Below are positions 1 to 64,000 of a DNA stretch of 64,000 nucleotides, piece after piece. Location of the stretch: positions 1 through 64,000 of the IMG/VR virus record IMGVR_UViG_3300021964_010186; one strand, written 5' to 3'. A program made the translations under genes and the position numbers. Position 1 is the first letter of the stretch. Every line of letters starts with the position of its first letter. The notes beneath the pieces are model-generated. The model was not told the DNA's origin. It searched no databases and worked only from the letters and a program-made list of their open reading frames with translations. The stretch comes from a virus.

Positions 1-2
1 CG

Positions 3-521
3 GAGTACAAGGAGAAGGCGAACATAACAGTGTTGTCCGGTGAGAGAAACGGCGCAACGGTTCCGACGGGAATCCATTTCGAGAATGAAAAGGGTGACTT
101 CAAGAACGACTACAGGTTCATGAACGCTGAGATCATCAACGAGAAACTTAAGACCGTTAAGTTCAAGGGTGTTAAGTGGGACGTCGAGATCGAGCCTACA
201 GTGGCAAGTGTGCAGAGATTCAACTTCCAGGCCACAGCAAACACAGAACACAATTCATTCGTCGTGAGGACGGAAGATGGAAATCTGGTATTCACCTTCG
301 GTGACCAAGCGTCACACGGTGGTGAGTTCGTTTTCGCAACCGACGTTAAGGGCACACTTAACAAGGGTTGGAGTTGGCCAGTGGGGCAGGTGTTACAGAT
401 ACTTAAACTTTCTGACTCAGCCAAGGTCACATTACACTTCTCTAACGAGGGTGCCATGATGGTCTCTGTTGATTCGGGACTGGGCAAGTACCAGTACATT
501 ATACCAGCACAGGCGCAATAA
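3..521 (+). CDS. 45: DNA polymerase sliding clamp, gp45-like (C-terminal part)
   Basis: The reading frame is open from the left edge, so the N-terminus lies outside the window; 172 residues remain. The visible part has alternating beta strands and a run resembling marine T4-like clamps: a 'FGD' turn, a 'GEF.FA' strand, 'WPVGQVLQILKL', and an end with 'MMVSVDSGLGKYQYIIPAQ'. Clamps of this family tether the phage polymerase to DNA and help activate late transcription. A clamp of about 220 residues would mean roughly 50 are missing. The stop codon overlaps the start of the next gene by one base. The assignment rests on remembered family similarity of the C-terminus, not on a search. Confidence 0.72.
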   Translation, partial: EYKEKANITVLSGERNGATVPTGIHFENEKGDFKNDYRFMNAEIINEKLKTVKFKGVKWDVEIEPTVASVQRFNFQATANTEHNSFVVRTEDGNLVFTFGDQASHGGEFVFATDVKGTLNKGWSWPVGQVLQILKLSDSAKVTLHFSNEGAMMVSVDSGLGKYQYIIPAQAQ

Positions 522-1966
522 TGACGACTAACGCAAAGCAAGAGCATCTAGGGGAACTCAGCAGAGACTTCGCGGTGTTCTTGCCTGCGATATCAAATTT
601 CTACAACACGTTCATTTCCAAACAGAGGGTATCAGAGGGCAAACACATCGCGGAGGACAGGATCCCCGAAGGATTCGAGAACGGTGTGGAGGGATTGAAC
701 TTCCTGAACCCAGAACAGGGCATGTTCACATACCCAACGGCACTGTACTCGGCGGGACACGCCTGCCTGGACATGGACAAAGTGGGCGACAGAGACCACA
801 TGTTCGTGAACAGAGATCGTAAGTTCAGCACCATAGTGGGCGACTCCGGAGGATACCAGATAGGCAAGGGTGTGATAAAATTCGACTGGAAAGATTTTGA
901 GGGAAACAAAGCAAACAAAGTTAGATCAGACATATTGAATTGGTTAGAATTAACAAGCGATTGGGCAATGACGCTGGACGTACCAACTTGGGCGGCGGAT
1001 GATCTCAATTCTCCAAAGACAGGGTTAAACAGTTTCCAGGACACACTGGAAGGAACAATATACAACAACAAGTTCTTCCAGAAAAACAGACTTGGACAAA
1101 CCAAACTATTGAACGTGCTACAGGGTGATGACTGGAACACGGCACAGATATGGTATGACGCTGTCAAAGACTTCGAATTTGAAGGATGGGCAATGGGAGG
1201 CATCAACATGTGTGACATGGAGGTCATGCTCAAACGTTTGATCATCATGAGGGACGAGAAGAAATTGGATGGCAAGGACTGGATGCACGTACTAGGCACA
1301 TCACAAATGGACTGGGGGTGTTATCTAACACAGGTGCAAAGACAGGTCAGGAAACACATCAATGCCAACTTCACTATAAGTTTTGATTCGGCATCGGCGT
1401 TCTTATCAACTGCCAACGGATTGGTCTATACACACAACTCATTCACACCAGACAGATGGTCGTTCGTCATGGACAAGGCACCGGATGACAAGAGATTGAA
1501 AGGATCAAAAATACAGTTTCCGTTTGACAGTGGGATTGGTAGAAGATTGACAATGGGAGATGTCTGCTATTACGGTGAGAATGATCTCAACAAGAATGGC
1601 AAGGTCGGCGCAACAAGTTGGGATAGTTTCAGTTATGTGTTGATGATGGCACACAACGTATACAACCAAATACGGGCTATACAGATCGCAAATGATCTCA
1701 ATGACATAGAATCTTTAAAACACAGACCAGAGGTCAAACATTGGCGTAAAACCAAAGCCAGTGACAAGACCGATGAACCTAGCATATACGTTCCAAGGAA
1801 CATACTGTATTTCAACACATTCGTAGAGGAAGTTTTCACCAGTGAGACCCCCATGGAGGTTATCTCAAACGCATCTAGTTACCTAGCAGATATCAGGGGC
1901 AACAGATGGGCTAGGGCAACAGGTGGTGGTAAAGGCACCAACAATTTTAGTTCTTTATTTGAATAG
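521..1966 (+). CDS. dpdA: DpdA-type DNA guanine transglycosylase (TGT superfamily)
   Basis: This 481-residue protein shows the tRNA-guanine transglycosylase signature in order: GDSGGYQ (D108), LDVPT (D153), VLQGDD (199-204), GWAMGGI (222-228), HVLGTS (256-261) and FDSAS (D289, the likely nucleophile position). The C-terminal CxCxxC..H zinc site of tRNA enzymes is not visible; only a lone Cys in 'DVCYYG' lies in that part. Phage enzymes of this kind (DpdA) exchange guanine in DNA for a 7-deazaguanine base after replication, which blocks restriction. FolE, QueE, a T-fold protein and a queuosine-precursor-type transporter occur in the same window and support a DNA role. It starts one base inside the clamp stop codon. 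A phage tRNA-TGT is the less likely alternative. Confidence 0.85.
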   Translation: MTTNAKQEHLGELSRDFAVFLPAISNFYNTFISKQRVSEGKHIAEDRIPEGFENGVEGLNFLNPEQGMFTYPTALYSAGHACLDMDKVGDRDHMFVNRDRKFSTIVGDSGGYQIGKGVIKFDWKDFEGNKANKVRSDILNWLELTSDWAMTLDVPTWAADDLNSPKTGLNSFQDTLEGTIYNNKFFQKNRLGQTKLLNVLQGDDWNTAQIWYDAVKDFEFEGWAMGGINMCDMEVMLKRLIIMRDEKKLDGKDWMHVLGTSQMDWGCYLTQVQRQVRKHINANFTISFDSASAFLSTANGLVYTHNSFTPDRWSFVMDKAPDDKRLKGSKIQFPFDSGIGRRLTMGDVCYYGENDLNKNGKVGATSWDSFSYVLMMAHNVYNQIRAIQIANDLNDIESLKHRPEVKHWRKTKASDKTDEPSIYVPRNILYFNTFVEEVFTSETPMEVISNASSYLADIRGNRWARATGGGKGTNNFSSLFE

Positions 1967-1974
1967 GAGGAGAT

Positions 1975-2178
1975 ATGAAACTAACAAAGAGAAGAAGTAA
2001 AAAAATCAAGAAACTTGAGAAAGAACACGCATACCTCGACATGAAAGTGGCACAACTTACCAAGGACCGGCTCAAGGACAGGAGTTCTGAGAGCAAGGAA
2101 GTGCTTACCAGATTGAAGCGTACCAAGTTGATGATAAAAGATGCTATTGCGAAAGCAAAAGCCACATTGACAAGATAA
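1975..2178 (+). CDS. Small Lys-rich coiled-coil protein, YdcH/DUF465-like
   Basis: A 67-residue, strongly basic helix-forming protein with an AGGAGGAGA Shine-Dalgarno sequence directly upstream of its ATG. The pattern 'KLEKEHAYLDMKVAQLTKD' followed by a second helix ('LKRTKLMIKDAIAK') resembles the DUF465/YdcH two-helix family, whose molecular role is poorly known. It lies nine bases after dpdA and so should be co-transcribed with it. Its 3' end carries the -35 box of the next promoter. The family call is by eye; a generic coiled-coil protein is the alternative. Confidence 0.6.
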   Translation: MKLTKRRSKKIKKLEKEHAYLDMKVAQLTKDRLKDRSSESKEVLTRLKRTKLMIKDAIAKAKATLTR

Positions 2179-2195
2179 TAAACACATCGTATAAT
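2167..2195 (+). promoter_or_regulatory. Consensus sigma70-type promoter, predicts leaderless mRNA
   Basis: TTGACA at 2167-2172 and TATAAT at 2190-2195 are separated by exactly 17 bases, a perfect match to the bacterial housekeeping consensus. The ATG of the next gene is at 2202, only six bases after the -10 box, so transcription should start at or next to the start codon and leave little or no leader. Confidence 0.75.
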
Positions 2196-2201
2196 AAGGA
2201 T

Positions 2202-2738
2202 ATGGACAGAGATTACAAAACAGGCAAGAGCGAGAGTGTAGGTGTTTTTTCAGGCTTGGAGATAGAGCACACTCCGGCATACGGCAAACAGACCCTATTC
2301 CTGGCACGAAATGACCTGTTCTTTGACGACATTGTAAGACTGGCAGAAAAGGTAAATGCCAAAGCCATATATTTTGGTGCAAACAGAACGTTCATGTACA
2401 ACATCGCCAACCAACCGCAGTTGATCAAGCGTCTGATGAGGCGAGGGTACTGGTGCACCATAGACTACCCGCACAAGGATCACACGGAAGTCAAGGAGAG
2501 GTTCAAGGAAATATGGAACGAGGAGAAGTTCATACCTTTCTGTTCCATCATATTCCCAGACTCAGAGGGCGACGACAACCTGTGCATCAAGGTGGACGAT
2601 GTGGACTTCAACAAGACTAACCCGGGCGTATGGACCATGACCATGGATCACTTCAAGCAGTCAGCGGGATTCACTAGTTGGTCTGAATACAAGAAAGATG
2701 AACCCATAGAGGAGGCAGATGTCAAGAAAGCAATCTAA
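2202..2738 (+). CDS. Conserved phage protein of unknown function next to dpdA
   Basis: 178 residues with no family I recognise. It looks like a soluble alpha/beta protein: a strand 'QTLFLARND', helix 'DDIVRLAEKVNAK', strand 'AIYFGANRTF', then a charged middle and a C-terminal part containing 'FCSIIFPDSEGDDN' and 'LCIKVDDVDF'. It has its own consensus promoter that would give a nearly leaderless transcript; no clear ribosome binding site lies beyond the weak AAGGA at 2196-2200. It sits between dpdA and the QueD-like gene, so a role in base synthesis or in regulating modification is possible, but this is position-based inference only. Confidence 0.8.
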   Translation: MDRDYKTGKSESVGVFSGLEIEHTPAYGKQTLFLARNDLFFDDIVRLAEKVNAKAIYFGANRTFMYNIANQPQLIKRLMRRGYWCTIDYPHKDHTEVKERFKEIWNEEKFIPFCSIIFPDSEGDDNLCIKVDDVDFNKTNPGVWTMTMDHFKQSAGFTSWSEYKKDEPIEEADVKKAI

Positions 2739-2901
2739 AACGGACATGGGAATGTCTATGTATAATGAGTGGACGAGATGGAACAAGAAACTGGAGAAGA
2801 TGGGATTCCATGGCACCGACTACTACGTCAAGAGGGTGGAGGAACTGGAAGACAAAGTTAAAAAATTAGAAGAGAAACTGAAAAGGAAGGTTAAACAATG
2901 A
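2719..2901 (+). CDS. Short coiled-coil protein, unknown function
   Basis: 60 residues; the C-terminal half is an obvious charged coiled coil ('VEELEDKVKKLEEKLKRK'). A GGAGG site at 2711-2715 precedes the ATG at 2719, which lies inside the previous gene (20-base overlap), indicating translational coupling. It ends in an ATGA overlap with the QueD-like gene. The N-terminal half has an aromatic patch ('YNEWTRWNKKLEKMGFHG'). It may be a small adaptor, but nothing assigns a partner. Confidence 0.7.
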   Translation: MSRKQSKTDMGMSMYNEWTRWNKKLEKMGFHGTDYYVKRVEELEDKVKKLEEKLKRKVKQ

Positions 2902-3323
2902 ACACAGAAGAAGCGAGAGATCAGGCACTGAAAGAACAGGCGGGCAAGGCAAGTAAAATGATATGGGTCACGTTCCGCAAGGAAGGTATCCACAAGTACC
3001 CAGCGGCACTGGATGACCCAAAACTGGCCACAGGCGACGAGTATGATGTGAGTTTCCTTGGACACCCACACAGACACATATTCCACTTCAAAGTGGCCAT
3101 AGAGGTGTTCCACGACGACAGAGACATAGAATTCATACAGTTCAAGAGATGGATAGAGAACATGTACGCGGACGGCACGATGAAGTTAGACTACAAGAGC
3201 TGTGAAATGATATCAGATGATCTTTATGTGGCGATAGCGAAAAGATATCCAGGCAGGAAAATTGAAATAGATGTAAGTGAGGATGGCGAGAACGGATCAC
3301 ACGCGGTATATGAAAGAGAATAA
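2898..3323 (+). CDS. QueD/6-PTPS-like T-fold protein lacking usual catalytic residues
   Basis: 141 residues that align by eye with 6-carboxytetrahydropterin synthase (QueD). H32 in 'GIHKYPAAL' matches the first zinc His, H58 and H60 in 'GHPHRHIFHF' match the HGH pair, 'IEFIQFKRWIENMY' matches the DFxxLK helix, and E128 in 'DVSEDGENGSHAVYE' matches the pterin-binding Glu. The catalytic Cys four residues before HGH is replaced (Leu), and the 'LDH' catalytic His is Tyr (LDY, 98-99). The fold and zinc site therefore seem kept while QueD chemistry is probably lost. The predicted phage CDG decarboxylase DpdL is one possible identity; a diverged QueD is the other. It overlaps its neighbours by 4 and 14 bases. 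Confidence 0.6.
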   Translation: MNTEEARDQALKEQAGKASKMIWVTFRKEGIHKYPAALDDPKLATGDEYDVSFLGHPHRHIFHFKVAIEVFHDDRDIEFIQFKRWIENMYADGTMKLDYKSCEMISDDLYVAIAKRYPGRKIEIDVSEDGENGSHAVYERE

Positions 3324-4251
3324 ACACACGAAGGTACTGATAATAGGTTCTGGACCTGCAGGTTACACAGCGGCCATCTACGCCGCAAGGGCTATGCTGA
3401 AGCCCATGTTGGTACAGGGCATTCAGCCCGGTGGACAACTGACCATAACCACAGATGTCGAGAATTACCCAGGATTTGGAGATGTGATACAGGGTCCATG
3501 GTTAATGGAACAGATGGAGAAGCAGGCACGTGCTGTTGGTACGGAAATAATCAGTGACATGATCAGTCGTGTTGACTTCAGCAAACGACCATTCGAGGCG
3601 TTAGGAGATAGTGGAACAGTATACACAGCAGACACAGTGATAATATCAACGGGTGCCCAAGCAAGATGGTTGGGACTTGACAATGAAAAGAAGTTCTCAG
3701 GATTTGGTGTCAGTGCGTGTGCGACCTGTGATGGGTTCTTCTTCAAGGACAAGGAAGTAGCAGTAGTGGGCGGCGGTAACAGTGCTGTTGAAGAAGCGTT
3801 GTATCTGTCACACATAGCCAGCCGGGTACATCTCATACACAGGAGAGACAGCCTTAAGGCGGAGAAAATAGCACAGGACAGATTGTTCGCAAACGAAAAG
3901 ATAAACGTGATATGGAACAGCAGGGTGAAAGACATCGTGGGCACAGAGGATCCGATCAGTGTCACAGGTGTAACACTGGAGAACACATCAGACGGAACGG
4001 AATCAACACTGAACATAGATGGACTGTTCGTGGCGATAGGACATGATCCAGCAACCAAACTGTTCAAGGACCAAGTGGTGATGGATAATGAAGGTTACAT
4101 AGTAACAGCACCAGACTCCACGGCGACCAACATACCAGGTGTGTACGCGGCAGGTGATGTCAAGGACAAGACATACAGACAGGCGGTCACAGCGGCAGGC
4201 ATGGGGTGCATGGCGGCCTTAGAGGCAGAGAAATTCATACAAGGACAATAG
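3310..4251 (+). CDS. trxB: Thioredoxin reductase (NADPH, FAD)
   Basis: 313 residues from the ATG at 3310, chosen because the FAD-binding strand follows directly ('KVLIIGSGPAG', residues 8-18). The redox motif CATC (C137, C140), the second dinucleotide fold 'VVGGGNSAVEEA' and the C-terminal FAD motif 'GVYAAGDV' are all present, so the enzyme appears complete. It reduces thioredoxin with NADPH in the cytoplasm. A peroxiredoxin follows two genes later (4575), suggesting a redox pair that supports nucleotide reduction or peroxide removal during infection. It overlaps the T-fold gene by 14 bases. Confidence 0.93.
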   Translation: MKENKHTKVLIIGSGPAGYTAAIYAARAMLKPMLVQGIQPGGQLTITTDVENYPGFGDVIQGPWLMEQMEKQARAVGTEIISDMISRVDFSKRPFEALGDSGTVYTADTVIISTGAQARWLGLDNEKKFSGFGVSACATCDGFFFKDKEVAVVGGGNSAVEEALYLSHIASRVHLIHRRDSLKAEKIAQDRLFANEKINVIWNSRVKDIVGTEDPISVTGVTLENTSDGTESTLNIDGLFVAIGHDPATKLFKDQVVMDNEGYIVTAPDSTATNIPGVYAAGDVKDKTYRQAVTAAGMGCMAALEAEKFIQGQ

Positions 4252-4253
4252 AC

Positions 4254-4574
4254 ATGAAAGAGATCAACATAAAAGAGAAGAGAGCAACCACCAGACAAGG
4301 ATACCTGCCCATTGAAGGTGGTGGACTTAACGCTTCGTACTCTACGGTGGACGCGGTGGCCAACATATGTGCCACAGCCGGCAACCTGGGCATGAAGTAC
4401 GGAAAGGATTTCATCTGGTCACACACGGACTACGATGACAACATGGACGAGTGCGTCACTCTGTTGGTGAAGGAAGACAAGTATGAATCATTCCTGCACC
4501 TGGCCCTACAGAATGAACACAGGATCAAACACACAACAACGGGCAAAATCAAACTAGTCAAGGAGAGAAGATAA
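4254..4574 (+). CDS. Unknown 106-residue phage protein
   Basis: Starts at the ATG two bases after the trxB stop; a longer in-frame start inside trxB is unlikely. The sequence is soluble and mixed, with 'GGGLNASYSTVDAVANICAT' near the N-terminus and a basic tail ('GKIKLVKERR'). The ATG of the peroxiredoxin gene follows its stop directly. I see no known domain. Its place between trxB and the peroxiredoxin suggests co-expression, nothing more. Confidence 0.75.
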   Translation: MKEINIKEKRATTRQGYLPIEGGGLNASYSTVDAVANICATAGNLGMKYGKDFIWSHTDYDDNMDECVTLLVKEDKYESFLHLALQNEHRIKHTTTGKIKLVKERR

Positions 4575-5108
4575 ATGAAGGTACCATACACAAACTTTAA
4601 AACAAGGATAGGCGACGACCAAGCGGTTGGTGGTTGTGCGCTCATAGGTGGCGAATGGAAGGACGTCGACACCACTGAGATATTTGACAACAAGAAAGTG
4701 GTCGTTTTCGCACTGCCAGGAGCATTCACACCCACATGCAGTTCACAACAACTGCCGGGATACGAGGAGAAGTATGACGAGTTGAAAGCACAGGGCGTTG
4801 ACGAGGTGTACTGCCTGTCAGTGAACGATGCTTTCGTCATGAACGCATGGGCAAGGGATCAGAAGATCGAGAAAGTAAAAGTTCTACCAGACGGTTCGGG
4901 CGTGTTCACACAGGGAATGGGCATGTTGATCAACAAGGACCACCTGGGATTTGGAATGAGATCGTGGAGATACTCGATGTTAGTGGACAACGGAGAGGTT
5001 GTTAAAATTTTCGAAGAGCCAGGTAAGAACAACGCTGGCGATGACCAGGATCCGTTCGAAGTATCAGATGCTGACACAATGATCAACTACCTTAAAAATA
5101 ATGGCTAA
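4575..5108 (+). CDS. Peroxiredoxin, Prx5-type
   Basis: 177 residues with the Prx5 family active site PGAFTPTCS (peroxidatic C55), the 'SVNDAFVMNAWARD' helix and 'RSWRYSMLVDNG' strand. It reduces hydroperoxides, normally with electrons from thioredoxin or glutathione. No glutaredoxin domain is fused. The phage thioredoxin reductase lies just upstream (3310-4251), though no thioredoxin gene is visible here, so the electron carrier is probably the host's or encoded elsewhere. It begins immediately after the preceding stop codon and overlaps the next gene by eight bases. Confidence 0.92.
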   Translation: MKVPYTNFKTRIGDDQAVGGCALIGGEWKDVDTTEIFDNKKVVVFALPGAFTPTCSSQQLPGYEEKYDELKAQGVDEVYCLSVNDAFVMNAWARDQKIEKVKVLPDGSGVFTQGMGMLINKDHLGFGMRSWRYSMLVDNGEVVKIFEEPGKNNAGDDQDPFEVSDADTMINYLKNNG

Positions 5109-5289
5109 TTGGGACGGTAAATCCAGACCCAGCACCGACAAGTATCGCGATAACTGGGATGACATCTTCATTAAGAAGAGTTGTCCCTGCGGTAGATCAC
5201 CAACAGGTAAGTGTATAGGCTGGCACGGGTTGACGGAAAGCGAATATCAAGTTAAACTACAAGAGTGGAATGAAAAACATGCTGATTAG
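5101..5289 (+). CDS. Small CDGSH-like cysteine/histidine protein
   Basis: 62 residues with the motif CPCGRSPTGKCIGWH, spacing C-x-C-x2-S-x4-C-x-G-x-H. This resembles the 2Fe-2S CDGSH motif (C-x-C-x2-S-x3-P-x-C-D-G-x-H) but is one residue shorter between Ser and the third Cys and has IGW in place of DGS. All four metal ligands (three Cys, one His) are present, so an Fe-S or zinc site is plausible. It overlaps both neighbours, next to the peroxiredoxin, and may belong to the redox group. Confidence 0.65.
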   Translation: MANWDGKSRPSTDKYRDNWDDIFIKKSCPCGRSPTGKCIGWHGLTESEYQVKLQEWNEKHAD

Positions 5290-5587
5290 ATTGATCTTCG
5301 AACCCGAACCCAACGTCAATGTCAACCATGACAGGATGTTCGAGTTCTACTCCGAGAACTACCTCAGCGATTTTAACACCACATGGGGTGGCACTATAGT
5401 AATGGATAACTTTACAAAAAAACATTACAGGCTTGAGCCTTGCTACCAGAGGTACATAGAAAGTTCACGTGGCGATCAATTAACTCTAAATAAGATCATG
5501 GAATACGTCAAACAGAATCCAATGGCTGGATACACAACACACATATACGCAAACCCAGACGGGGGAAATGAGGTCAAACAACTATGA
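5270..5587 (+). CDS. Unknown 105-residue phage protein
   Basis: Starts at 5270 or at the second ATG at 5279 (102 residues); both lie inside the preceding gene, and the sequence does not decide between them. It is soluble, rich in Asn, Tyr and Phe, with 'LIRLIFEPEPNVNVNHDRMF' at the front and no recognised motif. It ends in an ATGA overlap with the glycosyltransferase gene, so the two are translationally coupled. Confidence 0.7.
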   Translation: MKNMLIRLIFEPEPNVNVNHDRMFEFYSENYLSDFNTTWGGTIVMDNFTKKHYRLEPCYQRYIESSRGDQLTLNKIMEYVKQNPMAGYTTHIYANPDGGNEVKQL

Positions 5588-6753
5588 AGATATTTTACAT
5601 GGGTCTAGAGCCCTACGAAGGCAGATACACACTACAACTACAGGACTGGACTGAAAGAGCATACAAGAAGCGTGGCATAGACTACGTGGTTGTACCAGGT
5701 ACCACCATAGACGACACCAAGGCCATCAGTGTTGGACAAGTGTTGGATGCACACGGTAGATCATACTTCAGCATGAGCCAGATGATGAATCTAGTACAGA
5801 TGATGCGTAACGGTGAGGTCACCAATAAGGACGTCATATTCTTTGAGGACATGTTCCAACCGGGCATAGAATCACTGCCGTATATCTTGAACCAAGTAGA
5901 CGACAAACACAGACCAACCATATACCTCAGATGTCTAGCACAGGCCATCGATCCCGACGACTTCGTACACGTTTGGGGCATGAGTAAATGGATGAGCATG
6001 TACGAACATATGTGTAACGAGATACCAAACGTGAACATACTGGCAACCAATGAGGAGATGGTAGCACACATGAGGATAGCCAACTGGTCAGCACCAATCT
6101 ACAACATATCAGGATTATCGTTTGGCAAGGAAGAAGTACAGGGCAGGGTGGAAAACGTCAAACCATTCTTCGAACGAAAGATGAGGGTAATATTTGGTGC
6201 CAGATGGGATCAAGAGAAGCAACCACAGTTCTTCATGGACCTGGCAACGAAATATAAAGAGAAAAATCCAGACGTGGAATTCGCAATATGCCAAGGTGGT
6301 CCACTACGATCAAACAACGAGTTTTATGTACAAGAAGCCAAACACCTGGCGAAAGAAGGCATACTAACCATACATGAGAACCTGAAGAAGAACGAATATT
6401 ATGAGATACTGGCTGACTCCAGGGTCATGTTCAACTGTGCTTTACAGGACTGGGTGTCAAATACAGTGAGTGAAGCGGACTCGCTTGGGTGTAATACACT
6501 ATTCCCGGCATACAGATCATTCCCGGAGACTTTCGCAAATGATCATACGAGATTGTATGTGCCATGGTCACAACAGGATGCCATGGACAAACTAGAAGTA
6601 CTATTAAGCAAACCATCCCCTAGTATAGGCAAGATATCTGACTGGACCAACGGTACCATAGACAGGATGATTGACATTATGACAGGCAAGGGTGAACAAT
6701 GGAGAAGAGATGGACAACACTACAGAACCCCAGTATCAGAATCCAAGTATTAA
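5584..6753 (+). CDS. GT-B/GT4-like glycosyltransferase
   Basis: 389 residues. The C-terminal half has the features of a GT4 donor-binding domain: 'RVIFGARWDQEKQPQFFMDL', 'VEFAICQGG', 'LTIHENLKKNEYYEILADS' and an E-rich acceptor loop ('QDWVSNTVSEADSLGCNTLF'). Such enzymes move a sugar from a nucleotide donor. The target is unknown. Its neighbour downstream is a UDP-glucose 4-epimerase-type gene, overlapping by 44 bases, which suggests a UDP-hexose donor. In T-even phages DNA itself is glucosylated; because this gene lies between dpdA and folE, DNA or a modified base is a possible acceptor, but this is speculation. Confidence 0.7.
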   Translation: MKIFYMGLEPYEGRYTLQLQDWTERAYKKRGIDYVVVPGTTIDDTKAISVGQVLDAHGRSYFSMSQMMNLVQMMRNGEVTNKDVIFFEDMFQPGIESLPYILNQVDDKHRPTIYLRCLAQAIDPDDFVHVWGMSKWMSMYEHMCNEIPNVNILATNEEMVAHMRIANWSAPIYNISGLSFGKEEVQGRVENVKPFFERKMRVIFGARWDQEKQPQFFMDLATKYKEKNPDVEFAICQGGPLRSNNEFYVQEAKHLAKEGILTIHENLKKNEYYEILADSRVMFNCALQDWVSNTVSEADSLGCNTLFPAYRSFPETFANDHTRLYVPWSQQDAMDKLEVLLSKPSPSIGKISDWTNGTIDRMIDIMTGKGEQWRRDGQHYRTPVSESKY

Positions 6754-7741
6754 AGGTGTAAACAAGGCAGTGCTAGTCACTGGTGGTGCGGGCTACGTAG
6801 GCTCACACACTTGTAAACTGTTGGCCAAGAATGGTTATCTACCTGTAACTGTGGATCGACACTACAGGGATGGATTGGTATCCTTTGGGCCGACACATAA
6901 TTTAAATCTACCACAAGAGATGGACAGGTTGGACGAGATCATAAAGAGATACAACATAACCAGTTGCATACACTTCGCGGGTAGCACCAGTGTGCCCGAG
7001 AGCGTGGAGAATCCGTCCTTGTACTACAAAAACAATTTCATAACAACGGTGTCATTATTAGACAAGTTGATAGCATGTGATGTGAAGACTTTCGTCTATT
7101 CATCAAGCGCGGCCACATATGGTGATCCTGGAATGAAACTGTGTAAGGAATCAGATCCGGCGAAACCTATAAGTGCCTACGGTGCCAGCAAACTCATGAT
7201 GGAGATGTTATGTAAAGACTACCTGAGGGCATACGGTCTATCAAGCGTGGGACTAAGATATTTCAACGCCGCGGGTGCTGACCCAGAATCGGAAGTGGGG
7301 GAACTAAGAGAAAAGGAAACACACATAATACCGTTGGCGATAGATGCCGCCAGACAAGGCAGAACATTCAAGATATTTGGAGACAAGTATCCAACCGATG
7401 ACGGAACTTGTGTCAGAGACTACGTGCATGTAATGGATTTGGCGGATGCTCATATAAAAGCACTGAACTACGCCTCTAACAATCAAACATCGGAGGTGTT
7501 CAATCTAGGATCGGGAGCACCAGCATCAAATAAACAACTTTTAGATACAGTACAGAAATACACAGGAGAAATGAAAATAGAGATGCACGAGAACAGACCA
7601 GGTGATCCAGCATACCTTGTGGCGGACATCACAAAGGTAAAGGAAATATTAGGGTGGGAACCAACACAGAGTTCAATTGACAACGTGGTGGCGACTGCTG
7701 TACAATGGTATAACAAGACACACAAGAAGGAAATACAATAA
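6710..7741 (+). CDS. galE: UDP-glucose 4-epimerase
   Basis: 343 residues from the ATG at 6710, preferred over an upstream GTG because GGAGAAGAG directly precedes it. It is a short-chain dehydrogenase/reductase epimerase: NAD site 'VTGGAGYVGSH', 'VYSSSAATYGDP', catalytic YGASK, and the GalE-type 'LRYFNAAGADP' and 'VRDYVHVMDLADAH'. It interconverts UDP-glucose and UDP-galactose (or the N-acetyl forms). Coupling with the glycosyltransferase upstream points to sugar donor supply. It ends one base into the folE start codon. Confidence 0.9.
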   Translation: MDNTTEPQYQNPSIKGVNKAVLVTGGAGYVGSHTCKLLAKNGYLPVTVDRHYRDGLVSFGPTHNLNLPQEMDRLDEIIKRYNITSCIHFAGSTSVPESVENPSLYYKNNFITTVSLLDKLIACDVKTFVYSSSAATYGDPGMKLCKESDPAKPISAYGASKLMMEMLCKDYLRAYGLSSVGLRYFNAAGADPESEVGELREKETHIIPLAIDAARQGRTFKIFGDKYPTDDGTCVRDYVHVMDLADAHIKALNYASNNQTSEVFNLGSGAPASNKQLLDTVQKYTGEMKIEMHENRPGDPAYLVADITKVKEILGWEPTQSSIDNVVATAVQWYNKTHKKEIQ

Positions 7742-8454
7742 TGAGCGAAGATATATTGAAGGACAGTTGGATGCCAGACACACCAATCAGCACGAAAATA
7801 AAAGAGAGAATCAAGAAAGCGGGCAAGAGATTCCATGCCAATGACAATATAGCGGATTACATAGAAGATGGTGAGATAGATCTCCTACAATCAGAGGTAC
7901 AAGAGAAACTACAAGGTGTTTTGGACAGTCTTGTGATTGACACGGAGAATGATCACAATACACAGGAAACAGCGAAACGTGTGGCCAAGATGTACATCAG
8001 AGAGACGTTCGGCGGCAGGTTCAAACCAATGCCTAGGGTGACCAGTTTCCCCAACATGGGTTACAAAAGTATGTACACAAGTGGTCCAATATCTATCAGA
8101 TCAACCTGTGCCCATCATTTCCAGAACATCGTGGGCAGGGCATGGGTGGGTATAATCCCCAATGGTGAGGTTATCGGATTGAGTAAATTTAATAGGATTG
8201 TACATCACATAGTGGAGAGACCACAGATACAAGAGGAGATGACAACACAAATAGCAGAGGAACTGAAGAAATATGCCAAGACAGAAAACATAGCGGTGGT
8301 TGTAAAAGCAGAACATCACTGCATGACGCACAGGGGTGTCAGAGAACACGAGTCAGACATGACCACGGCGATCATGCTGGGCGCATTCAAAGACGATCCG
8401 GCCACAAGGGACGAGTTCTACAAAATCTGCATGAGCATGAAGGGCCATGGCTAA
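7741..8454 (+). CDS. folE: GTP cyclohydrolase I
   Basis: 237 residues, GTP to dihydroneopterin triphosphate, the first step of folate and of 7-deazaguanine synthesis. The zinc ligands are visible as C123 and H126 in 'STCAHHFQNIVGRAWVG' and C194 in 'EHHCMTHRGV'. 'GLSKFNRIVHH' also matches the family. It starts directly on the galE stop (TAATG). With QueE (13437), DpdA and a T-fold protein in the same window, a role in making the modified DNA base is more likely than folate supply. Bacterial enzymes are about 220 residues, so the length is normal. Confidence 0.93.
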   Translation: MSEDILKDSWMPDTPISTKIKERIKKAGKRFHANDNIADYIEDGEIDLLQSEVQEKLQGVLDSLVIDTENDHNTQETAKRVAKMYIRETFGGRFKPMPRVTSFPNMGYKSMYTSGPISIRSTCAHHFQNIVGRAWVGIIPNGEVIGLSKFNRIVHHIVERPQIQEEMTTQIAEELKKYAKTENIAVVVKAEHHCMTHRGVREHESDMTTAIMLGAFKDDPATRDEFYKICMSMKGHG

Positions 8455-8758
8455 GAAAAAATTGACAAAGAAAGAAAAAAAGATAGCAAACGATCTCTGG
8501 GAATTTTCAACACAGAACACCATGGAAACAAGTTCAGATGGCATACAGAACACCGGAAACTTCACATATTCGTTCGCTGACCTAGATGACGACTTTGACT
8601 TGAACACCGGAACAGTGTCGTCAAGTTTCACAGTTGATCTACCTATTTTTGATGACGCAAGTTTAAGATCAAAATATCCTGCACTACAAGACGCGTGGGA
8701 TCACTACAACAACGTGAAGAAGATGTGCGAGTCAAAGGAGCAAGAAGATGAGGATTAA
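8447..8758 (+). CDS. Unknown acidic phage protein
   Basis: 103 residues with a Lys-rich start ('AKKKLTKKEKK') and an acidic Ser/Thr/Asp middle ('ADLDDDFDLNTGTVSSSF'), ending in 'ESKEQEDED'. No known domain is visible. It overlaps folE by eight bases and the GMP reductase gene by eleven, so it is part of the same translation-coupled chain. The composition suggests a partly disordered protein. Confidence 0.7.
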   Translation: MAKKKLTKKEKKIANDLWEFSTQNTMETSSDGIQNTGNFTYSFADLDDDFDLNTGTVSSSFTVDLPIFDDASLRSKYPALQDAWDHYNNVKKMCESKEQEDED

Positions 8759-9797
8759 GGAAGACATAAAATTGAATTTCGATGACGTGCTGATGGAACC
8801 CAAGCGTTCCACACTGAGTTCGAGGAGGGACGTGGACATGACACGCAAGTTCACTTTCCGTAACTCAGGCAAGGTCATGCAGTTCACTCCCATATTCGCT
8901 AGTAACATGGACGGTGTGGGCACGTTCTCGATGGCCAAAGTGCTACAGGAACACAAAATGATGACGGTTATCACCAAGAGCACCACCATAGAGGAATGGA
9001 GGGAAGCAGTGGGATCGGGACTTAGACTACAGAGTGTCTCCGTTTGCACGGGCACCAACAAGATATGGGATCCGGAGGCAGAGGACTACGCGAGAATGCA
9101 GGACGTGTTGAGAAGTTTCCCAGACGTAAAGATGATAACAATAGATGTTGCCAACGCATACCACCAGAACTTCGTGGACTTCATCAAGATGGTCAGAGAC
9201 GAGTACCCAGAGAAGGTCATAGTGGCTGGCAATGTTGTCACACCAGAGATGGTAGAGGAACTGATCATAAACGGTGCTGACATGGTCAAGATAGGCATAG
9301 GACCGGGTTCGGTCTGCACCACGAGGACGATGACAGGCATAGGTGTTCCACAGTTTTCAGCGATAGTGGAATGTGCTGACGCGGCCAATGGAGTGGATGG
9401 ACACATAATGGCTGACGGCGGTTGTGTGTGGCCAGGAGACATCGCTAAAGCGTTCGGTGGCGGGGCACACGCAGTCATGATTGGCGGTATGTTGGCAGGA
9501 CACGACGAGTCAGAACAACCAGTGGTGGACGGAAAGGTAGAATTTTACGGCATGAGCTCAGACAGGGCTCGTGAGAAACACGGAAAACGTAAGGACGGAT
9601 ACAGGGGCAACGAGGGAAGATGGATAAGCCTACCCCACAGAGGACCTGTGAACCCAACAGTGGAAGACATACTGGGCGGGGTTAGATCGGCGGCAACCTA
9701 TATCGGTGCGCGTAGATTGAAGGACATGCCCAAGTGCGCTACATTCGTCAGGGTAGAAAACAACATCAACAGGGTCTATGAGCGTTACACCAAATAG
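8748..9797 (+). CDS. guaC: GMP reductase (IMPDH/GMPR family)
   Basis: 349 residues with 'KIGIGPGSVCTTR' (catalytic C190), 'TGIGVPQFSAIVECADA', 'GGCVWPGDIAKAFGGGA' and 'FYGMSS', the GMP reductase version of the family; no CBS domains, and the length fits GuaC. It converts GMP to IMP and ammonia with NADPH. In this setting it could feed guanine nucleotides recovered from host DNA, or guanine released by DpdA, back into the purine pool. An IMP dehydrogenase is less likely given the motif wording. It overlaps its neighbours on both sides. Confidence 0.85.
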   Translation: MRIKEDIKLNFDDVLMEPKRSTLSSRRDVDMTRKFTFRNSGKVMQFTPIFASNMDGVGTFSMAKVLQEHKMMTVITKSTTIEEWREAVGSGLRLQSVSVCTGTNKIWDPEAEDYARMQDVLRSFPDVKMITIDVANAYHQNFVDFIKMVRDEYPEKVIVAGNVVTPEMVEELIINGADMVKIGIGPGSVCTTRTMTGIGVPQFSAIVECADAANGVDGHIMADGGCVWPGDIAKAFGGGAHAVMIGGMLAGHDESEQPVVDGKVEFYGMSSDRAREKHGKRKDGYRGNEGRWISLPHRGPVNPTVEDILGGVRSAATYIGARRLKDMPKCATFVRVENNINRVYERYTK

Positions 9798-10119
9798 AGT
9801 AGATGACATCGAAGAAAAGATAGAGGCACTTGAGGACAACCTGAGCCACATCAGGAAGATCACACCACAGCACGACGCCACGTGGTATGTGAAATGGATA
9901 TCAGTAGCATTCGTATGCATGGCGGTGCTGTGCAGGAGCGTGGAGGAGATACCAAAGATATATGATGTAACATTCAGCATCGTTGGTACCGCTGGTTGGT
10001 TATGGGTTGGTTTCAGATGGCACGACCGTGCCCTCATAGTTCTGAACACGATACTCTTATCTATGTTGGTGTCAGGTGCTTTCAGATTCTACATCACACA
10101 CTGGGGATGGATACAATGA
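9778..10119 (+). CDS. Small membrane protein, unknown function
   Basis: 113 residues. A charged N-terminal coiled-coil stretch ('DDIEEKIEALEDNLSHIRKI') is followed by two or three hydrophobic segments ('VKWISVAFVCMAVL', 'FSIVGTAGWLWVGF', 'ALIVLNTILLSMLVSGAF'). It is probably an inner membrane protein with a cytoplasmic helix. It overlaps guaC by 20 bases and the phosphoribosyltransferase by an ATGA. Function unknown. Confidence 0.75.
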   Translation: MSVTPNRVDDIEEKIEALEDNLSHIRKITPQHDATWYVKWISVAFVCMAVLCRSVEEIPKIYDVTFSIVGTAGWLWVGFRWHDRALIVLNTILLSMLVSGAFRFYITHWGWIQ

Positions 10120-10580
10120 CCGAAGACGTAAAGAAGAGTTATTTCACCACAGGTCAGATGCGTAACGCACTGATACAGATAGAGGACAAGATGGTACACA
10201 GCAACTGGATGCCAAGTGTGGTGTTGGGCATCAACAGAGGTGGTTGCATACCAGGGGTGTACCTCTCGCACAGATTGAATGTGCCCCACGAAGCGCTGGA
10301 CATAAGATTACGAGATCACACCGCCAAACCTGATCTGCGTGTGTTGGAGAAAGCGTTTGCGTTCCAGAAGAAGATCTTGATCATTGACGACATCAATGAC
10401 TCCGGAGACACTTTCCAGTACATACTGGACAACTTTGGCAAGCGGGAGGATCGCATAAGGTTCGCGGCCCTGATCAACAACAAGCCCAGTAAGGTCAAAG
10501 TCGACTACCATGGATACCAGATCAACAAGGACGAGGTGTCCGCTTGGATAGTTTTCCCGTGGGAGGAATGGGACAAGTAA
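10116..10580 (+). CDS. Purine (xanthine/guanine-type) phosphoribosyltransferase
   Basis: 154 residues from the ATG at 10116, chosen for the ATGA overlap with the preceding gene. The PRPP-binding loop is clear: 'ILIIDDINDSGDTF' (about 87-100). 'VVLGINRGGCIPGVYLSHRL' matches the PPi loop of Gpt/HPRT-like type I enzymes. It would join a free purine base to PRPP to give the nucleotide. Which base cannot be read from sequence; guanine fits the context, because DpdA releases guanine from DNA and GMP reductase is two genes upstream. Confidence 0.85.
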   Translation: MTEDVKKSYFTTGQMRNALIQIEDKMVHSNWMPSVVLGINRGGCIPGVYLSHRLNVPHEALDIRLRDHTAKPDLRVLEKAFAFQKKILIIDDINDSGDTFQYILDNFGKREDRIRFAALINNKPSKVKVDYHGYQINKDEVSAWIVFPWEEWDK

Positions 10581-10593
10581 CACAAAAGTTACG

Positions 10594-10623
10594 TTGACAC
10601 ATCACTGGTAAATCTGCTAAAAT
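10594..10623 (+). promoter_or_regulatory. Sigma70-type promoter with extended -10 for the YhhQ-like gene
   Basis: TTGACA at 10594-10599 and TAAAAT at 10618-10623, 18 bases apart, with TGC directly before the -10 box (extended -10). A Shine-Dalgarno AAGGAGG lies before the ATG at 10660, inside the self-complementary CCTTAAGG. Confidence 0.7.
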
Positions 10624-10659
10624 CACACTACATTAAACAAAAAACCTTAAGGAGGATTA

Positions 10660-11310
10660 ATGTTTAAATCACTACTAGCGGGTGTCGACAAGACACTTGT
10701 AAGAAATCTAGTTATCCTACACACGATAGTGATCGCTGTGTCGAATTATCTAGTCACGATCAGATTTGATCTGTTCCCAGGCGCGGACCTTCCATTGTTT
10801 GGATCGTTCCCACTTGCGGCGGCGGCATTCACATTCCCGATCGTGGTGGTCGCAACTGACCTGACGGTCAGGTTGGTCGGCAAACAAGCGGGAAGGGCCG
10901 TAGTTGCTATGGCTATCATTCCTGCCATCGTGGCATCAGTGCTTGTACTGTTGGCATTGGGTGACCCACACGCATACAGAGTTGGTTTTGCGAGTGGTAC
11001 CGCTTATGCTATCGGCACAATGCTTGATGTGTACGTGTTCCAAGCAATCAGAGAAAGATCAGACAATTGGTGGGCGGCACCGGCGATTTCAACCATCGCG
11101 GCCAACATCATTGACACCTATTCATTCTTCTATGTTGCCTTCGCAGGATCATTAGATGCTGAAGGTAATCTAAGTTGGATTGGTGCTAACTGGCACGTGG
11201 TTGCGCAGAACAACACCCTGACCAAGATTGTTGTGGGACTGATAGTGTTCCTACCAGCATACGGTGTGCTTCTATCTCATCTGAGAAACAAAGTAAAAGG
11301 TAAAAAATAG
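10660..11310 (+). CDS. yhhQ: Queuosine-precursor transporter, YhhQ/VUT family
   Basis: 216 residues, close to E. coli YhhQ (about 220), with about six hydrophobic segments. Family signatures include 'TFPIVVVATDLTVRLVGKQA', 'SGTAYAIGTMLDVYVFQ', 'WWAAPAISTIAANIIDT' and 'FLPAYGVLLSHL'. YhhQ imports preQ0/preQ1 (7-deazaguanine precursors) across the inner membrane. In a phage with DpdA, FolE and QueE it could supply or top up the base for DNA modification. It has its own promoter and is followed by a GC-rich hairpin, so it may be expressed as a single gene. Confidence 0.9.
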   Translation: MFKSLLAGVDKTLVRNLVILHTIVIAVSNYLVTIRFDLFPGADLPLFGSFPLAAAAFTFPIVVVATDLTVRLVGKQAGRAVVAMAIIPAIVASVLVLLALGDPHAYRVGFASGTAYAIGTMLDVYVFQAIRERSDNWWAAPAISTIAANIIDTYSFFYVAFAGSLDAEGNLSWIGANWHVVAQNNTLTKIVVGLIVFLPAYGVLLSHLRNKVKGKK

Positions 11311-11317
11311 TCGATCA

Positions 11318-11339
11318 GGGGGAGTTTTTTCGCTCCCCC
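11318..11339 (+). terminator. GC-rich hairpin after the transporter gene
   Basis: GGGGGAG (11318-11324) pairs perfectly with CTCCCCC (11333-11339) around an eight-base loop of six T, C and G. It lies eight bases after the yhhQ stop. There is no T-run after the stem on either strand, so it is either a factor-assisted terminator or a transcript-stabilising hairpin. Confidence 0.55.
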
Positions 11340-11340
11340 C

Positions 11341-11364
11341 ATTGACAACTCATCTAAATAACTT
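11341..11364 (+). repeat. 24-bp direct repeat, left copy, TTGACA plus TAAATA
   Basis: Matches 12981-13004 at 22 of 24 positions. It contains TTGACA (11342-11347) and a late-promoter-like CTAAATA (11354-11360). The next ATG is at 11367, so the TAAATA ends six bases before it. Together the two copies bracket a 1.6-kb AT-rich two-gene cassette. Confidence 0.7.
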
Positions 11365-11366
11365 AA

Positions 11367-12266
11367 ATGATTATACACACAATTGGTTGCAGTTTTACAA
11401 ACTACATATACCCGACTTGGGCTGATTACATCGATAAACATTATGATGCAACAGTTAACAACCTAGGATATCCTGCGCAAGGCAATGACACAATTAAAAA
11501 ACATCTATACACTATCGACAGGTCAGATCATGTTGTTATTATGTTTTCAGGATATGATAGAATCTCCGTAGGTGTCGATAAGGAGCATCTTTACCACAAC
11601 AACAACGATCATCTAACAACTGAAAAAATTAAATCTAGAAAACAAAATTTTTTTAGGAACGACTTACCATTTTCGGCCTTCGTGCCCGTCACATCAACTA
11701 TCCGGGATAAAATTTTTTCAAAGTTCCATATGATTTACAACACTTTGGAAATAATGTATGATTGCCAGAACTATCTTGAAAACAAAAATATAGACTACAC
11801 ATTTTGTCTATGGCAAGGTCTTTACAATAATATAAGAGTGCTGAGATCATTGAACATACCTAAGATAGATATTTCTGCTTTTATGTCGAACAAGATATAC
11901 AAAAAAGTATTTGAAAGTTTAAAAACAAACAAATTTGCACAACCATTGGACGAAGGACTCTGGGAAAATATTTTCAAAGATAAGGAATTAGTATTATCAC
12001 AAAGTACCGTAGACATACACCCCAGCAGTCTATGTCATTTTGTTTTTTTTAAAAAGTATCTGAAACCAATTTTAGATAAAAAATTTAAAAGTATCAACAA
12101 TTTACAAACACTAGAAGATAAATCAAAAAAATTCAGCAAATGGTATGCTGACTTAAATGCTGGGCAGATATCAAAAATATACCCCATACACGAATATCCA
12201 GATCCTGTCATGGAGGTACTACATAAGGCTAAGGATTACTTTTTCAAAGTATGGAACGACGCATGA
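11367..12266 (+). CDS. SGNH/GDSL-like hydrolase, AT-rich gene
   Basis: 299 residues with SGNH landmarks: 'TIGCSFTNY' near the N-terminus (block I Ser), 'GYPAQGND' (Gly/Asn oxyanion block) and 'TVDIHPSSLCH' near the C-terminus (the Asp-x-x-His pair). Such proteins remove or move acyl groups on sugars and lipids. It is clearly richer in A+T than the genes before it and after 13031. There is no clear Shine-Dalgarno sequence; TAAATA lies six bases before the ATG. It overlaps the next gene by an ATGA. Two other SGNH-like genes occur on the minus strand. Confidence 0.65.
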   Translation: MIIHTIGCSFTNYIYPTWADYIDKHYDATVNNLGYPAQGNDTIKKHLYTIDRSDHVVIMFSGYDRISVGVDKEHLYHNNNDHLTTEKIKSRKQNFFRNDLPFSAFVPVTSTIRDKIFSKFHMIYNTLEIMYDCQNYLENKNIDYTFCLWQGLYNNIRVLRSLNIPKIDISAFMSNKIYKKVFESLKTNKFAQPLDEGLWENIFKDKELVLSQSTVDIHPSSLCHFVFFKKYLKPILDKKFKSINNLQTLEDKSKKFSKWYADLNAGQISKIYPIHEYPDPVMEVLHKAKDYFFKVWNDA

Positions 12267-12985
12267 TTACTGACCCACAGATTTTTGTAATATACGAACC
12301 CGGAATGTACGGAACCTTTATTTGTAGTCTTTTCACGGAACATGAACTTTACAAGGGTGTCCGATCGGATAGAAAGTTCCGAGGCAATGAATACCCTTTT
12401 AACGCACACAAGTCGGGGTACAAGGACAACTTACAAAATTTCCACAACCATTTTCATAGCATACCATTGTATCAAAAAAATCAGAACGAATTATTGGATT
12501 TTTTCCAGCCTTTGGACGGAGCAGGCCTTGGGGTGCATCGCTTGGCCAGTTATTATTTTACCAGGATAGATTTTGCAAGGTATTTTAAAAACTTCGTCAG
12601 AATAATAGTAAAAATAGATGCAACAAGAGTTAACTCGTATTTAGAAAGGTGGGATCAGACAGTACTCCATGAATACAAGGGACAATGGTGGATGAAAAAC
12701 TTTTCAAAAAAGGATTTGAACAAAGTTCCCAAGTGGTTTTTACAAAAGATGAGCCAAAATGAAAAACGTAAGTGGCTCCAGGAACACACAGATTTCTTAA
12801 ACAATGACTATGTAATCAATACAAAACATGATATCGAATTCAACCCTGATACCATTAGTAATGAAACATTGTTGAAAGGAATGACTGATGCCGTGTGTTC
12901 TTTATTGAGTATTGGAAATTTTGAATTACCTAGTAAAGAAATAAAAAATTTTATAGAAAAAAATAGAAAATTTCTATACTATTGA
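12263..12985 (+). CDS. P-loop/sulfotransferase-like protein, AT-rich gene
   Basis: 240 residues from the ATG at 12263 (ATGA overlap with the preceding gene); a start at 12251 is also possible. Near the N-terminus 'FVIYEPGMYGTFICSLF' resembles the G-x-x-GT phosphosulfate loop of sulfotransferase-like proteins, and 'NAHKSGYKDNL' follows. The C-terminal part is rich in Lys, Asn and Phe. No activity can be assigned with confidence. It shares the AT-rich composition of its partner and its stop codon overlaps the TTGACA of the following promoter. The gene at 14351 has a similar N-terminal pattern. Confidence 0.55.
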   Translation: MITDPQIFVIYEPGMYGTFICSLFTEHELYKGVRSDRKFRGNEYPFNAHKSGYKDNLQNFHNHFHSIPLYQKNQNELLDFFQPLDGAGLGVHRLASYYFTRIDFARYFKNFVRIIVKIDATRVNSYLERWDQTVLHEYKGQWWMKNFSKKDLNKVPKWFLQKMSQNEKRKWLQEHTDFLNNDYVINTKHDIEFNPDTISNETLLKGMTDAVCSLLSIGNFELPSKEIKNFIEKNRKFLYY

Positions 12986-13004
12986 CAACTTATCTAAATA
13001 CCTT
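12981..13004 (+). repeat. 24-bp direct repeat, right copy
   Basis: Second copy of the element at 11341-11364, differing at two positions. Here the TTGACA is the -35 box of a complete promoter, whereas in the left copy no TATAAT follows at the right distance. Confidence 0.7.
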
Positions 13005-13010
13005 TATAAT
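12982..13010 (+). promoter_or_regulatory. Perfect consensus sigma70-type promoter for the cupin/queE genes
   Basis: TTGACA at 12982-12987 and TATAAT at 13005-13010 with a 17-base spacer, plus a late-like CTAAATA at 12994-13000 inside the spacer. The -35 overlaps the stop codon of the preceding gene. The ATG of the cupin gene follows 20 bases after the -10 box, with AAGGAA before it. Confidence 0.75.
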
Positions 13011-13030
13011 GTAACTTACAAGGAACAATA

Positions 13031-13426
13031 ATGGGCAACAAAGCAGGAAAGATCTGGGGGGAGACGGAACTCATATTAGCGAACAATTCATGCGAATTCC
13101 ATAGGATAGACTACAAGAAGGGCGGTGTGTGTAGTAAACACAAACACGAGTGGAAATGGAATGGATTCTATGTGGTATCTGGACAGATGAAGATCAGGGT
13201 ATGGCAAAAGGACTACGACCTTGTTGATGAGACCGTACTAAATCCGGGTGATTTCACAGCAGTCAAACCCGGACTTTATCATACGTTCGAAGGACTAGAA
13301 GACGGTGTAGCGTTTGAACTCTACTGGGCCAACTTCTCACACAACGACATAGTGAGGGAATCTGTGGGACATCTGAAGGATCCCGACGGTAAGATCGTAA
13401 GGCTGGACAAGAACAAGAAAAAATAA
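13031..13426 (+). CDS. Cupin-domain protein
   Basis: 131 residues forming one cupin barrel: metal motif 1 'KHKHEWKWNGFYVVSGQMKI' with two His, and motif 2 'LNPGDFTAVKPGLYHTFEGL' with one His. Small cupins include sugar epimerases, isomerases and binding proteins; the substrate is not readable. It follows a strong promoter and is ten bases upstream of queE, so the two are probably co-transcribed. A link to 7-deazaguanine chemistry is possible but not shown by any motif. Confidence 0.8.
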   Translation: MGNKAGKIWGETELILANNSCEFHRIDYKKGGVCSKHKHEWKWNGFYVVSGQMKIRVWQKDYDLVDETVLNPGDFTAVKPGLYHTFEGLEDGVAFELYWANFSHNDIVRESVGHLKDPDGKIVRLDKNKKK

Positions 13427-13436
13427 ATCCGGACAC

Positions 13437-14336
13437 ATGGAAACAGAGAAGAAATATTATTATTCAGAGATATTTCACAGCATACAAGGTGAAGGACACT
13501 ACACAGGCATTCCAACAGCATGGATAAGATTCTTCCTTTGTAATTTACAGTGCAGTGGATTCGGACAAGTGGATCCAACCAATCCAGACACATATGAACT
13601 TCCTTTTGAGGACTTTGACGTTGACAGTGTGAAGAGGGTTGAGGACTTACCCGTATGGGAAAAAGGCTGTGACTCCAGTTACACTTGGGCAAAGAAATTT
13701 AAGAAGTTGATGGGACACGAGACTCCAACTGTTATGGCTGACAAGATTGTAGACATACTTAAGACTGACACAAATACAAACGGATTGTTCTTACATCCAA
13801 ACTCAAAGCAACATCAACACTTATGTTTTACAGGTGGCGAACCACTAATGATAACAGGACAGGCCGCAAGTATGGGCATATACAAGTCATTAGAAAAGAG
13901 AGCAAACTTACCAAGTTCTATGACCTACGAAACAAATGGCACACAGAAACTTACTGATCCATTCAAACAATGGATAAAGGATATACCAGAAGAGATATTC
14001 TTCAGTGTGAGTCCTAAACTATTCACAGTATCAGGCGAGAAAACTGAGAAAGCAATTAAACCTGAGAACGTCAAAGAGTATGCAGAATGTTCAAACAAAG
14101 GACAACTTAAATTTGTTGTTGGGGCACAAAGACGGCAATGGGAGGAACTTGAAAACACAGTGAGAAAATTTAGAGAGGTAGGCATAGACTGGCCTGTGTG
14201 GATAATGCCAACAGGTGCAAGGGAAGAAGAGCAGACTGCGACCGCTGGCCGGGTGGCAGAAGAGGCATTCAAAAGAGGATACAATGTATCTGCGAGAGTA
14301 CACGTCTATCTATTCGGCAATGCAATAGGTACATAG
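13437..14336 (+). CDS. queE: 7-carboxy-7-deazaguanine synthase (radical SAM)
   Basis: 299 residues. The start 'YYSEIFHSIQGEGHYTGIPT' is the QueE signature, followed by the radical SAM cysteines C35 and C39 ('FLCNLQCSGFG') and C78 in 'GCDSSYTWAKK'. The long insertion between the second and third Cys is known for large QueE forms in phages and some bacteria. 'CFTGGEPLM' and 'YETNGTQ' also fit. It converts 6-carboxytetrahydropterin to 7-carboxy-7-deazaguanine (CDG) using a 4Fe-4S cluster and SAM. With FolE and DpdA it supports base synthesis for DNA modification. No QueC is visible, so CDG may be the end product or be decarboxylated. Confidence 0.92.
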   Translation: METEKKYYYSEIFHSIQGEGHYTGIPTAWIRFFLCNLQCSGFGQVDPTNPDTYELPFEDFDVDSVKRVEDLPVWEKGCDSSYTWAKKFKKLMGHETPTVMADKIVDILKTDTNTNGLFLHPNSKQHQHLCFTGGEPLMITGQAASMGIYKSLEKRANLPSSMTYETNGTQKLTDPFKQWIKDIPEEIFFSVSPKLFTVSGEKTEKAIKPENVKEYAECSNKGQLKFVVGAQRRQWEELENTVRKFREVGIDWPVWIMPTGAREEEQTATAGRVAEEAFKRGYNVSARVHVYLFGNAIGT

Positions 14337-14350
14337 GAGTACTATTTCAT

Positions 14351-15265
14351 ATGAACAAATTACTTAAGGTAACTTATCAAGGTGGTTGTCACGGACATTT
14401 CCTAGTATACTTTTTAGATAGATTCAGTTCACTTACACCTCCAATCAATGAACTACCATTTACGGACAACGGAACCAGTCACGTCGATATACAATATTCA
14501 GGCATGATAGAACAAACATGGGTACCATTGGACAAATTTGAAGACAACATAGAGCCTGTAGTATTCATCACAATTGATCCGGAGGACATTATTTTCTTAG
14601 AGCGTTGGGTCAACATACGAGCCGATGATCACAAAATAGATGTTAACAAAGACTTCTTAAGTGATAGACAAATTGAAACACTACAATGGCGTGAACGATT
14701 GAAAAATATGTACAACATCACAGGCAATATAGTGCCACGTTGTGTTAAAAGAGACTTGTACAAAATGGGATATCTTGATCCCATGACTAGTGGATTCTTG
14801 ATACTAGATAAGCAATCTAAAAAAATTTTACCAAAAAATTCATTATGCGTTCCTGTGTCAGACTTTTGGGATAAAAAAAGATTTCAAGACATGATATGGC
14901 GTATTAATTCCAAGACAAATTTGCAGATTGAAAATGTAGACTGGTCTGTGTATGACGAGTTTTACAAAAGAATACAATTCATTGACACGAGACACAGAGT
15001 ACATCAAGTCATAGAATGCATAAACAATAGTAAAGAAATGGACCTTAGCGATCTAGATGTGGTAGAAGAAGGATACATCAGTGCATATTTAGAAAAGCAT
15101 AACGACTTTGTAAATGTACCATTCTGTAATAGTTTTTTTGCCAACACCAAAGAAATCTCTGAATGGCTTAAGATTTATCCCCAGCATCTCAAAGCAATGA
15201 ATCCAAATTTACCAACATTTAACGGAATTGCAAATCCTTATCACTTGGCAAAATTGAAAAAATAG
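14351..15265 (+). CDS. Unknown protein with P-loop-like N-terminus
   Basis: 304 residues from the ATG at 14351. The N-terminal 'VTYQGGCHGHFLVYFLDRF' resembles the Gly-rich loop at the start of the gene at 12263, and both may be distant sulfotransferase-like P-loop proteins. No clear catalytic motif is seen further on; the C-terminal half has 'FIDTRHRVHQVIECINNS' and an Asn/Pro-rich end. It is more AT-rich than queE before it. Function unknown. Confidence 0.65.
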   Translation: MNKLLKVTYQGGCHGHFLVYFLDRFSSLTPPINELPFTDNGTSHVDIQYSGMIEQTWVPLDKFEDNIEPVVFITIDPEDIIFLERWVNIRADDHKIDVNKDFLSDRQIETLQWRERLKNMYNITGNIVPRCVKRDLYKMGYLDPMTSGFLILDKQSKKILPKNSLCVPVSDFWDKKRFQDMIWRINSKTNLQIENVDWSVYDEFYKRIQFIDTRHRVHQVIECINNSKEMDLSDLDVVEEGYISAYLEKHNDFVNVPFCNSFFANTKEISEWLKIYPQHLKAMNPNLPTFNGIANPYHLAKLKK

Positions 15266-15273
15266 TGTATAAT
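15245..15273 (+). promoter_or_regulatory. Sigma70-type promoter, predicts leaderless mRNA
   Basis: TTGGCA at 15245-15250 and TATAAT at 15268-15273 with a 17-base spacer. The ATG of the next gene is at 15281, seven bases after the -10 box, so transcription should begin at the start codon. There is no Shine-Dalgarno sequence. It overlaps the stop codon of the previous gene. Confidence 0.65.
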
Positions 15274-15280
15274 TAGATAT

Positions 15281-15613
15281 ATGAAAGTTAAAAAAACAGC
15301 AAAGACAACTATAAAAAAGAAGAACACAAAAGATTCTAAAACTAAAAAGAGCGAGGAGCCGATTGTGAAAGTTTTGAATCTCAACGTCAATCCTGAGAAT
15401 CCACGAAATGGTTTCTTTGAACTGGACTGGAACGACGAGTTCGTGAACATGCTGAAGCAGTCAGGCTACCAAGGCCAGACTGACGAGGAGATCGTGGACA
15501 GATGGTTCCAGACACTGTGCAGGACCATAGGCAACGAACAGGGCATAGATGTCACCGGATCTGGCTATGTGCAGATCAACCGTAGGGACGATGGCAAGAC
15601 AGAGGTGTCGTAA
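15281..15613 (+). CDS. Small phage protein with basic N-terminus
   Basis: 110 residues: a Lys/Thr-rich, likely disordered N-terminal 30 residues ('KKTAKTTIKKKNTKDSKTKK'), then a compact acidic domain ('LDWNDEFVNMLKQSGYQGQT', 'DRWFQTLCRTIGNEQG'). The basic tail could bind nucleic acid. It ends one base into the RNase H gene, so it is coupled to replication functions. No family recognised. Confidence 0.75.
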   Translation: MKVKKTAKTTIKKKNTKDSKTKKSEEPIVKVLNLNVNPENPRNGFFELDWNDEFVNMLKQSGYQGQTDEEIVDRWFQTLCRTIGNEQGIDVTGSGYVQINRRDDGKTEVS

Positions 15614-16596
15614 TGGCACACATTCTAGTAGACACAGCAAACACATTCTTCAGAGCTAGACACGTGATCAGAGGAGACACCTCCGAGAAAGTGGGTATGG
15701 CCATACACATCATGATGAATTCAATCAAGAAGGCCTGGCAGGATTTCAATGGCACCCACGTGGTGTTTTGCCTGGAGGGCAGGAGTTGGAGGAAGGATCA
15801 CTACGCACCCTATAAACGCAACCGTAAAGAACTGGCTGACGCCATGACTGAGAAGGAGAAGGAAGAGAACGAGGTGTTCTGGGAGGTTTATGATGATTTC
15901 GTTGACTTCGTCAAGACCAAGACCAACTGCACGGTGCTACGCAACGAGAGGACGGAAGCGGACGACCTCATAGCAAGATGGATTGACAAACATCCAGACC
16001 AGGATCACGTGATCATCAGCACGGACAAGGATCTAAATCAATTAGTGGCACCCAACGTCAAACAATACAATGGAGTGACTGAGACAACACTCACACACGA
16101 GGGCTGGTTCGACTCAAAGGGCAACGCCGTCATAGACAAGAAATTAAAAGCACCAAAGCCTGCACCCGACACGGAATGGATCGTGTTCGAGAAGGCTATG
16201 AGGGGTGATCCGAGTGACAACATCTTCAGTGCGTACCCAGGAGTGCGTACTAAGGGCACCAAGAACAAGATAGGATTACAAGAAGCATACGCAGACCGAC
16301 ACGAGAAGGGATACACATGGAACAACCTTATGCTGAGCAAATGGGTGGATCATGAGGGCAAAGAACACAGGGTTTTAGAGGACTACGAGAGGAATAAGTT
16401 ACTAGTGGACCTACACGCACAGCCGGAGGCAATCATAGAAGAACTGGACCAGACCATAGCACAGGCCAAGAGCGAGAACAAGAGCATAGATCAAGTCGGG
16501 ATCAGATTCATGAGGTTCTGTGGCAAGTACGATTTAAATAGGATTAGTGAGCAGGCACAACTGTATGTTGAGCCATTTAACGCGAGGTTATCATGA
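15613..16596 (+). CDS. rnh: RNase H / 5'-3' flap exonuclease (T4 Rnh-like)
   Basis: 327 residues, close to T4 RNase H. The acidic metal-binding residues are visible in 'HILVDTANTFFRAR' (D7), 'NERTEADDLIARWID' and 'ISTDKDLNQLV', and 'MRGDPSDNIFSAYPGV' matches the helix-hairpin region of FEN nucleases. The enzyme removes RNA primers from lagging-strand fragments at the phage fork. It overlaps the preceding gene by one base and the AT-rich dehydrogenase gene by four. Confidence 0.88.
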   Translation: MAHILVDTANTFFRARHVIRGDTSEKVGMAIHIMMNSIKKAWQDFNGTHVVFCLEGRSWRKDHYAPYKRNRKELADAMTEKEKEENEVFWEVYDDFVDFVKTKTNCTVLRNERTEADDLIARWIDKHPDQDHVIISTDKDLNQLVAPNVKQYNGVTETTLTHEGWFDSKGNAVIDKKLKAPKPAPDTEWIVFEKAMRGDPSDNIFSAYPGVRTKGTKNKIGLQEAYADRHEKGYTWNNLMLSKWVDHEGKEHRVLEDYERNKLLVDLHAQPEAIIEELDQTIAQAKSENKSIDQVGIRFMRFCGKYDLNRISEQAQLYVEPFNARLS

Positions 16597-17375
16597 ACAT
16601 TGGATTCATAGGGTTGGGCGAAATAGGTACCCATATAGCGACCAATTTGGTCAAAAATAAATTTAAAATTTCTGTTTATAATAGAACTGTTAGCAAAGCA
16701 AAAAAATTTGCAGTAAAATTTAGATGCGATCACAAAGAATCAATAGAAACTCTTTGTAAGAATAAAAAAATAATTATATTGTGTTTAACAACTAACGCCG
16801 TTGTTGAGTCTGTCACAGATAAAATAATAAAACATATCAACCCCGGAGCCATTATAATAGACCATAGCACTATCGATTATCAAGTTTCTAAAAAAATTTA
16901 TAATAAAGCAAAGAAAAAGAAAATTAATTTTCTTGATGCTCCAATAACAGGAGGAGTAATTGGTGCAAAACAAGGAAAATCAGTGATAATGATTGGTGGT
17001 GATAATTCTGCTTTTCAAAAAACTAAAAAAATCATGCAGTCATATTCAAAAGTATTGGAATATATGGGTGGCTCTGGACAAGGACAACTCACTAAAATAT
17101 CAAACCAAATTGTAGTGTTTAACATAACTCAAGGACTATTAGAGGGATTACATTTTGCCAATAGGTATAAAATTCAAAGAAACAAATTAGTAAAAGTGCT
17201 ATTGAACGGTTCGGCGCATTCTTATCAAATTGCAAAACATATTAAAGCGATTTTAAAAAAAACTTATGAAAAAAAGAAACATCATTCGGTTAAAGAAATA
17301 GGAATCACTTTAAAAAATGCGAAGAATAAAAAATTGCGATTGCCCTGTACGGAACAAATTGCTAAAATAATTTAA
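16593..17375 (+). CDS. 3-hydroxyisobutyrate/6-phosphogluconate dehydrogenase-like, AT-rich gene
   Basis: 260 residues with the NAD(P) fold 'GFIGLGEIGTHIATNL', the beta-hydroxyacid dehydrogenase signature DAPITGG (115-121) and catalytic K168 in 'GQGQLTKISNQ'. The enzyme oxidises a beta-hydroxyacid; the substrate is unknown. Usual members are about 290 residues, so this one is slightly short at the C-terminus but keeps all key parts. Its composition is strikingly richer in AAA, AAT and ATT codons than RNase H, which it overlaps by four bases, so it is probably a recent import from an AT-rich donor. Confidence 0.82.
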   Translation: MNIGFIGLGEIGTHIATNLVKNKFKISVYNRTVSKAKKFAVKFRCDHKESIETLCKNKKIIILCLTTNAVVESVTDKIIKHINPGAIIIDHSTIDYQVSKKIYNKAKKKKINFLDAPITGGVIGAKQGKSVIMIGGDNSAFQKTKKIMQSYSKVLEYMGGSGQGQLTKISNQIVVFNITQGLLEGLHFANRYKIQRNKLVKVLLNGSAHSYQIAKHIKAILKKTYEKKKHHSVKEIGITLKNAKNKKLRLPCTEQIAKII

Positions 17376-17377
17376 AA

Positions 17378-17869
17378 ATGACAATAAATGCAAAAATATT
17401 AGTTAAAGATCGATTCTGGATCGTTGAAGAGAACGGAAAAAAATTAGGTACACTTCAAAAGCAAGAAAATAATGGATGGATCTTTCTAAGTAAAACAGAT
17501 TCTAGACAGGTGTTCCACACGCAGGAGAGCTTGTTCACCAAATTTGGTGTAGACATTTTTGTCGAGTCAAACACTCCAAAACCAAATGATGAAATACAAA
17601 CAGACAATTTCAAAGTGCATGATTATCCGTGTAGCCAGTATCCTTATAATCCAATGTTTGACGTACAGAAGCAATTACCAGTCTACACGAAGACACCCAA
17701 GAGTAAGAGCCAGTTCTGTGCGGGTTACTACATCATATGTTTCGAGAAGGGCTGGCGCAAGGCCTACTGTCCAAAGATGATCACGCTGTCGAGATATGAG
17801 TACAAGGGACCAATGAAAACCAAGATAGAAATGCAACAGGTACTGAACAATGCCGTCAAACAATTCTAA
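17378..17869 (+). CDS. Unknown 163-residue phage protein
   Basis: Begins with a beta-rich segment ('ILVKDRFWIVEENGKKLGTL'), has a Pro/Asn/Tyr-rich middle and ends in 'FCAGYYIICFEKGWRKAYCP', a segment with three Cys and several aromatic residues. The 5' part is AT-rich like the dehydrogenase before it, while the 3' part returns to phage-like composition, so a composition boundary lies within the gene near 17500. No domain recognised. It overlaps the next gene by 20 bases. Confidence 0.75.
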   Translation: MTINAKILVKDRFWIVEENGKKLGTLQKQENNGWIFLSKTDSRQVFHTQESLFTKFGVDIFVESNTPKPNDEIQTDNFKVHDYPCSQYPYNPMFDVQKQLPVYTKTPKSKSQFCAGYYIICFEKGWRKAYCPKMITLSRYEYKGPMKTKIEMQQVLNNAVKQF

Positions 17870-18104
17870 GATTCAAACTAGACCCATAGAGGACCTCATA
17901 GGTAGGATCAGAACCCTAAGACAAAAGGGCGAGAGACAGATCGTTATACCAGCCCGGGAGGCGGACCAATTGGCGGACAGTCTCGCCCAAGTGATGACAA
18001 GAATGGTTACCATACAGGAAGAGATCATAGATGCACTAAAAATAGCCAGAGAGGCACAGACCATCAACATAGAGATGGACGGCGGCGAGTTCAATAAGAA
18101 ATAG
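17850..18104 (+). CDS. Small helical phage protein
   Basis: 84 residues, mostly helical, with repeated patterns of Arg, Gln and Ile ('IEDLIGRIRTLRQKGERQI', 'QVMTRMVTIQEEIIDALKIA'). It may form a coiled-coil oligomer. It starts inside the preceding gene. No function can be assigned. Confidence 0.7.
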   Translation: MPSNNSKIQTRPIEDLIGRIRTLRQKGERQIVIPAREADQLADSLAQVMTRMVTIQEEIIDALKIAREAQTINIEMDGGEFNKK

Positions 18105-18120
18105 TTCCCCAAATATCTGG

Positions 18121-18126
18121 TAAATA
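18121..18126 (+). promoter_or_regulatory. Late-promoter-like TAAATA
   Basis: TAAATA in the gap before the gene at 18148, resembling the T4 late promoter core TATAAATA. Transcription would start near 18132, giving a leader of about 15 bases that contains GAGGT as a ribosome binding site. Confidence 0.45.
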
Positions 18127-18147
18127 TAGTTGCAGAGGTGTACAACT

Positions 18148-18435
18148 ATGAGCAGACCAAAACCCACAGTGTTATTACAACACAGTAACAAGACCACGTT
18201 CAAACTGGACGAAGTCCTGGCGGCCGAGGGCATCTGGGCGGTCTTCTACGATGGTAAACCCATCAACCTGAAATCGTCAAGTTTGGTGGCCAACTACCCA
18301 GGTCCCAAGTACAAGAAGGTCTCATTCTCGAACCCCGGACACGCGGAGAACCTGGCCAAGAAGTTGAACGCACAACACAACACCGACAAGTTTGGCGTGT
18401 ACCTACTTAAAACAGGCGAAAAGTTCAGCCGTTAA
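18148..18435 (+). CDS. Small basic phage protein, unknown function
   Basis: 95 residues from the ATG at 18148, chosen because GAGGT lies upstream and an upstream in-frame TTG has none. The sequence is basic and compact ('GIWAVFYDGKPINLKSSS', 'KKVSFSNPGHAENLAKKLN'), the kind of fold seen in small phage nucleic-acid-associated proteins, but no family is recognised. It stands alone between two late-like motifs. Confidence 0.75.
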   Translation: MSRPKPTVLLQHSNKTTFKLDEVLAAEGIWAVFYDGKPINLKSSSLVANYPGPKYKKVSFSNPGHAENLAKKLNAQHNTDKFGVYLLKTGEKFSR

Positions 18436-18445
18436 TATCCTTCAT

Positions 18446-18451
18446 TAAATA
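18446..18451 (+). promoter_or_regulatory. Late-promoter-like TAAATA five bases before an ATG
   Basis: TAAATA followed by GCAGT and then the ATG at 18457. There is no Shine-Dalgarno sequence between them. The same spacing occurs on the minus strand at 46659-46664. Confidence 0.45.
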
Positions 18452-18456
18452 GCAGT

Positions 18457-18855
18457 ATGGATCGCAAGACAGCCTACACACGCACCTTTATGGAGTTATT
18501 AGAACAACCGGTTCATGATGAGACCATCAAAAACAACTACTACGCATGGTGGCAGAACGTGAGGGAGAGTTACCAAGCCAGGAGTTTAAGACTCACCAAA
18601 CAGGGTCTGGAGATGTTAGAAAAGTTGGACCTCAAAACCTACACCATCAAATTCCCAGCCAAGGTCATATTCACCCCACAGACCTACCTGTGGTTGGACG
18701 AATTCGTTGACTGTCCTTATTTCGTGGACAAGAAACAAATAATAGTCACAATGGAGAAAATGGCGCTACAATTGATGCTATTTGCTGGGGATATCACAAA
18801 ATACGGGCTCGCAAGAGCAATGAGTAAGATAGACGAGCAGAAGGAAAATGAATAA
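18457..18855 (+). CDS. Unknown conserved-looking phage protein
   Basis: 132 residues, mixed helix and strand, rich in Tyr, Trp and Leu ('NNYYAWWQNVRESYQARSLR', 'FTPQTYLWLDEFVDCPYF'), and ending in 'MSKIDEQKENE'. It seems a folded globular protein. Late-like control and its position among replication genes are the only clues. It overlaps the radical SAM gene that follows by eight bases. Confidence 0.75.
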   Translation: MDRKTAYTRTFMELLEQPVHDETIKNNYYAWWQNVRESYQARSLRLTKQGLEMLEKLDLKTYTIKFPAKVIFTPQTYLWLDEFVDCPYFVDKKQIIVTMEKMALQLMLFAGDITKYGLARAMSKIDEQKENE

Positions 18856-19972
18856 TACCTACTGTAACATAATCCAAAAAGGTCTGTCCGTGTCTCACCA
18901 AGGAGTAAGTTTGTGTGTTATAAATCCTGACAAACACCAAATGAAGCCTTCGGAATTTTGGTACAGTGACCTGAGAGCCACGGAACTGGACAACATGTTT
19001 AAAGGTAAATCTGTGAAAGGCTGTGACATTTGCTACACGAACGAAAAGCACAATATTCCAAGTTCACGATCGTTCTACAACAACAACATCTATACCAACA
19101 TTCCCAGCAAAGAGTTACCAACCATAGTCGATCTAGATTTTTCAAACTTCTGCAATCTAAAATGTCTTATGTGTAGCCCTGTGAGAAGCTCAGAATGGGG
19201 CAAGGATCGAGGATACCCTAATAATGGTATCAAAAGTATATCAATGGACCTCATCGATGACCTAGTATCGATCTCAGACAACATTGAACAAATGACCATA
19301 CAGGGGGGAGAACCTTCTATCATGAAGGAATATGAATACTATTTTGAACACCTAGATAGAAAAAATATACTGGGCAATATCAATCTACAAGTTATTACCA
19401 ACGCTACTAATGTGAACACAAAGTTCTACAAACTGCTAGAAGGATTCAAATCAGTTAGATTGAGTGTGAGTGTTGATGCTTTTGGTAAGGCAAATAACTA
19501 CATAAGATGGCCAAGTAATTTTGAACAGATTGAAAAGAATCTCGTCAAAATGAGAGAACTGCGGAACAATGTAAAAGTTGAGATATTAAACTCGCTTAAT
19601 GTGTTATCTATGTTCAATTATCACGATTTCCTATCTTGGTGTAAGAAAATGGAATCATTATACAGTGAAAAAAATAGGCCTTTCAGTGTTGTGCCCATGA
19701 AAGTGGTATTTCCTGTGCAGTGGAGTCCGTTCATAGCACCTAGAAGTCTTAAAGATAGGTTCACTAACGACGTTAAAAAGTTCATACAGAAGGATAGTCT
19801 TACACATAACTTCAACTTTAAAACCGAGATAATGATGCTTATGAATAGGATACAAAAAACTGAGACAAATCAGCAGGCCATCGATCTCATGAAATCAAGT
19901 GTGAAAGCATTAGATACTAAAAGAAATACAAAAATTACTAACTATATCCCAGATTTCTACAAATACATCTAA
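18848..19972 (+). CDS. Radical SAM protein with N-terminal twitch-like domain
   Basis: 374 residues. The radical SAM cluster motif is 'NFCNLKCLMCSP' (CxxxCxxC), with the GGE motif in 'IQGGEPSIMKEYEYY'. Before it lies a Cys-containing region ending 'GCDICYTNEKH', the arrangement of the N-terminal twitch radical SAM family, in which a second Fe-S cluster sits ahead of the barrel. The reaction is unknown. Five related genes lie together on the minus strand (32405-40563); this one is separate and on the other strand, with lower G+C in its 3' part. Confidence 0.82.
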   Translation: MNNTYCNIIQKGLSVSHQGVSLCVINPDKHQMKPSEFWYSDLRATELDNMFKGKSVKGCDICYTNEKHNIPSSRSFYNNNIYTNIPSKELPTIVDLDFSNFCNLKCLMCSPVRSSEWGKDRGYPNNGIKSISMDLIDDLVSISDNIEQMTIQGGEPSIMKEYEYYFEHLDRKNILGNINLQVITNATNVNTKFYKLLEGFKSVRLSVSVDAFGKANNYIRWPSNFEQIEKNLVKMRELRNNVKVEILNSLNVLSMFNYHDFLSWCKKMESLYSEKNRPFSVVPMKVVFPVQWSPFIAPRSLKDRFTNDVKKFIQKDSLTHNFNFKTEIMMLMNRIQKTETNQQAIDLMKSSVKALDTKRNTKITNYIPDFYKYI

Positions 19973-20003
19973 AAAAACCAGTAAAACTGCGACTTCTGTG
20001 CGG

Positions 20004-20031
20004 TTGACCTATCGCATATTCCTGCTATAAT
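20004..20031 (+). promoter_or_regulatory. Sigma70-type promoter with extended -10 for the MoxR/VWA operon
   Basis: TTGACC at 20004-20009 and TATAAT at 20026-20031, 16 bases apart, with TGC directly before the -10 box. AGGAG precedes the ATG at 20065. Confidence 0.72.
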
Positions 20032-20064
20032 GATATTATAAACATTTAAACAGGAGTGTACTAA

Positions 20065-21171
20065 ATGGTAAGAGCAAACAAAAACAAAGAGGCGGCGGTA
20101 GGTTCTCAGAACAGAACAGTATCACCAAACGAGGCAAAATCAGCATTAACACATTGTATCAAACTACAGAGACCCATAATGATGTGGGGAGCACCGGGCA
20201 TCGGTAAATCCGATATCGTGAAGCAGATCGCGGACGCGGAAGGCAGAGAAGTGATCGACATCAGACTTCCTTTATGGGAGCCCACAGACATCAAGGGTAT
20301 CCCTTATTACAATTCAAAAGAAAACAACATGGTGTGGGCAAGTCCGGCGGAACTGCCAACTGATCCCAAGTCAAACGCCATAGTGTTCTTGGACGAGTTG
20401 AACTCGGCGGCGCCGGCTGTACAGGCGGCGGCATATCAATTGATCCTAAACAGAAGGGTCGGACAGTATCACCTACCAGAAGGCGTTTCGATCGTGGCGG
20501 CGGGTAACAGAGACTCAGACAAGGGTGTCACTTACAGGATGCCGGCCCCATTGGCCAACAGATTCGTACACATCGAACTTAGGGTGGATTTCGAAGACTG
20601 GATGGAATGGGCCACAGGACAACACATACACGCAGATGTGGTAGGATACTGCACATTCGCCAAACAAGATTTATATGATTTCGATCCAAGAGGATCGAGC
20701 AGATCATTCGCAACTCCAAGATCATGGAGTTTCGTAAGCCAACTTCTATCAGACAGCCTGCCAGAAAGTACGCTCACTGACCTCGTAGCAGGTTGCGTAG
20801 GAGAAGGACTGGCCGTTAAGTTTATGAATCATCGTAAAATTAGCGGTCAGTTACCTAACCCATCTGATATATTGAGCGGTAAGGTCAGAGACCTTAAGAC
20901 GAAGGAAATATCAGCGATGTACTCGCTGACGGTTTCGTTGTGCTATGAACTACAACAGGCACACGAGAAGAAAGACAAGACTTGGAATGAACAAGCGGAC
21001 AGGTTCTTCAACTACATGATGGACAACTTCGAGACGGAGTTGGTCGTGATGGGTGCGAAGATCGCCTTAACGAATTACAAACTTCCGTTCGATCCTAGCA
21101 AGTTGAAATCATTTGATAGGTTCCATAAGAAGTTTGGCAAGTACGTCATAACTGCTATGGAGTCTAAATAA
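20065..21171 (+). CDS. MoxR-family AAA+ ATPase
   Basis: 368 residues with Walker A 'GAPGIGKSD' (42-50), Walker B 'AIVFLDELNSA', sensor-type 'GNRDSDKG' and an 'LANRFVHIEL' arginine region, the MoxR clade pattern. MoxR ATPases work with a VWA-domain partner to insert metals, assemble or remodel target complexes. The partner is directly downstream, overlapping by one base (21171). Strong promoter and AGGAG upstream suggest early, high expression. MoxR/VWA pairs occur in several large phages, but their target there is not known to me. Confidence 0.88.
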   Translation: MVRANKNKEAAVGSQNRTVSPNEAKSALTHCIKLQRPIMMWGAPGIGKSDIVKQIADAEGREVIDIRLPLWEPTDIKGIPYYNSKENNMVWASPAELPTDPKSNAIVFLDELNSAAPAVQAAAYQLILNRRVGQYHLPEGVSIVAAGNRDSDKGVTYRMPAPLANRFVHIELRVDFEDWMEWATGQHIHADVVGYCTFAKQDLYDFDPRGSSRSFATPRSWSFVSQLLSDSLPESTLTDLVAGCVGEGLAVKFMNHRKISGQLPNPSDILSGKVRDLKTKEISAMYSLTVSLCYELQQAHEKKDKTWNEQADRFFNYMMDNFETELVVMGAKIALTNYKLPFDPSKLKSFDRFHKKFGKYVITAMESK

Positions 21172-22412
21172 TGGACTACAGAGAACAGAAGATAATTGAC
21201 AAACTGGTCACTGCAAGGATCGCCTTACTACTGAAACATCCTTTCTTTGGCAACCTGGCAACAAGACTTAAACTTGTGAATGCCGATGACTGGTGTCCAA
21301 CTGCGGGAACGGATGGCAGACACTTCTTCTACAACACCAAGTTCATAGATTCACTGACACCCAAGGAGGCAGAGTTCCTGTTTGGACACGAGGTGCTACA
21401 CAACGTATTCGAACACATGCTGGTGAGGATAGGTGACAGAGATCCAACACTCTGGAACATAGCGGCGGACTACGCGGTTAACCAGATCTTGAAGGACAGC
21501 AACATAGGTGAGATGCCAAAGGGCAAGAAAGGTGAGAACAAAGGATTCCAGGACGACAAGTACAAGGACTGGGCGAGCGAAAGGATATACGACGACCTCT
21601 ACAAGACCGCCAAGAAGAACGGCAAGAAGTTCCTGGAGAAGTTGGGAGAACTGATGGACGATCACCAGGAATGGGGCAAAGGTGATGGTGACTCAAAGGA
21701 CAAGGGCGAGAAGGGTGACAAACAAGGTGGCAAGGGCAAACCGGTGTACACCAAGGAAGAACTAAAGAAGATCAGAGACGAGATAAAAGAAGCGATGGTG
21801 AGTGCCGCACAGAGCACGGGTGCCAGCAACCTACCAGGCGCACTACAGAGATTGGTCAGAGATCTCACAGAGCCCAAGATGGACTGGAGAGAGATACTAC
21901 AACAACAGATAATGAGCACTATCAAGAGCGACTATACTTGGATGAGACCAAGCAGGAAATCATGGCACACATCCGCAATACTACCGGGACAGAACAACGA
22001 CGAGATGATCGACATATGCTTGGCGCTTGATGCCAGCGGTTCGATCAGCAACGAACAGTGTAGGGAGTTCCTGACAGAGGTGAAAAACATAATGGACCAA
22101 TACAAGGACTTCAGGATACATCTTTGGAGTTTTGACACGGAGGTTTTCAACCCCGTGGTGTTCACACCGGACAACGCGGACGAGTTGTTGGACTACAAAC
22201 TGGGTTCAGGTGGTGGCACGGAATTCGAGTGCAACTGGAGATACATGAAGGACCAGGGCATAGAGCCCAAGAAGTTCGTGATGTTCACGGACGGTTGGCC
22301 TTTCGATTCATGGGGCGACGAGGACTACTGCGACACCATATTCTTAATCAACAATCCATACGAGAGGGACATAGAGGCCCCGTTTGGTATGACGGTACAG
22401 TACAATGATTGA
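21171..22412 (+). CDS. VWA-domain protein with HExxH metallopeptidase-like N-terminus (DUF2201)
   Basis: 413 residues. The N-terminal domain has a zinc-protease-like 'FGHEVLHNVFEH' (H73, E74, H77) and 'IAADYAVNQIL' (D100 a possible third ligand). A charged linker rich in Lys, Gly and Asp (165-200) follows. The C-terminal von Willebrand A domain carries the MIDAS motif DASGS (D287, S289, S291) and 'VMFTDGWP'. This is the typical two-part DUF2201-type partner of MoxR ATPases. Whether it cleaves protein is unproven. It overlaps the small membrane gene downstream by eight bases. Confidence 0.85.
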   Translation: MDYREQKIIDKLVTARIALLLKHPFFGNLATRLKLVNADDWCPTAGTDGRHFFYNTKFIDSLTPKEAEFLFGHEVLHNVFEHMLVRIGDRDPTLWNIAADYAVNQILKDSNIGEMPKGKKGENKGFQDDKYKDWASERIYDDLYKTAKKNGKKFLEKLGELMDDHQEWGKGDGDSKDKGEKGDKQGGKGKPVYTKEELKKIRDEIKEAMVSAAQSTGASNLPGALQRLVRDLTEPKMDWREILQQQIMSTIKSDYTWMRPSRKSWHTSAILPGQNNDEMIDICLALDASGSISNEQCREFLTEVKNIMDQYKDFRIHLWSFDTEVFNPVVFTPDNADELLDYKLGSGGGTEFECNWRYMKDQGIEPKKFVMFTDGWPFDSWGDEDYCDTIFLINNPYERDIEAPFGMTVQYND

Positions 22413-22533
22413 CAAGAACCTTTTCCACATAATATGGGAGACCATCAAGGACTGGGTAGACAATCCATTCGTGATAGCGATCCTGATCATGTTGGCAACA
22501 CTGGTAATATTCCAGATAGGAGTGGGATCATGA
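22405..22533 (+). CDS. 42-residue single-span membrane peptide
   Basis: A very short gene starting inside the VWA gene and ending in an ATGA-type overlap with the next. An amphipathic start ('MIDKNLFHIIWETIKDW') is followed by one hydrophobic segment ('PFVIAILIMLATLVIFQIGV'). Tight overlaps on both sides support translation. It could anchor the MoxR/VWA complex at the membrane, an inference from position. Confidence 0.6.
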   Translation: MIDKNLFHIIWETIKDWVDNPFVIAILIMLATLVIFQIGVGS

Positions 22534-22886
22534 TGTTGTTCCCAAACACGAATCCGTACTCGGGCAAACTCGAGAAAGTCAAGAACCTGAGGAACTGGAT
22601 GATAGATGCGGCCACTATACTGTTCGACGACAGCAAGAATGACCTACGGGCACTGCCAAAGACCGTGAGACTACAGATACTACTGACCCTGAGCTTCCTT
22701 TGGAGCACCGCATTCACGATCTATTTCTGGGGCATCAGAACGGACCTATGGTTGAGTTGGTTCCTGGGACACCTCGCGGTGATATTCGTGGCCTACTACA
22801 CATTCAAACAGTTCCACAAGAAGCCATACACCATGCGGGCGGATAAGAACGAGCCGCCAATGTATGACGACGTCTGGGGAGCCTGA
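22530..22886 (+). CDS. Small two-span membrane protein
   Basis: 118 residues from 22530 (a second ATG follows directly at 22533). A charged N-terminal half precedes two hydrophobic segments ('ILLTLSFLWSTAFTIYFWGI' and 'WFLGHLAVIFVAYYTF'), with a hydrophilic C-terminus. It overlaps both neighbours by one to four bases in the MoxR/VWA/PsiE operon. No family recognised. Confidence 0.75.
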   Translation: MMLFPNTNPYSGKLEKVKNLRNWMIDAATILFDDSKNDLRALPKTVRLQILLTLSFLWSTAFTIYFWGIRTDLWLSWFLGHLAVIFVAYYTFKQFHKKPYTMRADKNEPPMYDDVWGA

Positions 22887-23266
22887 TGACCGAGAGACTG
22901 AAAGCATTCAAATTGATAGAGAAGTCAATGTTGGGCATCATAGCCCTGCTGACCATCCTGGCCACGGCACAGGAGATCAAGACGATATTCGACAATAGAG
23001 CGATAGGGCTCGCTGACCTTCTGTTGCTTTTCATCTACACAGAGGTGTTGGGCATGATAGGGGTGTTCTTCGTCAGCAACAGGATACCGATCACTTTGCC
23101 ACTGTTCATAGCCATCACCGCGATCGCGAGATTGATCATACTACAGGGCAAGAGCATGGACGCCAGCAGTCTATTGTACGAGGCGGGAGCGATATTGATA
23201 CTGACTTTGGCCATCGTGGCCATCAGGTACCGAGGCAAGCACATAGATGAAGATAAATCCCAATAA
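22886..23266 (+). CDS. psiE: PsiE-family membrane protein (phosphate-starvation-inducible)
   Basis: 126 residues, four hydrophobic segments. 'LLLFIYTEVLGMIGVFF' and 'ITLPLFIAITAIARLIIL' are typical of PsiE, a small inner membrane protein induced by phosphate starvation in enterobacteria; its mechanism is unknown. E. coli PsiE is about 136 residues. In a marine phage it may relate to phosphate stress in the host. It is the last membrane gene in the MoxR operon and overlaps the next gene by 20 bases. Confidence 0.82.
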   Translation: MTERLKAFKLIEKSMLGIIALLTILATAQEIKTIFDNRAIGLADLLLLFIYTEVLGMIGVFFVSNRIPITLPLFIAITAIARLIILQGKSMDASSLLYEAGAILILTLAIVAIRYRGKHIDEDKSQ

Positions 23267-23513
23267 CTTCTTCAAGAGAGAACTAGACATATTACCACCA
23301 CACTTCGTGAACACCGTGGTCAAGGCACACGAGGGCGACGTGGAGAAGATGCGTAGATGGATCTACGAGCACTGCTCGGGCCGTTACTCAATTACCAAGG
23401 ACGTGGTGTATGATGGGGAGAATTCCAGATCGGTCACCGTGTTGGGTTTTGAGGAGCCCGGTGATCTCACACTGTTCGCACTCAGCGGCATCGCCCAAGA
23501 ACATCAGAAATAA
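23247..23513 (+). CDS. Unknown 88-residue phage protein
   Basis: A small soluble protein starting inside psiE. The N-terminal half is helical and charged ('HFVNTVVKAHEGDVEKMRRW'), the C-terminal half beta-like ('SVTVLGFEEPGDLTLFALSG'). It is the last gene of the operon before a new promoter at 23517. No domain recognised. Confidence 0.72.
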   Translation: MKINPNNFFKRELDILPPHFVNTVVKAHEGDVEKMRRWIYEHCSGRYSITKDVVYDGENSRSVTVLGFEEPGDLTLFALSGIAQEHQK

Positions 23514-23516
23514 CCG

Positions 23517-23546
23517 TTGCACTCCATAATTAATTTATAGTATAAT
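23517..23546 (+). promoter_or_regulatory. Sigma70-type promoter for the three terminal plus-strand genes
   Basis: TTGCAC at 23517-23522 and TATAAT at 23541-23546, 18 bases apart. The leader to the ATG at 23588 is about 35 bases, AT-rich, with the Shine-Dalgarno AGGAGAAA. Confidence 0.65.
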
Positions 23547-23587
23547 ATACGTATATTAATACCAATTGCAATTAGGAGAAATAACAA

Positions 23588-23902
23588 ATGGCAACAAAGA
23601 CTAAGAACTTGAAGAAGCCAGCCAAGGCAACTGTTGAACCCAAAGCGGCCGCGCAACCGCAACAGGCACCAGCAGGCACACAGGCTCCACAACCGGATCC
23701 CACTGCACTGTCGATCGGCGACTTGAGGAACCTATCAACCATACTTGACGTGGCATCCACAAGGGGTGCGTTCAAGGCCAACGAGATGGCGGGCGTGGGT
23801 TTCCTATACAACAAACTACAGGCGTTCCTGGCCAAGGTGGCACCGGAGCAGAAACCTGAAGGAACAAAAGCGGAAGCACCAGCGACTGCGGAAGGAAAAT
23901 AA
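23588..23902 (+). CDS. Small Ala/Pro/Lys-rich phage protein
   Basis: 104 residues: a low-complexity Lys/Ala/Pro/Gln N-terminal 40 residues, a compact helical core ('LSIGDLRNLSTILDVASTRG', 'NKLQAFLAKVAPEQ') and an Ala/Glu/Lys tail. It has a strong AGGAG site. The core resembles small proteins of marine T4-like phages from memory, but no function is known to me. A single base separates it from the next gene. Confidence 0.75.
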   Translation: MATKTKNLKKPAKATVEPKAAAQPQQAPAGTQAPQPDPTALSIGDLRNLSTILDVASTRGAFKANEMAGVGFLYNKLQAFLAKVAPEQKPEGTKAEAPATAEGK

Positions 23903-23903
23903 T

Positions 23904-24458
23904 ATGTCAACACTAGTTAATGTGAACGAACAGGCCATGCCAATGGGTGACAACACCGGACAGGCGGGCGATGGACAGACTGGTCCAAAGAGACACTTCA
24001 AACACATCGGAGAGTTGGCGGACCAATCAAAGGCCAAGGTCGTGATAATGTACAGGACTGTGCCAGGGGAACCTGACAATTGCCTGGTGGTGGGAACCAA
24101 GTTCCTGCCAGACATGTACCACAACGCCCTGATGAAGGCCGTGGAGTCAGCGGGTGGACAGGATGCGGACGAGTTCGCGGACTTCGCCAGCAGGCAGACT
24201 TTCCCAGACGGGACAAATATGTTGGCTATGCTACACAATGACAACTACATCAAGAAGTTCAAGACCAAGGAGATCATGGTCACCTACGGCAATGCCGCGG
24301 AGGGCAGGATCCTTTTGAACAAGTTGAACGAAATGATAGCCAAGGAGAAGGGCACCACCGTAAAGGAGATGGCCGCGGATCCTGAAGCGGAAGTCAAAGC
24401 ACCGGCTAAGAAGACTACCAAGAAAGCGGATGCCAAAGCGACAGCCGCCAAAGAATAG
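23904..24458 (+). CDS. Unknown 184-residue phage protein
   Basis: The ATG at 23904 follows the preceding stop by one base; an upstream start in this frame would run through that gene and is rejected. A globular core ('KVVIMYRTVPGEPDNCLVVG', 'FASRQTFPDGTNMLAMLHND') is followed by a Lys/Ala-rich tail. It seems a structured protein with a disordered basic end, perhaps nucleic-acid or virion associated. Function unknown. Confidence 0.78.
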   Translation: MSTLVNVNEQAMPMGDNTGQAGDGQTGPKRHFKHIGELADQSKAKVVIMYRTVPGEPDNCLVVGTKFLPDMYHNALMKAVESAGGQDADEFADFASRQTFPDGTNMLAMLHNDNYIKKFKTKEIMVTYGNAAEGRILLNKLNEMIAKEKGTTVKEMAADPEAEVKAPAKKTTKKADAKATAAKE

Positions 24459-24774
24459 CACTTGGGTACAGTTGACGAAGGAATTCGTCAAGGAATGGCC
24501 GGAGGTACTGGAGGGCTTACACTTCCAGAACATGCCGGTCAAGTACCTGATGTACGTGAACATCATACTCAAGAACAACATCACCATACACTACGACATA
24601 GCCAACGAGCTGAAATCAAAGAAACAGGCCACTATAGCCCGATTCCTCAAGGAGACCATAGAGACGCATTACATGAAAATCAAGACAGTGGATCTTAAGT
24701 TTGACATACCCGCACTGAAACGCGACATGGAGTCACGTACTTCGTTACTGATGGCTAAAACTTTCAAAAAGTAA
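24430..24774 (+). CDS. Unknown 114-residue phage protein, end of the plus-strand block
   Basis: Starts 29 bases inside the previous gene. Mixed helices and strands ('WVQLTKEFVKEWPEVLEGLH', 'LKETIETHYMKIKTVDLKFD'), basic. Its last 30 bases overlap, in opposite orientation, the end of the minus-strand oxidoreductase gene at 24745, marking the switch of coding strand in this genome segment. No family recognised. Confidence 0.72.
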   Translation: MPKRQPPKNSTWVQLTKEFVKEWPEVLEGLHFQNMPVKYLMYVNIILKNNITIHYDIANELKSKKQATIARFLKETIETHYMKIKTVDLKFDIPALKRDMESRTSLLMAKTFKK

Positions 24775-25626
24775 ATCTAGATTTTTTGCGACTTCTACCG
24801 CATTATCAACACCTGTCAGGGGTGTTCTTTTAGAAGTGATACATTCCACAAATTCCTTCAACTCATTACGTAGGGGATTCGATTCTATGTTGAATGTTTT
24901 TATCGTTGGTTCATAGTTCATTCTACCGTCTTGCCATATATCTGTGGTCAGTTTTATTGTCTTTGCTTCTTCATCCCAGAACAACAAACCGTTCTCTCCT
25001 GTAATGGACATGGTTCTGACCTTCTCAGGATAGTACCAACTGAGATTCAATTTCACAGAAACATCGTCGCATAAAAAACTGTATTCTTCTCTATCATTTT
25101 GACTGTTGTCAGAAAAGTTATCTCCTATACAAATAATATTTTCAAATTCGTGATATCCTAACAGGTAGTGAATAATGCTTACATCGTGTGGTGCTAAACT
25201 ATGCAGTGTACCGATCTTTTTCTGATATCTCCCCCAGTTCAATCTATTTGATTCTATGTGCTGTATTTTTCCAATATGTGGTAGTAATTCCTTTAATTTT
25301 TTTACCCTATCGTTATACAAAAATATGTGTCCCACCATCACAGTTTGATAATCTTTGATTTTATTTTTTATGTCTAAGCACTCTCGAGTGGTCAATGCCA
25401 GTGGTTTCTCGACATACAGGTTCTTGCCTCTATCCAACAACTCCATTGTCTGGACATAATGATCCCACGCCGGCGTGGCCAGTATCACGTTGTCGTACTT
25501 TATGTCTTTCAGATCCTTGCCTTCCTTGATGTCTATGATTTCAATCTCTGACACGCTAGGTATTGTTTCCAGTTCTGTCTTGAGTTTGGAACCCCAATAT
25601 CCTGCACCCACCAGACTAACCTGCAT
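24745..25626 (-). CDS. Gfo/Idh/MocA-family sugar oxidoreductase
   Basis: 293 residues. The NAD(P) fold starts at once ('VSLVGAGYWGSKLK') and the family motif EKP is in 'LYVEKPLALTTRE'. 'HSLAPHDVSIIHYLLG' fits the catalytic-domain His region. Such enzymes oxidise or reduce sugar hydroxyls, often on nucleotide sugars, for example making keto sugars for amination. The aminotransferase gene directly upstream (11-base overlap) supports an amino-sugar route. It is the last gene of the long minus-strand operon. Confidence 0.87.
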   Translation of the reverse strand: MQVSLVGAGYWGSKLKTELETIPSVSEIEIIDIKEGKDLKDIKYDNVILATPAWDHYVQTMELLDRGKNLYVEKPLALTTRECLDIKNKIKDYQTVMVGHIFLYNDRVKKLKELLPHIGKIQHIESNRLNWGRYQKKIGTLHSLAPHDVSIIHYLLGYHEFENIICIGDNFSDNSQNDREEYSFLCDDVSVKLNLSWYYPEKVRTMSITGENGLLFWDEEAKTIKLTTDIWQDGRMNYEPTIKTFNIESNPLRNELKEFVECITSKRTPLTGVDNAVEVAKNLDLLFESFSHQ

Positions 25627-26710
25627 AGAACTCCTTTATGCAGTTTATCACATATTGTTGATGGTGCTCGGGCAGTGTGTGATAACAAGGAAGACTCAAT
25701 ATGTTTTCACAGACATATTCCGTCCTGGGCAGATCCGTCCCGTCCTCGAACGCCCTGGTCCTGTGTGTGGGGAACTTGTAGTGTATGTTGGTGGCTATAC
25801 CTTTCCCTTTCAGGAAGGACTGTAATCGGTCCCTTGTGCCCTCTGGGGTCTCGATCACGTAAACGTAATAGGTGTGTTTACCCCATGGGGCCTCTTTCGG
25901 ACACCCTACTATGTCTTCAAGTTGCTCTGTGTATCGCCTACATATTTCTCTTTTCTTGTCTAACCATTCATCAATTTTTTTTAATTTTGTTTGTACTATA
26001 ACCGCCTGGAGATTGTCTATCCTGGCATTGTATCCTACGGTATCGTACTCGAATTTGGTTTTCCTACCATGATCCCTGTACATCCTGACCTTGTCTATTA
26101 GTGCCTTGTTACCTGTGACAGCACCAGCGTCTCCCATAGCGCCTAGGTTCTTGACCGGGTTGAAACTGAAACAGGTCAGGTCCACCAGACCGCCAACTTT
26201 CTTCCCTTTGTACTCCGAGCCGAAACTCTGTGCGGCATCCTCTATCACGAACAGGTTCCATTCCGCGGCGAACTCCTTGATCTTATCTATGTCGGGTGTC
26301 TGTCCATACAGGTCTACGAATAATACCGCTTTCATCCTGCCGGTGTAGATTAACTGTTCTGTGTTCAAGTGATAGAACTCATCTATGTCTATGAAACGCG
26401 GTATGGCACCCACGTTCACTATGGCCTCCGTTGTTGACACGAATGTGTGTCCCACTGTCAGCACTTCGTTTCCCGGTCCAATGCCTAATGCCTTTAGGGC
26501 ACAGACCAATGCGTTCGTGCCTGAACCTATGCTGGCACAGTCCTCCGCGCCTGTGTAATCACATATAGACTTTTCAAAGTTGTCCACAGTGCTTCCTGTA
26601 ATGAAATCGGATCTGGTTATTATGTCCGCTATCGCAGAATCTATCTCTGTCTTCAATTCCTCATATTGAGGATATAGATCAACGAACGGTATCTTTATAT
26701 TTTGATTCAT
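25616..26710 (-). CDS. DegT/DnrJ/EryC1-family PLP aminotransferase
   Basis: 364 residues with the family fold: 'FITGSTVDNFEKSICDYTGA', 'SGTNALVCALKALGIG', 'VIEDAAQSFGSEYKGKKVG' and the PLP lysine K187 in 'FSFNPVKNLGAMGDAGAV'. It transfers an amino group to a keto sugar on a nucleotide carrier. With the oxidoreductase it forms the usual pair for an amino sugar. It overlaps both neighbours. Confidence 0.93.
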   Translation of the reverse strand: MNQNIKIPFVDLYPQYEELKTEIDSAIADIITRSDFITGSTVDNFEKSICDYTGAEDCASIGSGTNALVCALKALGIGPGNEVLTVGHTFVSTTEAIVNVGAIPRFIDIDEFYHLNTEQLIYTGRMKAVLFVDLYGQTPDIDKIKEFAAEWNLFVIEDAAQSFGSEYKGKKVGGLVDLTCFSFNPVKNLGAMGDAGAVTGNKALIDKVRMYRDHGRKTKFEYDTVGYNARIDNLQAVIVQTKLKKIDEWLDKKREICRRYTEQLEDIVGCPKEAPWGKHTYYVYVIETPEGTRDRLQSFLKGKGIATNIHYKFPTHRTRAFEDGTDLPRTEYVCENILSLPCYHTLPEHHQQYVINCIKEFYAG

Positions 26711-28007
26711 AATATTTCTTTAACCATTCAAAGTCGTATGATAACATAAGTTGTTTATTATCACTACCGTGTGTTTGGTAATATTCCTGGGCATCCTTTG
26801 ATCCTTTGAGACACCACTCAGCATTCTCGCCTTCTCCCACTGTGAGCCATTTTTTCAGTCTGTGGTTGTTCTCCACTGTTGGTTTGCCCTGCAGAAGTTT
26901 GATAACTTCCCTGAAAGCGGTCCTCCAAGCCAACCATGGCGTCTCATTGAAATGATTAATAGCGGACAGTATGGGTATCCAATCATGTGGTGCTGATAGA
27001 GTAAAGTCCAATCCCGGTCTAGTGGTTTCCATCACTAACTTTTTATTGTATAATAGCACCGCTCCATGGCCATATTCCAAGCCGTTGACGGGATTTTTAC
27101 AATTAAAAATATAATGACAGGGATTCTTCATCCTGTCGGGCTGGAAGTCAAAGTTGAAGGTATCCACTATCTCCAGTTTTGGAAACACAGCAAAGAAGTA
27201 ATCAGTATCACTCATGGCGGCCGCAGTCATGTAAGCCAGTGTTTGTCCTTGGATGCCTTTGCTCCACTTGGCTCTTGGATATTTTAATTTGAGTTCATTG
27301 AATCTTTTCTCTGCACTGGGTTCGTCATAAGATATGAATATGATGTCCATGGGTTTCACATCATAATCAAGATCAAAATGCACACTGCGATCGATGTCAT
27401 AAAATTGTTTTAGATCGTCTCTGTGGGGGACCAACATTATGTCTTTTGTTTCACCCCAAGAATAAATTTTTTCATCCTCCCAGAAACTGGGATAGAAGTT
27501 TGGGACATCGAGATTTGTAAGATCCTTGTTGATCATCCATGTGTAGAAGTTGGTGGAACTCACATAAGATTCGTAAGGATCCTTGAGTTTGAAATAGGTC
27601 CTTGGCAAGGGTCTTTGGTACAGGGTAGGATTTGCGTGATAATTTATGTCTCGATAATCTCTCAAGAAATTTATGTCGTTCATCTGCTCTTTGAACTTCC
27701 GTGTGGGTATCAACAGCACGTTGCCTTCCTTGTTGAGACCTCCCATGGGATGGGTCGTGTACCAAACGTGTATCTGCTCACGTTCATGCTGTTCTGGTAT
27801 GAAATCCAGATCTATGTCGTCCAGTTTGACGAAATTGGAGAAAAACCAGAAATACTCCGTTTTCACATCGTCGACCACCGCTTTTAAAACTTCAAAATAA
27901 CTTCCGATGAAAGGGACTACCCTGGTGTTTGCTAGGGGTGACTGTATGTGAACGGTGTTTTTAAATCTTACCTGTATACTGTCGAATCCAGTCATAGTAA
28001 CTTTCAA
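26679..28007 (-). CDS. Glycosyltransferase-like phage protein (GT-A-like, two-part)
   Basis: 442 residues. The second half ('DIIFISYDEPSAEKRFNEL', 'YPRAKWSKGIQG', 'TDYFFAVFPKLEIVDT', 'NPVNGLEYGHGAVLLYN') is clearly related to the protein at 40550-41449 ('DFVYISFREPNKEQNW', 'TDFFISVDGDNIID', 'NGLVYGNGGLVGW'), where the metal-binding DGD is kept; here that position reads FPK, so metal binding may be lost. The N-terminal half may be a second, diverged copy of the domain. The sugar transferred is unknown. It overlaps the epimerase by 47 bases. Confidence 0.65.
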   Translation of the reverse strand: MKVTMTGFDSIQVRFKNTVHIQSPLANTRVVPFIGSYFEVLKAVVDDVKTEYFWFFSNFVKLDDIDLDFIPEQHEREQIHVWYTTHPMGGLNKEGNVLLIPTRKFKEQMNDINFLRDYRDINYHANPTLYQRPLPRTYFKLKDPYESYVSSTNFYTWMINKDLTNLDVPNFYPSFWEDEKIYSWGETKDIMLVPHRDDLKQFYDIDRSVHFDLDYDVKPMDIIFISYDEPSAEKRFNELKLKYPRAKWSKGIQGQTLAYMTAAAMSDTDYFFAVFPKLEIVDTFNFDFQPDRMKNPCHYIFNCKNPVNGLEYGHGAVLLYNKKLVMETTRPGLDFTLSAPHDWIPILSAINHFNETPWLAWRTAFREVIKLLQGKPTVENNHRLKKWLTVGEGENAEWCLKGSKDAQEYYQTHGSDNKQLMLSYDFEWLKKYYESKYKDTVR

Positions 28008-28920
28008 GTCCCTGTCTCAATGAAAACTGTGGTTGATAATCTAGGAGATCCTTGGCCCTAGTTATGTCTAGTGTGCCCCTCATTGGATAAAGTTTCTGCA
28101 TTCCGATGTCCTTGATCTCAGAGTTACTGCCCGTGATGTCGATTATCGTCTCGGCGAGTGTCCTCAAACTGGTCGCGTTGCCCGCCGTTATGTTGAAACT
28201 GGTGTTTGCCACCTCAGAATTGGCCGCTTTGATTATGCCGTAGGCGGCATCCTGCCTGTAAGTGAAATCAACCTTGTTTTCACCGTTGTGTAAGGTTATC
28301 TGTTCGCCCTTCATCGCCTTCGCGAAAAACTTGGAAACAACCCTGTCTGGTAGATCTCCCGGACCATACACTCCACTGGGCCTCACTATCACGTAATTCA
28401 ACCCATCCCTCTGTGCGAACAACTTGGTCATCCTCTCTCCCGTCAGTTTGGCCTCACCATAGATGTTCGTGGGCTTGGTTGTGGAATCCTCCCGTGTACC
28501 ATCCTTAAAATCTCCATACACCATGCTACTGCTGATGTAAACAAATTTTTTTGTTCCAAATTTAGATGCGTGCCAGAGTAGATTGGTCGTTGTGTCTATC
28601 ACCTTTGGGATACCCAGCATCGGATTCTCGTCGACTATTTTTGCCCTCGGGTAAGTAGCAAGGTGTATCACTATGTCGGGTTTTGATCTGAATGCTCTCA
28701 GACAGATGTCTTTTTCTAGTATGTCTCCTTTTATTATGCTTACCTTTCCATTGTCCCAATTCCTGGTCCTCCAGGCTATCAATTTATTCAGGTCTATCGT
28801 CGAAATGATATCATACGTGTCTATGTTGTCAACACATATGACATTGTGTCCGTCATTAGTTAATTTTTCAATTATTTTACTTCCTATGAATCCTAACCCA
28901 CCTGTTATTAAATATTTCAT
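27961..28920 (-). CDS. NAD-dependent sugar epimerase/dehydratase
   Basis: 319 residues from the ATG at 28920. NAD site 'YLITGGLGFIGSKII', 'VYISSSMVYGDF', catalytic YGEAK, and 'VRPSGVYGPGDLPDRV' place it in the extended short-chain dehydrogenase family acting on nucleotide sugars. The substrate cannot be read from the sequence. It starts on the last base of the lipoprotein stop codon (TGATG) and is part of the amino-sugar group with the genes at 24745 and 25616. Confidence 0.9.
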   Translation of the reverse strand: MKYLITGGLGFIGSKIIEKLTNDGHNVICVDNIDTYDIISTIDLNKLIAWRTRNWDNGKVSIIKGDILEKDICLRAFRSKPDIVIHLATYPRAKIVDENPMLGIPKVIDTTTNLLWHASKFGTKKFVYISSSMVYGDFKDGTREDSTTKPTNIYGEAKLTGERMTKLFAQRDGLNYVIVRPSGVYGPGDLPDRVVSKFFAKAMKGEQITLHNGENKVDFTYRQDAAYGIIKAANSEVANTSFNITAGNATSLRTLAETIIDITGSNSEIKDIGMQKLYPMRGTLDITRAKDLLDYQPQFSLRQGLESYYDWIRQYTGKI

Positions 28921-29069
28921 CAAAATTCCTTCTTTATTCCCACTGTTGGATTTTCAATACAACTGTCTTTGATCTCTTTCATAGTCTCCTTGTTGAGATC
29001 CACATTACAGCTCGCATTGGGTTTGATCCCGCAACCTACCATCAATAATAACACAATTAGGTATCTCAT
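28920..29069 (-). CDS. 49-residue predicted lipoprotein
   Basis: A short gene that fills the gap between the carbamoyltransferase and the epimerase, overlapping both (ATGA at its start, TGATG at its end). The product begins with a signal 'MRYLIVLLLMVGC' that has a lipobox-like MVGC, with Cys13 as the lipidation site, followed by a short hydrophilic part with two more Cys. It would be anchored in a host membrane. A possible role is superinfection exclusion, as for other small phage lipoproteins, but this is inference. Confidence 0.62.
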   Translation of the reverse strand: MRYLIVLLLMVGCGIKPNASCNVDLNKETMKEIKDSCIENPTVGIKKEF

Positions 29070-30538
29070 CCTAGTACTTTGACTCCATAACGGTTGGTAA
29101 ATGCTCGACCATCCTCCCTGTCATTGACTATAGGTTGACCTTTAATGTTTAGACTGGTGTTTAGGAGTATGGGGCAACCCGTCTGTTTTTTCCATTCTGT
29201 GAGCAGTGCGTGGAACCCTGGATTGTCCGTCTTACGCACCGTTTGAACCCTACTTGTAGAATCATGGTGTATGATAGCAGGAAACTCTTTACCATGCGTA
29301 CACGCCGCTGTAAATTGCATATAAGGGGTGTTTTTGACTGCTTTAGGCAGGGTGAAATACTGGTCTACATCCTCCTCTAGTATGGCTGGTGCAAACGGTC
29401 TGAACTGCTGTCTCTTCTTGATGCTGTTTACCAAATCCTTGATGTCATCACCCCTTGGATCTGCTAGTAATGATCTATTACCAAGCGCCCTTGGTCCGAA
29501 CTCCGCCCTACCACTGGCCACTCCCACCATCCGGTTTTCCTTTAGTTCCTTGATCAGTGCGTCCACAGGATACTCTCCATCTATGTTGTGTCCCAGGAAT
29601 GGGTGTTGCCAGTTCAGTCTCTTCTGCTCATGCGCGGCTATACAGCCCAGGCTCGATCCCGCGTCTCCAGGGTTGGGTATGATCCAGATGCTGTCGAACA
29701 GTCCCATGTCGGCCAGCACACGATTGGCGGCGCAGTTGAGCGCGACCCCGCCAGCGTACACCAGGTTCCTACTACCGTACTTGGATGCCCTAGACCACAG
29801 GTCCGCGAGGCACTCCTCCGTGACTGCCTGTATCGAGGCCGCGATGTCCATGACATCTGCGTTTGGTTCCCAATCGCTCAATCCACGGTGTAGGTTCTGT
29901 TTGAGTTTGAAGGGGGATTGATGCACGAAGTCGTCGTAGATCTGTTGCTTGTACTTGGGCGTTCCATACGCGGCCATGCCCATCAGAATGTATTCTTCCT
30001 CCGCTGGCTTTAACCCACAACGATGTGTGAACGCGGAATACAGTATGCCTATGCTGTGTGGATACCTTATGGTCTCTTTCCTGTGTATCCAACATTTGTC
30101 GCCCACTGATATCGAAACCGTGTCCCACTCACCTATGGCGTCCACCGTCAGTATGGTGGCACCCTCGTCCACGAACGGAGACGTGAAGTAGCCCGCCGCC
30201 GCGTGTGAGTCGTGGTGCTTTACGTACTCGTCTATCTTTATACCGAAGTGGTCCAAGTGCCACTGTGGCATCTCGGTGTAGCTCAGCGCCAGCCCGTACT
30301 GTCCAGCGTAGAACTGTCGGGTCTTCTTGAGCAGTGGCTTCTCGTAGTACACCACCTTGTCGAAGGGACCAAAGGTGTAGGCCTCGTCCACTATCCGCTG
30401 GTTGAGGTAGTGATCGTTCTTGACCTTGCTGTAACGCTCCGCGTGTGCGGCCCACAGGATCTCACCTATGCCCGAGCCGTAGTCCACCACCGCCATGGCG
30501 GCATCGTGATTCATGCAGTTGATCCCTAGTATCCTCAT
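29066..30538 (-). CDS. Carbamoyltransferase, NodU/CmcH family
   Basis: 490 residues, a little shorter than the usual 550-600. Start 'RILGINCMNHDAAMAVVDYG' and 'VKHHDSHAAAGYFTSPF' are the N-terminal metal/His motifs; 'GVALNCAANRVLAD' and 'GRAEFGPRALGNRSLLADPR' are the hallmark of the TsaD/YrdC-like part. It transfers a carbamoyl group to a hydroxyl, as in nodulation factors and antibiotics. In this operon the acceptor is probably a sugar. It overlaps the kinase-like gene by four bases. Confidence 0.92.
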   Translation of the reverse strand: MRILGINCMNHDAAMAVVDYGSGIGEILWAAHAERYSKVKNDHYLNQRIVDEAYTFGPFDKVVYYEKPLLKKTRQFYAGQYGLALSYTEMPQWHLDHFGIKIDEYVKHHDSHAAAGYFTSPFVDEGATILTVDAIGEWDTVSISVGDKCWIHRKETIRYPHSIGILYSAFTHRCGLKPAEEEYILMGMAAYGTPKYKQQIYDDFVHQSPFKLKQNLHRGLSDWEPNADVMDIAASIQAVTEECLADLWSRASKYGSRNLVYAGGVALNCAANRVLADMGLFDSIWIIPNPGDAGSSLGCIAAHEQKRLNWQHPFLGHNIDGEYPVDALIKELKENRMVGVASGRAEFGPRALGNRSLLADPRGDDIKDLVNSIKKRQQFRPFAPAILEEDVDQYFTLPKAVKNTPYMQFTAACTHGKEFPAIIHHDSTSRVQTVRKTDNPGFHALLTEWKKQTGCPILLNTSLNIKGQPIVNDREDGRAFTNRYGVKVLG

Positions 30539-30948
30539 TTCCTATCTCTTATATCTTGCATTATTAGAAAGGCCCACATGTCTGCTTCTTTGTGTGTGAC
30601 TCTAAAATCGTATTTTTTAGGTTCCTCGAACATCTTGTTTGTATCATCGAACCTTCCTTCTTTGATCGTGTCCATCCATACAGTGTAGTCTGCCTTGAAC
30701 TGTGATCTGGTCTCTTCCGTTGGGCACACGAAATCCGCCACCACGTTCCTTCCCCTGTCTACCGCTTCTTCTGCCATGGTCCACATACGCAGTGATTGTC
30801 TACGCCTGCCTTTATCTGAGAAGTCCCAGTCATCACACTGCTTCCTCACCTCGTCAGCGTTCAACCAGACCGCATTCATCCTCTGTGAGATTATCCTCGC
30901 CAGCGTGGTCTTTCCAGAACCCGGTAGTCCCATTATCAGTATCTTCAT
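30535..30948 (-). CDS. APS-kinase-like P-loop kinase
   Basis: 137 residues from the ATG at 30948, chosen because it begins the Walker A strand (GLPGSGKTT, 7-15) and overlaps the previous stop. 'VWLNADEVRKQCDDWDFSD' and 'GRNVVADFVCPTEETRSQF' match adenylylsulfate kinase (CysC), which makes PAPS, the sulfate donor. It is shorter than CysC (about 200), so the substrate could differ. Sulfotransferase-like genes at 12263 and 14351 would be consistent with PAPS use. Flanked by a carbamoyltransferase and a GNAT-like gene. Confidence 0.8.
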   Translation of the reverse strand: MKILIMGLPGSGKTTLARIISQRMNAVWLNADEVRKQCDDWDFSDKGRRRQSLRMWTMAEEAVDRGRNVVADFVCPTEETRSQFKADYTVWMDTIKEGRFDDTNKMFEEPKKYDFRVTHKEADMWAFLIMQDIRDRK

Positions 30949-31508
30949 GCCATCCTCAAAAATTTCTTGGTCCTGTTCAGGTACTCCCGCCACTGTTCCA
31001 GCGTGATGTCGTATTCGAAGTTCTGTGTGGTCTCATTCCGTCTCAGCAGTTTGGCACCGTTCTTGACGTGGAACCGTTCCGCCATCTCCGTGAGTGGAGA
31101 TAGTGTCACCAACCTGTCTATGTGGTGTTCACCCCTGTATTTCTTGTACACCTCGTTCAGTATGTGCTTGCCACCGCCCCGCTTACGTGCCCACACCGTG
31201 TAGGCCACCGCTATCCTGCCCACTATACTTGCCCTGTGGATCGCTTGGTTTGTGGCGTCCTGGCTCATGAGATCCATCTCCTCCACGGAGCGTGGCACCT
31301 CGTTGGTGAAGGCCAAACATATGATCGCGGCCGTGTCGCCCTCCTCATCCTTGAGTCCCAGCATCTTCCTGCCATGCGACCTACGGAACTCCACGGTGAG
31401 TTCGGGTCTAACCGGATCTTCTGAAACGTCTATATCATTCAACTCAACGAGATCAAATCGTGGATCTCGCTTGAACAGATCTTTGATTTTCTGTTTTATC
31501 TTTTCCAT
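30945..31508 (-). CDS. GNAT-like acyltransferase fold protein
   Basis: 187 residues. The central part ('TAAIICLAFTNEVP', 'IVGRIAVAYTVWARKRGGGK', 'RLVTLSPLTEMAERFHVKNG') looks like a GNAT-type acyl-CoA binding core, with 'NFEYDI' near the end. The N-terminus is basic ('MEKIKQKIKDLFKRDPRFD'). The acceptor is unknown; an amino sugar made by the genes downstream is a reasonable guess. It overlaps the kinase gene by an ATGA. Confidence 0.6.
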   Translation of the reverse strand: MEKIKQKIKDLFKRDPRFDLVELNDIDVSEDPVRPELTVEFRRSHGRKMLGLKDEEGDTAAIICLAFTNEVPRSVEEMDLMSQDATNQAIHRASIVGRIAVAYTVWARKRGGGKHILNEVYKKYRGEHHIDRLVTLSPLTEMAERFHVKNGAKLLRRNETTQNFEYDITLEQWREYLNRTKKFLRMA

Positions 31509-31511
31509 CTA

Positions 31512-31616
31512 TTACTTGTATATGAACGGGTCCTTCTTCTTGAGTTCCTTCAGTCTCTTCCTGTACTGTATCTCTTCTCTGATCTTGTACCAGAGACGTT
31601 TTATCCATCTTATCAT
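31512..31616 (-). CDS. 34-residue basic peptide
   Basis: A very short gene that fills the gap between 31508 and 31627, with GGAGAG upstream of its ATG. The product is strongly basic and aromatic ('MIRWIKRLWYKIREEIQYRK' ending 'DPFIYK'), an amphipathic helix that could lie on a membrane or bind nucleic acid. Only the ribosome binding site and the tight fit support it. Confidence 0.5.
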   Translation of the reverse strand: MIRWIKRLWYKIREEIQYRKRLKELKKKDPFIYK

Positions 31617-31626
31617 TTTTTCTCTC

Positions 31627-32412
31627 CTATATCAGTTTATTAAAGGTTGGTAACATCAATTGTACAGCATCCGCATGCGCTTGGTCAAGTGGATGTGTGG
31701 TGCCACGCGGGTAATCATTGAGCAGTGCCCATTGGTTAAAACCCATACAACGTTCGCCGAAGAAGAACCACTTGGAGAGATCCATCTCCGAGTGCAGGGC
31801 ATTCATGAAAGGATCCTTATTTTTGTGGTGGGTGAATTCTTGGTAAAAAAGACTGTTGTCCGCTAAGGTGAACATGTATGGAATATTCTTCTTCTCCAAG
31901 ATGTTCTGCAACCACGTGATGCTCTTCCAACTGAGGTATATCTCGTGGTATTGGCTGGCCGCGTATTTGTATATGGCCTCCGCAAAGTCTCGTACACCGG
32001 TTTCTTTAAAGAGTTCTTTCCTCACACGCCATTGCTCTTGCTGTGTCTCCGATCCCTGCATGGTCCTCAATGCCTCCTCGTTGCCGGCATTGGTGTCCCA
32101 TGGGGAGATGGATGCCCATCGGGTATCTTCCAGCACCTTGTGTCTGGGCATGGCCCAGTCATACCTGGAGAGGAGACTCCACATAACCACCACGCATTCC
32201 ACATCGGTGTTGTTGGCCACCGCGTTGAACACACGCCTCGCTATGGCTTGATTGCCCAGACCTCCAAACGCCGTGCACAGGTATTCGTGTCCTGATTCAC
32301 TGGAAAGTCCGTGCGCCCAGGTCTTCTTGGATGGTGTCTTTCCATCCACATCGTCGCTCAGCTCGTTGCCAAGTGTGAAACTGCATCCGCCCGCTATCAA
32401 TTTCTTAGTCAT
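31627..32412 (-). CDS. SGNH-like hydrolase
   Basis: 261 residues with block I 'IAGGCSFTLGNELSDD', block II 'AFGGLGNQAIARR' and a terminal 'THPLDQAHADAVQ' that supplies the Asp/His pair. It is likely an esterase or acyltransferase on a glycan. It overlaps the radical SAM gene at 32405 by eight bases. Related by layout to the genes at 11367 and 37602, though sequence identity outside the motifs is low by eye. Confidence 0.7.
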   Translation of the reverse strand: MTKKLIAGGCSFTLGNELSDDVDGKTPSKKTWAHGLSSESGHEYLCTAFGGLGNQAIARRVFNAVANNTDVECVVVMWSLLSRYDWAMPRHKVLEDTRWASISPWDTNAGNEEALRTMQGSETQQEQWRVRKELFKETGVRDFAEAIYKYAASQYHEIYLSWKSITWLQNILEKKNIPYMFTLADNSLFYQEFTHHKNKDPFMNALHSEMDLSKWFFFGERCMGFNQWALLNDYPRGTTHPLDQAHADAVQLMLPTFNKLI

Positions 32413-33571
32413 ATATCCTCAATACTTTATTTAAAAGAGGGAACACCTCACCAAAATTTTCCTTGCGGTACTGATCGGTCTGCAGGATCCTGGCCTTGCG
32501 TCGTTCTCGCATCTCGGCGGTGTCCCTGTCCGCGGCGTTCATGAACCTCAGCGTGGGCTGGAAGTCGGTCAGCATACTGTACCTGGAGTTGATGATGTTC
32601 TTGGCCTGCCGGGGCAGTGTCTGTACGTTGAAGTAGTCGGGGTCGAAGCAGGTGTTCACATAGAAGAACTTGGGCTGGAACTGTGCCACCCACAGGGCTA
32701 TCTTGGCCCAGTTGAAGACATTGAATATGGAAACTGTTGTGCAGATCTGGAAGTCCATGTTGGGGGTCCGTCTCTCCTTGAATTTGATCAGATTGGCATT
32801 GACTTGGCGCCAGTTGGCCGGGTGCCTCTGATACTCGAATGGCTCGCCCACGTCATCGATGCTGAACGCTATCTCCACGTGCTTGAAGTAACTCCATAGG
32901 TCAAATATCTCTATGGGAGGCAGTTGCGTGCCGTTGGTGTTGTAGTGTATGTCTATGTTCTTTGCATAGCCCTTCTCCACACAGTGCATTAATATCTTGA
33001 AATGGTCTTTTATCATGAACGGTTCGCCGCCTGTGAACTCGAAGTATTGCACGTGTTTTAGGTCTTCCTTGAGGTCCTCGAAGAACTTGGGATTGCGTTT
33101 CGGCCAGCCACCCTCACGTAAATTTTTAAGTGCGACTGGATTCTCTCCGTAGTCCAGTTCTTCCTGTGCCCACTTGCTGGAACTCCAGGAACCGCATATC
33201 CTACACTTGAGATTACACACGTTGCCCAACTTAAAGTCTATGAACTTCAGCGTTGGCTCGCTATCAGGTGTCCAATCCGTAAGACTTTTCTTCATTTTGT
33301 AAATCGAGTTCTGTCGCTTGGAAGTCTTGCCCGCATCTTCTTCCTGCCAACAGCTCTGGCAACCTTTTGGTCTTTCACCATTACGGAACTGTTCTCTCAG
33401 TTTCTCCATGTATTCTGTGTGCTGTATGGATTTAAGACTCTGGTTGTATACTTTCACCTCGGGCACACTTCCTTTATATAGACAGCAGGGTGATGCACCA
33501 CCGTTCACATCAACTTCTAGATGTGTCCATGGCAAAGGACACATGTTTGATTTTATATACTTGTCCACCAC
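32405..33571 (-). CDS. Radical SAM protein with N-terminal twitch/SPASM-like domain (1)
   Basis: 388 residues. The N-terminal cluster cysteines are C11 ('MCPLPWTHLEV'), C29-C30 and C71/C74 ('GCQSCWQEEDA'); the radical SAM motif C119xxxC123xxC126 is in 'NVCNLKCRICGSW', followed by 'FEFTGGEPFMIKDHF' and 'HYNTNGTQ'. The N-terminal Cys pattern resembles a SPASM/twitch auxiliary cluster placed before the barrel rather than after it. The substrate is unknown. The gene overlaps neighbours on both sides in the glycan operon. Confidence 0.88.
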   Translation of the reverse strand: MVDKYIKSNMCPLPWTHLEVDVNGGASPCCLYKGSVPEVKVYNQSLKSIQHTEYMEKLREQFRNGERPKGCQSCWQEEDAGKTSKRQNSIYKMKKSLTDWTPDSEPTLKFIDFKLGNVCNLKCRICGSWSSSKWAQEELDYGENPVALKNLREGGWPKRNPKFFEDLKEDLKHVQYFEFTGGEPFMIKDHFKILMHCVEKGYAKNIDIHYNTNGTQLPPIEIFDLWSYFKHVEIAFSIDDVGEPFEYQRHPANWRQVNANLIKFKERRTPNMDFQICTTVSIFNVFNWAKIALWVAQFQPKFFYVNTCFDPDYFNVQTLPRQAKNIINSRYSMLTDFQPTLRFMNAADRDTAEMRERRKARILQTDQYRKENFGEVFPLLNKVLRIYD

Positions 33572-34887
33572 TCTAATGCTTTCTTGTTTTTTGCTAAGAT
33601 TTTTTTGATATCTGTGCCACGGATACTATCTAGTCTCTCTATTTCCGCTTTGCCATCCTTCTGACCTTTTCTGTACAACTCTTCATCGTAAACTAACTCG
33701 TTGTTCCTTTTTTGTTTCTGCATTTCGTCTAACTGCGAAAAGAAATTGTTTAATTTTTTGTTTTTGTATTTGATTGTCTTTTCTCTAACATCATCTATTA
33801 TCTCAGTCATAATGTCATAAGGCATGAACAAAGGTGCCATAGCATTGTTATGGGAGAAGTTAAAAACTTGTTTAGTCAACAACTCGATGTTCAGCTCATT
33901 ACTTAACAGCACCATATTTTCCAAATCAAACAATCCCGGTAATGTAATAGTTAGGTCCAACTGCAGTCTTTGATTTTGCTCTTTTACGAATTTTAGTCCA
34001 TACTTTATATTTGTTAACCATTCATCATACTTTAGACCAGTTCTTATGTACTCCCCAATTTCCCCGGTACCATCTATTGAAGCACAAATTTGCCAATTAG
34101 GAAAGTACCTTAATATGTCGTCAAACAAGTTGTATTTGTAGAAATTTATCCTACTCATATTAGAATTGTACCTTGCTAATACTTTATCTTGGTAGCCAAG
34201 TTCTACAATCCTTTTCATCGCTTCCCAGTGTATCTTCCACATCAGAGGTTCTCCCCCACACCAGTATAGTTCGGTTATACGTTTTTGTTCAACCGCTTCT
34301 GTGAATTCCTTCACTACTTGCTGATCATGGAATAGTTCTAACTGTGCTTTGATGTCTTTCCTGCCCCATATCCTATATCGTTCGTAATCGCCCTTACCGT
34401 GTTTCTTATTCTCAGTTTCCCATGTACTACTCAGCATATCTCCACACATCCTACAACTAAAATTGCACAGATTAGAAAACCTATAATCAAAACTTTGTGT
34501 CTTCATTGTGGTGGCACCTGTTTCATCTGTGCTGTTGTACGCTTGTTCTATGTTGTTCCTATACAACCAATTAAAGTGTTGTCTGTACACCTGTTCATTT
34601 AACAATTTGTGATTGCACACAGTACACTGAGGGATTTCCTCACCTGCTAATAACTTTAACCGCACAGACTTCATATAGTCAGAATTCCAGTGCTGTTCTA
34701 ATGTGGTTAGATTCAATTTGTCATTATTACCTTTTGGGTCTATAGTGTCTATGTACTGTTTGAAGTTTTCGCTTGATTCTCTAGAACTACAACACAACCT
34801 TCGTTCCATCTGTGGCGACAGGTAAGTGTGCGTCCATGGTGCCATGCAGAATGTCTTGTTGCCCTCGTTAGGTTTAATTCTTTTCAT
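33553..34887 (-). CDS. Radical SAM protein with N-terminal twitch/SPASM-like domain (2)
   Basis: 444 residues. N-terminal Cys at 14 ('FCMAPWTHTYL'), 32-33 ('LCCSSRESSE') and in 'QCTVCNHKLL'; radical SAM motif 'NLCNFSCRMCGDM', then 'YWCGGEPLMWK'. Same architecture as its neighbours. Its composition is more AT-rich than the gene at 32405. It overlaps both adjacent radical SAM genes (19 and 14 bases), so the three are made as one block. Confidence 0.88.
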   Translation of the reverse strand: MKRIKPNEGNKTFCMAPWTHTYLSPQMERRLCCSSRESSENFKQYIDTIDPKGNNDKLNLTTLEQHWNSDYMKSVRLKLLAGEEIPQCTVCNHKLLNEQVYRQHFNWLYRNNIEQAYNSTDETGATTMKTQSFDYRFSNLCNFSCRMCGDMLSSTWETENKKHGKGDYERYRIWGRKDIKAQLELFHDQQVVKEFTEAVEQKRITELYWCGGEPLMWKIHWEAMKRIVELGYQDKVLARYNSNMSRINFYKYNLFDDILRYFPNWQICASIDGTGEIGEYIRTGLKYDEWLTNIKYGLKFVKEQNQRLQLDLTITLPGLFDLENMVLLSNELNIELLTKQVFNFSHNNAMAPLFMPYDIMTEIIDDVREKTIKYKNKKLNNFFSQLDEMQKQKRNNELVYDEELYRKGQKDGKAEIERLDSIRGTDIKKILAKNKKALEWWTSI

Positions 34888-36157
34888 ACAACTCCTGTAA
34901 TTCAGGAAACACCGTGAGCATGTCTTCGTCTCTAATCAAGTCTAATTTTTTCATTATGTCTTTGAACTGTCCTAAATCCTTGCTGTTGTTCCTCCTCATC
35001 ATGTAATCCAGACCTGATTCATAACCTTTTGTGGCCCTGGTCAGATGATCTAACGGTTTTAACCATTCAAGATGTTTCTCATATTTTTCTTTTACTTTCT
35101 GTTTGTATGATTCCGGCAATAGATCGATCCTCTGCGGGTATGGAAACTGTAACAGATTGAAATTGAAGTCCTGTGGTTTCAGTAATCCTTGATCTACCCA
35201 GTTCCTGTGGAAGTCTGGTATGTGTAGCGCATTAATCAAACCCACCGTTGAACTGATATAGAAATCCACTTGCGGACAAACCTGTAACATGCGTCGCCTA
35301 TTAGCCACAACTTCTTCCCATACGGTACCTTTACGCATAAGTTCACCTCGCTTACCTTCCGCATCGAGACTGGCGCCTATTGAAACCGAATCAAATTTGT
35401 TCCAAAGTTCGAGTATGTCTATGTCTTTAAATCTCGTCTTGGTGAAATTGGTATTATATATCAATCTGACATGATACATCTTTCGCCTGTCTAATTCCTT
35501 CAATATCCTGTAGTGCTCTTCCATTATAATGGGCTCCCCACCTGCGAAATAGAACTGTTCCACATGATCGAACTGATCCAACATCTGTGTCCATATGTCA
35601 TCACTGCTTCTACCTACACGCATGACCTTTGCGTGATTAGGTGGTAATCCTGTAAGTTTCTTGTGATCCTCATACCAATTGGAACTGAACCAAGTGCCAC
35701 AACTCCGGCAGGCCAGATTACACAGGTTGCTGAACCTTATGTCCCAATACTTGATCACAAAGTCAGCCGTGCCATCTGGCTGAGTATTATCTACCATTCC
35801 TATGTTGTGTCCAAAATGTTTGTTTGAACTCAATCTCAAACTGAAGAATCCTGATTGTTCCTGATCATAGCATTTGGTACATTGTTTGCTGGTTTTGTTT
35901 GCCAACATATTGTTTCTGATACCTTTCATTGTATCGTTATTGAACACTTCCACCATGGAATTCTTGTTCAGATCGCCGACTGGATACTTGTCTAAAGCAA
36001 AGCAACAAGGATAGGCCCTACCATCGGGGAAAGCATGTATATGCAACCATGGCATCATACAGAAGGTATCACTGTCTATAAGCAATTCTTTTTGCCTATC
36101 TGTCATGTCCTTGATCTTTAGTTTCTCGGGTTCTTTAGCTCCGTAATCATATGTCAC
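34874..36157 (-). CDS. Radical SAM protein with N-terminal twitch/SPASM-like domain (3)
   Basis: 427 residues with an extra 30-residue lead. C33 ('FCMMPWLHIHAFPDG'), C51-C52 ('AYPCCFALDKYP') and 'QCTKCYDQEQ' form the N-terminal cluster; 'NLCNLACRSCGTWFSSNWY' is the radical SAM motif and 'FYFAGGEPIIMEEHY' the GGE motif. It is closest in motif wording to the protein at 33553, suggesting they arose by duplication. Overlaps both neighbours. Confidence 0.88.
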   Translation of the reverse strand: MTYDYGAKEPEKLKIKDMTDRQKELLIDSDTFCMMPWLHIHAFPDGRAYPCCFALDKYPVGDLNKNSMVEVFNNDTMKGIRNNMLANKTSKQCTKCYDQEQSGFFSLRLSSNKHFGHNIGMVDNTQPDGTADFVIKYWDIRFSNLCNLACRSCGTWFSSNWYEDHKKLTGLPPNHAKVMRVGRSSDDIWTQMLDQFDHVEQFYFAGGEPIIMEEHYRILKELDRRKMYHVRLIYNTNFTKTRFKDIDILELWNKFDSVSIGASLDAEGKRGELMRKGTVWEEVVANRRRMLQVCPQVDFYISSTVGLINALHIPDFHRNWVDQGLLKPQDFNFNLLQFPYPQRIDLLPESYKQKVKEKYEKHLEWLKPLDHLTRATKGYESGLDYMMRRNNSKDLGQFKDIMKKLDLIRDEDMLTVFPELQELYEKN

Positions 36158-37490
36158 GATACCATTCTCCTATAATCGGAAAGGTCTTCTCAAAATCCTT
36201 TCCACTGCGTTTGTCATACTGACTGTAGAATGCTTTGAAATCTTGTTGTAGTTTGTCCTGTGTGGCCGCACCCACATGTGGTGTTTTCACCACGTCCAAG
36301 TAATCGATTAATCTCTGTGTATGATCTATTTCCATGGGGTGTAACCATTTCTCATTACTAGTTAAGAACTTTTCTAATCCTCCTTTAAATTTGTTCCTTA
36401 GTTCATCTGGTAGCACTAGTGGTGATTGGAAACTTGGAAATCTCAATATGTTCAAAGTGAAGTTGATCGACGGTCCATACACCTTGCCTGCATTTTTCAA
36501 CCAGACTATCTTTTCGAGAAATTCTGGCAGTGATTCTAAACACAACGCATTGATGGTCGACATATTGTGTATCTCTGACGGTATCTTATCCACCATCATG
36601 TGTAAAACACGACTGAACCAGTCACCGTAGTCGAGACCGTCCCTTATGTATTCCGCTTGAGAGAATGTTGCTTCACAACTTGTGTACAGATGAAAGTTTT
36701 TGAATCCTTTTAATTTACGTTTGAACCTATCAATTATACTATCCTTGGCTCCGAGGTTTGAATTAATTGCTATATTCATATTCGGATTCATTTTATCACC
36801 TTGTGTTTCTATCCAGTCCAATAACCTCCATAGGTTTGGAGACATCATTGGTTCTCCTCCCGTGATTCTCAATTCATTTAGTGTCTTATGCAAATCAGAT
36901 TCCCACCATCTGTAAAATGCTTCCACGTAGGGATTGGTTTCATCTTTCTTGTAGGGCTCTGCACTGTTGTGTGGATGAGTAAAATGATTTCGGCCATCGG
37001 ATTTCAATCCAGTGTATGGCCCTTTTTGCTTGATGTTATTTGCCCAGGTTGAACTAAACGCAGGATTACAATATGTACAAGCAAAATTACACGTTCTATC
37101 AAATGCTATCTCCAGTGTTTTTAAATTCACATCTTCGTTGTGATCTAATTTGTAAGCCGTGTCTAGCTCGTTGTTAGTGAATATCTTTGATTTGTACACC
37201 CTGTCACTGATATTATCCCTGTGTATGTCCTCAATCTTCCAACAATATTCACAGCCTGCCGGTCTTTCACCATTCTGCATTTGCCTACGTTGTTCTTTCT
37301 TCTGTGGTGTGTTGTGCAGAAGTTTTGGATTGGACTGAACGGCAATAGGATCAACCTTGTGTGGCAACGGATGGTGACAGCTCGTGGTCATCCCCGAGCC
37401 CAACCATATTGTGGCGTTGTACCACTTGGCCCCACAGAAACTTGCTGACTTTGTATCTAATATCTTTTTCTTATATTCGAGATCGTCCAT
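36147..37490 (-). CDS. Radical SAM protein with N-terminal twitch/SPASM-like domain (4)
   Basis: 447 residues. C19 ('FCGAKWYNATIWLG'), C38 with two His ('TTSCHHPLPHKVD'), 'GERPAGCEYCWKIEDIHRD' and the core 'RTCNFACTYCNPAFSSTW', then 'LRITGGEPMMSPNL'. A close sister of the protein at 39193, sharing 'QRRQM..GERPAGC.YCWK' and the 'C.HP..H' element, which the other members lack. The His-rich element may add a ligand to the auxiliary cluster or bind another metal. Overlaps the small gene upstream by 20 bases. Confidence 0.88.
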   Translation of the reverse strand: MDDLEYKKKILDTKSASFCGAKWYNATIWLGSGMTTSCHHPLPHKVDPIAVQSNPKLLHNTPQKKEQRRQMQNGERPAGCEYCWKIEDIHRDNISDRVYKSKIFTNNELDTAYKLDHNEDVNLKTLEIAFDRTCNFACTYCNPAFSSTWANNIKQKGPYTGLKSDGRNHFTHPHNSAEPYKKDETNPYVEAFYRWWESDLHKTLNELRITGGEPMMSPNLWRLLDWIETQGDKMNPNMNIAINSNLGAKDSIIDRFKRKLKGFKNFHLYTSCEATFSQAEYIRDGLDYGDWFSRVLHMMVDKIPSEIHNMSTINALCLESLPEFLEKIVWLKNAGKVYGPSINFTLNILRFPSFQSPLVLPDELRNKFKGGLEKFLTSNEKWLHPMEIDHTQRLIDYLDVVKTPHVGAATQDKLQQDFKAFYSQYDKRSGKDFEKTFPIIGEWYRDI

Positions 37491-37605
37491 CTTTCCCCTT
37501 GAAATAATCTTTCAGTTTATTGTATTCGTGTTCCGGACAGAGCGTGTCACTCTCGAACATCACGTCCTTGACCCAGTGATAATGTGCTATCGTCTTCTTG
37601 CTCAT
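37471..37605 (-). CDS. 44-residue basic peptide
   Basis: The ATG at 37605 overlaps the SGNH gene stop (ATGA) and is preceded by AAAGGATGA; a longer start at 37638 is possible. The product is charged and aromatic ('MSKKTIAHYHWVKDVMFESD' and a Lys-rich tail). Its end overlaps the radical SAM gene start by 20 bases. It may be a small accessory protein of the neighbouring enzyme. No family recognised. Confidence 0.6.
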   Translation of the reverse strand: MSKKTIAHYHWVKDVMFESDTLCPEHEYNKLKDYFKGKDGRSRI

Positions 37606-38216
37606 GAATTCATCCTTTGGTATACCTTTTCTGCCCATTGTTGATTTTGTTCTACGGTCATGTGATTGATTGTGCCAATACCCCAACCGTCCTTGACGAT
37701 TGCCCCCTTGCTGAATGCAAATATACTTTCGTCTATGACCGTGCCCGTCTCTAATTTGATACCGGCATCCTTGCCCGCCGTTTCAAAAGGTCGGAAACTC
37801 CACATCTGCACGATGGTTTTATCTTCGAGCGTTGATAACACGTTCTGATCATAATACTTCAATGCGTATTCGTAGGCCAACTCGTCTTTGTCATAATCGT
37901 GTAGATGTATCCAGTACTGTTCCAATGCCTTGTAAAGGTTTGGATCAACACCATCCAACGGTTGTGTGTTCGCACTTAAGGTGTATCTTGGGTGGTAAAG
38001 CCTGTATGGCTCAGTCCAACAGAATATCGAAACATCTGGGACGCTGTCCTGTTCTATTAGTCTGTTGAAACGCATAAACACACTCCAGATACTGCGTCCA
38101 GGTTCACCAAACCATCTTATCCTAGAACACCCTAGTTTCTCCTGTAGGATGTTGCACCAGCTCTCGGGTTGATTGCTGGCACAGAAACTGTCTCCAAAAA
38201 ATCCTATTGTCCTCAT
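37602..38216 (-). CDS. SGNH-like hydrolase
   Basis: 204 residues with block I 'TIGFFGDSFCASNQ', block II 'WFGEPGRSIWSVFMRF' and a C-terminal 'GTINHMTVEQNQQWAEKV' with the catalytic His. The size fits GDSL/SGNH esterases. It overlaps genes on both sides by four bases, directly between a GT-like gene and a radical SAM gene. Target unknown; O-acyl groups on a glycan are the usual substrate type. Confidence 0.72.
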   Translation of the reverse strand: MRTIGFFGDSFCASNQPESWCNILQEKLGCSRIRWFGEPGRSIWSVFMRFNRLIEQDSVPDVSIFCWTEPYRLYHPRYTLSANTQPLDGVDPNLYKALEQYWIHLHDYDKDELAYEYALKYYDQNVLSTLEDKTIVQMWSFRPFETAGKDAGIKLETGTVIDESIFAFSKGAIVKDGWGIGTINHMTVEQNQQWAEKVYQRMNS

Positions 38217-39196
38217 TGTGTAAACCTAAACAAGTCAACTTTCTTGCTCCCTTTTGTTTTGATTAGGAATTCCCTGTTCCAGTCAGTTCTTTCGAAATGT
38301 TGTTTGTTGTGCTCTAACACATCATTCAATCGTGCATAGACGGACTTAGGATCCTGTACACTGAGTTGATGCATAGAATCAAATACCATGTTGAATCTCT
38401 TATCCCTTTCCTTTTCGTTGTCATAACTTTCATCTATGACAGAGGAAAATGTTTTAAAGCCCAAATTACGTAATGCCCGAAGTTGTCCTTGAGATCCAAA
38501 AACAACAAAGGGACGTTTAGCCACAATCGGTTTAGCGGTCTTTTCCGTGAAAACGCCAAAGTCTTTATGCCACGTTGTTTCTATGAATGCAGTATAGAAG
38601 GTGTTGTTGTAGATTTCAGGATCTATAAGATCACTGTATCTTAATGTGCTCTTCCATTTTTCTTCTATGGTTTCCGCCGTGTGATTCACAGGCACTTTCA
38701 CATGTTTACTCCATCTGCCTTGTCTTGGATCGTCCCTGTAGTATGTCGTTAACACTTGTTCATTCACAGGATGACCCTTTAGTGTATCAAACAAAATGTC
38801 CTTGCCGGTATCTGTGCCACCCATTAAAAAATCAAATTTCTTTAGTTTGTTGGATTTATCTTTGACGTCAATACAGTTTTCAAGCAATCCTCTACACATG
38901 TCGTTCTTGATGTAAAGGTCCTGTCCCTCATGAAACATGTTATTAAGAAATTTCAATGGTAGTCCTTGTTGATTGGCAAAATTACAACCGTAATAGTGAA
39001 TGTTTGATTTATGGATGTTTGCTTTTATTAAATCCACAAATGTCCTGTGCACGCCATCCTCTTCATACACGAAACCCGGCTCATACAGATTCACAATTAT
39101 GTTAGCGTAATTTCTATGTTCTTGATCAATCAATTTTTGAAGTCTTTCACCCATGTCCGCTCCACTGGTGTATATGTTAATCAGTAAAGTGCTCAT
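38213..39196 (-). CDS. Fucosyltransferase/GT10-like phage protein
   Basis: 327 residues. The C-terminal part has 'AFIETTWHKDFGVFTEKTAK' and 'KRPFVVFGSQGQLRALRNLG', followed by 'SVIDESYDNEKERDKRF'. This resembles the donor-binding half of GT10-type glycosyltransferases and a protein type seen in marine phages, from memory. No DxD motif is evident. The N-terminal half is not recognised. It is embedded in the operon with four-base overlaps on both sides. Confidence 0.55.
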   Translation of the reverse strand: MSTLLINIYTSGADMGERLQKLIDQEHRNYANIIVNLYEPGFVYEEDGVHRTFVDLIKANIHKSNIHYYGCNFANQQGLPLKFLNNMFHEGQDLYIKNDMCRGLLENCIDVKDKSNKLKKFDFLMGGTDTGKDILFDTLKGHPVNEQVLTTYYRDDPRQGRWSKHVKVPVNHTAETIEEKWKSTLRYSDLIDPEIYNNTFYTAFIETTWHKDFGVFTEKTAKPIVAKRPFVVFGSQGQLRALRNLGFKTFSSVIDESYDNEKERDKRFNMVFDSMHQLSVQDPKSVYARLNDVLEHNKQHFERTDWNREFLIKTKGSKKVDLFRFTQ

Positions 39197-40563
39197 GCGT
39201 TCCTACACTCCTCCCAGAATTCCGCCATCTCAGGGAACGTGTTGAGGAACCTGGTCAGGCGCCTGCGATCGTGTTCCGAGAAAAAAGCGTAAAAATTACG
39301 TTTGTGCTGTGCGCTCGCGTCAGCGTTCTCGCGCCAGTATGCGAGATTGCGTCGCATCTTCTGGATCTCGAAGTCCTTGAATATGTGTAGCCCGTTTGAC
39401 TCGCCGGAGTTGGCCTCCATGTACTTGATGTTGTCTTCGTGTATGCTCTGGTAACTCTCGGGTAATAATGTTATCTGTTGCCATGCGGGTTGGCGTAGCA
39501 GTGGCACGTCAAACCAAACACGCTGATAAGTTTTACTGTATCGCTTACGCAGATCCAGTATCTTTTCCAACAATCGGTCCATGCTGGTTATACTGAGGTT
39601 GTTGTAGGTCACTATGAAGGTTATGCTGTTACGCACTGGTATGCGATCCAGGAACTCCTCCACGTTCGCCATCATGCGATCGAAGTCCAATCCATGCCTG
39701 ATGTACTCGGCGCGTTTGCCGAACGCATCCACGCTGACGAACTGCATCATGTGTTCCACCTTCTCCTCCATGCAGATATTCTGCATCATGTTGAAGTACT
39801 TGTCCTTGAGTTTTGGGTCGGCCGGACACATGTTGGATGTTACGTTGAGATGTAGGTCCTCTTTGGGATGGTCAATGATGTACTGTAGCACCCGGTAGGT
39901 GTTGACATCCATCATGGGCTCCCCACCGGTCATGCGGAAGTGCTTGAGGTTCTTGTACAGTTCTGGCCACCATCGCCAGAAAGCGTCAACGTATGGGTTG
40001 GACTCCCTGTTGGGTATTGGACTCCTGCGTCCCTGGAAGTGCTCGGGAGCGTTGTGCGGTGGCGTGGTGGGGTACTCCCCATAGCGTTCCGTCTCCTTGC
40101 CCCAGGTGGTGGAGAACTGTGGCGAACAGTAACTACACTTGAAGTTACAAGCGTGGCTGAAGTTGACCTCCACGTACCTGGGCATCCATGTCTCAGACAA
40201 TGGATTCTTTACAATTTCTTCAAAGTCCTGCATGGCCCATGGCTCTCCCGAACGGTAGTGACGATCACTCATCTCACCGGCGTCCTCCAGTTTCCAGCAG
40301 TAACTACAGCCCGCGGGCCTCTCACCCGCCAGCATCTGTCGTCTTTGCTTCAACTTCTCGTTGGTGTTGTGAAGTGCCGTGGGATTGCTATGTAGTTTTG
40401 TCGCGTCAATCTCGTGCAGGGGTGGATGGTAGCAACTGTTGGTCAGTCCCGTTGGCAGGTGCAGTGACACCTGGTTCCACTTGGCCAGGCACATGGTGGG
40501 CGAAACTGTGGCCAGTTTCTGCTCGGCCTTCAGCGCATCATTCTTGTAGTCACTTGTACTCAC
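39193..40563 (-). CDS. Radical SAM protein with N-terminal twitch/SPASM-like domain (5)
   Basis: 456 residues. C25 ('TMCLAKWNQVSLHLP'), 'NSCYHPPLHEIDA', 'ERPAGCSYCWKLEDAGE', then 'HACNFKCSYCSPQFSTTWGK' (CxxxCxxC) and 'FRMTGGEPMMDVNTY'. A close relative of the protein at 36147. It is richer in G+C than the AT-leaning sisters at 33553-37490, so the copies have probably evolved apart for some time or been acquired separately. Confidence 0.88.
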   Translation of the reverse strand: MSTSDYKNDALKAEQKLATVSPTMCLAKWNQVSLHLPTGLTNSCYHPPLHEIDATKLHSNPTALHNTNEKLKQRRQMLAGERPAGCSYCWKLEDAGEMSDRHYRSGEPWAMQDFEEIVKNPLSETWMPRYVEVNFSHACNFKCSYCSPQFSTTWGKETERYGEYPTTPPHNAPEHFQGRRSPIPNRESNPYVDAFWRWWPELYKNLKHFRMTGGEPMMDVNTYRVLQYIIDHPKEDLHLNVTSNMCPADPKLKDKYFNMMQNICMEEKVEHMMQFVSVDAFGKRAEYIRHGLDFDRMMANVEEFLDRIPVRNSITFIVTYNNLSITSMDRLLEKILDLRKRYSKTYQRVWFDVPLLRQPAWQQITLLPESYQSIHEDNIKYMEANSGESNGLHIFKDFEIQKMRRNLAYWRENADASAQHKRNFYAFFSEHDRRRLTRFLNTFPEMAEFWEECRNA

Positions 40564-41449
40564 GATCCTGCACTCCTTTATTACTGTGTTGTGGCATGAC
40601 GAACTTGAAGAACCTGCTGTCTTCCACGCTGTAATCTGCCACTGGTATGTCTAATCTCTGCCTAATGCTTTCCCCATAAGTGTTGAGGTCTGCGTGTACA
40701 TTCTGTTCATCCAGGTAGTTTGCAAACACCTCGTGCATACGATCTATGTCACTGATGCCCATTGCCCATTCGTGGCTCTCTACCGAGGTCTGGTAACACC
40801 CTATCCTGGCTCCCAACATAGCCCATAGTCCATTATCCACATCCGCGCCCACTGTCATCCACGTGGTCAGTATCCTCAGGTTCTGTGGCCAGATGTTTTT
40901 GAATTCGCGTGGAGGTATCGGCACTCCCTTGTTGGTGCACATCTTGACGCCCTCCCTGTAGCCCGCAGTGAATGCCTGGTATTTGTCACCGTTGATTACA
41001 GTGGTGCTGTAGCAGTTGTGTAGGTTCTCGTGTGGTACGCCCCAACAGAAATCCAGTTTGTTTTCCTCGCTGTCAGCGTTCTCGTGTGTCTTCATAGCAA
41101 GGCAGGTCTCCTTGTGCCAGCCCACCAGTCCACCATTACCGTACACCAGTCCGTTGATGTTGTTCTTGGCCCTCCACCTGTGCACTGCCTTGGGATCGGT
41201 CTTTGACCAGTCCAGGGTCTGTATTAGGAAGCTCTCATCTATTATGTTGTCACCGTCCACGCTGATGAAGAAATCGGTCTCCGCCAGTTCCGCCGCGGCC
41301 TTGTGTGCGGAATCGAAACCCACCACACCATCCACACGCTTGGCCCATGGCACTTTGTTCTTGAGGTCAGCCCAGTTCTGCTCCTTGTTGGGTTCACGGA
41401 AACTGATGTACACGAAATCCAGGTCGCTTACTCTGACTCTATCTGCCAT
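40550..41449 (-). CDS. GT-A-type glycosyltransferase-like protein
   Basis: 299 residues; GGAGGAGAGG precedes the ATG. 'LDFVYISFREPNKEQNWADL', 'VPWAKRVDGVVG', 'TDFFISVDGDNIIDE' with a DGD metal motif, and 'NNINGLVYGNGGLVGWHKE' indicate a GT-A nucleotide-sugar transferase. It is the paralogue of the second half of the protein at 26679. The acceptor is unknown. It overlaps the radical SAM gene downstream by 14 bases. Confidence 0.7.
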   Translation of the reverse strand: MADRVRVSDLDFVYISFREPNKEQNWADLKNKVPWAKRVDGVVGFDSAHKAAAELAETDFFISVDGDNIIDESFLIQTLDWSKTDPKAVHRWRAKNNINGLVYGNGGLVGWHKETCLAMKTHENADSEENKLDFCWGVPHENLHNCYSTTVINGDKYQAFTAGYREGVKMCTNKGVPIPPREFKNIWPQNLRILTTWMTVGADVDNGLWAMLGARIGCYQTSVESHEWAMGISDIDRMHEVFANYLDEQNVHADLNTYGESIRQRLDIPVADYSVEDSRFFKFVMPQHSNKGVQDREYK

Positions 41450-41733
41450 GCCTCTCCTCCCTGCATTATTCCGTTGGGCCAGTGTATGTCGCCGTGCTCG
41501 AAACTGTAGCCCTTTTCCGCCTTTACAAGAACACTGAATCGTGTTTTAGGCTTTGGTGGTGGTCTCAGTTCGAACCGAGTGGGTGACACCCAGTGGTAAG
41601 ACTGCTCACCTTTTCTCATAATTTCTTTCTTTTTATCTAGACTGACCACAACCTCCCTTCCTTCTATACAGACAGTATGCTGTTTCTCAACCACAGGCGG
41701 CATAGACTGCAGAGCCTTAAGAAGTTCTGACAT
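41428..41733 (-). CDS. Unknown 101-residue phage protein
   Basis: Starts at 41733, inside the preceding glycosyltransferase gene (17-base overlap), rather than at far upstream codons in the same frame. It has a helical start ('MSELLKALQSMPPVVEKQHT') and a beta-rich rest ('CIEGREVVVSLDKKKEIM', 'ELRPPPKPKTRFSVLVKAEK'). No domain recognised; its context suggests an accessory part of the glycosylation operon. Confidence 0.68.
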   Translation of the reverse strand: MSELLKALQSMPPVVEKQHTVCIEGREVVVSLDKKKEIMRKGEQSYHWVSPTRFELRPPPKPKTRFSVLVKAEKGYSFEHGDIHWPNGIMQGGEAWQIESE

Positions 41734-42511
41734 AAATCTCCTTGTCGTGATAGTGCCATGGCCTGTTGATCCTTCTCTCACCGAGATAGATCGCATCGCC
41801 GTTCTGGTTGGGATAGAGGTAGTTGTTGTGATCACCCACCCTGTCGAGACGGTTGACGGCGGGCTTATGGTGTAGGAACTTGAACCACTCGTAGTCGATC
41901 AGGTGCTTGTTGGTGGGGTCCATCATCCTATAGGCCAGTGCGAACACCACGTCAGTGCTGGGATAATCATCATGACAGTTTATCAGCATCGTTGTCTTGA
42001 CCTCTCGCCAGTTCATCGTGATGTGCCTGGCCGTGTCAAAAAACTTTTGTGCGGTTTTGCTTTTCCTGAAGTACATCAGTCCGTTGTATATGTTGGGTAG
42101 GCAATTCCTCACGAACAGTGCCCTGTAGGGAGTGTGTTTGACTATTTCATCCTTGTAGTTCCTACAGTCAACGCTGAACACCATGTCGTGTTGCCACAGG
42201 TGATGCCACCACCAATCGGTGTTGTCAGTCCATAACACATCGGCCTCTAACTTGATCGTGTGGGTGAAAGGTGTCATGTGGAACGCCTTGTGTTCGTTGG
42301 CCCACTTGATCTCGTGTTCTGAGCTGTCATCCTGTTTTAACACTTTCACGATATCCACCGCGGGGTGTTCAAACCTGCTGTTCTCATCCGTGACCACACA
42401 AATTTGATTTTCTCTGTTATATCTCTTGATACTTTCTGCGAGTTTTATGCTTAACCCAACGTAATCTGTCTTGCTGTTGTTCTGTGCGAACCATAGGAAT
42501 CCCTTAGACAT
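41717..42511 (-). CDS. Glycosyltransferase, GT8-like
   Basis: 264 residues from the ATG at 42511. 'LWFAQNNSKTDYVGLSIKLA', 'VVTDENSRFEHPAVDIVKVL', 'FTHTIKLEADVLWTDNTDWW' (an acidic patch in place of DxD) and 'YNGLMYFRKSKTAQKFFDTA' are typical of the GT8/GT24-type GT-A fold. It is related in layout to the next upstream gene (42504-43253). Overlaps neighbours by 8 and 17 bases. Confidence 0.72.
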   Translation of the reverse strand: MSKGFLWFAQNNSKTDYVGLSIKLAESIKRYNRENQICVVTDENSRFEHPAVDIVKVLKQDDSSEHEIKWANEHKAFHMTPFTHTIKLEADVLWTDNTDWWWHHLWQHDMVFSVDCRNYKDEIVKHTPYRALFVRNCLPNIYNGLMYFRKSKTAQKFFDTARHITMNWREVKTTMLINCHDDYPSTDVVFALAYRMMDPTNKHLIDYEWFKFLHHKPAVNRLDRVGDHNNYLYPNQNGDAIYLGERRINRPWHYHDKEIYVRTS

Positions 42512-43253
42512 CGGCCAACTCCTTGTTGAGCACATGCACGTCTTGGTGTTCAGTGTAGTTGATCTGGTCGTTGCACTGCCAGGCGATGCCGGTGTCGGTA
42601 ATTTTGATAACCTTGCACCCGGGTGGCAGGGTGGCTATACTCAAGGGCATGGTGTCGTACGTGATGAATCCGTTGGCCTGCTGTAGTGCTATAGCGAAAG
42701 CGTAATCGTTCCTGAAGTTCCTGGCGCGTATCCTGTACATCTCGTTGAAGTAATGGTAATATTGCTTGATGTACTTCACCGTGTCAAAAATGCGTTTAGC
42801 CTTTAGACCTTTCTTGAAGACGAACACAGTGGCCCACACCATGTCTATCATGCTCCACTTCCGCATGTCAAAACTGCCAACGTTGGTGAGGTCATGTGCG
42901 TCCTTGGAAACAAGGAAGTCATAATCAGTGTCCAGGAACTGCCTGAGGTTGTCAGTGAAAGGGAAGTAGTCGATGTCCATCACCAGCGTGACCTCATAGG
43001 GTGACAGTTCATAGGCCATGTGCCTGTCCACGTTGCGCCATTCAGATCCGTTCTTTGTGTTCCCCAGCTCGGGTTCGATGAACTTGTAGTTGATGAACCC
43101 CAGGGGTTTTAATTTTTTAAACGTGTCGTAGTCCGTGACCACCGTGATTTCCAGTTGTAGATTCCGTTTGATGAGTGCGACACAACGCTCCAGTATCCTG
43201 TGATATTGGACTTCTGTCGTGTCAAAACAAAATAATAGTACTCCCTTGGTCAT
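42504..43253 (-). CDS. Glycosyltransferase-like protein with DxD motif
   Basis: 249 residues. 'GVLLFCFDTTEVQYHRILER', 'LEITVVTDYDTFKKLKPLG' and 'EVTLVMDIDYFPFTDNLRQF' with a DID metal motif, then 'ATVFVFKKGLKAKRIFDTVK'. A GT-A-type transferase. It starts on the last base of the preceding stop. Together with the genes at 41717 and 40550 it gives three adjacent transferases, consistent with stepwise assembly of a short glycan. Confidence 0.72.
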   Translation of the reverse strand: MTKGVLLFCFDTTEVQYHRILERCVALIKRNLQLEITVVTDYDTFKKLKPLGFINYKFIEPELGNTKNGSEWRNVDRHMAYELSPYEVTLVMDIDYFPFTDNLRQFLDTDYDFLVSKDAHDLTNVGSFDMRKWSMIDMVWATVFVFKKGLKAKRIFDTVKYIKQYYHYFNEMYRIRARNFRNDYAFAIALQQANGFITYDTMPLSIATLPPGCKVIKITDTGIAWQCNDQINYTEHQDVHVLNKELADV

Positions 43254-43570
43254 CAGTCACCCCTTTTTTCAAATGTCTTTGACATCTGATGGTACGAACT
43301 AATGGCCTCCTGGTTTCTTTCTATCAATGTTTGTAGGAATCCTAAGGGATCCGTGATCTCCACGGGATTTTGATTTGTGTCCAAAACAAAAAACTTGTCT
43401 GCGGTTTCCTTCAGTGTCCTCACCAGACAGATGGTCTCAGCGTCCGCACGGAAGATGTGTTCATTGTACACCACCACCATTCGTGAGTGTGCCTTCTCCA
43501 AGGCGTTGCGCTTGGCAACCGCTATGTCATAGGATAAGTCTGATTGTTTTTTTAGTTCGCCAATGTCCAT
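43253..43570 (-). CDS. Unknown phage protein, first gene of the minus-strand operon
   Basis: 105 residues from the ATG at 43570. Helical start ('MDIGELKKQSDLSYDIAVAK'), then 'HSRMVVVYNEHIFRADAETI' and a final helix. The promoter -10 box ends six bases before this ATG, so the mRNA is predicted to be leaderless; a start 15 bases upstream overlaps the -10 box and is rejected. Function unknown; being first in the operon, it might be regulatory. Confidence 0.72.
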   Translation of the reverse strand: MDIGELKKQSDLSYDIAVAKRNALEKAHSRMVVVYNEHIFRADAETICLVRTLKETADKFFVLDTNQNPVEITDPLGFLQTLIERNQEAISSYHQMSKTFEKRGD

Positions 43571-43576
43571 ACCACA

Positions 43577-43605
43577 ATTATACAATAATTATGGTGTGTG
43601 ATCAA
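43577..43605 (-). promoter_or_regulatory. Sigma70-type promoter for the minus-strand glycan/radical SAM operon
   Basis: On the minus strand, TTGATC (43605-43600) and TATAAT (43582-43577) are 17 bases apart, and the ATG at 43570 follows six bases after the -10 box. It lies between the last tail-fibre gene and the operon, so the operon can be read independently of the late structural genes. Confidence 0.7.
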
Positions 43606-43621
43606 CCTGGTAAAAAAATTA

Positions 43622-44608
43622 TTACGTCGTTGTACCGGTGGGGTTGCTTTCGTTGCCTACCGTGCTGTGTGCGTACACCACGCTCAGTCCCTCTGACGTG
43701 TTTGGTGTTATCGCGAAGAGGTTGGTCACCATCCTAGGAGTGTCGTTGATCGCCGGCGCAACACCATCAAAATTGGGGTTATCGTACTGTTGGTCACCCG
43801 CTGGATCACTGGCCACCATCTTGATGACCATGGTCACTGACGTGCCTGGTGCCGCGTCCAACTTGGCAGATATCTGCACCGTGTTCGACGTGTAGGCGGA
43901 GTTGTCTGATGTTAGTATGATAAGTTCCTGATAACTCGTGGTCAGGTCATGGAAACCCAATGTAAGTCCCGAACCGCCTGAACTTGGACTCTCGCCTGAT
44001 CCCGATCTCGTAGTGGCCTGTGCGCCGATGTCGATGTTGCCCAGGGCCGTGCCCAGGTCTATGAATGCTTGGTCTTTGGGATTGGTGGAAGCCTGCGTGG
44101 TGCTGGTCACTATCCTGACCTTGCCGCCCGCGTTGAAGAACCATCTCATCTGATCCGCCGATGACCACGTGATGCTGTGTTCGTGGGTGGCCGTGTTGTC
44201 CCAGCCCTCTGATGCTGTGGTGATGGTCTGCAATGATGTTCCTAGTGTCAGTCCACCGCCTATAACAGCGCCCGTACAACCACCCGCTACCGATGCCGCC
44301 AGTGTGGCTAGGTCCGCCTCCACAGCCGCCTTGATGGCTATGGTGTCTCCCGCTGAAACCTGTGTTCTTGTTGTAAGAGTGTCATTGGTGTGATTGGCGA
44401 TGTTGTCCATGCCGGTGAAAAGTGTGTTCCACTGTGATGCTGTGATTGTTCCCGCACCCGATGAAACTGTTGGAATCGCTGTCTGTCCAAGACCGTGTAC
44501 TCCCGATCCTGTGCCCGCGAAATGGTTGTACCCAAATGGTGAACTTGAACTGTTCACGAAAGTGTTGTATTCTGTTGCTAATATCGTGTCACCTGCTACG
44601 TATGCCAT
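43622..44608 (-). CDS. Putative tail-fibre or virion protein
   Basis: 328 residues, rich in Gly, Ser, Thr and Ala. The N-terminal 'MAYVAGDTILATEYNTFVNS' and 'ITASQWNTLFTGMDNIANHT' are patterns of marine T4-like virion proteins. It continues with beta-rich segments and no enzymatic motif. It closes the late block, followed by the operon promoter. It lies only four bases after the end of the next tail-fibre gene. Confidence 0.68.
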   Translation of the reverse strand: MAYVAGDTILATEYNTFVNSSSSPFGYNHFAGTGSGVHGLGQTAIPTVSSGAGTITASQWNTLFTGMDNIANHTNDTLTTRTQVSAGDTIAIKAAVEADLATLAASVAGGCTGAVIGGGLTLGTSLQTITTASEGWDNTATHEHSITWSSADQMRWFFNAGGKVRIVTSTTQASTNPKDQAFIDLGTALGNIDIGAQATTRSGSGESPSSGGSGLTLGFHDLTTSYQELIILTSDNSAYTSNTVQISAKLDAAPGTSVTMVIKMVASDPAGDQQYDNPNFDGVAPAINDTPRMVTNLFAITPNTSEGLSVVYAHSTVGNESNPTGTTT

Positions 44609-44612
44609 AAAT

Positions 44613-46241
44613 TTATTTCACTCCTATCACGCACTCCGTCAGTGCTGTTTCTTCGTTATATTTATCCTTGATCAGCCTGCCCAGGGTGTTAAAAGCGGTA
44701 CATTCATCCAGGCCAGCAACTCGTGCCTCACCGTTCCCAGCACTCACTATGCGGTCTCCCGCCTTGCCCGTGCCCTTTAGTTTGACCAAAACACGCCCTT
44801 TCAGTGCGATCATGGGGTGTGTGTCGTTGTTTCCGGCCTGTGCGTTCATCAAGAACGCCGGACTCTCAGACACAACACCGAAAACACTGTCGTCTAATTC
44901 CTTGTTGCACTTGGTTATCTCCGCGTGTCCGCCTAGGATGACCACATCTCCCACTGATAATTCACAGTCGGCCTCGTATCGCTCGGCCAAGTCCGCGTAC
45001 TGTGCCGACGTTGACGTGGCGTGTACCACGTTGGCCCTGATGTCCACCAACGTGGGTGCTTCCAGTTCCGTGTCGGTCTGTGACGACTTGAACGCCGTCC
45101 AGGCACCGCCCGAGTTTCCATATATTGTAGTGCCATCGTCCGCGAACGTCTCGTCCCACACCCAATAGAGGTTCTGTTCAGTCGCTGACGACAGTTCTCC
45201 CCTGTTGACCTTCAGGCCTGTGTAGTTGGGCATTGATGCCGCCGTTGATATGTTCCTGTTCAATTCTATGATGTTGTCTTCCACCGACAGTGTGGTGGTG
45301 TTGATTATGGTCTGCGTGCCATCAACTGTCAGATTGCCCACTCTCAGATCTTCTATCCTACCTGTTGACCCTGTAATCCTTAATGCTTCTTTTGTTGTGC
45401 CACCGTCGTTGACCGTGAATATGATGTCCTTGTCCTGCGTGGTCTGTGCTATGGTGAAGTCGTCACTGGTCAAGGTCATTGTGATGTCGTTGCCCGCACC
45501 TATCCTCAAACCGTCGTCGGTCTGTATAGTGATCTGCCCCGTTGTTGTGTCTGCCGTGTTCGATCTCAGGTAGTTGGCCGCAACCACTCCTCCCAGTGCG
45601 TCTGAGTCCGTCGCTGTTCCACGGAACTTGGCGCTGGACACCGTTGATGAAAGTTGTATTCCCTGTGCTATCGTGGAGAATCCTCCAGATATCAGTGCGG
45701 CACCAAGAGTCTCTGTGGAACTTGGAGTGAAAGCGAGGTTGGATACCACGCCCACAACCGTGTCATTGGCCACCAGTTTAAGTATTGACCTTTTCACACC
45801 TGTGTTGTCCTCTGGAGATTCCGATATGACCTGTGTCACGCCTGATCCCGCTACCGTGGTCGGTCCGATCAAGGTCCATGCTGATCCTGTGTAAACGTAC
45901 AACTGTGTGTTGGACGTGTCGAACCACATGTCTCCTAGCACTGCATTCGCTGGTGCCGTGGCAGAGTTGGTTGTCGATCCCACCGGTTTCCATTTGGATC
46001 CCGTGTAGACGTTGATCTGGTTGTTGGTCTTGTCATACCACATCTGACCCTGTACCTTGTTGGTGGGTGCCGTGGTGTTGTTGAAATTCTCTAGGAGTTT
46101 GATCAGGTTCTCATTCAGTTTCTCACCGAAACCCGCGTAACCTTTTCCGATCAAGGTGAGGTCTGTGGTGGCCACGTCTATGGTGCCGTCGGCCAGTGTG
46201 ACCAGTAGGGTTCCAAATGTGTTGTTTATTTTGTAAGCCAT
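44613..46241 (-). CDS. Tail-fibre protein, paralogue 1, with C-terminal 'YADLAE' domain
   Basis: 542 residues. Head region 'LTLIGKGYAGFGEKLNENLI' and two 'GQMWYDKTNNQINVYTGS'-like repeats, then a beta-rich shaft and a C-terminal domain with 'SAQYADLAERYEADCELSVG', 'GVVSESPAFLMNAQ' and 'ECVIGVK' at the end. The C-terminal domain is shared with the protein at 49658. It may be a self-cleaving or chaperone domain as in other fibres; this is inference. Fibres bind host receptors. Confidence 0.8.
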   Translation of the reverse strand: MAYKINNTFGTLLVTLADGTIDVATTDLTLIGKGYAGFGEKLNENLIKLLENFNNTTAPTNKVQGQMWYDKTNNQINVYTGSKWKPVGSTTNSATAPANAVLGDMWFDTSNTQLYVYTGSAWTLIGPTTVAGSGVTQVISESPEDNTGVKRSILKLVANDTVVGVVSNLAFTPSSTETLGAALISGGFSTIAQGIQLSSTVSSAKFRGTATDSDALGGVVAANYLRSNTADTTTGQITIQTDDGLRIGAGNDITMTLTSDDFTIAQTTQDKDIIFTVNDGGTTKEALRITGSTGRIEDLRVGNLTVDGTQTIINTTTLSVEDNIIELNRNISTAASMPNYTGLKVNRGELSSATEQNLYWVWDETFADDGTTIYGNSGGAWTAFKSSQTDTELEAPTLVDIRANVVHATSTSAQYADLAERYEADCELSVGDVVILGGHAEITKCNKELDDSVFGVVSESPAFLMNAQAGNNDTHPMIALKGRVLVKLKGTGKAGDRIVSAGNGEARVAGLDECTAFNTLGRLIKDKYNEETALTECVIGVK

Positions 46242-46426
46242 TAACTATCGTCCCTTATTGCTATCAGTATACTGACATCACCCAATGTGTCTATTAGAGT
46301 TTCTACTAAAAGTTTTTTACCAGGATGATTCTTTATTGAATCCTCTAGAGTTTTTATCTCTCCTGCTGTCAACACGGTTTCTATGTTGGCGTTTATGTAG
46401 TCGGACACATCATTCTTGGTGATCAT
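46241..46426 (-). CDS. Small phage protein between fibre genes
   Basis: 61 residues from the ATG at 46426, one base inside the preceding stop. A helical acidic protein ('MITKNDVSDYINANIETVLT', 'LIDTLGDVSILIAIRDDS'). It and the gene at 46426-46653 form a pair between the Gly-rich and the 542-residue fibre genes, and might be small fibre chaperones. That is a guess from position. Confidence 0.68.
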   Translation of the reverse strand: MITKNDVSDYINANIETVLTAGEIKTLEDSIKNHPGKKLLVETLIDTLGDVSILIAIRDDS

Positions 46427-46653
46427 TACTCGTTGCTCCCGTTCTTGGCCAATCTCTCCACCATGATAGTGTCTCCGACTAGTTTCTGTAGTATGACCGC
46501 TATCTCTGGTGACATCCAATTCTGCATAAGTCCTATCCTAGTGGCGGAATAACCCTCTGCCGCTGGTTCTTCCCAATAGGTGACATGGGCATCGTCATCG
46601 CCCTTTTCCCACTGGTTGTTCAGGTATTCTGTTACTTGTTCCTTGGTTGCCAT
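46426..46653 (-). CDS. Small phage protein between fibre genes
   Basis: 75 residues: 'MATKEQVTEYLNNQWEKGDD', a Trp/Glu-rich middle and 'PEIAVILQKLVGDTIMVERL'. There is no Shine-Dalgarno sequence; a TAAATA motif ends five bases before the ATG. It overlaps the next gene by one base. Possibly a late, fibre-associated protein; unrecognised. Confidence 0.7.
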   Translation of the reverse strand: MATKEQVTEYLNNQWEKGDDDAHVTYWEEPAAEGYSATRIGLMQNWMSPEIAVILQKLVGDTIMVERLAKNGSNE

Positions 46654-46658
46654 ACTTG

Positions 46659-46664
46659 TATTTA
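46659..46664 (-). promoter_or_regulatory. Late-promoter-like TAAATA five bases before an ATG
   Basis: On the minus strand the sequence reads ATTAAATACAAGT then ATG (46653). It overlaps the stop codon of the Gly-rich fibre gene. The spacing equals that at 18446-18451. Confidence 0.45.
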
Positions 46665-48227
46665 ATAGTCTTTTAGTAGTAATTTATACCTGTCTTTTAC
46701 AAACGGTTTCGCGACGAATCCCAGTACATAGCAGAAGGATTCACCTATGAATCTTGCCACTTTGCCAAAAACACTTCCCACGGGTCTGCCTCCCATTTTG
46801 TAGGATATCTCTTTGCCCCTCTCTTGGGCACAAAGCAGTGTCCACCATATCCAGAACCTTGCCCAGATCGTTTTAGAATTTTCATTTTTCTCCATCCACT
46901 TCACTAAGGGCAACGCCCATAGCCAGTATCCAATTTTGACATTTTCACTTAGATGCTGTCTCGACCATTCATAGTCGCATTGTAGATCTGTGAGATTGAA
47001 CAGTCCCTTATGATAGAAATAAGTGCAGATCACACGTGGATTACTTCCACTGCCCTTGTCGGTGTTGCCCTGTGAGGTTCCTAACCAAACGGCCTCCACT
47101 CCCTCGATACCACCCCATTCCTGTCGTCCGATTCTAGGAGTGGCCACCCTCAGATCATTGTCTCCTCCAGTATCGACACTAGTGTACGAAGGGGCCACTG
47201 GGGTACCAGCCACTCCCGCCGTCCCTGATGTGGGATTTCCTGTGGCATCACCAAATAATGCATAATTTATTGTGAACAACACATCAGACGCGAATATGGC
47301 CTTCCACTGTCCCGACACTTTGGTGTATGCCGCCGTGATGTTCTTCCACGTGCCCGATACCTTGTGATACATGCTGTTCAATTTTTTCCAAGCACCACCT
47401 ACCTTGTAGTTGGATGCTGACGGTATGTTGAAAATCAGTACTGCTCTACCATTGCCTCCTGCTGTCTGTGATGTTCCTCCTACTGCTACTCCTGTTGCGT
47501 AATATCCACTTGCTGTGCCTCCTGGTGTCACACCAGAACCGTCGTCTGATGAACCTGAAGCGGGCACGGTGTTTGATCCTGCCCTTCCTCCGAATGCTCC
47601 TATATCTCCCTGATCTCCCGATCCTCCAGTGCCTCCATCGGCACCACCACCACCTGCACCGGCTCCTCCACCATCTGCGTTGTGTCCTGCCCCGTTCTCT
47701 CCCAGCGTGCCTGGTGTGGCCGCTGTGGGATTGTTACTGTTTGCTCCTACACCTCCTGTTGATAACCTACCGGCACCACCACCTCCGGCTCCACCGCCCG
47801 CTATTGCTAACACTGTGTTGTCTACCGACTCCCCGTCGGCGAATATTGAAACTATCGTGGCACCGCCGCCACCGCCGCCTGAACCTGAGGCTCCTGTGGG
47901 ACCGGATGGTCCTCCCGTTCCCCCTGAATATGCTGTGAGACTCTTGCCATTTGTTCCACCCGCGGCTCCACTACCTGAAGTTCCGCCCTTGCCACCACCT
48001 CCTACTGCAACTGCGATGTTTTTGATGCCGGCATATGATGTCATGTCTATGTCTGTTTTTGTCACGTAGTGACCAGCGGATCCCGAGCCACCATCACCAC
48101 CTGCGTCTGCGCCTCCGCCTCCGCCAGCACCTGCCCAAAGGTGTACTGTTAGAGTTGTGGTCCCAGCAGGAACTTCTGCTATCCTTACTCCGCCTTCGTA
48201 TGTGAAAGTCTTAGTTACTATGGCCAT
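46662..48227 (-). CDS. Glycine-rich tail adhesin/fibre protein
   Basis: 521 residues; GGAGGTG precedes the ATG. From about 30 to 280 it is dominated by Gly-rich stretches ('WAGAGGGGGADAGGDGGSGS' and later 'GSGGGGGGATIVSIFADG'), like the polyglycine-sandwich adhesins of some T-even relatives. Two short tandem units 'AWKKLNSMYHKVSGTWKNIT' follow. The last 160 residues form a separate, Trp/Tyr-rich domain ('ICTYFYHKGLFNLTDLQCDY', 'GYWLWALPLVKWMEKN') that I recall from marine phage fibres; it may be a chaperone-like or receptor-binding end. Confidence 0.78.
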   Translation of the reverse strand: MAIVTKTFTYEGGVRIAEVPAGTTTLTVHLWAGAGGGGGADAGGDGGSGSAGHYVTKTDIDMTSYAGIKNIAVAVGGGGKGGTSGSGAAGGTNGKSLTAYSGGTGGPSGPTGASGSGGGGGGATIVSIFADGESVDNTVLAIAGGGAGGGGAGRLSTGGVGANSNNPTAATPGTLGENGAGHNADGGGAGAGGGGADGGTGGSGDQGDIGAFGGRAGSNTVPASGSSDDGSGVTPGGTASGYYATGVAVGGTSQTAGGNGRAVLIFNIPSASNYKVGGAWKKLNSMYHKVSGTWKNITAAYTKVSGQWKAIFASDVLFTINYALFGDATGNPTSGTAGVAGTPVAPSYTSVDTGGDNDLRVATPRIGRQEWGGIEGVEAVWLGTSQGNTDKGSGSNPRVICTYFYHKGLFNLTDLQCDYEWSRQHLSENVKIGYWLWALPLVKWMEKNENSKTIWARFWIWWTLLCAQERGKEISYKMGGRPVGSVFGKVARFIGESFCYVLGFVAKPFVKDRYKLLLKDY

Positions 48228-48231
48228 GGGA

Positions 48232-49647
48232 TTACACCTCCCTTACGAACCAAAAGTCCCCGTCATTACCATCTCCGCTTGTCGGCGCGGATGTTGAAAC
48301 TGTTTTTAGAGACCCACCCCATTGATTGCTGAGGGTAGCCACCGCACCTATTGTAGGTACATTTAGGTTTGAAGTGTCAGTGTATGTTATGGATCCAACC
48401 GCACCCAAAGTTGCAGAAGTCACTTTTACGTTACCCGCCGCTGATGTCTTTAGAACCTTTTCTTTGTTTGCGTCACCGTCGGCTACAGCATCCGATAATC
48501 TAATCACTTGTGAATAAGTTCCGTTTTCTCCCGCCGTCCAGTAGTTCTCCGAAACATCATAGAACATTCTGGCGTCATCAGTGTCTGATGTCTCAACAAT
48601 CAGTCCCGCATCCGCTTCGCTGTTTCCGGAGTTTACTTTAATGAATGCATCATCGTACGTTGAAACGTTTGAAACTGAACTGTTGTATTCTCCTGATATG
48701 TTTAAATTACCTGATATCGTCACATCACCTGTGAGTGTGATGTTTCCTGAAGCACCTGTGAATGCCAATGGTGTTTTGGTCACACCGCCATCATTGATTG
48801 TGAAACTTAAATCCTTATCTTCTGATGTCTGTGCTATGGTCACATGGTTGCTTGAAACCGATATGGTAAGTTCTTGTGCATCACCCACAATGATTCCAGT
48901 GTCGTTGTCTACGGTCAGTGCACCTGTTGTGGTATCAGAGGCATCTGCCCTTAGGAAGTTTCCACCAGCGATTATGCTCGCTGATGTATTTGTTGTGGAA
49001 GAAACATCAATAGATGAAGCCTGTGTGCTTGATCCTTCAAAAACTGAGCCTAACGTTGAATTTAAAGTTATTCCCGCTTTGATCTGGGAGAAACCCGCTT
49101 GTGATACCGAAGGTGTGAAAGTTTCTTTAGAAAGTATCGCTACCCTTGTACCTCCTGCGTACATTGAAGAGACAACTTTGTTACCACCTGAACTAGCCAG
49201 CGTCTCGATCTTCCAACCCGACTGTGTCTGACCTGCTGTAAAGGCCGGTCCTACTAGTTCCCACTTGTCATTGACTTGGTGAGATCTAGAATCTCCTGTG
49301 TAGACGAAAACTTGATCGTTTGTAGAATCTAACCAAAGGTCTCCCGCTGATGGTGATGTTGGCAGTGTTGAACTGGCCCTAGCACCGCCTGTGGGTTTGA
49401 AGCTCGTGCCATCGTAAACTTTTATAGTGTTAGAGTTGGTGTCAAACCATAACTCTCCCTTTAGAGGTGATGTGGGTGCAGAGGTTGAAGCGGCGTTCTC
49501 TAATAGTTTAACAAGGTTCTCGTTAAGACCTTCACCAAAACCTGAATATGATTTTCCAAACAACTGCAACGAAGTGGTATTGTCCACTGTTCCGTCTGTG
49601 ATAGTTGTTACTACTGTCCCGTCTGTTTTGTTAATTGTGTACGCCAT
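48232..49647 (-). CDS. Tail-fibre protein, paralogue 2
   Basis: 471 residues. The head 'MAYTINKTDGTVVTTITDGT' and 'LQLFGKSYSGFGEGLNENLV', the 'GELWFDTNSNTIKVYDGTSF' repeat and the shaft elements 'LRADASDTTTGALTVDNDTG' and 'VTIAQTSEDKDLSFTINDGG' are shared with paralogues at 44613 and 49658. It lacks the 'YADLAE' C-terminal domain and ends in 'SGDGNDGDFWFVREV'. It probably trimerises as a fibre segment. Confidence 0.8.
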   Translation of the reverse strand: MAYTINKTDGTVVTTITDGTVDNTTSLQLFGKSYSGFGEGLNENLVKLLENAASTSAPTSPLKGELWFDTNSNTIKVYDGTSFKPTGGARASSTLPTSPSAGDLWLDSTNDQVFVYTGDSRSHQVNDKWELVGPAFTAGQTQSGWKIETLASSGGNKVVSSMYAGGTRVAILSKETFTPSVSQAGFSQIKAGITLNSTLGSVFEGSSTQASSIDVSSTTNTSASIIAGGNFLRADASDTTTGALTVDNDTGIIVGDAQELTISVSSNHVTIAQTSEDKDLSFTINDGGVTKTPLAFTGASGNITLTGDVTISGNLNISGEYNSSVSNVSTYDDAFIKVNSGNSEADAGLIVETSDTDDARMFYDVSENYWTAGENGTYSQVIRLSDAVADGDANKEKVLKTSAAGNVKVTSATLGAVGSITYTDTSNLNVPTIGAVATLSNQWGGSLKTVSTSAPTSGDGNDGDFWFVREV

Positions 49648-49654
49648 TTGCTTA

Positions 49655-49660
49655 TATTTA
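49655..49660 (-). promoter_or_regulatory. Late-promoter-like TAAATA
   Basis: On the minus strand CTAAATA lies seven bases before the ATG at 49647, overlapping the end of the upstream fibre gene. It could give the 471-residue fibre its own late transcript. Confidence 0.4.
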
Positions 49661-51154
49661 GCACCTTCCCACTACAATGTTAATTGTGCCTATTTCCTCC
49701 GATTCGTGGTCTTCTAATGCCTTTCCTATGATTGTTCCTGGTGCTGGATCATGTGCCTTTTCGGCCACGCCATGATGTTTCGCATGGGTTGACAGCATGT
49801 CACCTTTTCTTATGTGACCCGAAACTTTACATTTTACTTTACCCATTAATGCCACGGGTAGACCTTCTGAACCTGAATTCATTAGGTAGGCAGGATTTTC
49901 ACTGATCACTCCGGCAACTCTAGTATCGTTGCCCATTTTTGAAATCGTTATCTCTTTATTGCCGCCAAAGATCACGACCGTTCCCACTTCGTACTCCACG
50001 TCTGATTCGTAGATCTCCGCCAAGTCAGCGTACTGAGCCGATGTGGCTTTGGCGTAAACAGTGTTATAACCTTTTAGACTTGTGCCTATGTCATAACTGG
50101 CATCCGTGTCTGGTGTGATTGCCTTGGAAGTCAAAGTTCCTCCCATGGTCAACGTGGTCATCGAGTTGGCACCCGTGCTGGTGATGTTTCCAGTCACATT
50201 GCCTGTTAGTGGTCCTGCGAATGTTGTGGCTGTGACAGTTCCGGACACTTGTAATTTCGTGCTTGGGGTCGTCGTGCCTATACCCACCCTGGACTCTGAT
50301 CCGTCTATAGTCATCACTGTTGTGGTCGTGCCACCATCATTCACTTTGAAAGTGATATCAGTGTCCTGTACTACGTTAGAAATTATTGCCCCTGTGGCAT
50401 CCACCGTCAATGTTAGGTCACTGTCGGTTCCTACGATTAATCCACCGTCATTGGCTATCGATAAAGTTCCTGAAGTTGTGTCGTTGGCATTGGACCTCAG
50501 GTAGTTGGCCGCGGCCACACCGCCCAGTGCGTCCGCATCTGTGGCAGTACCTTGGAATTTTGTGTCTGCTATGGCTGTTGTAAGCGTGATACCCTTCTTG
50601 ATAGTGGCGAATCCCGATAATGAGACTTTTGGTGTGAAGGTGTCTTCTGATATTATGGCTATGAGGTTACCATCATTGTACCACTTGGTGATGTTCTGAC
50701 TGGCGTCCGTTGAGTCTAGTATGGTGTCAAAGGTGAAACCATTCGTCGTTCCCGTTGAACTCGGCGGTCCCACTAATACAGAAGCAGTTCCGTTGTAGAA
50801 ATAGAGCTGTCCCGTGTCGGAGTCTATCCATAGATCCCCTTGTGTCAGTGATCCTGGTGCCGAGGACTGGTAGGGAACGTTACCACCCGACGGTACGAAT
50901 CCCGATCCCGAGTAGACCTTCAACCTGTTGGCCGAACTGTCATACCACAGTTGTCCTGTTATGGGTTTGGTTGGTGCGGAAGTGTTCGCGAAATTCTCTA
51001 ACAAATGGAGGAAGTTCTCCGCTATCAGTTCTCCGTAACCCGCATAGCCCTTGCCTATAAATGAGAGATCCGTCTGCGTGTTGACCACACCATCCTGTAC
51101 TGTGTACTGGTTCGGTGATGACGAACTATTTGTCTTGTTGACCGTGTATGCCAT
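49658..51154 (-). CDS. Tail-fibre protein, paralogue 3, with C-terminal 'YADLAE' domain
   Basis: 498 residues. Head 'LSFIGKGYAGYGELIAENFL', repeat 'GQLWYDSSANRLKVYSGSGF', shaft 'LRSNANDTTSGTLSIANDGG', and a C-terminal domain with 'SAQYADLAEIYESDVEYEVG' and 'VISENPAYLMNSGSEGLPVA', ending 'GTINIVVGRC'. It is most like the protein at 44613 in overall plan. It starts on the last base of the preceding gene with AGGA upstream. Confidence 0.82.
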   Translation of the reverse strand: MAYTVNKTNSSSSPNQYTVQDGVVNTQTDLSFIGKGYAGYGELIAENFLHLLENFANTSAPTKPITGQLWYDSSANRLKVYSGSGFVPSGGNVPYQSSAPGSLTQGDLWIDSDTGQLYFYNGTASVLVGPPSSTGTTNGFTFDTILDSTDASQNITKWYNDGNLIAIISEDTFTPKVSLSGFATIKKGITLTTAIADTKFQGTATDADALGGVAAANYLRSNANDTTSGTLSIANDGGLIVGTDSDLTLTVDATGAIISNVVQDTDITFKVNDGGTTTTVMTIDGSESRVGIGTTTPSTKLQVSGTVTATTFAGPLTGNVTGNITSTGANSMTTLTMGGTLTSKAITPDTDASYDIGTSLKGYNTVYAKATSAQYADLAEIYESDVEYEVGTVVIFGGNKEITISKMGNDTRVAGVISENPAYLMNSGSEGLPVALMGKVKCKVSGHIRKGDMLSTHAKHHGVAEKAHDPAPGTIIGKALEDHESEEIGTINIVVGRC

Positions 51155-51882
51155 TAGTATCCTGTGTTACCACCCGATGTTGTTCCGCTCACTGTGTTGG
51201 ACGTTGACAGTGCTGTAGAACTTGTCTCGGTGAATGTTGTTAAACTCTGTATCCTCAGTGTGTAATCGATCTGTATCAGTCTGTTCAGTGACTTCTGTAC
51301 CGGATGGAATATCACGTGTGTCAGTAACTTGTTGGTCGACCCGTTCTCCGTTCCTTCCCAACTCTTAAGACCCAGTTCATCGAAAACATAGTCGCCGTTG
51401 AAATCGGTGGTGTTGTCAAACGCGGCCTGTCCTGTGGGTTCACCATAGTCAAGTGTACAGGTAACCACTATGTCTGTGTACTTGTTGCCCGCCGTGTGTC
51501 TCACTTCCATCTTGTTCCTGGTTGTGTCCTTGTTTGTGGCCGAGTTGTCGTCGATCACTTTATAGTATGTCTGATTGTAAAGTGAAGCATTGGTTCCTGT
51601 CGAGTTAGGTGTGAGGTAAGTGATGATACCCGTTGGGTCAACGCTTGTGCCTCCGTTGCCAAACGCCATCTCGTGTACGAATCCTGTGGTCTTGTTTGCA
51701 AGAGAATTTGCCAGCGCCTGAGACATGTTTTCGTAGTGTATCGCGTTCCTCTTGTCAACGATCACTTCGCCCGTCTCTGGATCGAAAATCTTTATGTGCC
51801 CCGTCATCATAACACCCGTGTTATCCTGAGGCTTGTTGTTCTCTTCTTTTGTTTCAGTTGGTTTGTTGTCTTGCTGTGTCAT
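51154..51882 (-). CDS. Putative virion/fibre-associated protein
   Basis: 242 residues. A Gln/Asn/Lys-rich start, then 'GHIKIFDPETGEVIVDKRNA' and 'HYENMSQALANSLANKTTGF', a beta-rich body and a Ser/Thr/Gly tail. This plan is familiar from T4-like marine phage virion proteins, but no role is known to me. A late-like TAAATA ends six bases before its ATG. Confidence 0.7.
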   Translation of the reverse strand: MTQQDNKPTETKEENNKPQDNTGVMMTGHIKIFDPETGEVIVDKRNAIHYENMSQALANSLANKTTGFVHEMAFGNGGTSVDPTGIITYLTPNSTGTNASLYNQTYYKVIDDNSATNKDTTRNKMEVRHTAGNKYTDIVVTCTLDYGEPTGQAAFDNTTDFNGDYVFDELGLKSWEGTENGSTNKLLTHVIFHPVQKSLNRLIQIDYTLRIQSLTTFTETSSTALSTSNTVSGTTSGGNTGY

Positions 51883-51888
51883 CTAGTG

Positions 51889-51896
51889 TATTTATT
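51889..51896 (-). promoter_or_regulatory. Late-promoter-like AATAAATA
   Basis: The closest match in this window to the T4 late core TATAAATA, on the minus strand, six bases before the ATG at 51882. It overlaps the stop codon of the giant gene. Confidence 0.5.
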
Positions 51897-54800
51897 CAGG
51901 TGCATTTGTGGGCTCTTGTGCTATGAATCTAGCCTGTTGAGTCGTAGAAGCCTGTAATCCCTTGCCGTCCGCTGGATTACCATCTGCTCCTGTGTACCAG
52001 ACCTGTCCTTTCTTGTGTAATATTTTTATCTGCGTGCCTGAAGCGGGTGCTGTCGTGTGTAATGTCACAGCAGTCGTGCTTCCGTCCACAGAATAGTTTA
52101 TGGTTGATCCATCCTCGCTAGTGAGCAACAATCGTTGGCCACCAATGAATATGTCTAACTCACTAGCGGATGATGGTGTTTGTGATAGTGCGAATGTCAG
52201 TGTGCTACCGTCACCTGTGAAGGTGGTGGTGTACACTGTGTCCGCGTAAGGGATGGTTTGAGTACCAGACGCATCTACCACTTCCGTGCCTGATCCATGC
52301 TCCTTAATTCCTGTTCCCAGGGTTCCACGCCTTAGTTGTCCCAGCGTGTTGCCTGATTTCGTGAAGTATTCTATACGCTCCTTGTCTATGAAGATCACAC
52401 CCGGGGTGTTACTGGCCACGTTTGGTGTGCCTAGCACCGTGCCGTCCGCGACCGTTATGGTCTGTGTGCCCTCGGTCATGTCCTTTGTCAATTTTGTTGT
52501 TGCAGTCTTGCTGATCCTCTTGTAGAAGGTCCTGTTCATCATGTCCTTGAATATCCTGAATCCCGTGGCGCCCACCGCGGAGTCAAGTGCGAAGTACATC
52601 ACATCCAGCCTGTCCGCGGATGTGATAGTCTTGCCCACTATGGTTATCTTGGTGTCATCTGAAGTGAAGTAAGATCCTTGTGTGATCTGCTCTCCGTTCA
52701 ACCAAACATACATGTATGTGGCGTTGAGTGGTTTGAATCTCAAGTAGAACTCACCCGATGGTTGTCCTTCCAGCACTTCCCTTCGCTGTTTCATGCCCAG
52801 TGCGTTGTTGAACGTGGTCACTGATATCACGTCTGATGATGACAGAGAATACGGTGAAGTGATAGCACTAGGTAACAGTATGATATCCGTGCCTTCATTG
52901 TAGTAGTGATTGTCAACCAGTGTTGATATACATATCACATCTGTTGATGTTGGAACCGCACCAGAAACAAATTCCACGTTCTGATTGCCGATGTCCACCG
53001 TGTAGTCCGTGTTTAAATTTTTCTGCACACCGTTCACGAAGACTTGTACCTGACTTGCCGATGTGATTGTCTTGGCCGGATCCACTGTTGAGTCCTCACC
53101 CAGTCCTGACACCACGCCGTACGTGTACGTGCTTCCGTCACCTAGGTAGTAGGTGTTGTCTGGTCCACGCAACATCCTGCCATTGACTTCCACCATTGTG
53201 AGACCCGAGTATGGTCCTATAGATCCTGGTGGGTAGGTCAGTGTGTGCCTATTGGTCGAGCCATCATAGGTGATCGCTTGGTTACTGATGCTGGCGTAAC
53301 TCCTCGTTGATGTAGTCGACTTGTTGAATCCCGCTACCTGTATGAACTCACCCGCGGCCGGTGCCGATGTGAATGTGACCGTAATGGTGTTGGCAGTCGT
53401 GGTGGTTGTGTATGCGGTTGTTGGTACCCCGTCTATGGTTATGTACATATCACTGGACGTTGAGTCTAGATTGAACTCTCCCCTCGTCGATGTCAAGAAT
53501 ACCGCAGTCGATCCATCCCCTGTGAAAGTGTCCAGCACCCTGTAGTTCTCACCTGATATCGCAAACACCTTGGTGGATATCACGCTCAGGCTCGCCGGTG
53601 CTGACGTAAATGTTATGGTCTTGTTGGCCACGTCCACCGTGTAGTCGGTCGTCAGTTTCTTGATCACTCCATCCACTGCCACTGTCACTGATCCCAGTGT
53701 TCCTGGGTAGTCGCCTATAGAATATGTTGTGGTCAGCCCATCGCCCCTGTAGTTCTTCTCACTTATGAACGGCACTCCCGATTCCGGTGATGTGTATACC
53801 TTGATATCTAGTGTGTCGAACAACTGTCCAGGTACAACCTCCTCTGGTGCGTAACTGGTGTCTGGTGTGACGAACCCGTCACCCTCTAGCAAGATGTCGC
53901 TCGGTGCGTAACCCAGTGCCGAAGTGAACAGTCCACCCTTGATTATGCTGTCCAATGTCCTGTCATCCGTTGGTGTCAACACGCCGTCGTCATCGAAAGG
54001 AATGAATTCCACCAATGCGTTCTCTTCTGGTGTTTCACTAATGGTAAAAGTCGCTGTGGATCCGTCGCCCCTTATGACGTCTGATAATTTTTTCCTTGTG
54101 CTGTCATCCTGTGTCAGGTAGACCTGATAAACCTCAGTTGTAGCGGGCGCTGTATCAAAAGTGTATGACGCTGTTGATCCGTCTGCCCTGAACGCCTTGA
54201 CCCTTGAGTTGCCATAGTTGTCCCATGGGAAGTCATACCATCCGGACCTGTCCCAACCCTGTTCTTGATTGAACAACAATCCCGTCACCATTGTTCCACC
54301 GTAGTCCACGCCCAACATCACTTGATCCAGTTCGTTGCCCGGCATTCCGGTGCCCGGCGTGTAGAATCCCTTGGTCCTGTCCGCCGCCGTCAGTCCGGTC
54401 TCGTTACCGTACACCTTGTACACGCTTCCGATGTTGTCATCGAAGTCAGTGGTTGAAGTGAATGCGTTCGTCACCTTGTATAATTGGTCGTTGTATCTGA
54501 TCAGATCGTTGTAGGCGTAACTGGTGCTGGCCGCCCAATCCACCACACGTGAAGTGCTTGACACCCTGTCAAACTTGATTGTGGTGTCAAAATCCCTGAC
54601 GAGATCGTTGTTGAGATTTGCGTAGGCTTTAGCAGTATCAGTCGGAGTTGATCCATCCGTCTTACCACCTGAGAGTATGACCGTTGGTGTCGCTGTGTAG
54701 TTCGCACCTATGCCCGTGACCGTTATCCTCGTGACCGCACCATCCCTTATGGTCGCCGTGGCCGTGGCCGCGGTTGTCGTTGGTGTTACGTACATCTTGA

Positions 54801-57800
54801 ACGTGCCTGATTTGGTGCCCTGTGCTTCGCTGGTGGACGCTGTGGGTCCATAGAACGTGCCCGAGTAACCGTCAAACGTGTATGATTTGGTCGTGCCCGC
54901 ACCACCGTTCTGGGAGTCATATATCTCGGCCTGTTTCTGGCTGGTGAACAGAGGATAGTAGTATCCGAATGATCCCGATGTGGCACCAGATGAACTCGTA
55001 GCCTGAATCTGGAATGGTCCTGTTGATCCCGTCGTGCCTCCCACTATGGTCACTGTTGGTGCCACTTCATAACCTGATCCTCCAGCGGTCACTGTGATGG
55101 ATTGCACATACTTCTTGTGGTAGTCGTTCCACATCTGCCATGGGTACTGTGTGAGCTTGTCGGTGTCTAACGAAACGTTCAGTGATCTTATCTTGCCCGT
55201 GTCGCTGTCATAGAATGGAGGATTGTCAAAGTCCGTGAATATACCGTCCTGTGTGTCAGTGCCTGTGTAACCCAGTTTGTACTCCCTGAGCTTGGTGTGG
55301 AAAGGTTTGACTTCGTTGATGTAGCTCTCTATCCAACTGTCCGTGCCTGTGGTGTATGTCTTACGTTGGTCCAACTGCCTCACCGAGTTCTTGGCGTTTA
55401 TGAATGACGTCCTGAACATCCAGTCCACATAGGTCTGTTCTTCGAGTACTTTACGTAATCCTGTGAAGAAAAGTGTGTTGTACTCCACAGCGAGATCATT
55501 GATGAAAAGATCGTCCCGTAGTGCTGTCAATATTTTTCTAGTCTCGATGCTAGGTTCTTGGTCAAAGAAGTTGTCATCAAAGTTGTCCTCTCCCGCGAAT
55601 CCCGTGGAATCCTGTGAGTAGTCATACAGTTTAGTAGATAATCTTATGGTTCCGTTCTCCGTGCCCACGTTCTCCCAACCTGTGGCGGTCCTCATGAACA
55701 GTTTCCAGCCGCCCGTGTCGGCACTGGTGACCTTGACATGTTTGCCCACCGCTAATTCTAATGTATCTAATTCATACTGGTATGTGACCTGTTTGTCGAT
55801 TTTTGTGTCTTCATCATGTGCCATGTCGCCCGTGGTCTTGTACCAGTCGGTGTAACTCCAGTACGCCGATGTGTTGTAGGTCTGTATTTTTGTCCTTGAC
55901 CATTCTGTGCCGTCCCACGTGTATATGGCCCAGAAGTTATTTGCCGTCTCGTCCGCCTTGACCAGGTACTTCACAGTTCCTGAAAGGTCAGCCGTGTTGA
56001 TGTAGGTCAATTCAGCATATGTATCCACCGAAGAGTCCCACTCTAGGCTCTCTGCGGTTGGCTCTGGATCCTTGGCGTCTAGGTTTGTAAGATTGATCTG
56101 TCCGACCAATTGATTCTTCTTCAGTACCGAGTTGGCATAATCTATGATCTCTTTCAATGCCGAATACCTGTCCACGTACCAGCTCTGCCTAGGCCTTGTG
56201 TTGTTGCCGTACTTCTCGTTCAATGGTAATTCCACGTCAGGGACCAAATCCCCCGCGGAGTTCTTGCCTATCAGTGAGTCCCACCAACGTGTCTCTATCT
56301 GTTGTCCCGGCCTGTACTCCTTGTCGCCCTCCCTGGCCAGTTTCCAAACGCTGTGTGCATCACCATCGAACGTGTTGGTCCTGATGTCGATGTTGAGGAC
56401 TATGTCATTGTTGACCAAATCCTTGACGTTGTTGATCACGAACTTGTTGGTGCCCGTGATGGAGTAATATTTGAAATCGAATCTGGTCGGATTCGCTATG
56501 AGGTTCGCCACGTACGAAGCCGAATTCTTCCTGTTGACGACACTATCTGTGGGAACCGTTGACTTGTTCCTGACCCAGTAGTAATAGTAGTTGACGAACG
56601 CATCCAACCTAGAGCTGTATTTCTGTACCACTGTGTACTGTGAATTATCGCCGTAAAGTGCGGTTCCGGATATGGTTTGCCCTGTGCCCCTGATCCTATT
56701 ATTCCATTCGCTCGGTAGCAGTGTCGATTCCGTCCATTCATAAATGTCTATGCTGGAACCAGGGAAAAATTTTCCCCATGTGTTAGTCCTGTACTCCTGT
56801 GTGTCTTGTTCGTACCACAACCATTTGACCGTCGATAGATCCCACCAGATCTCGCCCTTGTGGTTCTCCGCCCATGGCGTCTTGCTGTTGGCGTTGGGGC
56901 CAAAGTTATAAGTGGCCGGATCCCATGTGGTCTTGATGTTGATCTCCCTATCGGCCAATCCTAATATCCTACCCTTTATAGGATCGTACAATTCGTAGTA
57001 GTCCCTAATCTGTTTGGTCTTGTTGTTGAATTCAAAGACCTGTCCCAATTTGTCTATGTCCATCAACGGTGTTTCCGTGACCAGGTTCTTCCAAGCGTAC
57101 TCTCCATTGACTGTTAAGTCGAAACAAGCAACCGTACCGTCGTTGCTGATCTTGGAACTGCCGTCGGCTGTGTCTATGTTTCCGTCATCCTGTGGTGATC
57201 CCACGAACACTGAATTGTCAATCATGCACACACCACGGCCGAAATCATCATTCTCACTCACACTGTTGTTGATCAGTTTGTCATCGATCACGAACTTGGT
57301 GTTGTACATAGTGGCCGTGAATGCCCCACCTGAACCCGTGTTGAGATCAACGAAGTTAGTGTCCTGTAGATCGAACGTGGTCTCACCAGAATCGAACTTC
57401 ATCTCTCTGCTATTTGCGAAATTTTCTGACCCTATCACTATCCTTGTTCCTGATTGATTTATGTCCAACGCCGTGCCAAACTTCATGTTGGTTTGTGATT
57501 CTGGAGAACTGATCGTCTGTTGTAATGTGTATGTGTTGGTAGAATCATCCGCGTTCCATTTGTAGTAGTAGACAGCACCTGTGTCTGGATTATCGGTTCC
57601 GTCCACTCCCGGTGCTCCTATGATCAGTGTTGTGCCGTCTTTGTTCATTGCCAGTGACTCACCGAACGCCGTGTTCAATGATGAACCGTCGCTGGCCACA
57701 CCTGTTATCGTCTGTGCCAGTGCGAATGAGTTCTGTGTGCTTCCGTCGTTGCTCTGTGATGTCTTGATGAATATTTCCACCTTGCCCGCGTTGCCTGGCG

Positions 57801-60800
57801 CCACCGAGCTCACCGCCAGGATGTCACCGTTGTCGTTGGCCGCTATCCTGTGACCGAATCTCTGTCCCGAACCACCCGCTGGTGCCTCTATGGTGTAGTC
57901 CTGTGTCCAGGTGTCGTACGTTGATCCATCTGCTCCTATGCCCCAGGTGTACATGTACACCCTACCGGTGTCATTGCTGTGTCCGGGTGCTGAAACGAAC
58001 AGGTACTTGTCTGCCGTGGTCCTCACAGATGATGTGCCTGGCTCTGATATCTTATGCGCCCATCCAAAATTCTGTGATGCGGCATCGACCGGTGGTGTGA
58101 TCGTGTTGAGTATTCCGTACTTGAATGTGCTGGAATCCCACAAGTAGATCTTGACAAGTCCTGAATCCGAGAATCTAGTGCTTCCGTCTGACCCCACCGC
58201 GTTCGTGTATGGCGCTCCTGCCACAACGAAGTTCTCGTCAGTGCTGATCGAAAGTGACTCGCCCAACCTACTGGTGTTGTCGTCGTTGTCGGTCATCGTT
58301 GCCGTTAACTGCGTCTGTAGTAGCGTTCCCGCCGCGGACGATGTCCTGAACAAGAAGTGTACTTCACCTTGACCTTTGCCTGGTGCTGAAACTATCACTG
58401 TCCTTCCGTCATTCCTTGCTACTATCCTATGACCGAACTCCTGCTCTGTGGTGCTGATGTCTGGGGACAGTACTAATCCTGTGGTGTATGGATCCTGTTT
58501 CTCGTACACACGCCACAACCCCGAACTGTCAGCGTCCGCGAAAACCTTGTCTCCCTCACGCTCTATGTCGTCATCCTTGTCCTGGTACTCCGAGTAACTG
58601 ATCAGATCGTTGACATTGTCCATGGACGCCAACCTTACCGATATGAATTTGTACACGTTGCCATAACTGTCTGCAGTTGATCCGTCCTCCAGCGCAGGTA
58701 TGAATCCCACGTTGCCGGTGTAGTCTATTATGACAGTCTTGTGGTCAGGTGTGCTTGATACCCTGTATACGCCGTTCAGTGTTGGTTCCTCGCTGTTGGC
58801 TATGGCAAAGTAATCGGCCTGTGTGCTTGTTGTCCCCGCCGACAAGCCATGTGATCCCGTGAACGTGATCTCTAGTTGTGTGGAACTATCGACCAGTCTA
58901 AGGTCTGCTATCTTGACACCTGCGTTGGTGATCCTGAACACGTCCCAATCCCTGTTGCTCTTGTTTGCCACCCACACTAGGTCATTGGTGGTTATGGCGT
59001 TCATGTCTAGATTGAGTATCTCATCTATGTTGAATGCAGTGTGTTGTACCTGTTGCAGTTGTGGGTATCCCGCCGTCTTGTATACCTGTGCCGTGTCTCT
59101 GTCCACGCCCTGCTTGGTGTAGTCCAACCTGGCGAAGGTGTTGGCCGCCGTGTACTCAACTGGCTTGTAGTAGAACTTGTTCTTGGCTATGGCCTCTGAT
59201 CTGGCATACTCCACCGTGCCAGAGGATGTGTCCAACAGCTCTATGCTCTGCGGGTCGGCGGTTATCTCATCATTGCTTAGAGTTATCTGTATGTTTTCTA
59301 CGGAATCAGTGTTGCCGAACTTGCCGGTACGTATCATCCATTCCGGATAGAGATCCAGCGTGATGTCCTCGCCCTCGTACTTGGCTTTTAGGATCCTGTC
59401 TATGGCGTTCTGTGTTCCCTTCTCCCTGATGTAGCCCTGGTAGAACTTGTACTGTGACACGTCATTGACGAAAAGGTTCTCCAGGTAGTCCCTACTCTGG
59501 TAACCGATCAACCTCTGTGCCAACTGTTGCTGTGATTCATCGAAGTTGTTGGTCTCCAGGTTGTAGAAGTCATTGAACTGTGCGATTTTGTATTCGAAGT
59601 TTGGTATCAACTGCGGTGCTGGCTTGTCTGACTTTAAGATCCAAGTGGTGCTGTCAAAACTCGTGCCGGAGTTATGATTGATTTTGGCCACGTAGAACTT
59701 GCCTTGGTACTCCACACTGTCACCTATCCTGTAGTCAGTGTTGGCCAACCAGTATGTGACCTGTGCGGCGTCGAACATGAAGCCCGGTGCGTAGTAGTCA
59801 CCGTTCCATCCGGCCGTCTTCCATCCCACCAATTTCAATCTCTGTTGTCTGAATCCAGTGAATGGTTCATATATGATATCCGAGAACACTGTGCTGTTGT
59901 CGAATAATAAAACGTGTTCCTTCTGTACTGTGTTCAAGGCGATGTTGTATAGACCTATGCTGTCTGACTTGATCCCCAGCTCAAACGTCTTACCTATTCT
60001 CTTGGTGGAAATTTCTCGTACGTCTATCTTCCTGCCGCCCGCATCTAGTATGGAGTAATCTCCCGCCAGGTTCCTTAATTTACCCACGATGCTGTTGTTC
60101 GTGTCCAGTTCGAAACCGTCCGCGGCGGGTGATACCGTCACCGCCGATCCTGGTGACCACTCCTGTGTGGTCCAGAAAAGGAATTCCCTCACGGCGTTTG
60201 ACCAGTTCAGTGTTTCCTTCAGTTCATTCGAGAACTTGTTGAATCGGAATCCCTGTGATTCCAACCAGTGGCCGTATCCAAACAGGAAGTCGGCAACATC
60301 CTGTATGGTGTTAAAAACATATCCATAAGGTATGGTCTGTACCGTTTCTTGATAGTTGGTGTATTGTTTAATCTGTTGCGATCCCTGTACCGAGACCGAC
60401 GTGCTGGTGGTGGTCCTGATGGGATAGTTGAAATTGAAGTATGGTTTGACCGTGCTGTAACCCAGTACCTTGTATCCACCTAACAGCGTTGATCCGTCTT
60501 CGCTTACATCGGTGTTTTTCTCTATCAACACTCCAGAATAGTTGAAACTCTCCACGGGATTTGACGTCCTGAACAGTATCTTGTAGTTCTCGTCTGGTAT
60601 GAATTTGGAACCCGAGGTCGACCCAGGTGAAACGGAATCCGTCAGCACCTTGATGTTGTCTTTGTCTGTGAATCCGCCCAACTTGTAGGCCAACTGCACG
60701 GTGAGATTCTTCATCTTCTTGTAGTAGAACGTGATGGGATCTAGATTCTTAGACACCAGATAGTTGACCACTAAAGGCTGATAGCCCGCCGTCTGGTATC

Positions 60801-63800
60801 TCGTGATCGTGCCGGTGGCTAGATCTGTTACAGTCTCTAAATGATACTTGGCGGTGGCCAATGTTTTCCTGATACCAGTCTCTGAATATATCTGATTGCC
60901 CGCCGTGTTGGTCGTGAGCCTAGATGGATCAAAGAAGTTAGAGAAGAACCTAGCCGGTTTGGTAAGTGCCAGTGCCTTCATCACAGTGAATGGATAAGAG
61001 CTAGATCTCCTCCATGCCGTCTCCGCTGGTGCTTGATCCCCGAACTTCCATGCGTTCTGCCTGCCTGGTATGTCAAAGTTGTCTATCAGTCCGGCCGCTA
61101 TGGGATCCAGTAGATTGCCCGAAGCGTCAACCGGTAGGTATGACCTTATGGTTGATTTGCCGTACCTGCCTGGCTCCGTGGCTATCTTGTTCCACAGCAC
61201 GTCGTTGCCTGACGTGTAAGGTGCGGTTCCATAGGTGGCGTCCCAATCTGCCGGTTTCTCTGAGTGTCCGAGCATCTCCCATGGTCTTGTGTGTGGGGAG
61301 TCCGTGTCGTAGAAATATTTGTAGATGCCCCTCCAGTGTCCTGGCAAGGTCTGGTTGTTCAACCTGTCAGTGGATCTGGCGTAGTTGTATGTGAATGGTG
61401 AGCCTTCAGAGAATGTGGTGTTGTTGATGTACTGCACGTTGTTTCTTCCCGCCCATAGGTAGAAGTCTGGTCCCATCACATCATTAATTTCCTGTAGAGT
61501 GTAATCCGTTGAGGTGAACGCACTAGGCATCACATCATGGATGTCCAACAATGTTGAATCGTATGCTGTCTTACAGTTGTTGTAGATCCTCTTTTCTAAT
61601 TCCAGTATAAGGTCATCGCGCTCATCACCATAGGCCTTGATCATTGATCCATCGTGTCTCCTGATCATGGTCTGATTAGTGATGTATGTGTCGTCCGTGA
61701 AAGATTCTGGTTTGAACTTAGGATATATGCCCAACTTGGTAGGTGAAGGTGGCATGTAACTGCCTGTGGTGTCCGGGTAGTCCTTGATCACTATCTTATC
61801 CCCTTCTTCCAATGCCTTTGTTATGTTGACGCTGTCATCAGAGGTACTGAAAGTGTAATCTGTGCCTAGAAGCAGTTGAACATTGTTTAAGTAAACGTAG
61901 ACTGCCCTGTTGCTAGGAGTTGTAATATCATGCTGTGAATCCAAAGCATATTCCGTCTGTGATGATCCCATCACAGTGTAATTCCTCACAGACACGTTCT
62001 CTCCCCATCCCATCATGTCCTCGTAGAAGAACGGGAAGGTGTTGTTCCTGCCTGGCGTGATGACTGTTATGATCTCGTCCACCCTGTCAGCGGCCACTCC
62101 CTCGTAGGCCGTGCCGATGGCGTGCGTCAAGAAAGCGTTGTACCATTTCTCGTACTCCTGGTTGACGTAGTCTATGGCCGATGCCATGTTGGTCTCTTGA
62201 TCTATCAGGCCAAACACTGCGGGCAATAAAGGTGCCTCGTGCTGGTGTATGCTACCACCCTTCAACCTTGCGTCTGGTTTGTCTCGTAAATTACTTTTCC
62301 CTGGAATGGCACCTGTCACTTCCTGGTTCTTGTCAAATATGTCCCTCACGTGGTTCAGTATCTGTCCATATGTGAACGTGCCCAACTGCTGGTTGAGGCT
62401 GTTGGTTGCCAGGTTCTCTGGGATCTCGTATATACCCTTGTCCACGATCTTGTCAGCACTGCTGTGCGCCGCTATCCTTATTTGGTCATTGACTTTTAGT
62501 TCGCTGTTGAATCTGATGTACTTGTTCTTTGTTCCATTGACCAGCGTGTAGTCAGTCGTGATTGTTTTCCTGGTCCCGTTAACGGACACTGACACTTCTA
62601 GGTCAGTCAGTGAGGCAGAATTCTTGTAAAAGTCTATCGGGAACAACTGTTTCTCCGTGTCGTCAACTATGAAAGTTCTGATCACCCTCTGTCTGCTCTC
62701 GTTGGTCCTTTTGATCCAGGCGCTCCTTGAGTTGTGCGTGGTCCTGCCTGTGGTGTAGTGTAGGTGTCCTTCCGCCAGGTTCTTTGTGAGCGTCTTTGAC
62801 CCACTCTTGTAGGTAAACGTGCCCGACGTATGGTCCGATTCAAAAACGATGTCTCCCACGTTGTTGATGGTGTTGTACTTGACCTTTATGCCCAGCACAG
62901 TGTCTGTGGTAGCCGTGTCTGATGTGGCGTACGAGAACACCTTGGCTCCAGTGAACGATGAGTTTGGATACGTTGTTGTGTCAGCGAATGACACGTGATT
63001 GTTGTCCCACATTCCAAACAAAGGCTGTTGGTTGACGCCGGTCTTCTGTTGTGAGGCCGTCCATGATTCAGTTGTGCCATCGTAGTAGAAGGTCTTGCCC
63101 TGGTTCGTTGTGCCGAACTCTATGAACACGCTGTCCAGCGCTGTCGGTGTGCCATCGGTGGCCTCGGTCAATGCGATCACCTGTGTGGAATCACCCGCCG
63201 TCACGAAGTACACGTCGTATATCTTGTTCTTGACTATGGGATCCGTGTCAGAGGCGAAGATGACCCTCATGCCGTTCGCCAACGCTAGGCCGTCCACTAT
63301 GTAACCGGTCTGTCCCACCACGTTGCTGAACGCGTCCGTGGTAACTGTGTCGTACAGAGTGACCGATCTCTTGGCCACCGTACCGTGGTTGTAAAGTGCC
63401 AGTCCCGAGTCGAACTCTATGATGGGTCTCTTGGCCCTGTCGTCCTCGTTCAGTGTAGGGGTGTAGCCTCCCACCCTGGCCGTCTCCTCGATCACGGATT
63501 TGTGGAACCACCTGTTGTATCTCGACCAGGCGTTCTGGTCCTGCGAGTCCCTCTTGATTGTTATGTAGTCTTTTGTGTCTGGGGTGTAGTAGGCCTTGGC
63601 GTAGGGTCTTGTGTCATATCCCACCTGGTCATAGAGTATGGTGGTCTCCGTGGCGTAACTGCCCGGGGTGATCAGATCGTCAACGTCCGTTAACGTTATT
63701 GCATCTCCCACGCCCTCCACGAAGTACTCCTTGCTCTGGTATGTGGATGCCACCAGTGAATTGGTAAATTTTATCTTCATGCCATTGGACAGTGCCAGCG

Positions 63801-64000
63801 TCCTCAGGCTGTAATTCTTGACCCCTATGATGTCGTCTGCTGGATTGATTGACGTGGTTGCAGTGGCGTCCTTGATCTGAAGTATGCCGTACATGGCGTC
63901 ATGGTTGCCACACTGGTAATATAATGTGTCTGGTGCACCTGAAGTGGGCACCGTGAAGGTGACCGTTCCCTTGTCCGTGCCGTTGTTGGTCACTCCCGTG
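51892..64000 (-). CDS. Giant virion protein (over 4,000 residues), C-terminal part, with FG-GAP-type propeller
   Basis: One open frame of at least 4,033 codons runs off the right edge, so its start is not visible. Near the visible N-terminal edge is 'TLYYQCGNHDAMYGILQIKD', a cupredoxin-like motif. Around residues 1,845-2,275 are about seven repeats of the type 'FGHRIVARNDGRTVIVSAPG', which look like an FG-GAP (integrin-alpha-like) beta-propeller. Around 3,260-3,980 are repeats of a 'GDGST..F ... VFVNGVQKN ... DYTVD' beta unit. It is most likely a large tail or baseplate-attached structural protein; the exact place in the virion is unknown. Confidence 0.8.
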   Translation of the reverse strand, partial: TGVTNNGTDKGTVTFTVPTSGAPDTLYYQCGNHDAMYGILQIKDATATTSINPADDIIGVKNYSLRTLALSNGMKIKFTNSLVASTYQSKEYFVEGVGDAITLTDVDDLITPGSYATETTILYDQVGYDTRPYAKAYYTPDTKDYITIKRDSQDQNAWSRYNRWFHKSVIEETARVGGYTPTLNEDDRAKRPIIEFDSGLALYNHGTVAKRSVTLYDTVTTDAFSNVVGQTGYIVDGLALANGMRVIFASDTDPIVKNKIYDVYFVTAGDSTQVIALTEATDGTPTALDSVFIEFGTTNQGKTFYYDGTTESWTASQQKTGVNQQPLFGMWDNNHVSFADTTTYPNSSFTGAKVFSYATSDTATTDTVLGIKVKYNTINNVGDIVFESDHTSGTFTYKSGSKTLTKNLAEGHLHYTTGRTTHNSRSAWIKRTNESRQRVIRTFIVDDTEKQLFPIDFYKNSASLTDLEVSVSVNGTRKTITTDYTLVNGTKNKYIRFNSELKVNDQIRIAAHSSADKIVDKGIYEIPENLATNSLNQQLGTFTYGQILNHVRDIFDKNQEVTGAIPGKSNLRDKPDARLKGGSIHQHEAPLLPAVFGLIDQETNMASAIDYVNQEYEKWYNAFLTHAIGTAYEGVAADRVDEIITVITPGRNNTFPFFYEDMMGWGENVSVRNYTVMGSSQTEYALDSQHDITTPSNRAVYVYLNNVQLLLGTDYTFSTSDDSVNITKALEEGDKIVIKDYPDTTGSYMPPSPTKLGIYPKFKPESFTDDTYITNQTMIRRHDGSMIKAYGDERDDLILELEKRIYNNCKTAYDSTLLDIHDVMPSAFTSTDYTLQEINDVMGPDFYLWAGRNNVQYINNTTFSEGSPFTYNYARSTDRLNNQTLPGHWRGIYKYFYDTDSPHTRPWEMLGHSEKPADWDATYGTAPYTSGNDVLWNKIATEPGRYGKSTIRSYLPVDASGNLLDPIAAGLIDNFDIPGRQNAWKFGDQAPAETAWRRSSSYPFTVMKALALTKPARFFSNFFDPSRLTTNTAGNQIYSETGIRKTLATAKYHLETVTDLATGTITRYQTAGYQPLVVNYLVSKNLDPITFYYKKMKNLTVQLAYKLGGFTDKDNIKVLTDSVSPGSTSGSKFIPDENYKILFRTSNPVESFNYSGVLIEKNTDVSEDGSTLLGGYKVLGYSTVKPYFNFNYPIRTTTSTSVSVQGSQQIKQYTNYQETVQTIPYGYVFNTIQDVADFLFGYGHWLESQGFRFNKFSNELKETLNWSNAVREFLFWTTQEWSPGSAVTVSPAADGFELDTNNSIVGKLRNLAGDYSILDAGGRKIDVREISTKRIGKTFELGIKSDSIGLYNIALNTVQKEHVLLFDNSTVFSDIIYEPFTGFRQQRLKLVGWKTAGWNGDYYAPGFMFDAAQVTYWLANTDYRIGDSVEYQGKFYVAKINHNSGTSFDSTTWILKSDKPAPQLIPNFEYKIAQFNDFYNLETNNFDESQQQLAQRLIGYQSRDYLENLFVNDVSQYKFYQGYIREKGTQNAIDRILKAKYEGEDITLDLYPEWMIRTGKFGNTDSVENIQITLSNDEITADPQSIELLDTSSGTVEYARSEAIAKNKFYYKPVEYTAANTFARLDYTKQGVDRDTAQVYKTAGYPQLQQVQHTAFNIDEILNLDMNAITTNDLVWVANKSNRDWDVFRITNAGVKIADLRLVDSSTQLEITFTGSHGLSAGTTSTQADYFAIANSEEPTLNGVYRVSSTPDHKTVIIDYTGNVGFIPALEDGSTADSYGNVYKFISVRLASMDNVNDLISYSEYQDKDDDIEREGDKVFADADSSGLWRVYEKQDPYTTGLVLSPDISTTEQEFGHRIVARNDGRTVIVSAPGKGQGEVHFLFRTSSAAGTLLQTQLTATMTDNDDNTSRLGESLSISTDENFVVAGAPYTNAVGSDGSTRFSDSGLVKIYLWDSSTFKYGILNTITPPVDAASQNFGWAHKISEPGTSSVRTTADKYLFVSAPGHSNDTGRVYMYTWGIGADGSTYDTWTQDYTIEAPAGGSGQRFGHRIAANDNGDILAVSSVAPGNAGKVEIFIKTSQSNDGSTQNSFALAQTITGVASDGSSLNTAFGESLAMNKDGTTLIIGAPGVDGTDNPDTGAVYYYKWNADDSTNTYTLQQTISSPESQTNMKFGTALDINQSGTRIVIGSENFANSREMKFDSGETTFDLQDTNFVDLNTGSGGAFTATMYNTKFVIDDKLINNSVSENDDFGRGVCMIDNSVFVGSPQDDGNIDTADGSSKISNDGTVACFDLTVNGEYAWKNLVTETPLMDIDKLGQVFEFNNKTKQIRDYYELYDPIKGRILGLADREINIKTTWDPATYNFGPNANSKTPWAENHKGEIWWDLSTVKWLWYEQDTQEYRTNTWGKFFPGSSIDIYEWTESTLLPSEWNNRIRGTGQTISGTALYGDNSQYTVVQKYSSRLDAFVNYYYYWVRNKSTVPTDSVVNRKNSASYVANLIANPTRFDFKYYSITGTNKFVINNVKDLVNNDIVLNIDIRTNTFDGDAHSVWKLAREGDKEYRPGQQIETRWWDSLIGKNSAGDLVPDVELPLNEKYGNNTRPRQSWYVDRYSALKEIIDYANSVLKKNQLVGQINLTNLDAKDPEPTAESLEWDSSVDTYAELTYINTADLSGTVKYLVKADETANNFWAIYTWDGTEWSRTKIQTYNTSAYWSYTDWYKTTGDMAHDEDTKIDKQVTYQYELDTLELAVGKHVKVTSADTGGWKLFMRTATGWENVGTENGTIRLSTKLYDYSQDSTGFAGEDNFDDNFFDQEPSIETRKILTALRDDLFINDLAVEYNTLFFTGLRKVLEEQTYVDWMFRTSFINAKNSVRQLDQRKTYTTGTDSWIESYINEVKPFHTKLREYKLGYTGTDTQDGIFTDFDNPPFYDSDTGKIRSLNVSLDTDKLTQYPWQMWNDYHKKYVQSITVTAGGSGYEVAPTVTIVGGTTGSTGPFQIQATSSSGATSGSFGYYYPLFTSQKQAEIYDSQNGGAGTTKSYTFDGYSGTFYGPTASTSEAQGTKSGTFKMYVTPTTTAATATATIRDGAVTRITVTGIGANYTATPTVILSGGKTDGSTPTDTAKAYANLNNDLVRDFDTTIKFDRVSSTSRVVDWAASTSYAYNDLIRYNDQLYKVTNAFTSTTDFDDNIGSVYKVYGNETGLTAADRTKGFYTPGTGMPGNELDQVMLGVDYGGTMVTGLLFNQEQGWDRSGWYDFPWDNYGNSRVKAFRADGSTASYTFDTAPATTEVYQVYLTQDDSTRKKLSDVIRGDGSTATFTISETPEENALVEFIPFDDDGVLTPTDDRTLDSIIKGGLFTSALGYAPSDILLEGDGFVTPDTSYAPEEVVPGQLFDTLDIKVYTSPESGVPFISEKNYRGDGLTTTYSIGDYPGTLGSVTVAVDGVIKKLTTDYTVDVANKTITFTSAPASLSVISTKVFAISGENYRVLDTFTGDGSTAVFLTSTRGEFNLDSTSSDMYITIDGVPTTAYTTTTTANTITVTFTSAPAAGEFIQVAGFNKSTTSTRSYASISNQAITYDGSTNRHTLTYPPGSIGPYSGLTMVEVNGRMLRGPDNTYYLGDGSTYTYGVVSGLGEDSTVDPAKTITSASQVQVFVNGVQKNLNTDYTVDIGNQNVEFVSGAVPTSTDVICISTLVDNHYYNEGTDIILLPSAITSPYSLSSSDVISVTTFNNALGMKQRREVLEGQPSGEFYLRFKPLNATYMYVWLNGEQITQGSYFTSDDTKITIVGKTITSADRLDVMYFALDSAVGATGFRIFKDMMNRTFYKRISKTATTKLTKDMTEGTQTITVADGTVLGTPNVASNTPGVIFIDKERIEYFTKSGNTLGQLRRGTLGTGIKEHGSGTEVVDASGTQTIPYADTVYTTTFTGDGSTLTFALSQTPSSASELDIFIGGQRLLLTSEDGSTINYSVDGSTTAVTLHTTAPASGTQIKILHKKGQVWYTGADGNPADGKGLQASTTQQARFIAQEPTNAPE

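Follow-up and report, generated by a model that had tools for sequence, protein, structure and literature searches.

Six N-Terminal Twitch Radical SAM Proteins

The DNA analyzed here (the window) comprises positions 1 to 64,000 of the viral record IMGVR_UViG_3300021964_010186. Five genes encoding radical SAM proteins with an N-terminal twitch (N_Twi) lie on its minus strand at 32405–40563, and a sixth is located at a separate locus on the plus strand. All six ORFs are intact and are found where an initial annotation had placed them. Classification against N-terminal twitch families assigns each to NCBIfam NF033640, the "N-terminal twitch" radical SAM family, with scores of 225–412 bits (curated cut-off, 170 bits): paralogues A (456 aa, 39193–40563; 327.6 bits, E = 1.2e-97), B (447 aa, 36147–37490; 290.2 bits, E = 2.6e-86), C (427 aa, 34874–36157; 411.6 bits, E = 3.6e-123), D (444 aa, 33553–34887; 306.8 bits, E = 2.5e-91), E (388 aa, 32405–33571; 373 bits, E = 1.9e-111), and the separate F (374 aa, 18848–19972; 225.1 bits, E = 1.5e-66). 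The matches are full-length, extending from model positions 1–3 to 396–398 of 398. A seventh radical SAM protein in the window, QueE-like (13437–14336), is unrelated to these six.

The CxxxCxxC core and the N-terminal SPASM/twitch-like cysteines described by the initial annotation are present in all six proteins. Each contains a single CxxxCxxC, the motif for the SAM-binding [4Fe-4S] cluster, starting at residue 102–146 and preceded by four cysteines (C ... C ... CxxC): C25/44/86/89 in A, C19/38/80/83 in B, C33/51-52/93/96 in C, C14/32-33/88/91 in D, C11/29-30/71/74 in E, and C6/23/59/62 in F. When 112 family members were compared, C146/C150/C153 of the radical SAM motif were invariant and the complete seven-cysteine pattern was found in 109. 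The Pfam SPASM model (PF13186) matches only the N termini of E (residues 11–75) and C (33–97).

An AlphaFold2 model of paralogue C, which replaced an earlier and poor prediction made from close orthologues only (pLDDT 68), is confident (pLDDT 87.8) and consists of a radical SAM barrel and an auxiliary domain. A PDB search with this model returned 25 matches at E ≤ 1e-3, every one a radical SAM enzyme; they include the peptide-modifying SPASM enzymes CteB, anSME, SkfB, and SuiB, as well as viperin and BlsE. These four SPASM enzymes, and likewise the SPASM/twitch-type sugar enzyme BtrN, combine a barrel with an auxiliary [4Fe-4S] domain. The auxiliary domain is C-terminal in all five, whereas in the phage proteins it is N-terminal. 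Sequence and model together confirm the six as N_Twi radical SAM proteins with a predicted auxiliary-cluster site ahead of the barrel. They share this cysteine arrangement with NF033640 as a whole, a family with no assigned function; what sets the phage locus apart is the presence of five distinct paralogues in one conserved unit.

The Cluster Belongs to a Putative Late Unit with Sugar Genes

All genes around the cluster described in this section are on the minus strand. The unit begins behind tail-fibre and virion structural genes (44613–51154; PHROG matches to both). A T4-type late-promoter core, ATAAATA (44659–44665), would mark where the unit leading into the module starts, and the first gene after it (43622–44608) encodes a probable virion structural protein that sits between the tail genes and the module, with a weak PHROG match and 36–66% conservation. 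ATAAATA occurs twice in the window, both times on the minus strand, and within this unit only upstream of the 43622 gene; the strict TATAAATA had no match. Across relatives, all 13 sense matches are located 54–59 nt upstream of the 43622 orthologue, with 0 antisense; the motif is missing in 4 of the 16 relatives that could be tested. A late sigma factor is encoded in the genome (PHROG). Genes of the module overlap, and no minus-strand terminator-like sites were found between them. The module thus appears to be one overlapping-gene unit, probably expressed late and co-transcribed with the tail genes.

Linkage to glycan genes is established by Pfam for a GFO/IDH/MocA oxidoreductase (24745–25626; PF01408, E = 2.1e-8; PF02894, E = 2.5e-6), a DegT/DnrJ/EryC1 sugar aminotransferase (25616–26710; PF01041, E = 4.4e-96), an NAD-dependent sugar epimerase/dehydratase (27961–28923; PF01370, E = 2.6e-43), and a NodU/CmcH-type carbamoyltransferase (29066–30538; PF16861, E = 5.5e-54; PF02543, E = 3e-43; 68–93% identity in relatives). 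A P-loop kinase of the APS kinase/AAA_33 type (30535–30993) is also recognized by Pfam.

The initial annotation had further described SGNH hydrolases and glycosyl-type transferases interleaved with the radical SAM genes. Such genes are there, with conserved motifs, but without a Pfam, PHROG, or PDB family match, and both groups are putative assignments made from those motifs only. One SGNH-like protein (31627–32412) has invariant GGCSFT ... GxGN ... DxxH (alignment A7) and no match in Pfam or PDB; another (37602–38216) has an FGDSF motif only and no Pfam match. None of the four glycosyltransferase-like proteins matches a glycosyltransferase in Pfam, PHROG, or PDB. The 40550–41449 product, with an invariant DGDN (A4), no Pfam match, and no credible PDB match, is homologous to that of 26679–28007 (profile matches, E = 9e-25 and 1e-18), and the 41717–42535 product to that of 42504–43253 (A5; cross-hit E = 6e-11), again with no PDB match for either. 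DxD motifs are carried by 40550 and 42504, the latter with invariant D93 and D95 (A6). The slot between A and B, which holds 37602 and a 327-aa protein of no matched family (38213–39196), is variable, with different genes or none in relatives.

Only soluble proteins were found in the module, with no transmembrane segments. Two small ORFs are conserved in position: 41428–41835, about 100 aa from an internal ATG, and 43253–43585, encoding a small helical protein. Neither has RiPP precursor features, and 41428 lacks a repeated or Cys-rich core of the peptide-precursor kind. RiPP maturation with a local precursor was rejected, there being no precursor-like ORF at the locus.

Five Old Paralogues Are Kept in Strict Order and Can Be Exchanged

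A search for the same cluster in other viruses found it in 35 of 35 related contigs; every relative with enough downstream DNA carries it. Since the order of the five paralogues is identical in all of them, chance is excluded; at least five N_Twi copies are present in 35 of 36 records. In a phylogenetic tree A–E each form one clade, old and separate, which rules out recent duplication of a single gene as their origin, and B is the sister of A. Each is under strong purifying selection (dN/dS 0.03–0.08; A, 0.08; B, 0.05; E, 0.04). Orthologues of A occur in 35 of 35 contigs at 70–92% identity. Paralogue F is rarer, being present in four viral-contig relatives, with further copies in G031 and G1198.

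Identity of D to its orthologues is split, at 50–57% in about half and 66–90% in the others, compared with 75–91% for its neighbour E, and D is on this pattern a putative allele-swapping position. In one relative, G1204, the flanks are kept, but in place of the five-gene set lie other radical SAM genes, about a dozen in number; this island contains a UDP-sugar dehydrogenase and a homologue (47%) of the 38213 protein. The radical SAM set can therefore, as far as sequence comparison indicates, be exchanged in part (D, B) or whole (G1204).

The virus is a member of an uncultured, widespread T4-superfamily marine clade; T4-superfamily PHROG matches in L007 include baseplate wedge/hub, a gp46/47-type recombination nuclease, and the late sigma factor. 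A search for tRNAs as a hint to the host found none. A Pelagibacter metagenome-assembled genome (MAG) with phage contigs has the N_Twi family, which is otherwise missing from the 288 genomes surveyed in the class of this MAG and the 296 in its order. Capture from an alphaproteobacterial host was rejected on this survey. A collection scan used a profile from paralogue C, a six-paralogue profile being too divergent, and its matches were phage contigs inside MAGs and nothing else.

N_Twi copy number varies from 5 to 12 among relatives, with lone extra copies scattered between plus-strand genes, as might be expected of expanded selfish cargo, captured repeatedly from host radical SAM genes and serving no joint pathway. 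We consider this extremely improbable: the five paralogues are separate, keep a strict order, and are under purifying selection; each clade is old; and the family is absent from the surveyed class and order. Extra copies in relatives are also inserted among genes for FolE, a QueE-like protein, and a Vut_1 transporter, all encoded in the present genome, and in phage KVP40 N_Twi-like genes adjoin QueC. The enzymes might accordingly hypermodify 7-deazaguanine in phage DNA, or tRNA; we regard this as very unlikely, because the cluster of five lies on the opposite strand, within the late tail-fibre unit, and chromosomal relatives are located in polysaccharide loci.

Bacterial and Viral Counterparts

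In the tree, the nearest phage paralogue of chromosomal N_Twi homologues is C. Four Bacteroidota loci (L100, L102, L107, and L108) are of polysaccharide type and resemble the phage module in combining N_Twi genes with a carbamoyltransferase, an epimerase, and GDSL and glycosyltransferase genes, whose phage counterparts are putative; among the chromosomal N_Twi loci, GT4, Asn synthase, and sulfotransferase-like genes also occur. The Bacteroidota loci differ from the soluble-only phage module in having mostly one to three N_Twi genes and membrane proteins. Virus AG-345-D19 has an SGNH-SGNH-carbamoyltransferase-N_Twi arrangement. In cultured HTVC008M, genes for a carbamoyltransferase, a methyltransferase, and a UDP-sugar dehydrogenase lie together, but there is no N_Twi match. 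A scattered distribution, which the initial annotation had named as the contrary outcome, was not obtained because the genes are clustered, and linked to glycan genes in bacterial and viral loci alike.

The annotation had also called so many radical enzymes unusual in a phage. N_Twi genes are indeed nearly absent from cultured phages, but they are universal in this uncultured clade, and 12 radical SAM genes together with an A-type Fe-S carrier were reported in the T4-like marine virus TARA_ERS488813_N000010 (Nishimura et al. 2017, PMC5332604); relative G026 likewise has an A-type carrier (PF01521). The part of that report concerned with this virus describes its Fe-S gene load and does not mention how the genes are clustered, a set of paralogues, or a link to glycans. 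In pelagimyophages, a host-recognition cluster forms a variable island beside the tail fibres, where radical SAM cassettes occur along with glycosyltransferase and deoxysugar genes (PMC7029224). Those cassettes are described as variable, in contrast to the conserved five-enzyme core of the present clade. The abundance of radical SAM genes among marine viruses of the T4-like kind is thus already on record in both papers; new are the conserved five-paralogue architecture, the late-unit context, whole-set swapping, and the bacterial counterpart.

A Possible Sugar-Modifying Function

Conservation, the sugar-gene unit, and the bacterial loci support the view that this part of the host-recognition region encodes a glycan-modifying module. 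The initial annotation's reading, a multistep radical modification of a sugar, peptide, or virion component, is thereby borne out in part. We give even odds to the reading in which this T4-superfamily clade expresses the locus late, as a cytosolic module that lies behind the tail fibres and makes a glycan, and we infer that the radical SAM enzymes may modify a sugar in several steps. Each enzyme would cleave SAM to a 5′-deoxyadenosyl radical, which would take hydrogen from a position, different for each enzyme, of a (nucleotide-)sugar or an already attached sugar. The electron would pass to the N-terminal auxiliary cluster, and the sugar, as with BtrN-type enzymes, would be dehydrogenated, dehydrated, or epimerised. 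Sugars would be attached by the glycosyltransferase-like proteins and capped by the carbamoyltransferase, with acyl groups put on or removed by the SGNH-like proteins. Among possible acceptors, a virion protein encoded in this late unit, such as a tail fibre, would be the most likely. Since the set appears swappable in part or whole, the decoration would be expected to show serotype-like variation. We tentatively propose, at clearly less than even confidence, that in this clade successive radical SAM steps shape a sugar with which the phages decorate their own virion at the tail fibres, that whole enzyme sets are exchanged in a serotype-like system of host recognition, and that N_Twi is a carbohydrate-modifying family shared with bacterial polysaccharide loci.

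Counting against a sugar substrate, the closest solved fold relatives include the peptide-modifying enzymes named above, and the N_Twi genes lie directly behind tail genes. The proteins could then be protein or peptide maturases acting on tail-fibre side chains, with the sugar genes as neighbours of separate role. This seems improbable to us: no precursor-like small ORF is present, chromosomal relatives and AG-345-D19 retain carbamoyltransferase/SGNH partners without these tail genes, and viperin and BlsE, with nucleotide and sugar-nucleoside substrates, match as well.

Counting against a virion sugar, the authors of PMC7029224 read the glycosyltransferases of the same region as modifying the host O-chain, which fits the same data, and the chromosomal N_Twi relatives lie in surface-polysaccharide-type loci. 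Modification of the host surface polysaccharide (O-chain or glycolipid) from the cytosolic side, with use of host export and a block to superinfection, is a reading to which we give rather low but real credence. Against it, the phage module lacks a flippase, a polymerase, and a lipid-carrier transferase, and indeed has no membrane proteins at all; its unit seems to be transcribed late, together with the tail genes, whereas exclusion would be more useful early.

If virion decoration is correct, widespread ocean viruses would spend about 7 kb, and in one relative up to about 25 kb, on oxygen-sensitive radical chemistry for a surface sugar. It would give a large uncharacterised radical SAM family its first functional setting, open up new sugar chemistry, and offer a mechanism for variation of the recognition surface in marine T4-like phages. 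The puzzle posed by such phages, with a dozen radical SAM genes as well as Fe-S carriers, would become directly testable.

Identity of the radical SAM genes

The initial annotation singled out six radical SAM genes in the window, which is part of a virus record of 79,123 bases: five minus-strand paralogues, A (39193..40563), B (36147..37490), C (34874..36157), D (33553..34887), and E (32405..33571), and a plus-strand gene at 18848..19972. All six are intact ORFs with the cysteine patterns originally described. The expected classification was borne out, as 6/6 proteins scored above the curated cut-off of NCBIfam NF033640 (N_Twi), whose defining feature is a twitch-type cluster domain preceding the radical SAM barrel; several were missed or barely reached by PF04055 alone. 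The full seven-cysteine pattern was present in 109 of 112 family members, with the three core and four N-terminal cysteines essentially invariant. The N-terminal cysteines are predicted from this pattern to be ligands of an auxiliary cluster. A first AF2 model, from an alignment of 28 close orthologues, was poor; with 71 sequences covering all paralogues, pLDDT was 87.8 and pTM 0.86. Foldseek matched this model to the SPASM radical SAM enzymes CteB, anSME, SkfB, and SuiB, to viperin-like enzymes, GDGT-MAS, and the sugar-nucleoside enzyme BlsE, and to many uncharacterized proteins encoded by uncultured phages and by KVP40-type Vibrio phages.

The five paralogues form a conserved set

A scan of viral contigs yielded 36 loci, 35 of which hold the region. 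When these were inspected for the same cluster, the order was identical in 35/35: GT-like genes, A, a variable slot, B, C, D, E, and an SGNH-like gene, followed by a carbamoyltransferase gene wherever the contig extends that far. Several contigs are near duplicates, leaving ~27 distinct relatives, among which dN/dS of the radical SAM set is 0.03–0.08, as low as that of the carbamoyltransferase. An independent anchor, the conserved DUF2201 gene at 21171, led to further contigs; each one with enough downstream DNA has a radical SAM cluster in this position, and the few without it stop short of the site. The five-gene cluster is a conserved set, and chance grouping is excluded. In a quick tree, each of A to E is one clade (SH-aLRT 99–100), A pairs with B as its sister, and C joins chromosomal members from bacteria (support 83). 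Family members number 5 to 12 per whole record.

The anchor gene belongs to a MoxR-type AAA ATPase and DUF2201 metallopeptidase/VWA pair (20065–22412) that ranks among the best-conserved gene pairs in the clade, and is itself matched in hundreds of phage records. Cluster-bearing contigs L044–L048 occur in five MAGs labeled Betaproteobacteria, Verrucomicrobia, Pelagibacter, Rickettsiales, and Flavobacterium; such discordance points to mis-binning, and the labels are therefore uninformative on host.

Exchange of single genes and of the whole set

Identity of D orthologues to the window falls into two groups, 50%–57% versus 66%–90%, with adjoining E at 75%–91% throughout; B is replaced in one contig, L010 (50%). 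In contig G1204 (L202/L203), the flanks are kept (carbamoyltransferase, 78%; GT-like genes; 43622-like, probable virion gene; 44613 tail genes), and between them ~12 different radical SAM genes replace the whole set. Six of these match Pfam Radical_SAM and lie outside A–E. The island also encodes a UDP-sugar dehydrogenase, an SGNH-like protein, an FAD oxidoreductase, and a methyltransferase-like protein named from sequence only.

Single extra N_Twi genes were observed among conserved plus-strand genes of contigs G031 (L086, L087), G1198 (L204, L205), and G1201 (L206), adjoining TGT-like, GT, GalE, and FolE genes; the same sites in the window lack them. These copies look like mobile single-gene cargo. 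Separately, a set of genes likely for 7-deazaguanine (7741–8454, 10660–11310, 13437–14336, and 521–1966) comprises GTP cyclohydrolase I (PF01227, E = 4e-47), a Vut_1/YhhQ-type transporter (PF02592), a QueE-like radical SAM protein (PDB QueE match, E = 6e-4), together with a protein called TGT/DpdA-like from its sequence alone, without a family match; the set suggests that the phage DNA is modified.

Probable late expression

Minus-strand genes from the tail fibers through to 24745 either overlap or lie close together, with at most 142 bases between neighbors, and no minus-strand terminator-like sites were found between genes in 28000–47000. The window contains two copies of the T4-type late motif ATAAATA, both on the minus strand. 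Across 398 kb of cluster DNA from relatives, 13 sense copies and 0 antisense copies were counted, and 13/13 sense copies lie 54–59 nt upstream of the orthologue of 43622. The genome also has a gene for a T4-type late sigma factor. Because of the near-continuous genes, the motif placement, and this sigma factor, the module would be read late, together with the tail.

Sugar context and bacterial counterparts

Carbamoyltransferase, DegT aminotransferase, epimerase/dehydratase, GFO/IDH oxidoreductase, and P-loop kinase genes in the window were verified with Pfam. In the single-cell marine virus AG-345-D19, two SGNH-like genes, a carbamoyltransferase gene, and an N_Twi gene are consecutive. Chromosomal members (E ≤ 1e-25) were found in 18/294 other genomes from the class of a Flavobacterium MAG, next to genes for carbamoyltransferase, GDSL hydrolases, GT4, epimerases, UbiA, Asn synthase, and a sulfotransferase-like protein. 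No family members were found in the 288 and 296 genomes searched from the class and order, respectively, of a Pelagibacter MAG. The bacterial loci encode transmembrane proteins, whereas no transmembrane segments were found in the phage module proteins.

Bacteroidota-class loci L107, L108, L110, and L115 each hold several divergent N_Twi genes (~500 aa), which in L107 and L108 adjoin Asn synthase and GDSL or GT genes; these bacteria are possibly a cultivable system for testing the family. In the cultured Vibrio phage KVP40 (L117, 126000–146000), three N_Twi-like radical SAM genes occur close to QueC, NadV, and a GT1-type gene; the scores of their products fall far short of those in the window.

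Relation to published work and proposed role

That T4-like marine viruses carry many radical SAM genes is already published, and the protein family is already in NCBIfam. PMC5332604 describes 12 radical SAM genes and an A-type carrier in one such genome. We likewise observed an A-type Fe-S carrier (PF01521, E = 2.9e-16; L092:17196–17531) in the 172-kb contig G026, fitting a heavy Fe-S load. Within incomplete literature coverage, we found no published account of five paralogues conserved together as a unit, of the late-promoter context of that unit, of the exchange of the set as a whole, or of a parallel with bacterial polysaccharide loci.

Radical SAM cassettes have been reported in pelagimyophage host-recognition clusters (PMC7029224); the interpretation offered there for glycosyltransferases of this region, modification of the host O-chain, is the main rival to ours. 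A structural protein of >4,000 aa (51892–64000, continuing into L007) lies between the baseplate and tail-fiber genes, the position of VrlC in pelagimyophages. We propose that the radical SAM genes and their neighbors may form a late-expressed glycan module of soluble proteins within the host-recognition region, in which radical SAM steps would oxidize, dehydrate, or epimerize sugars and neighboring gene products would assemble and cap them; the glycan acceptor would most likely be a virion protein.
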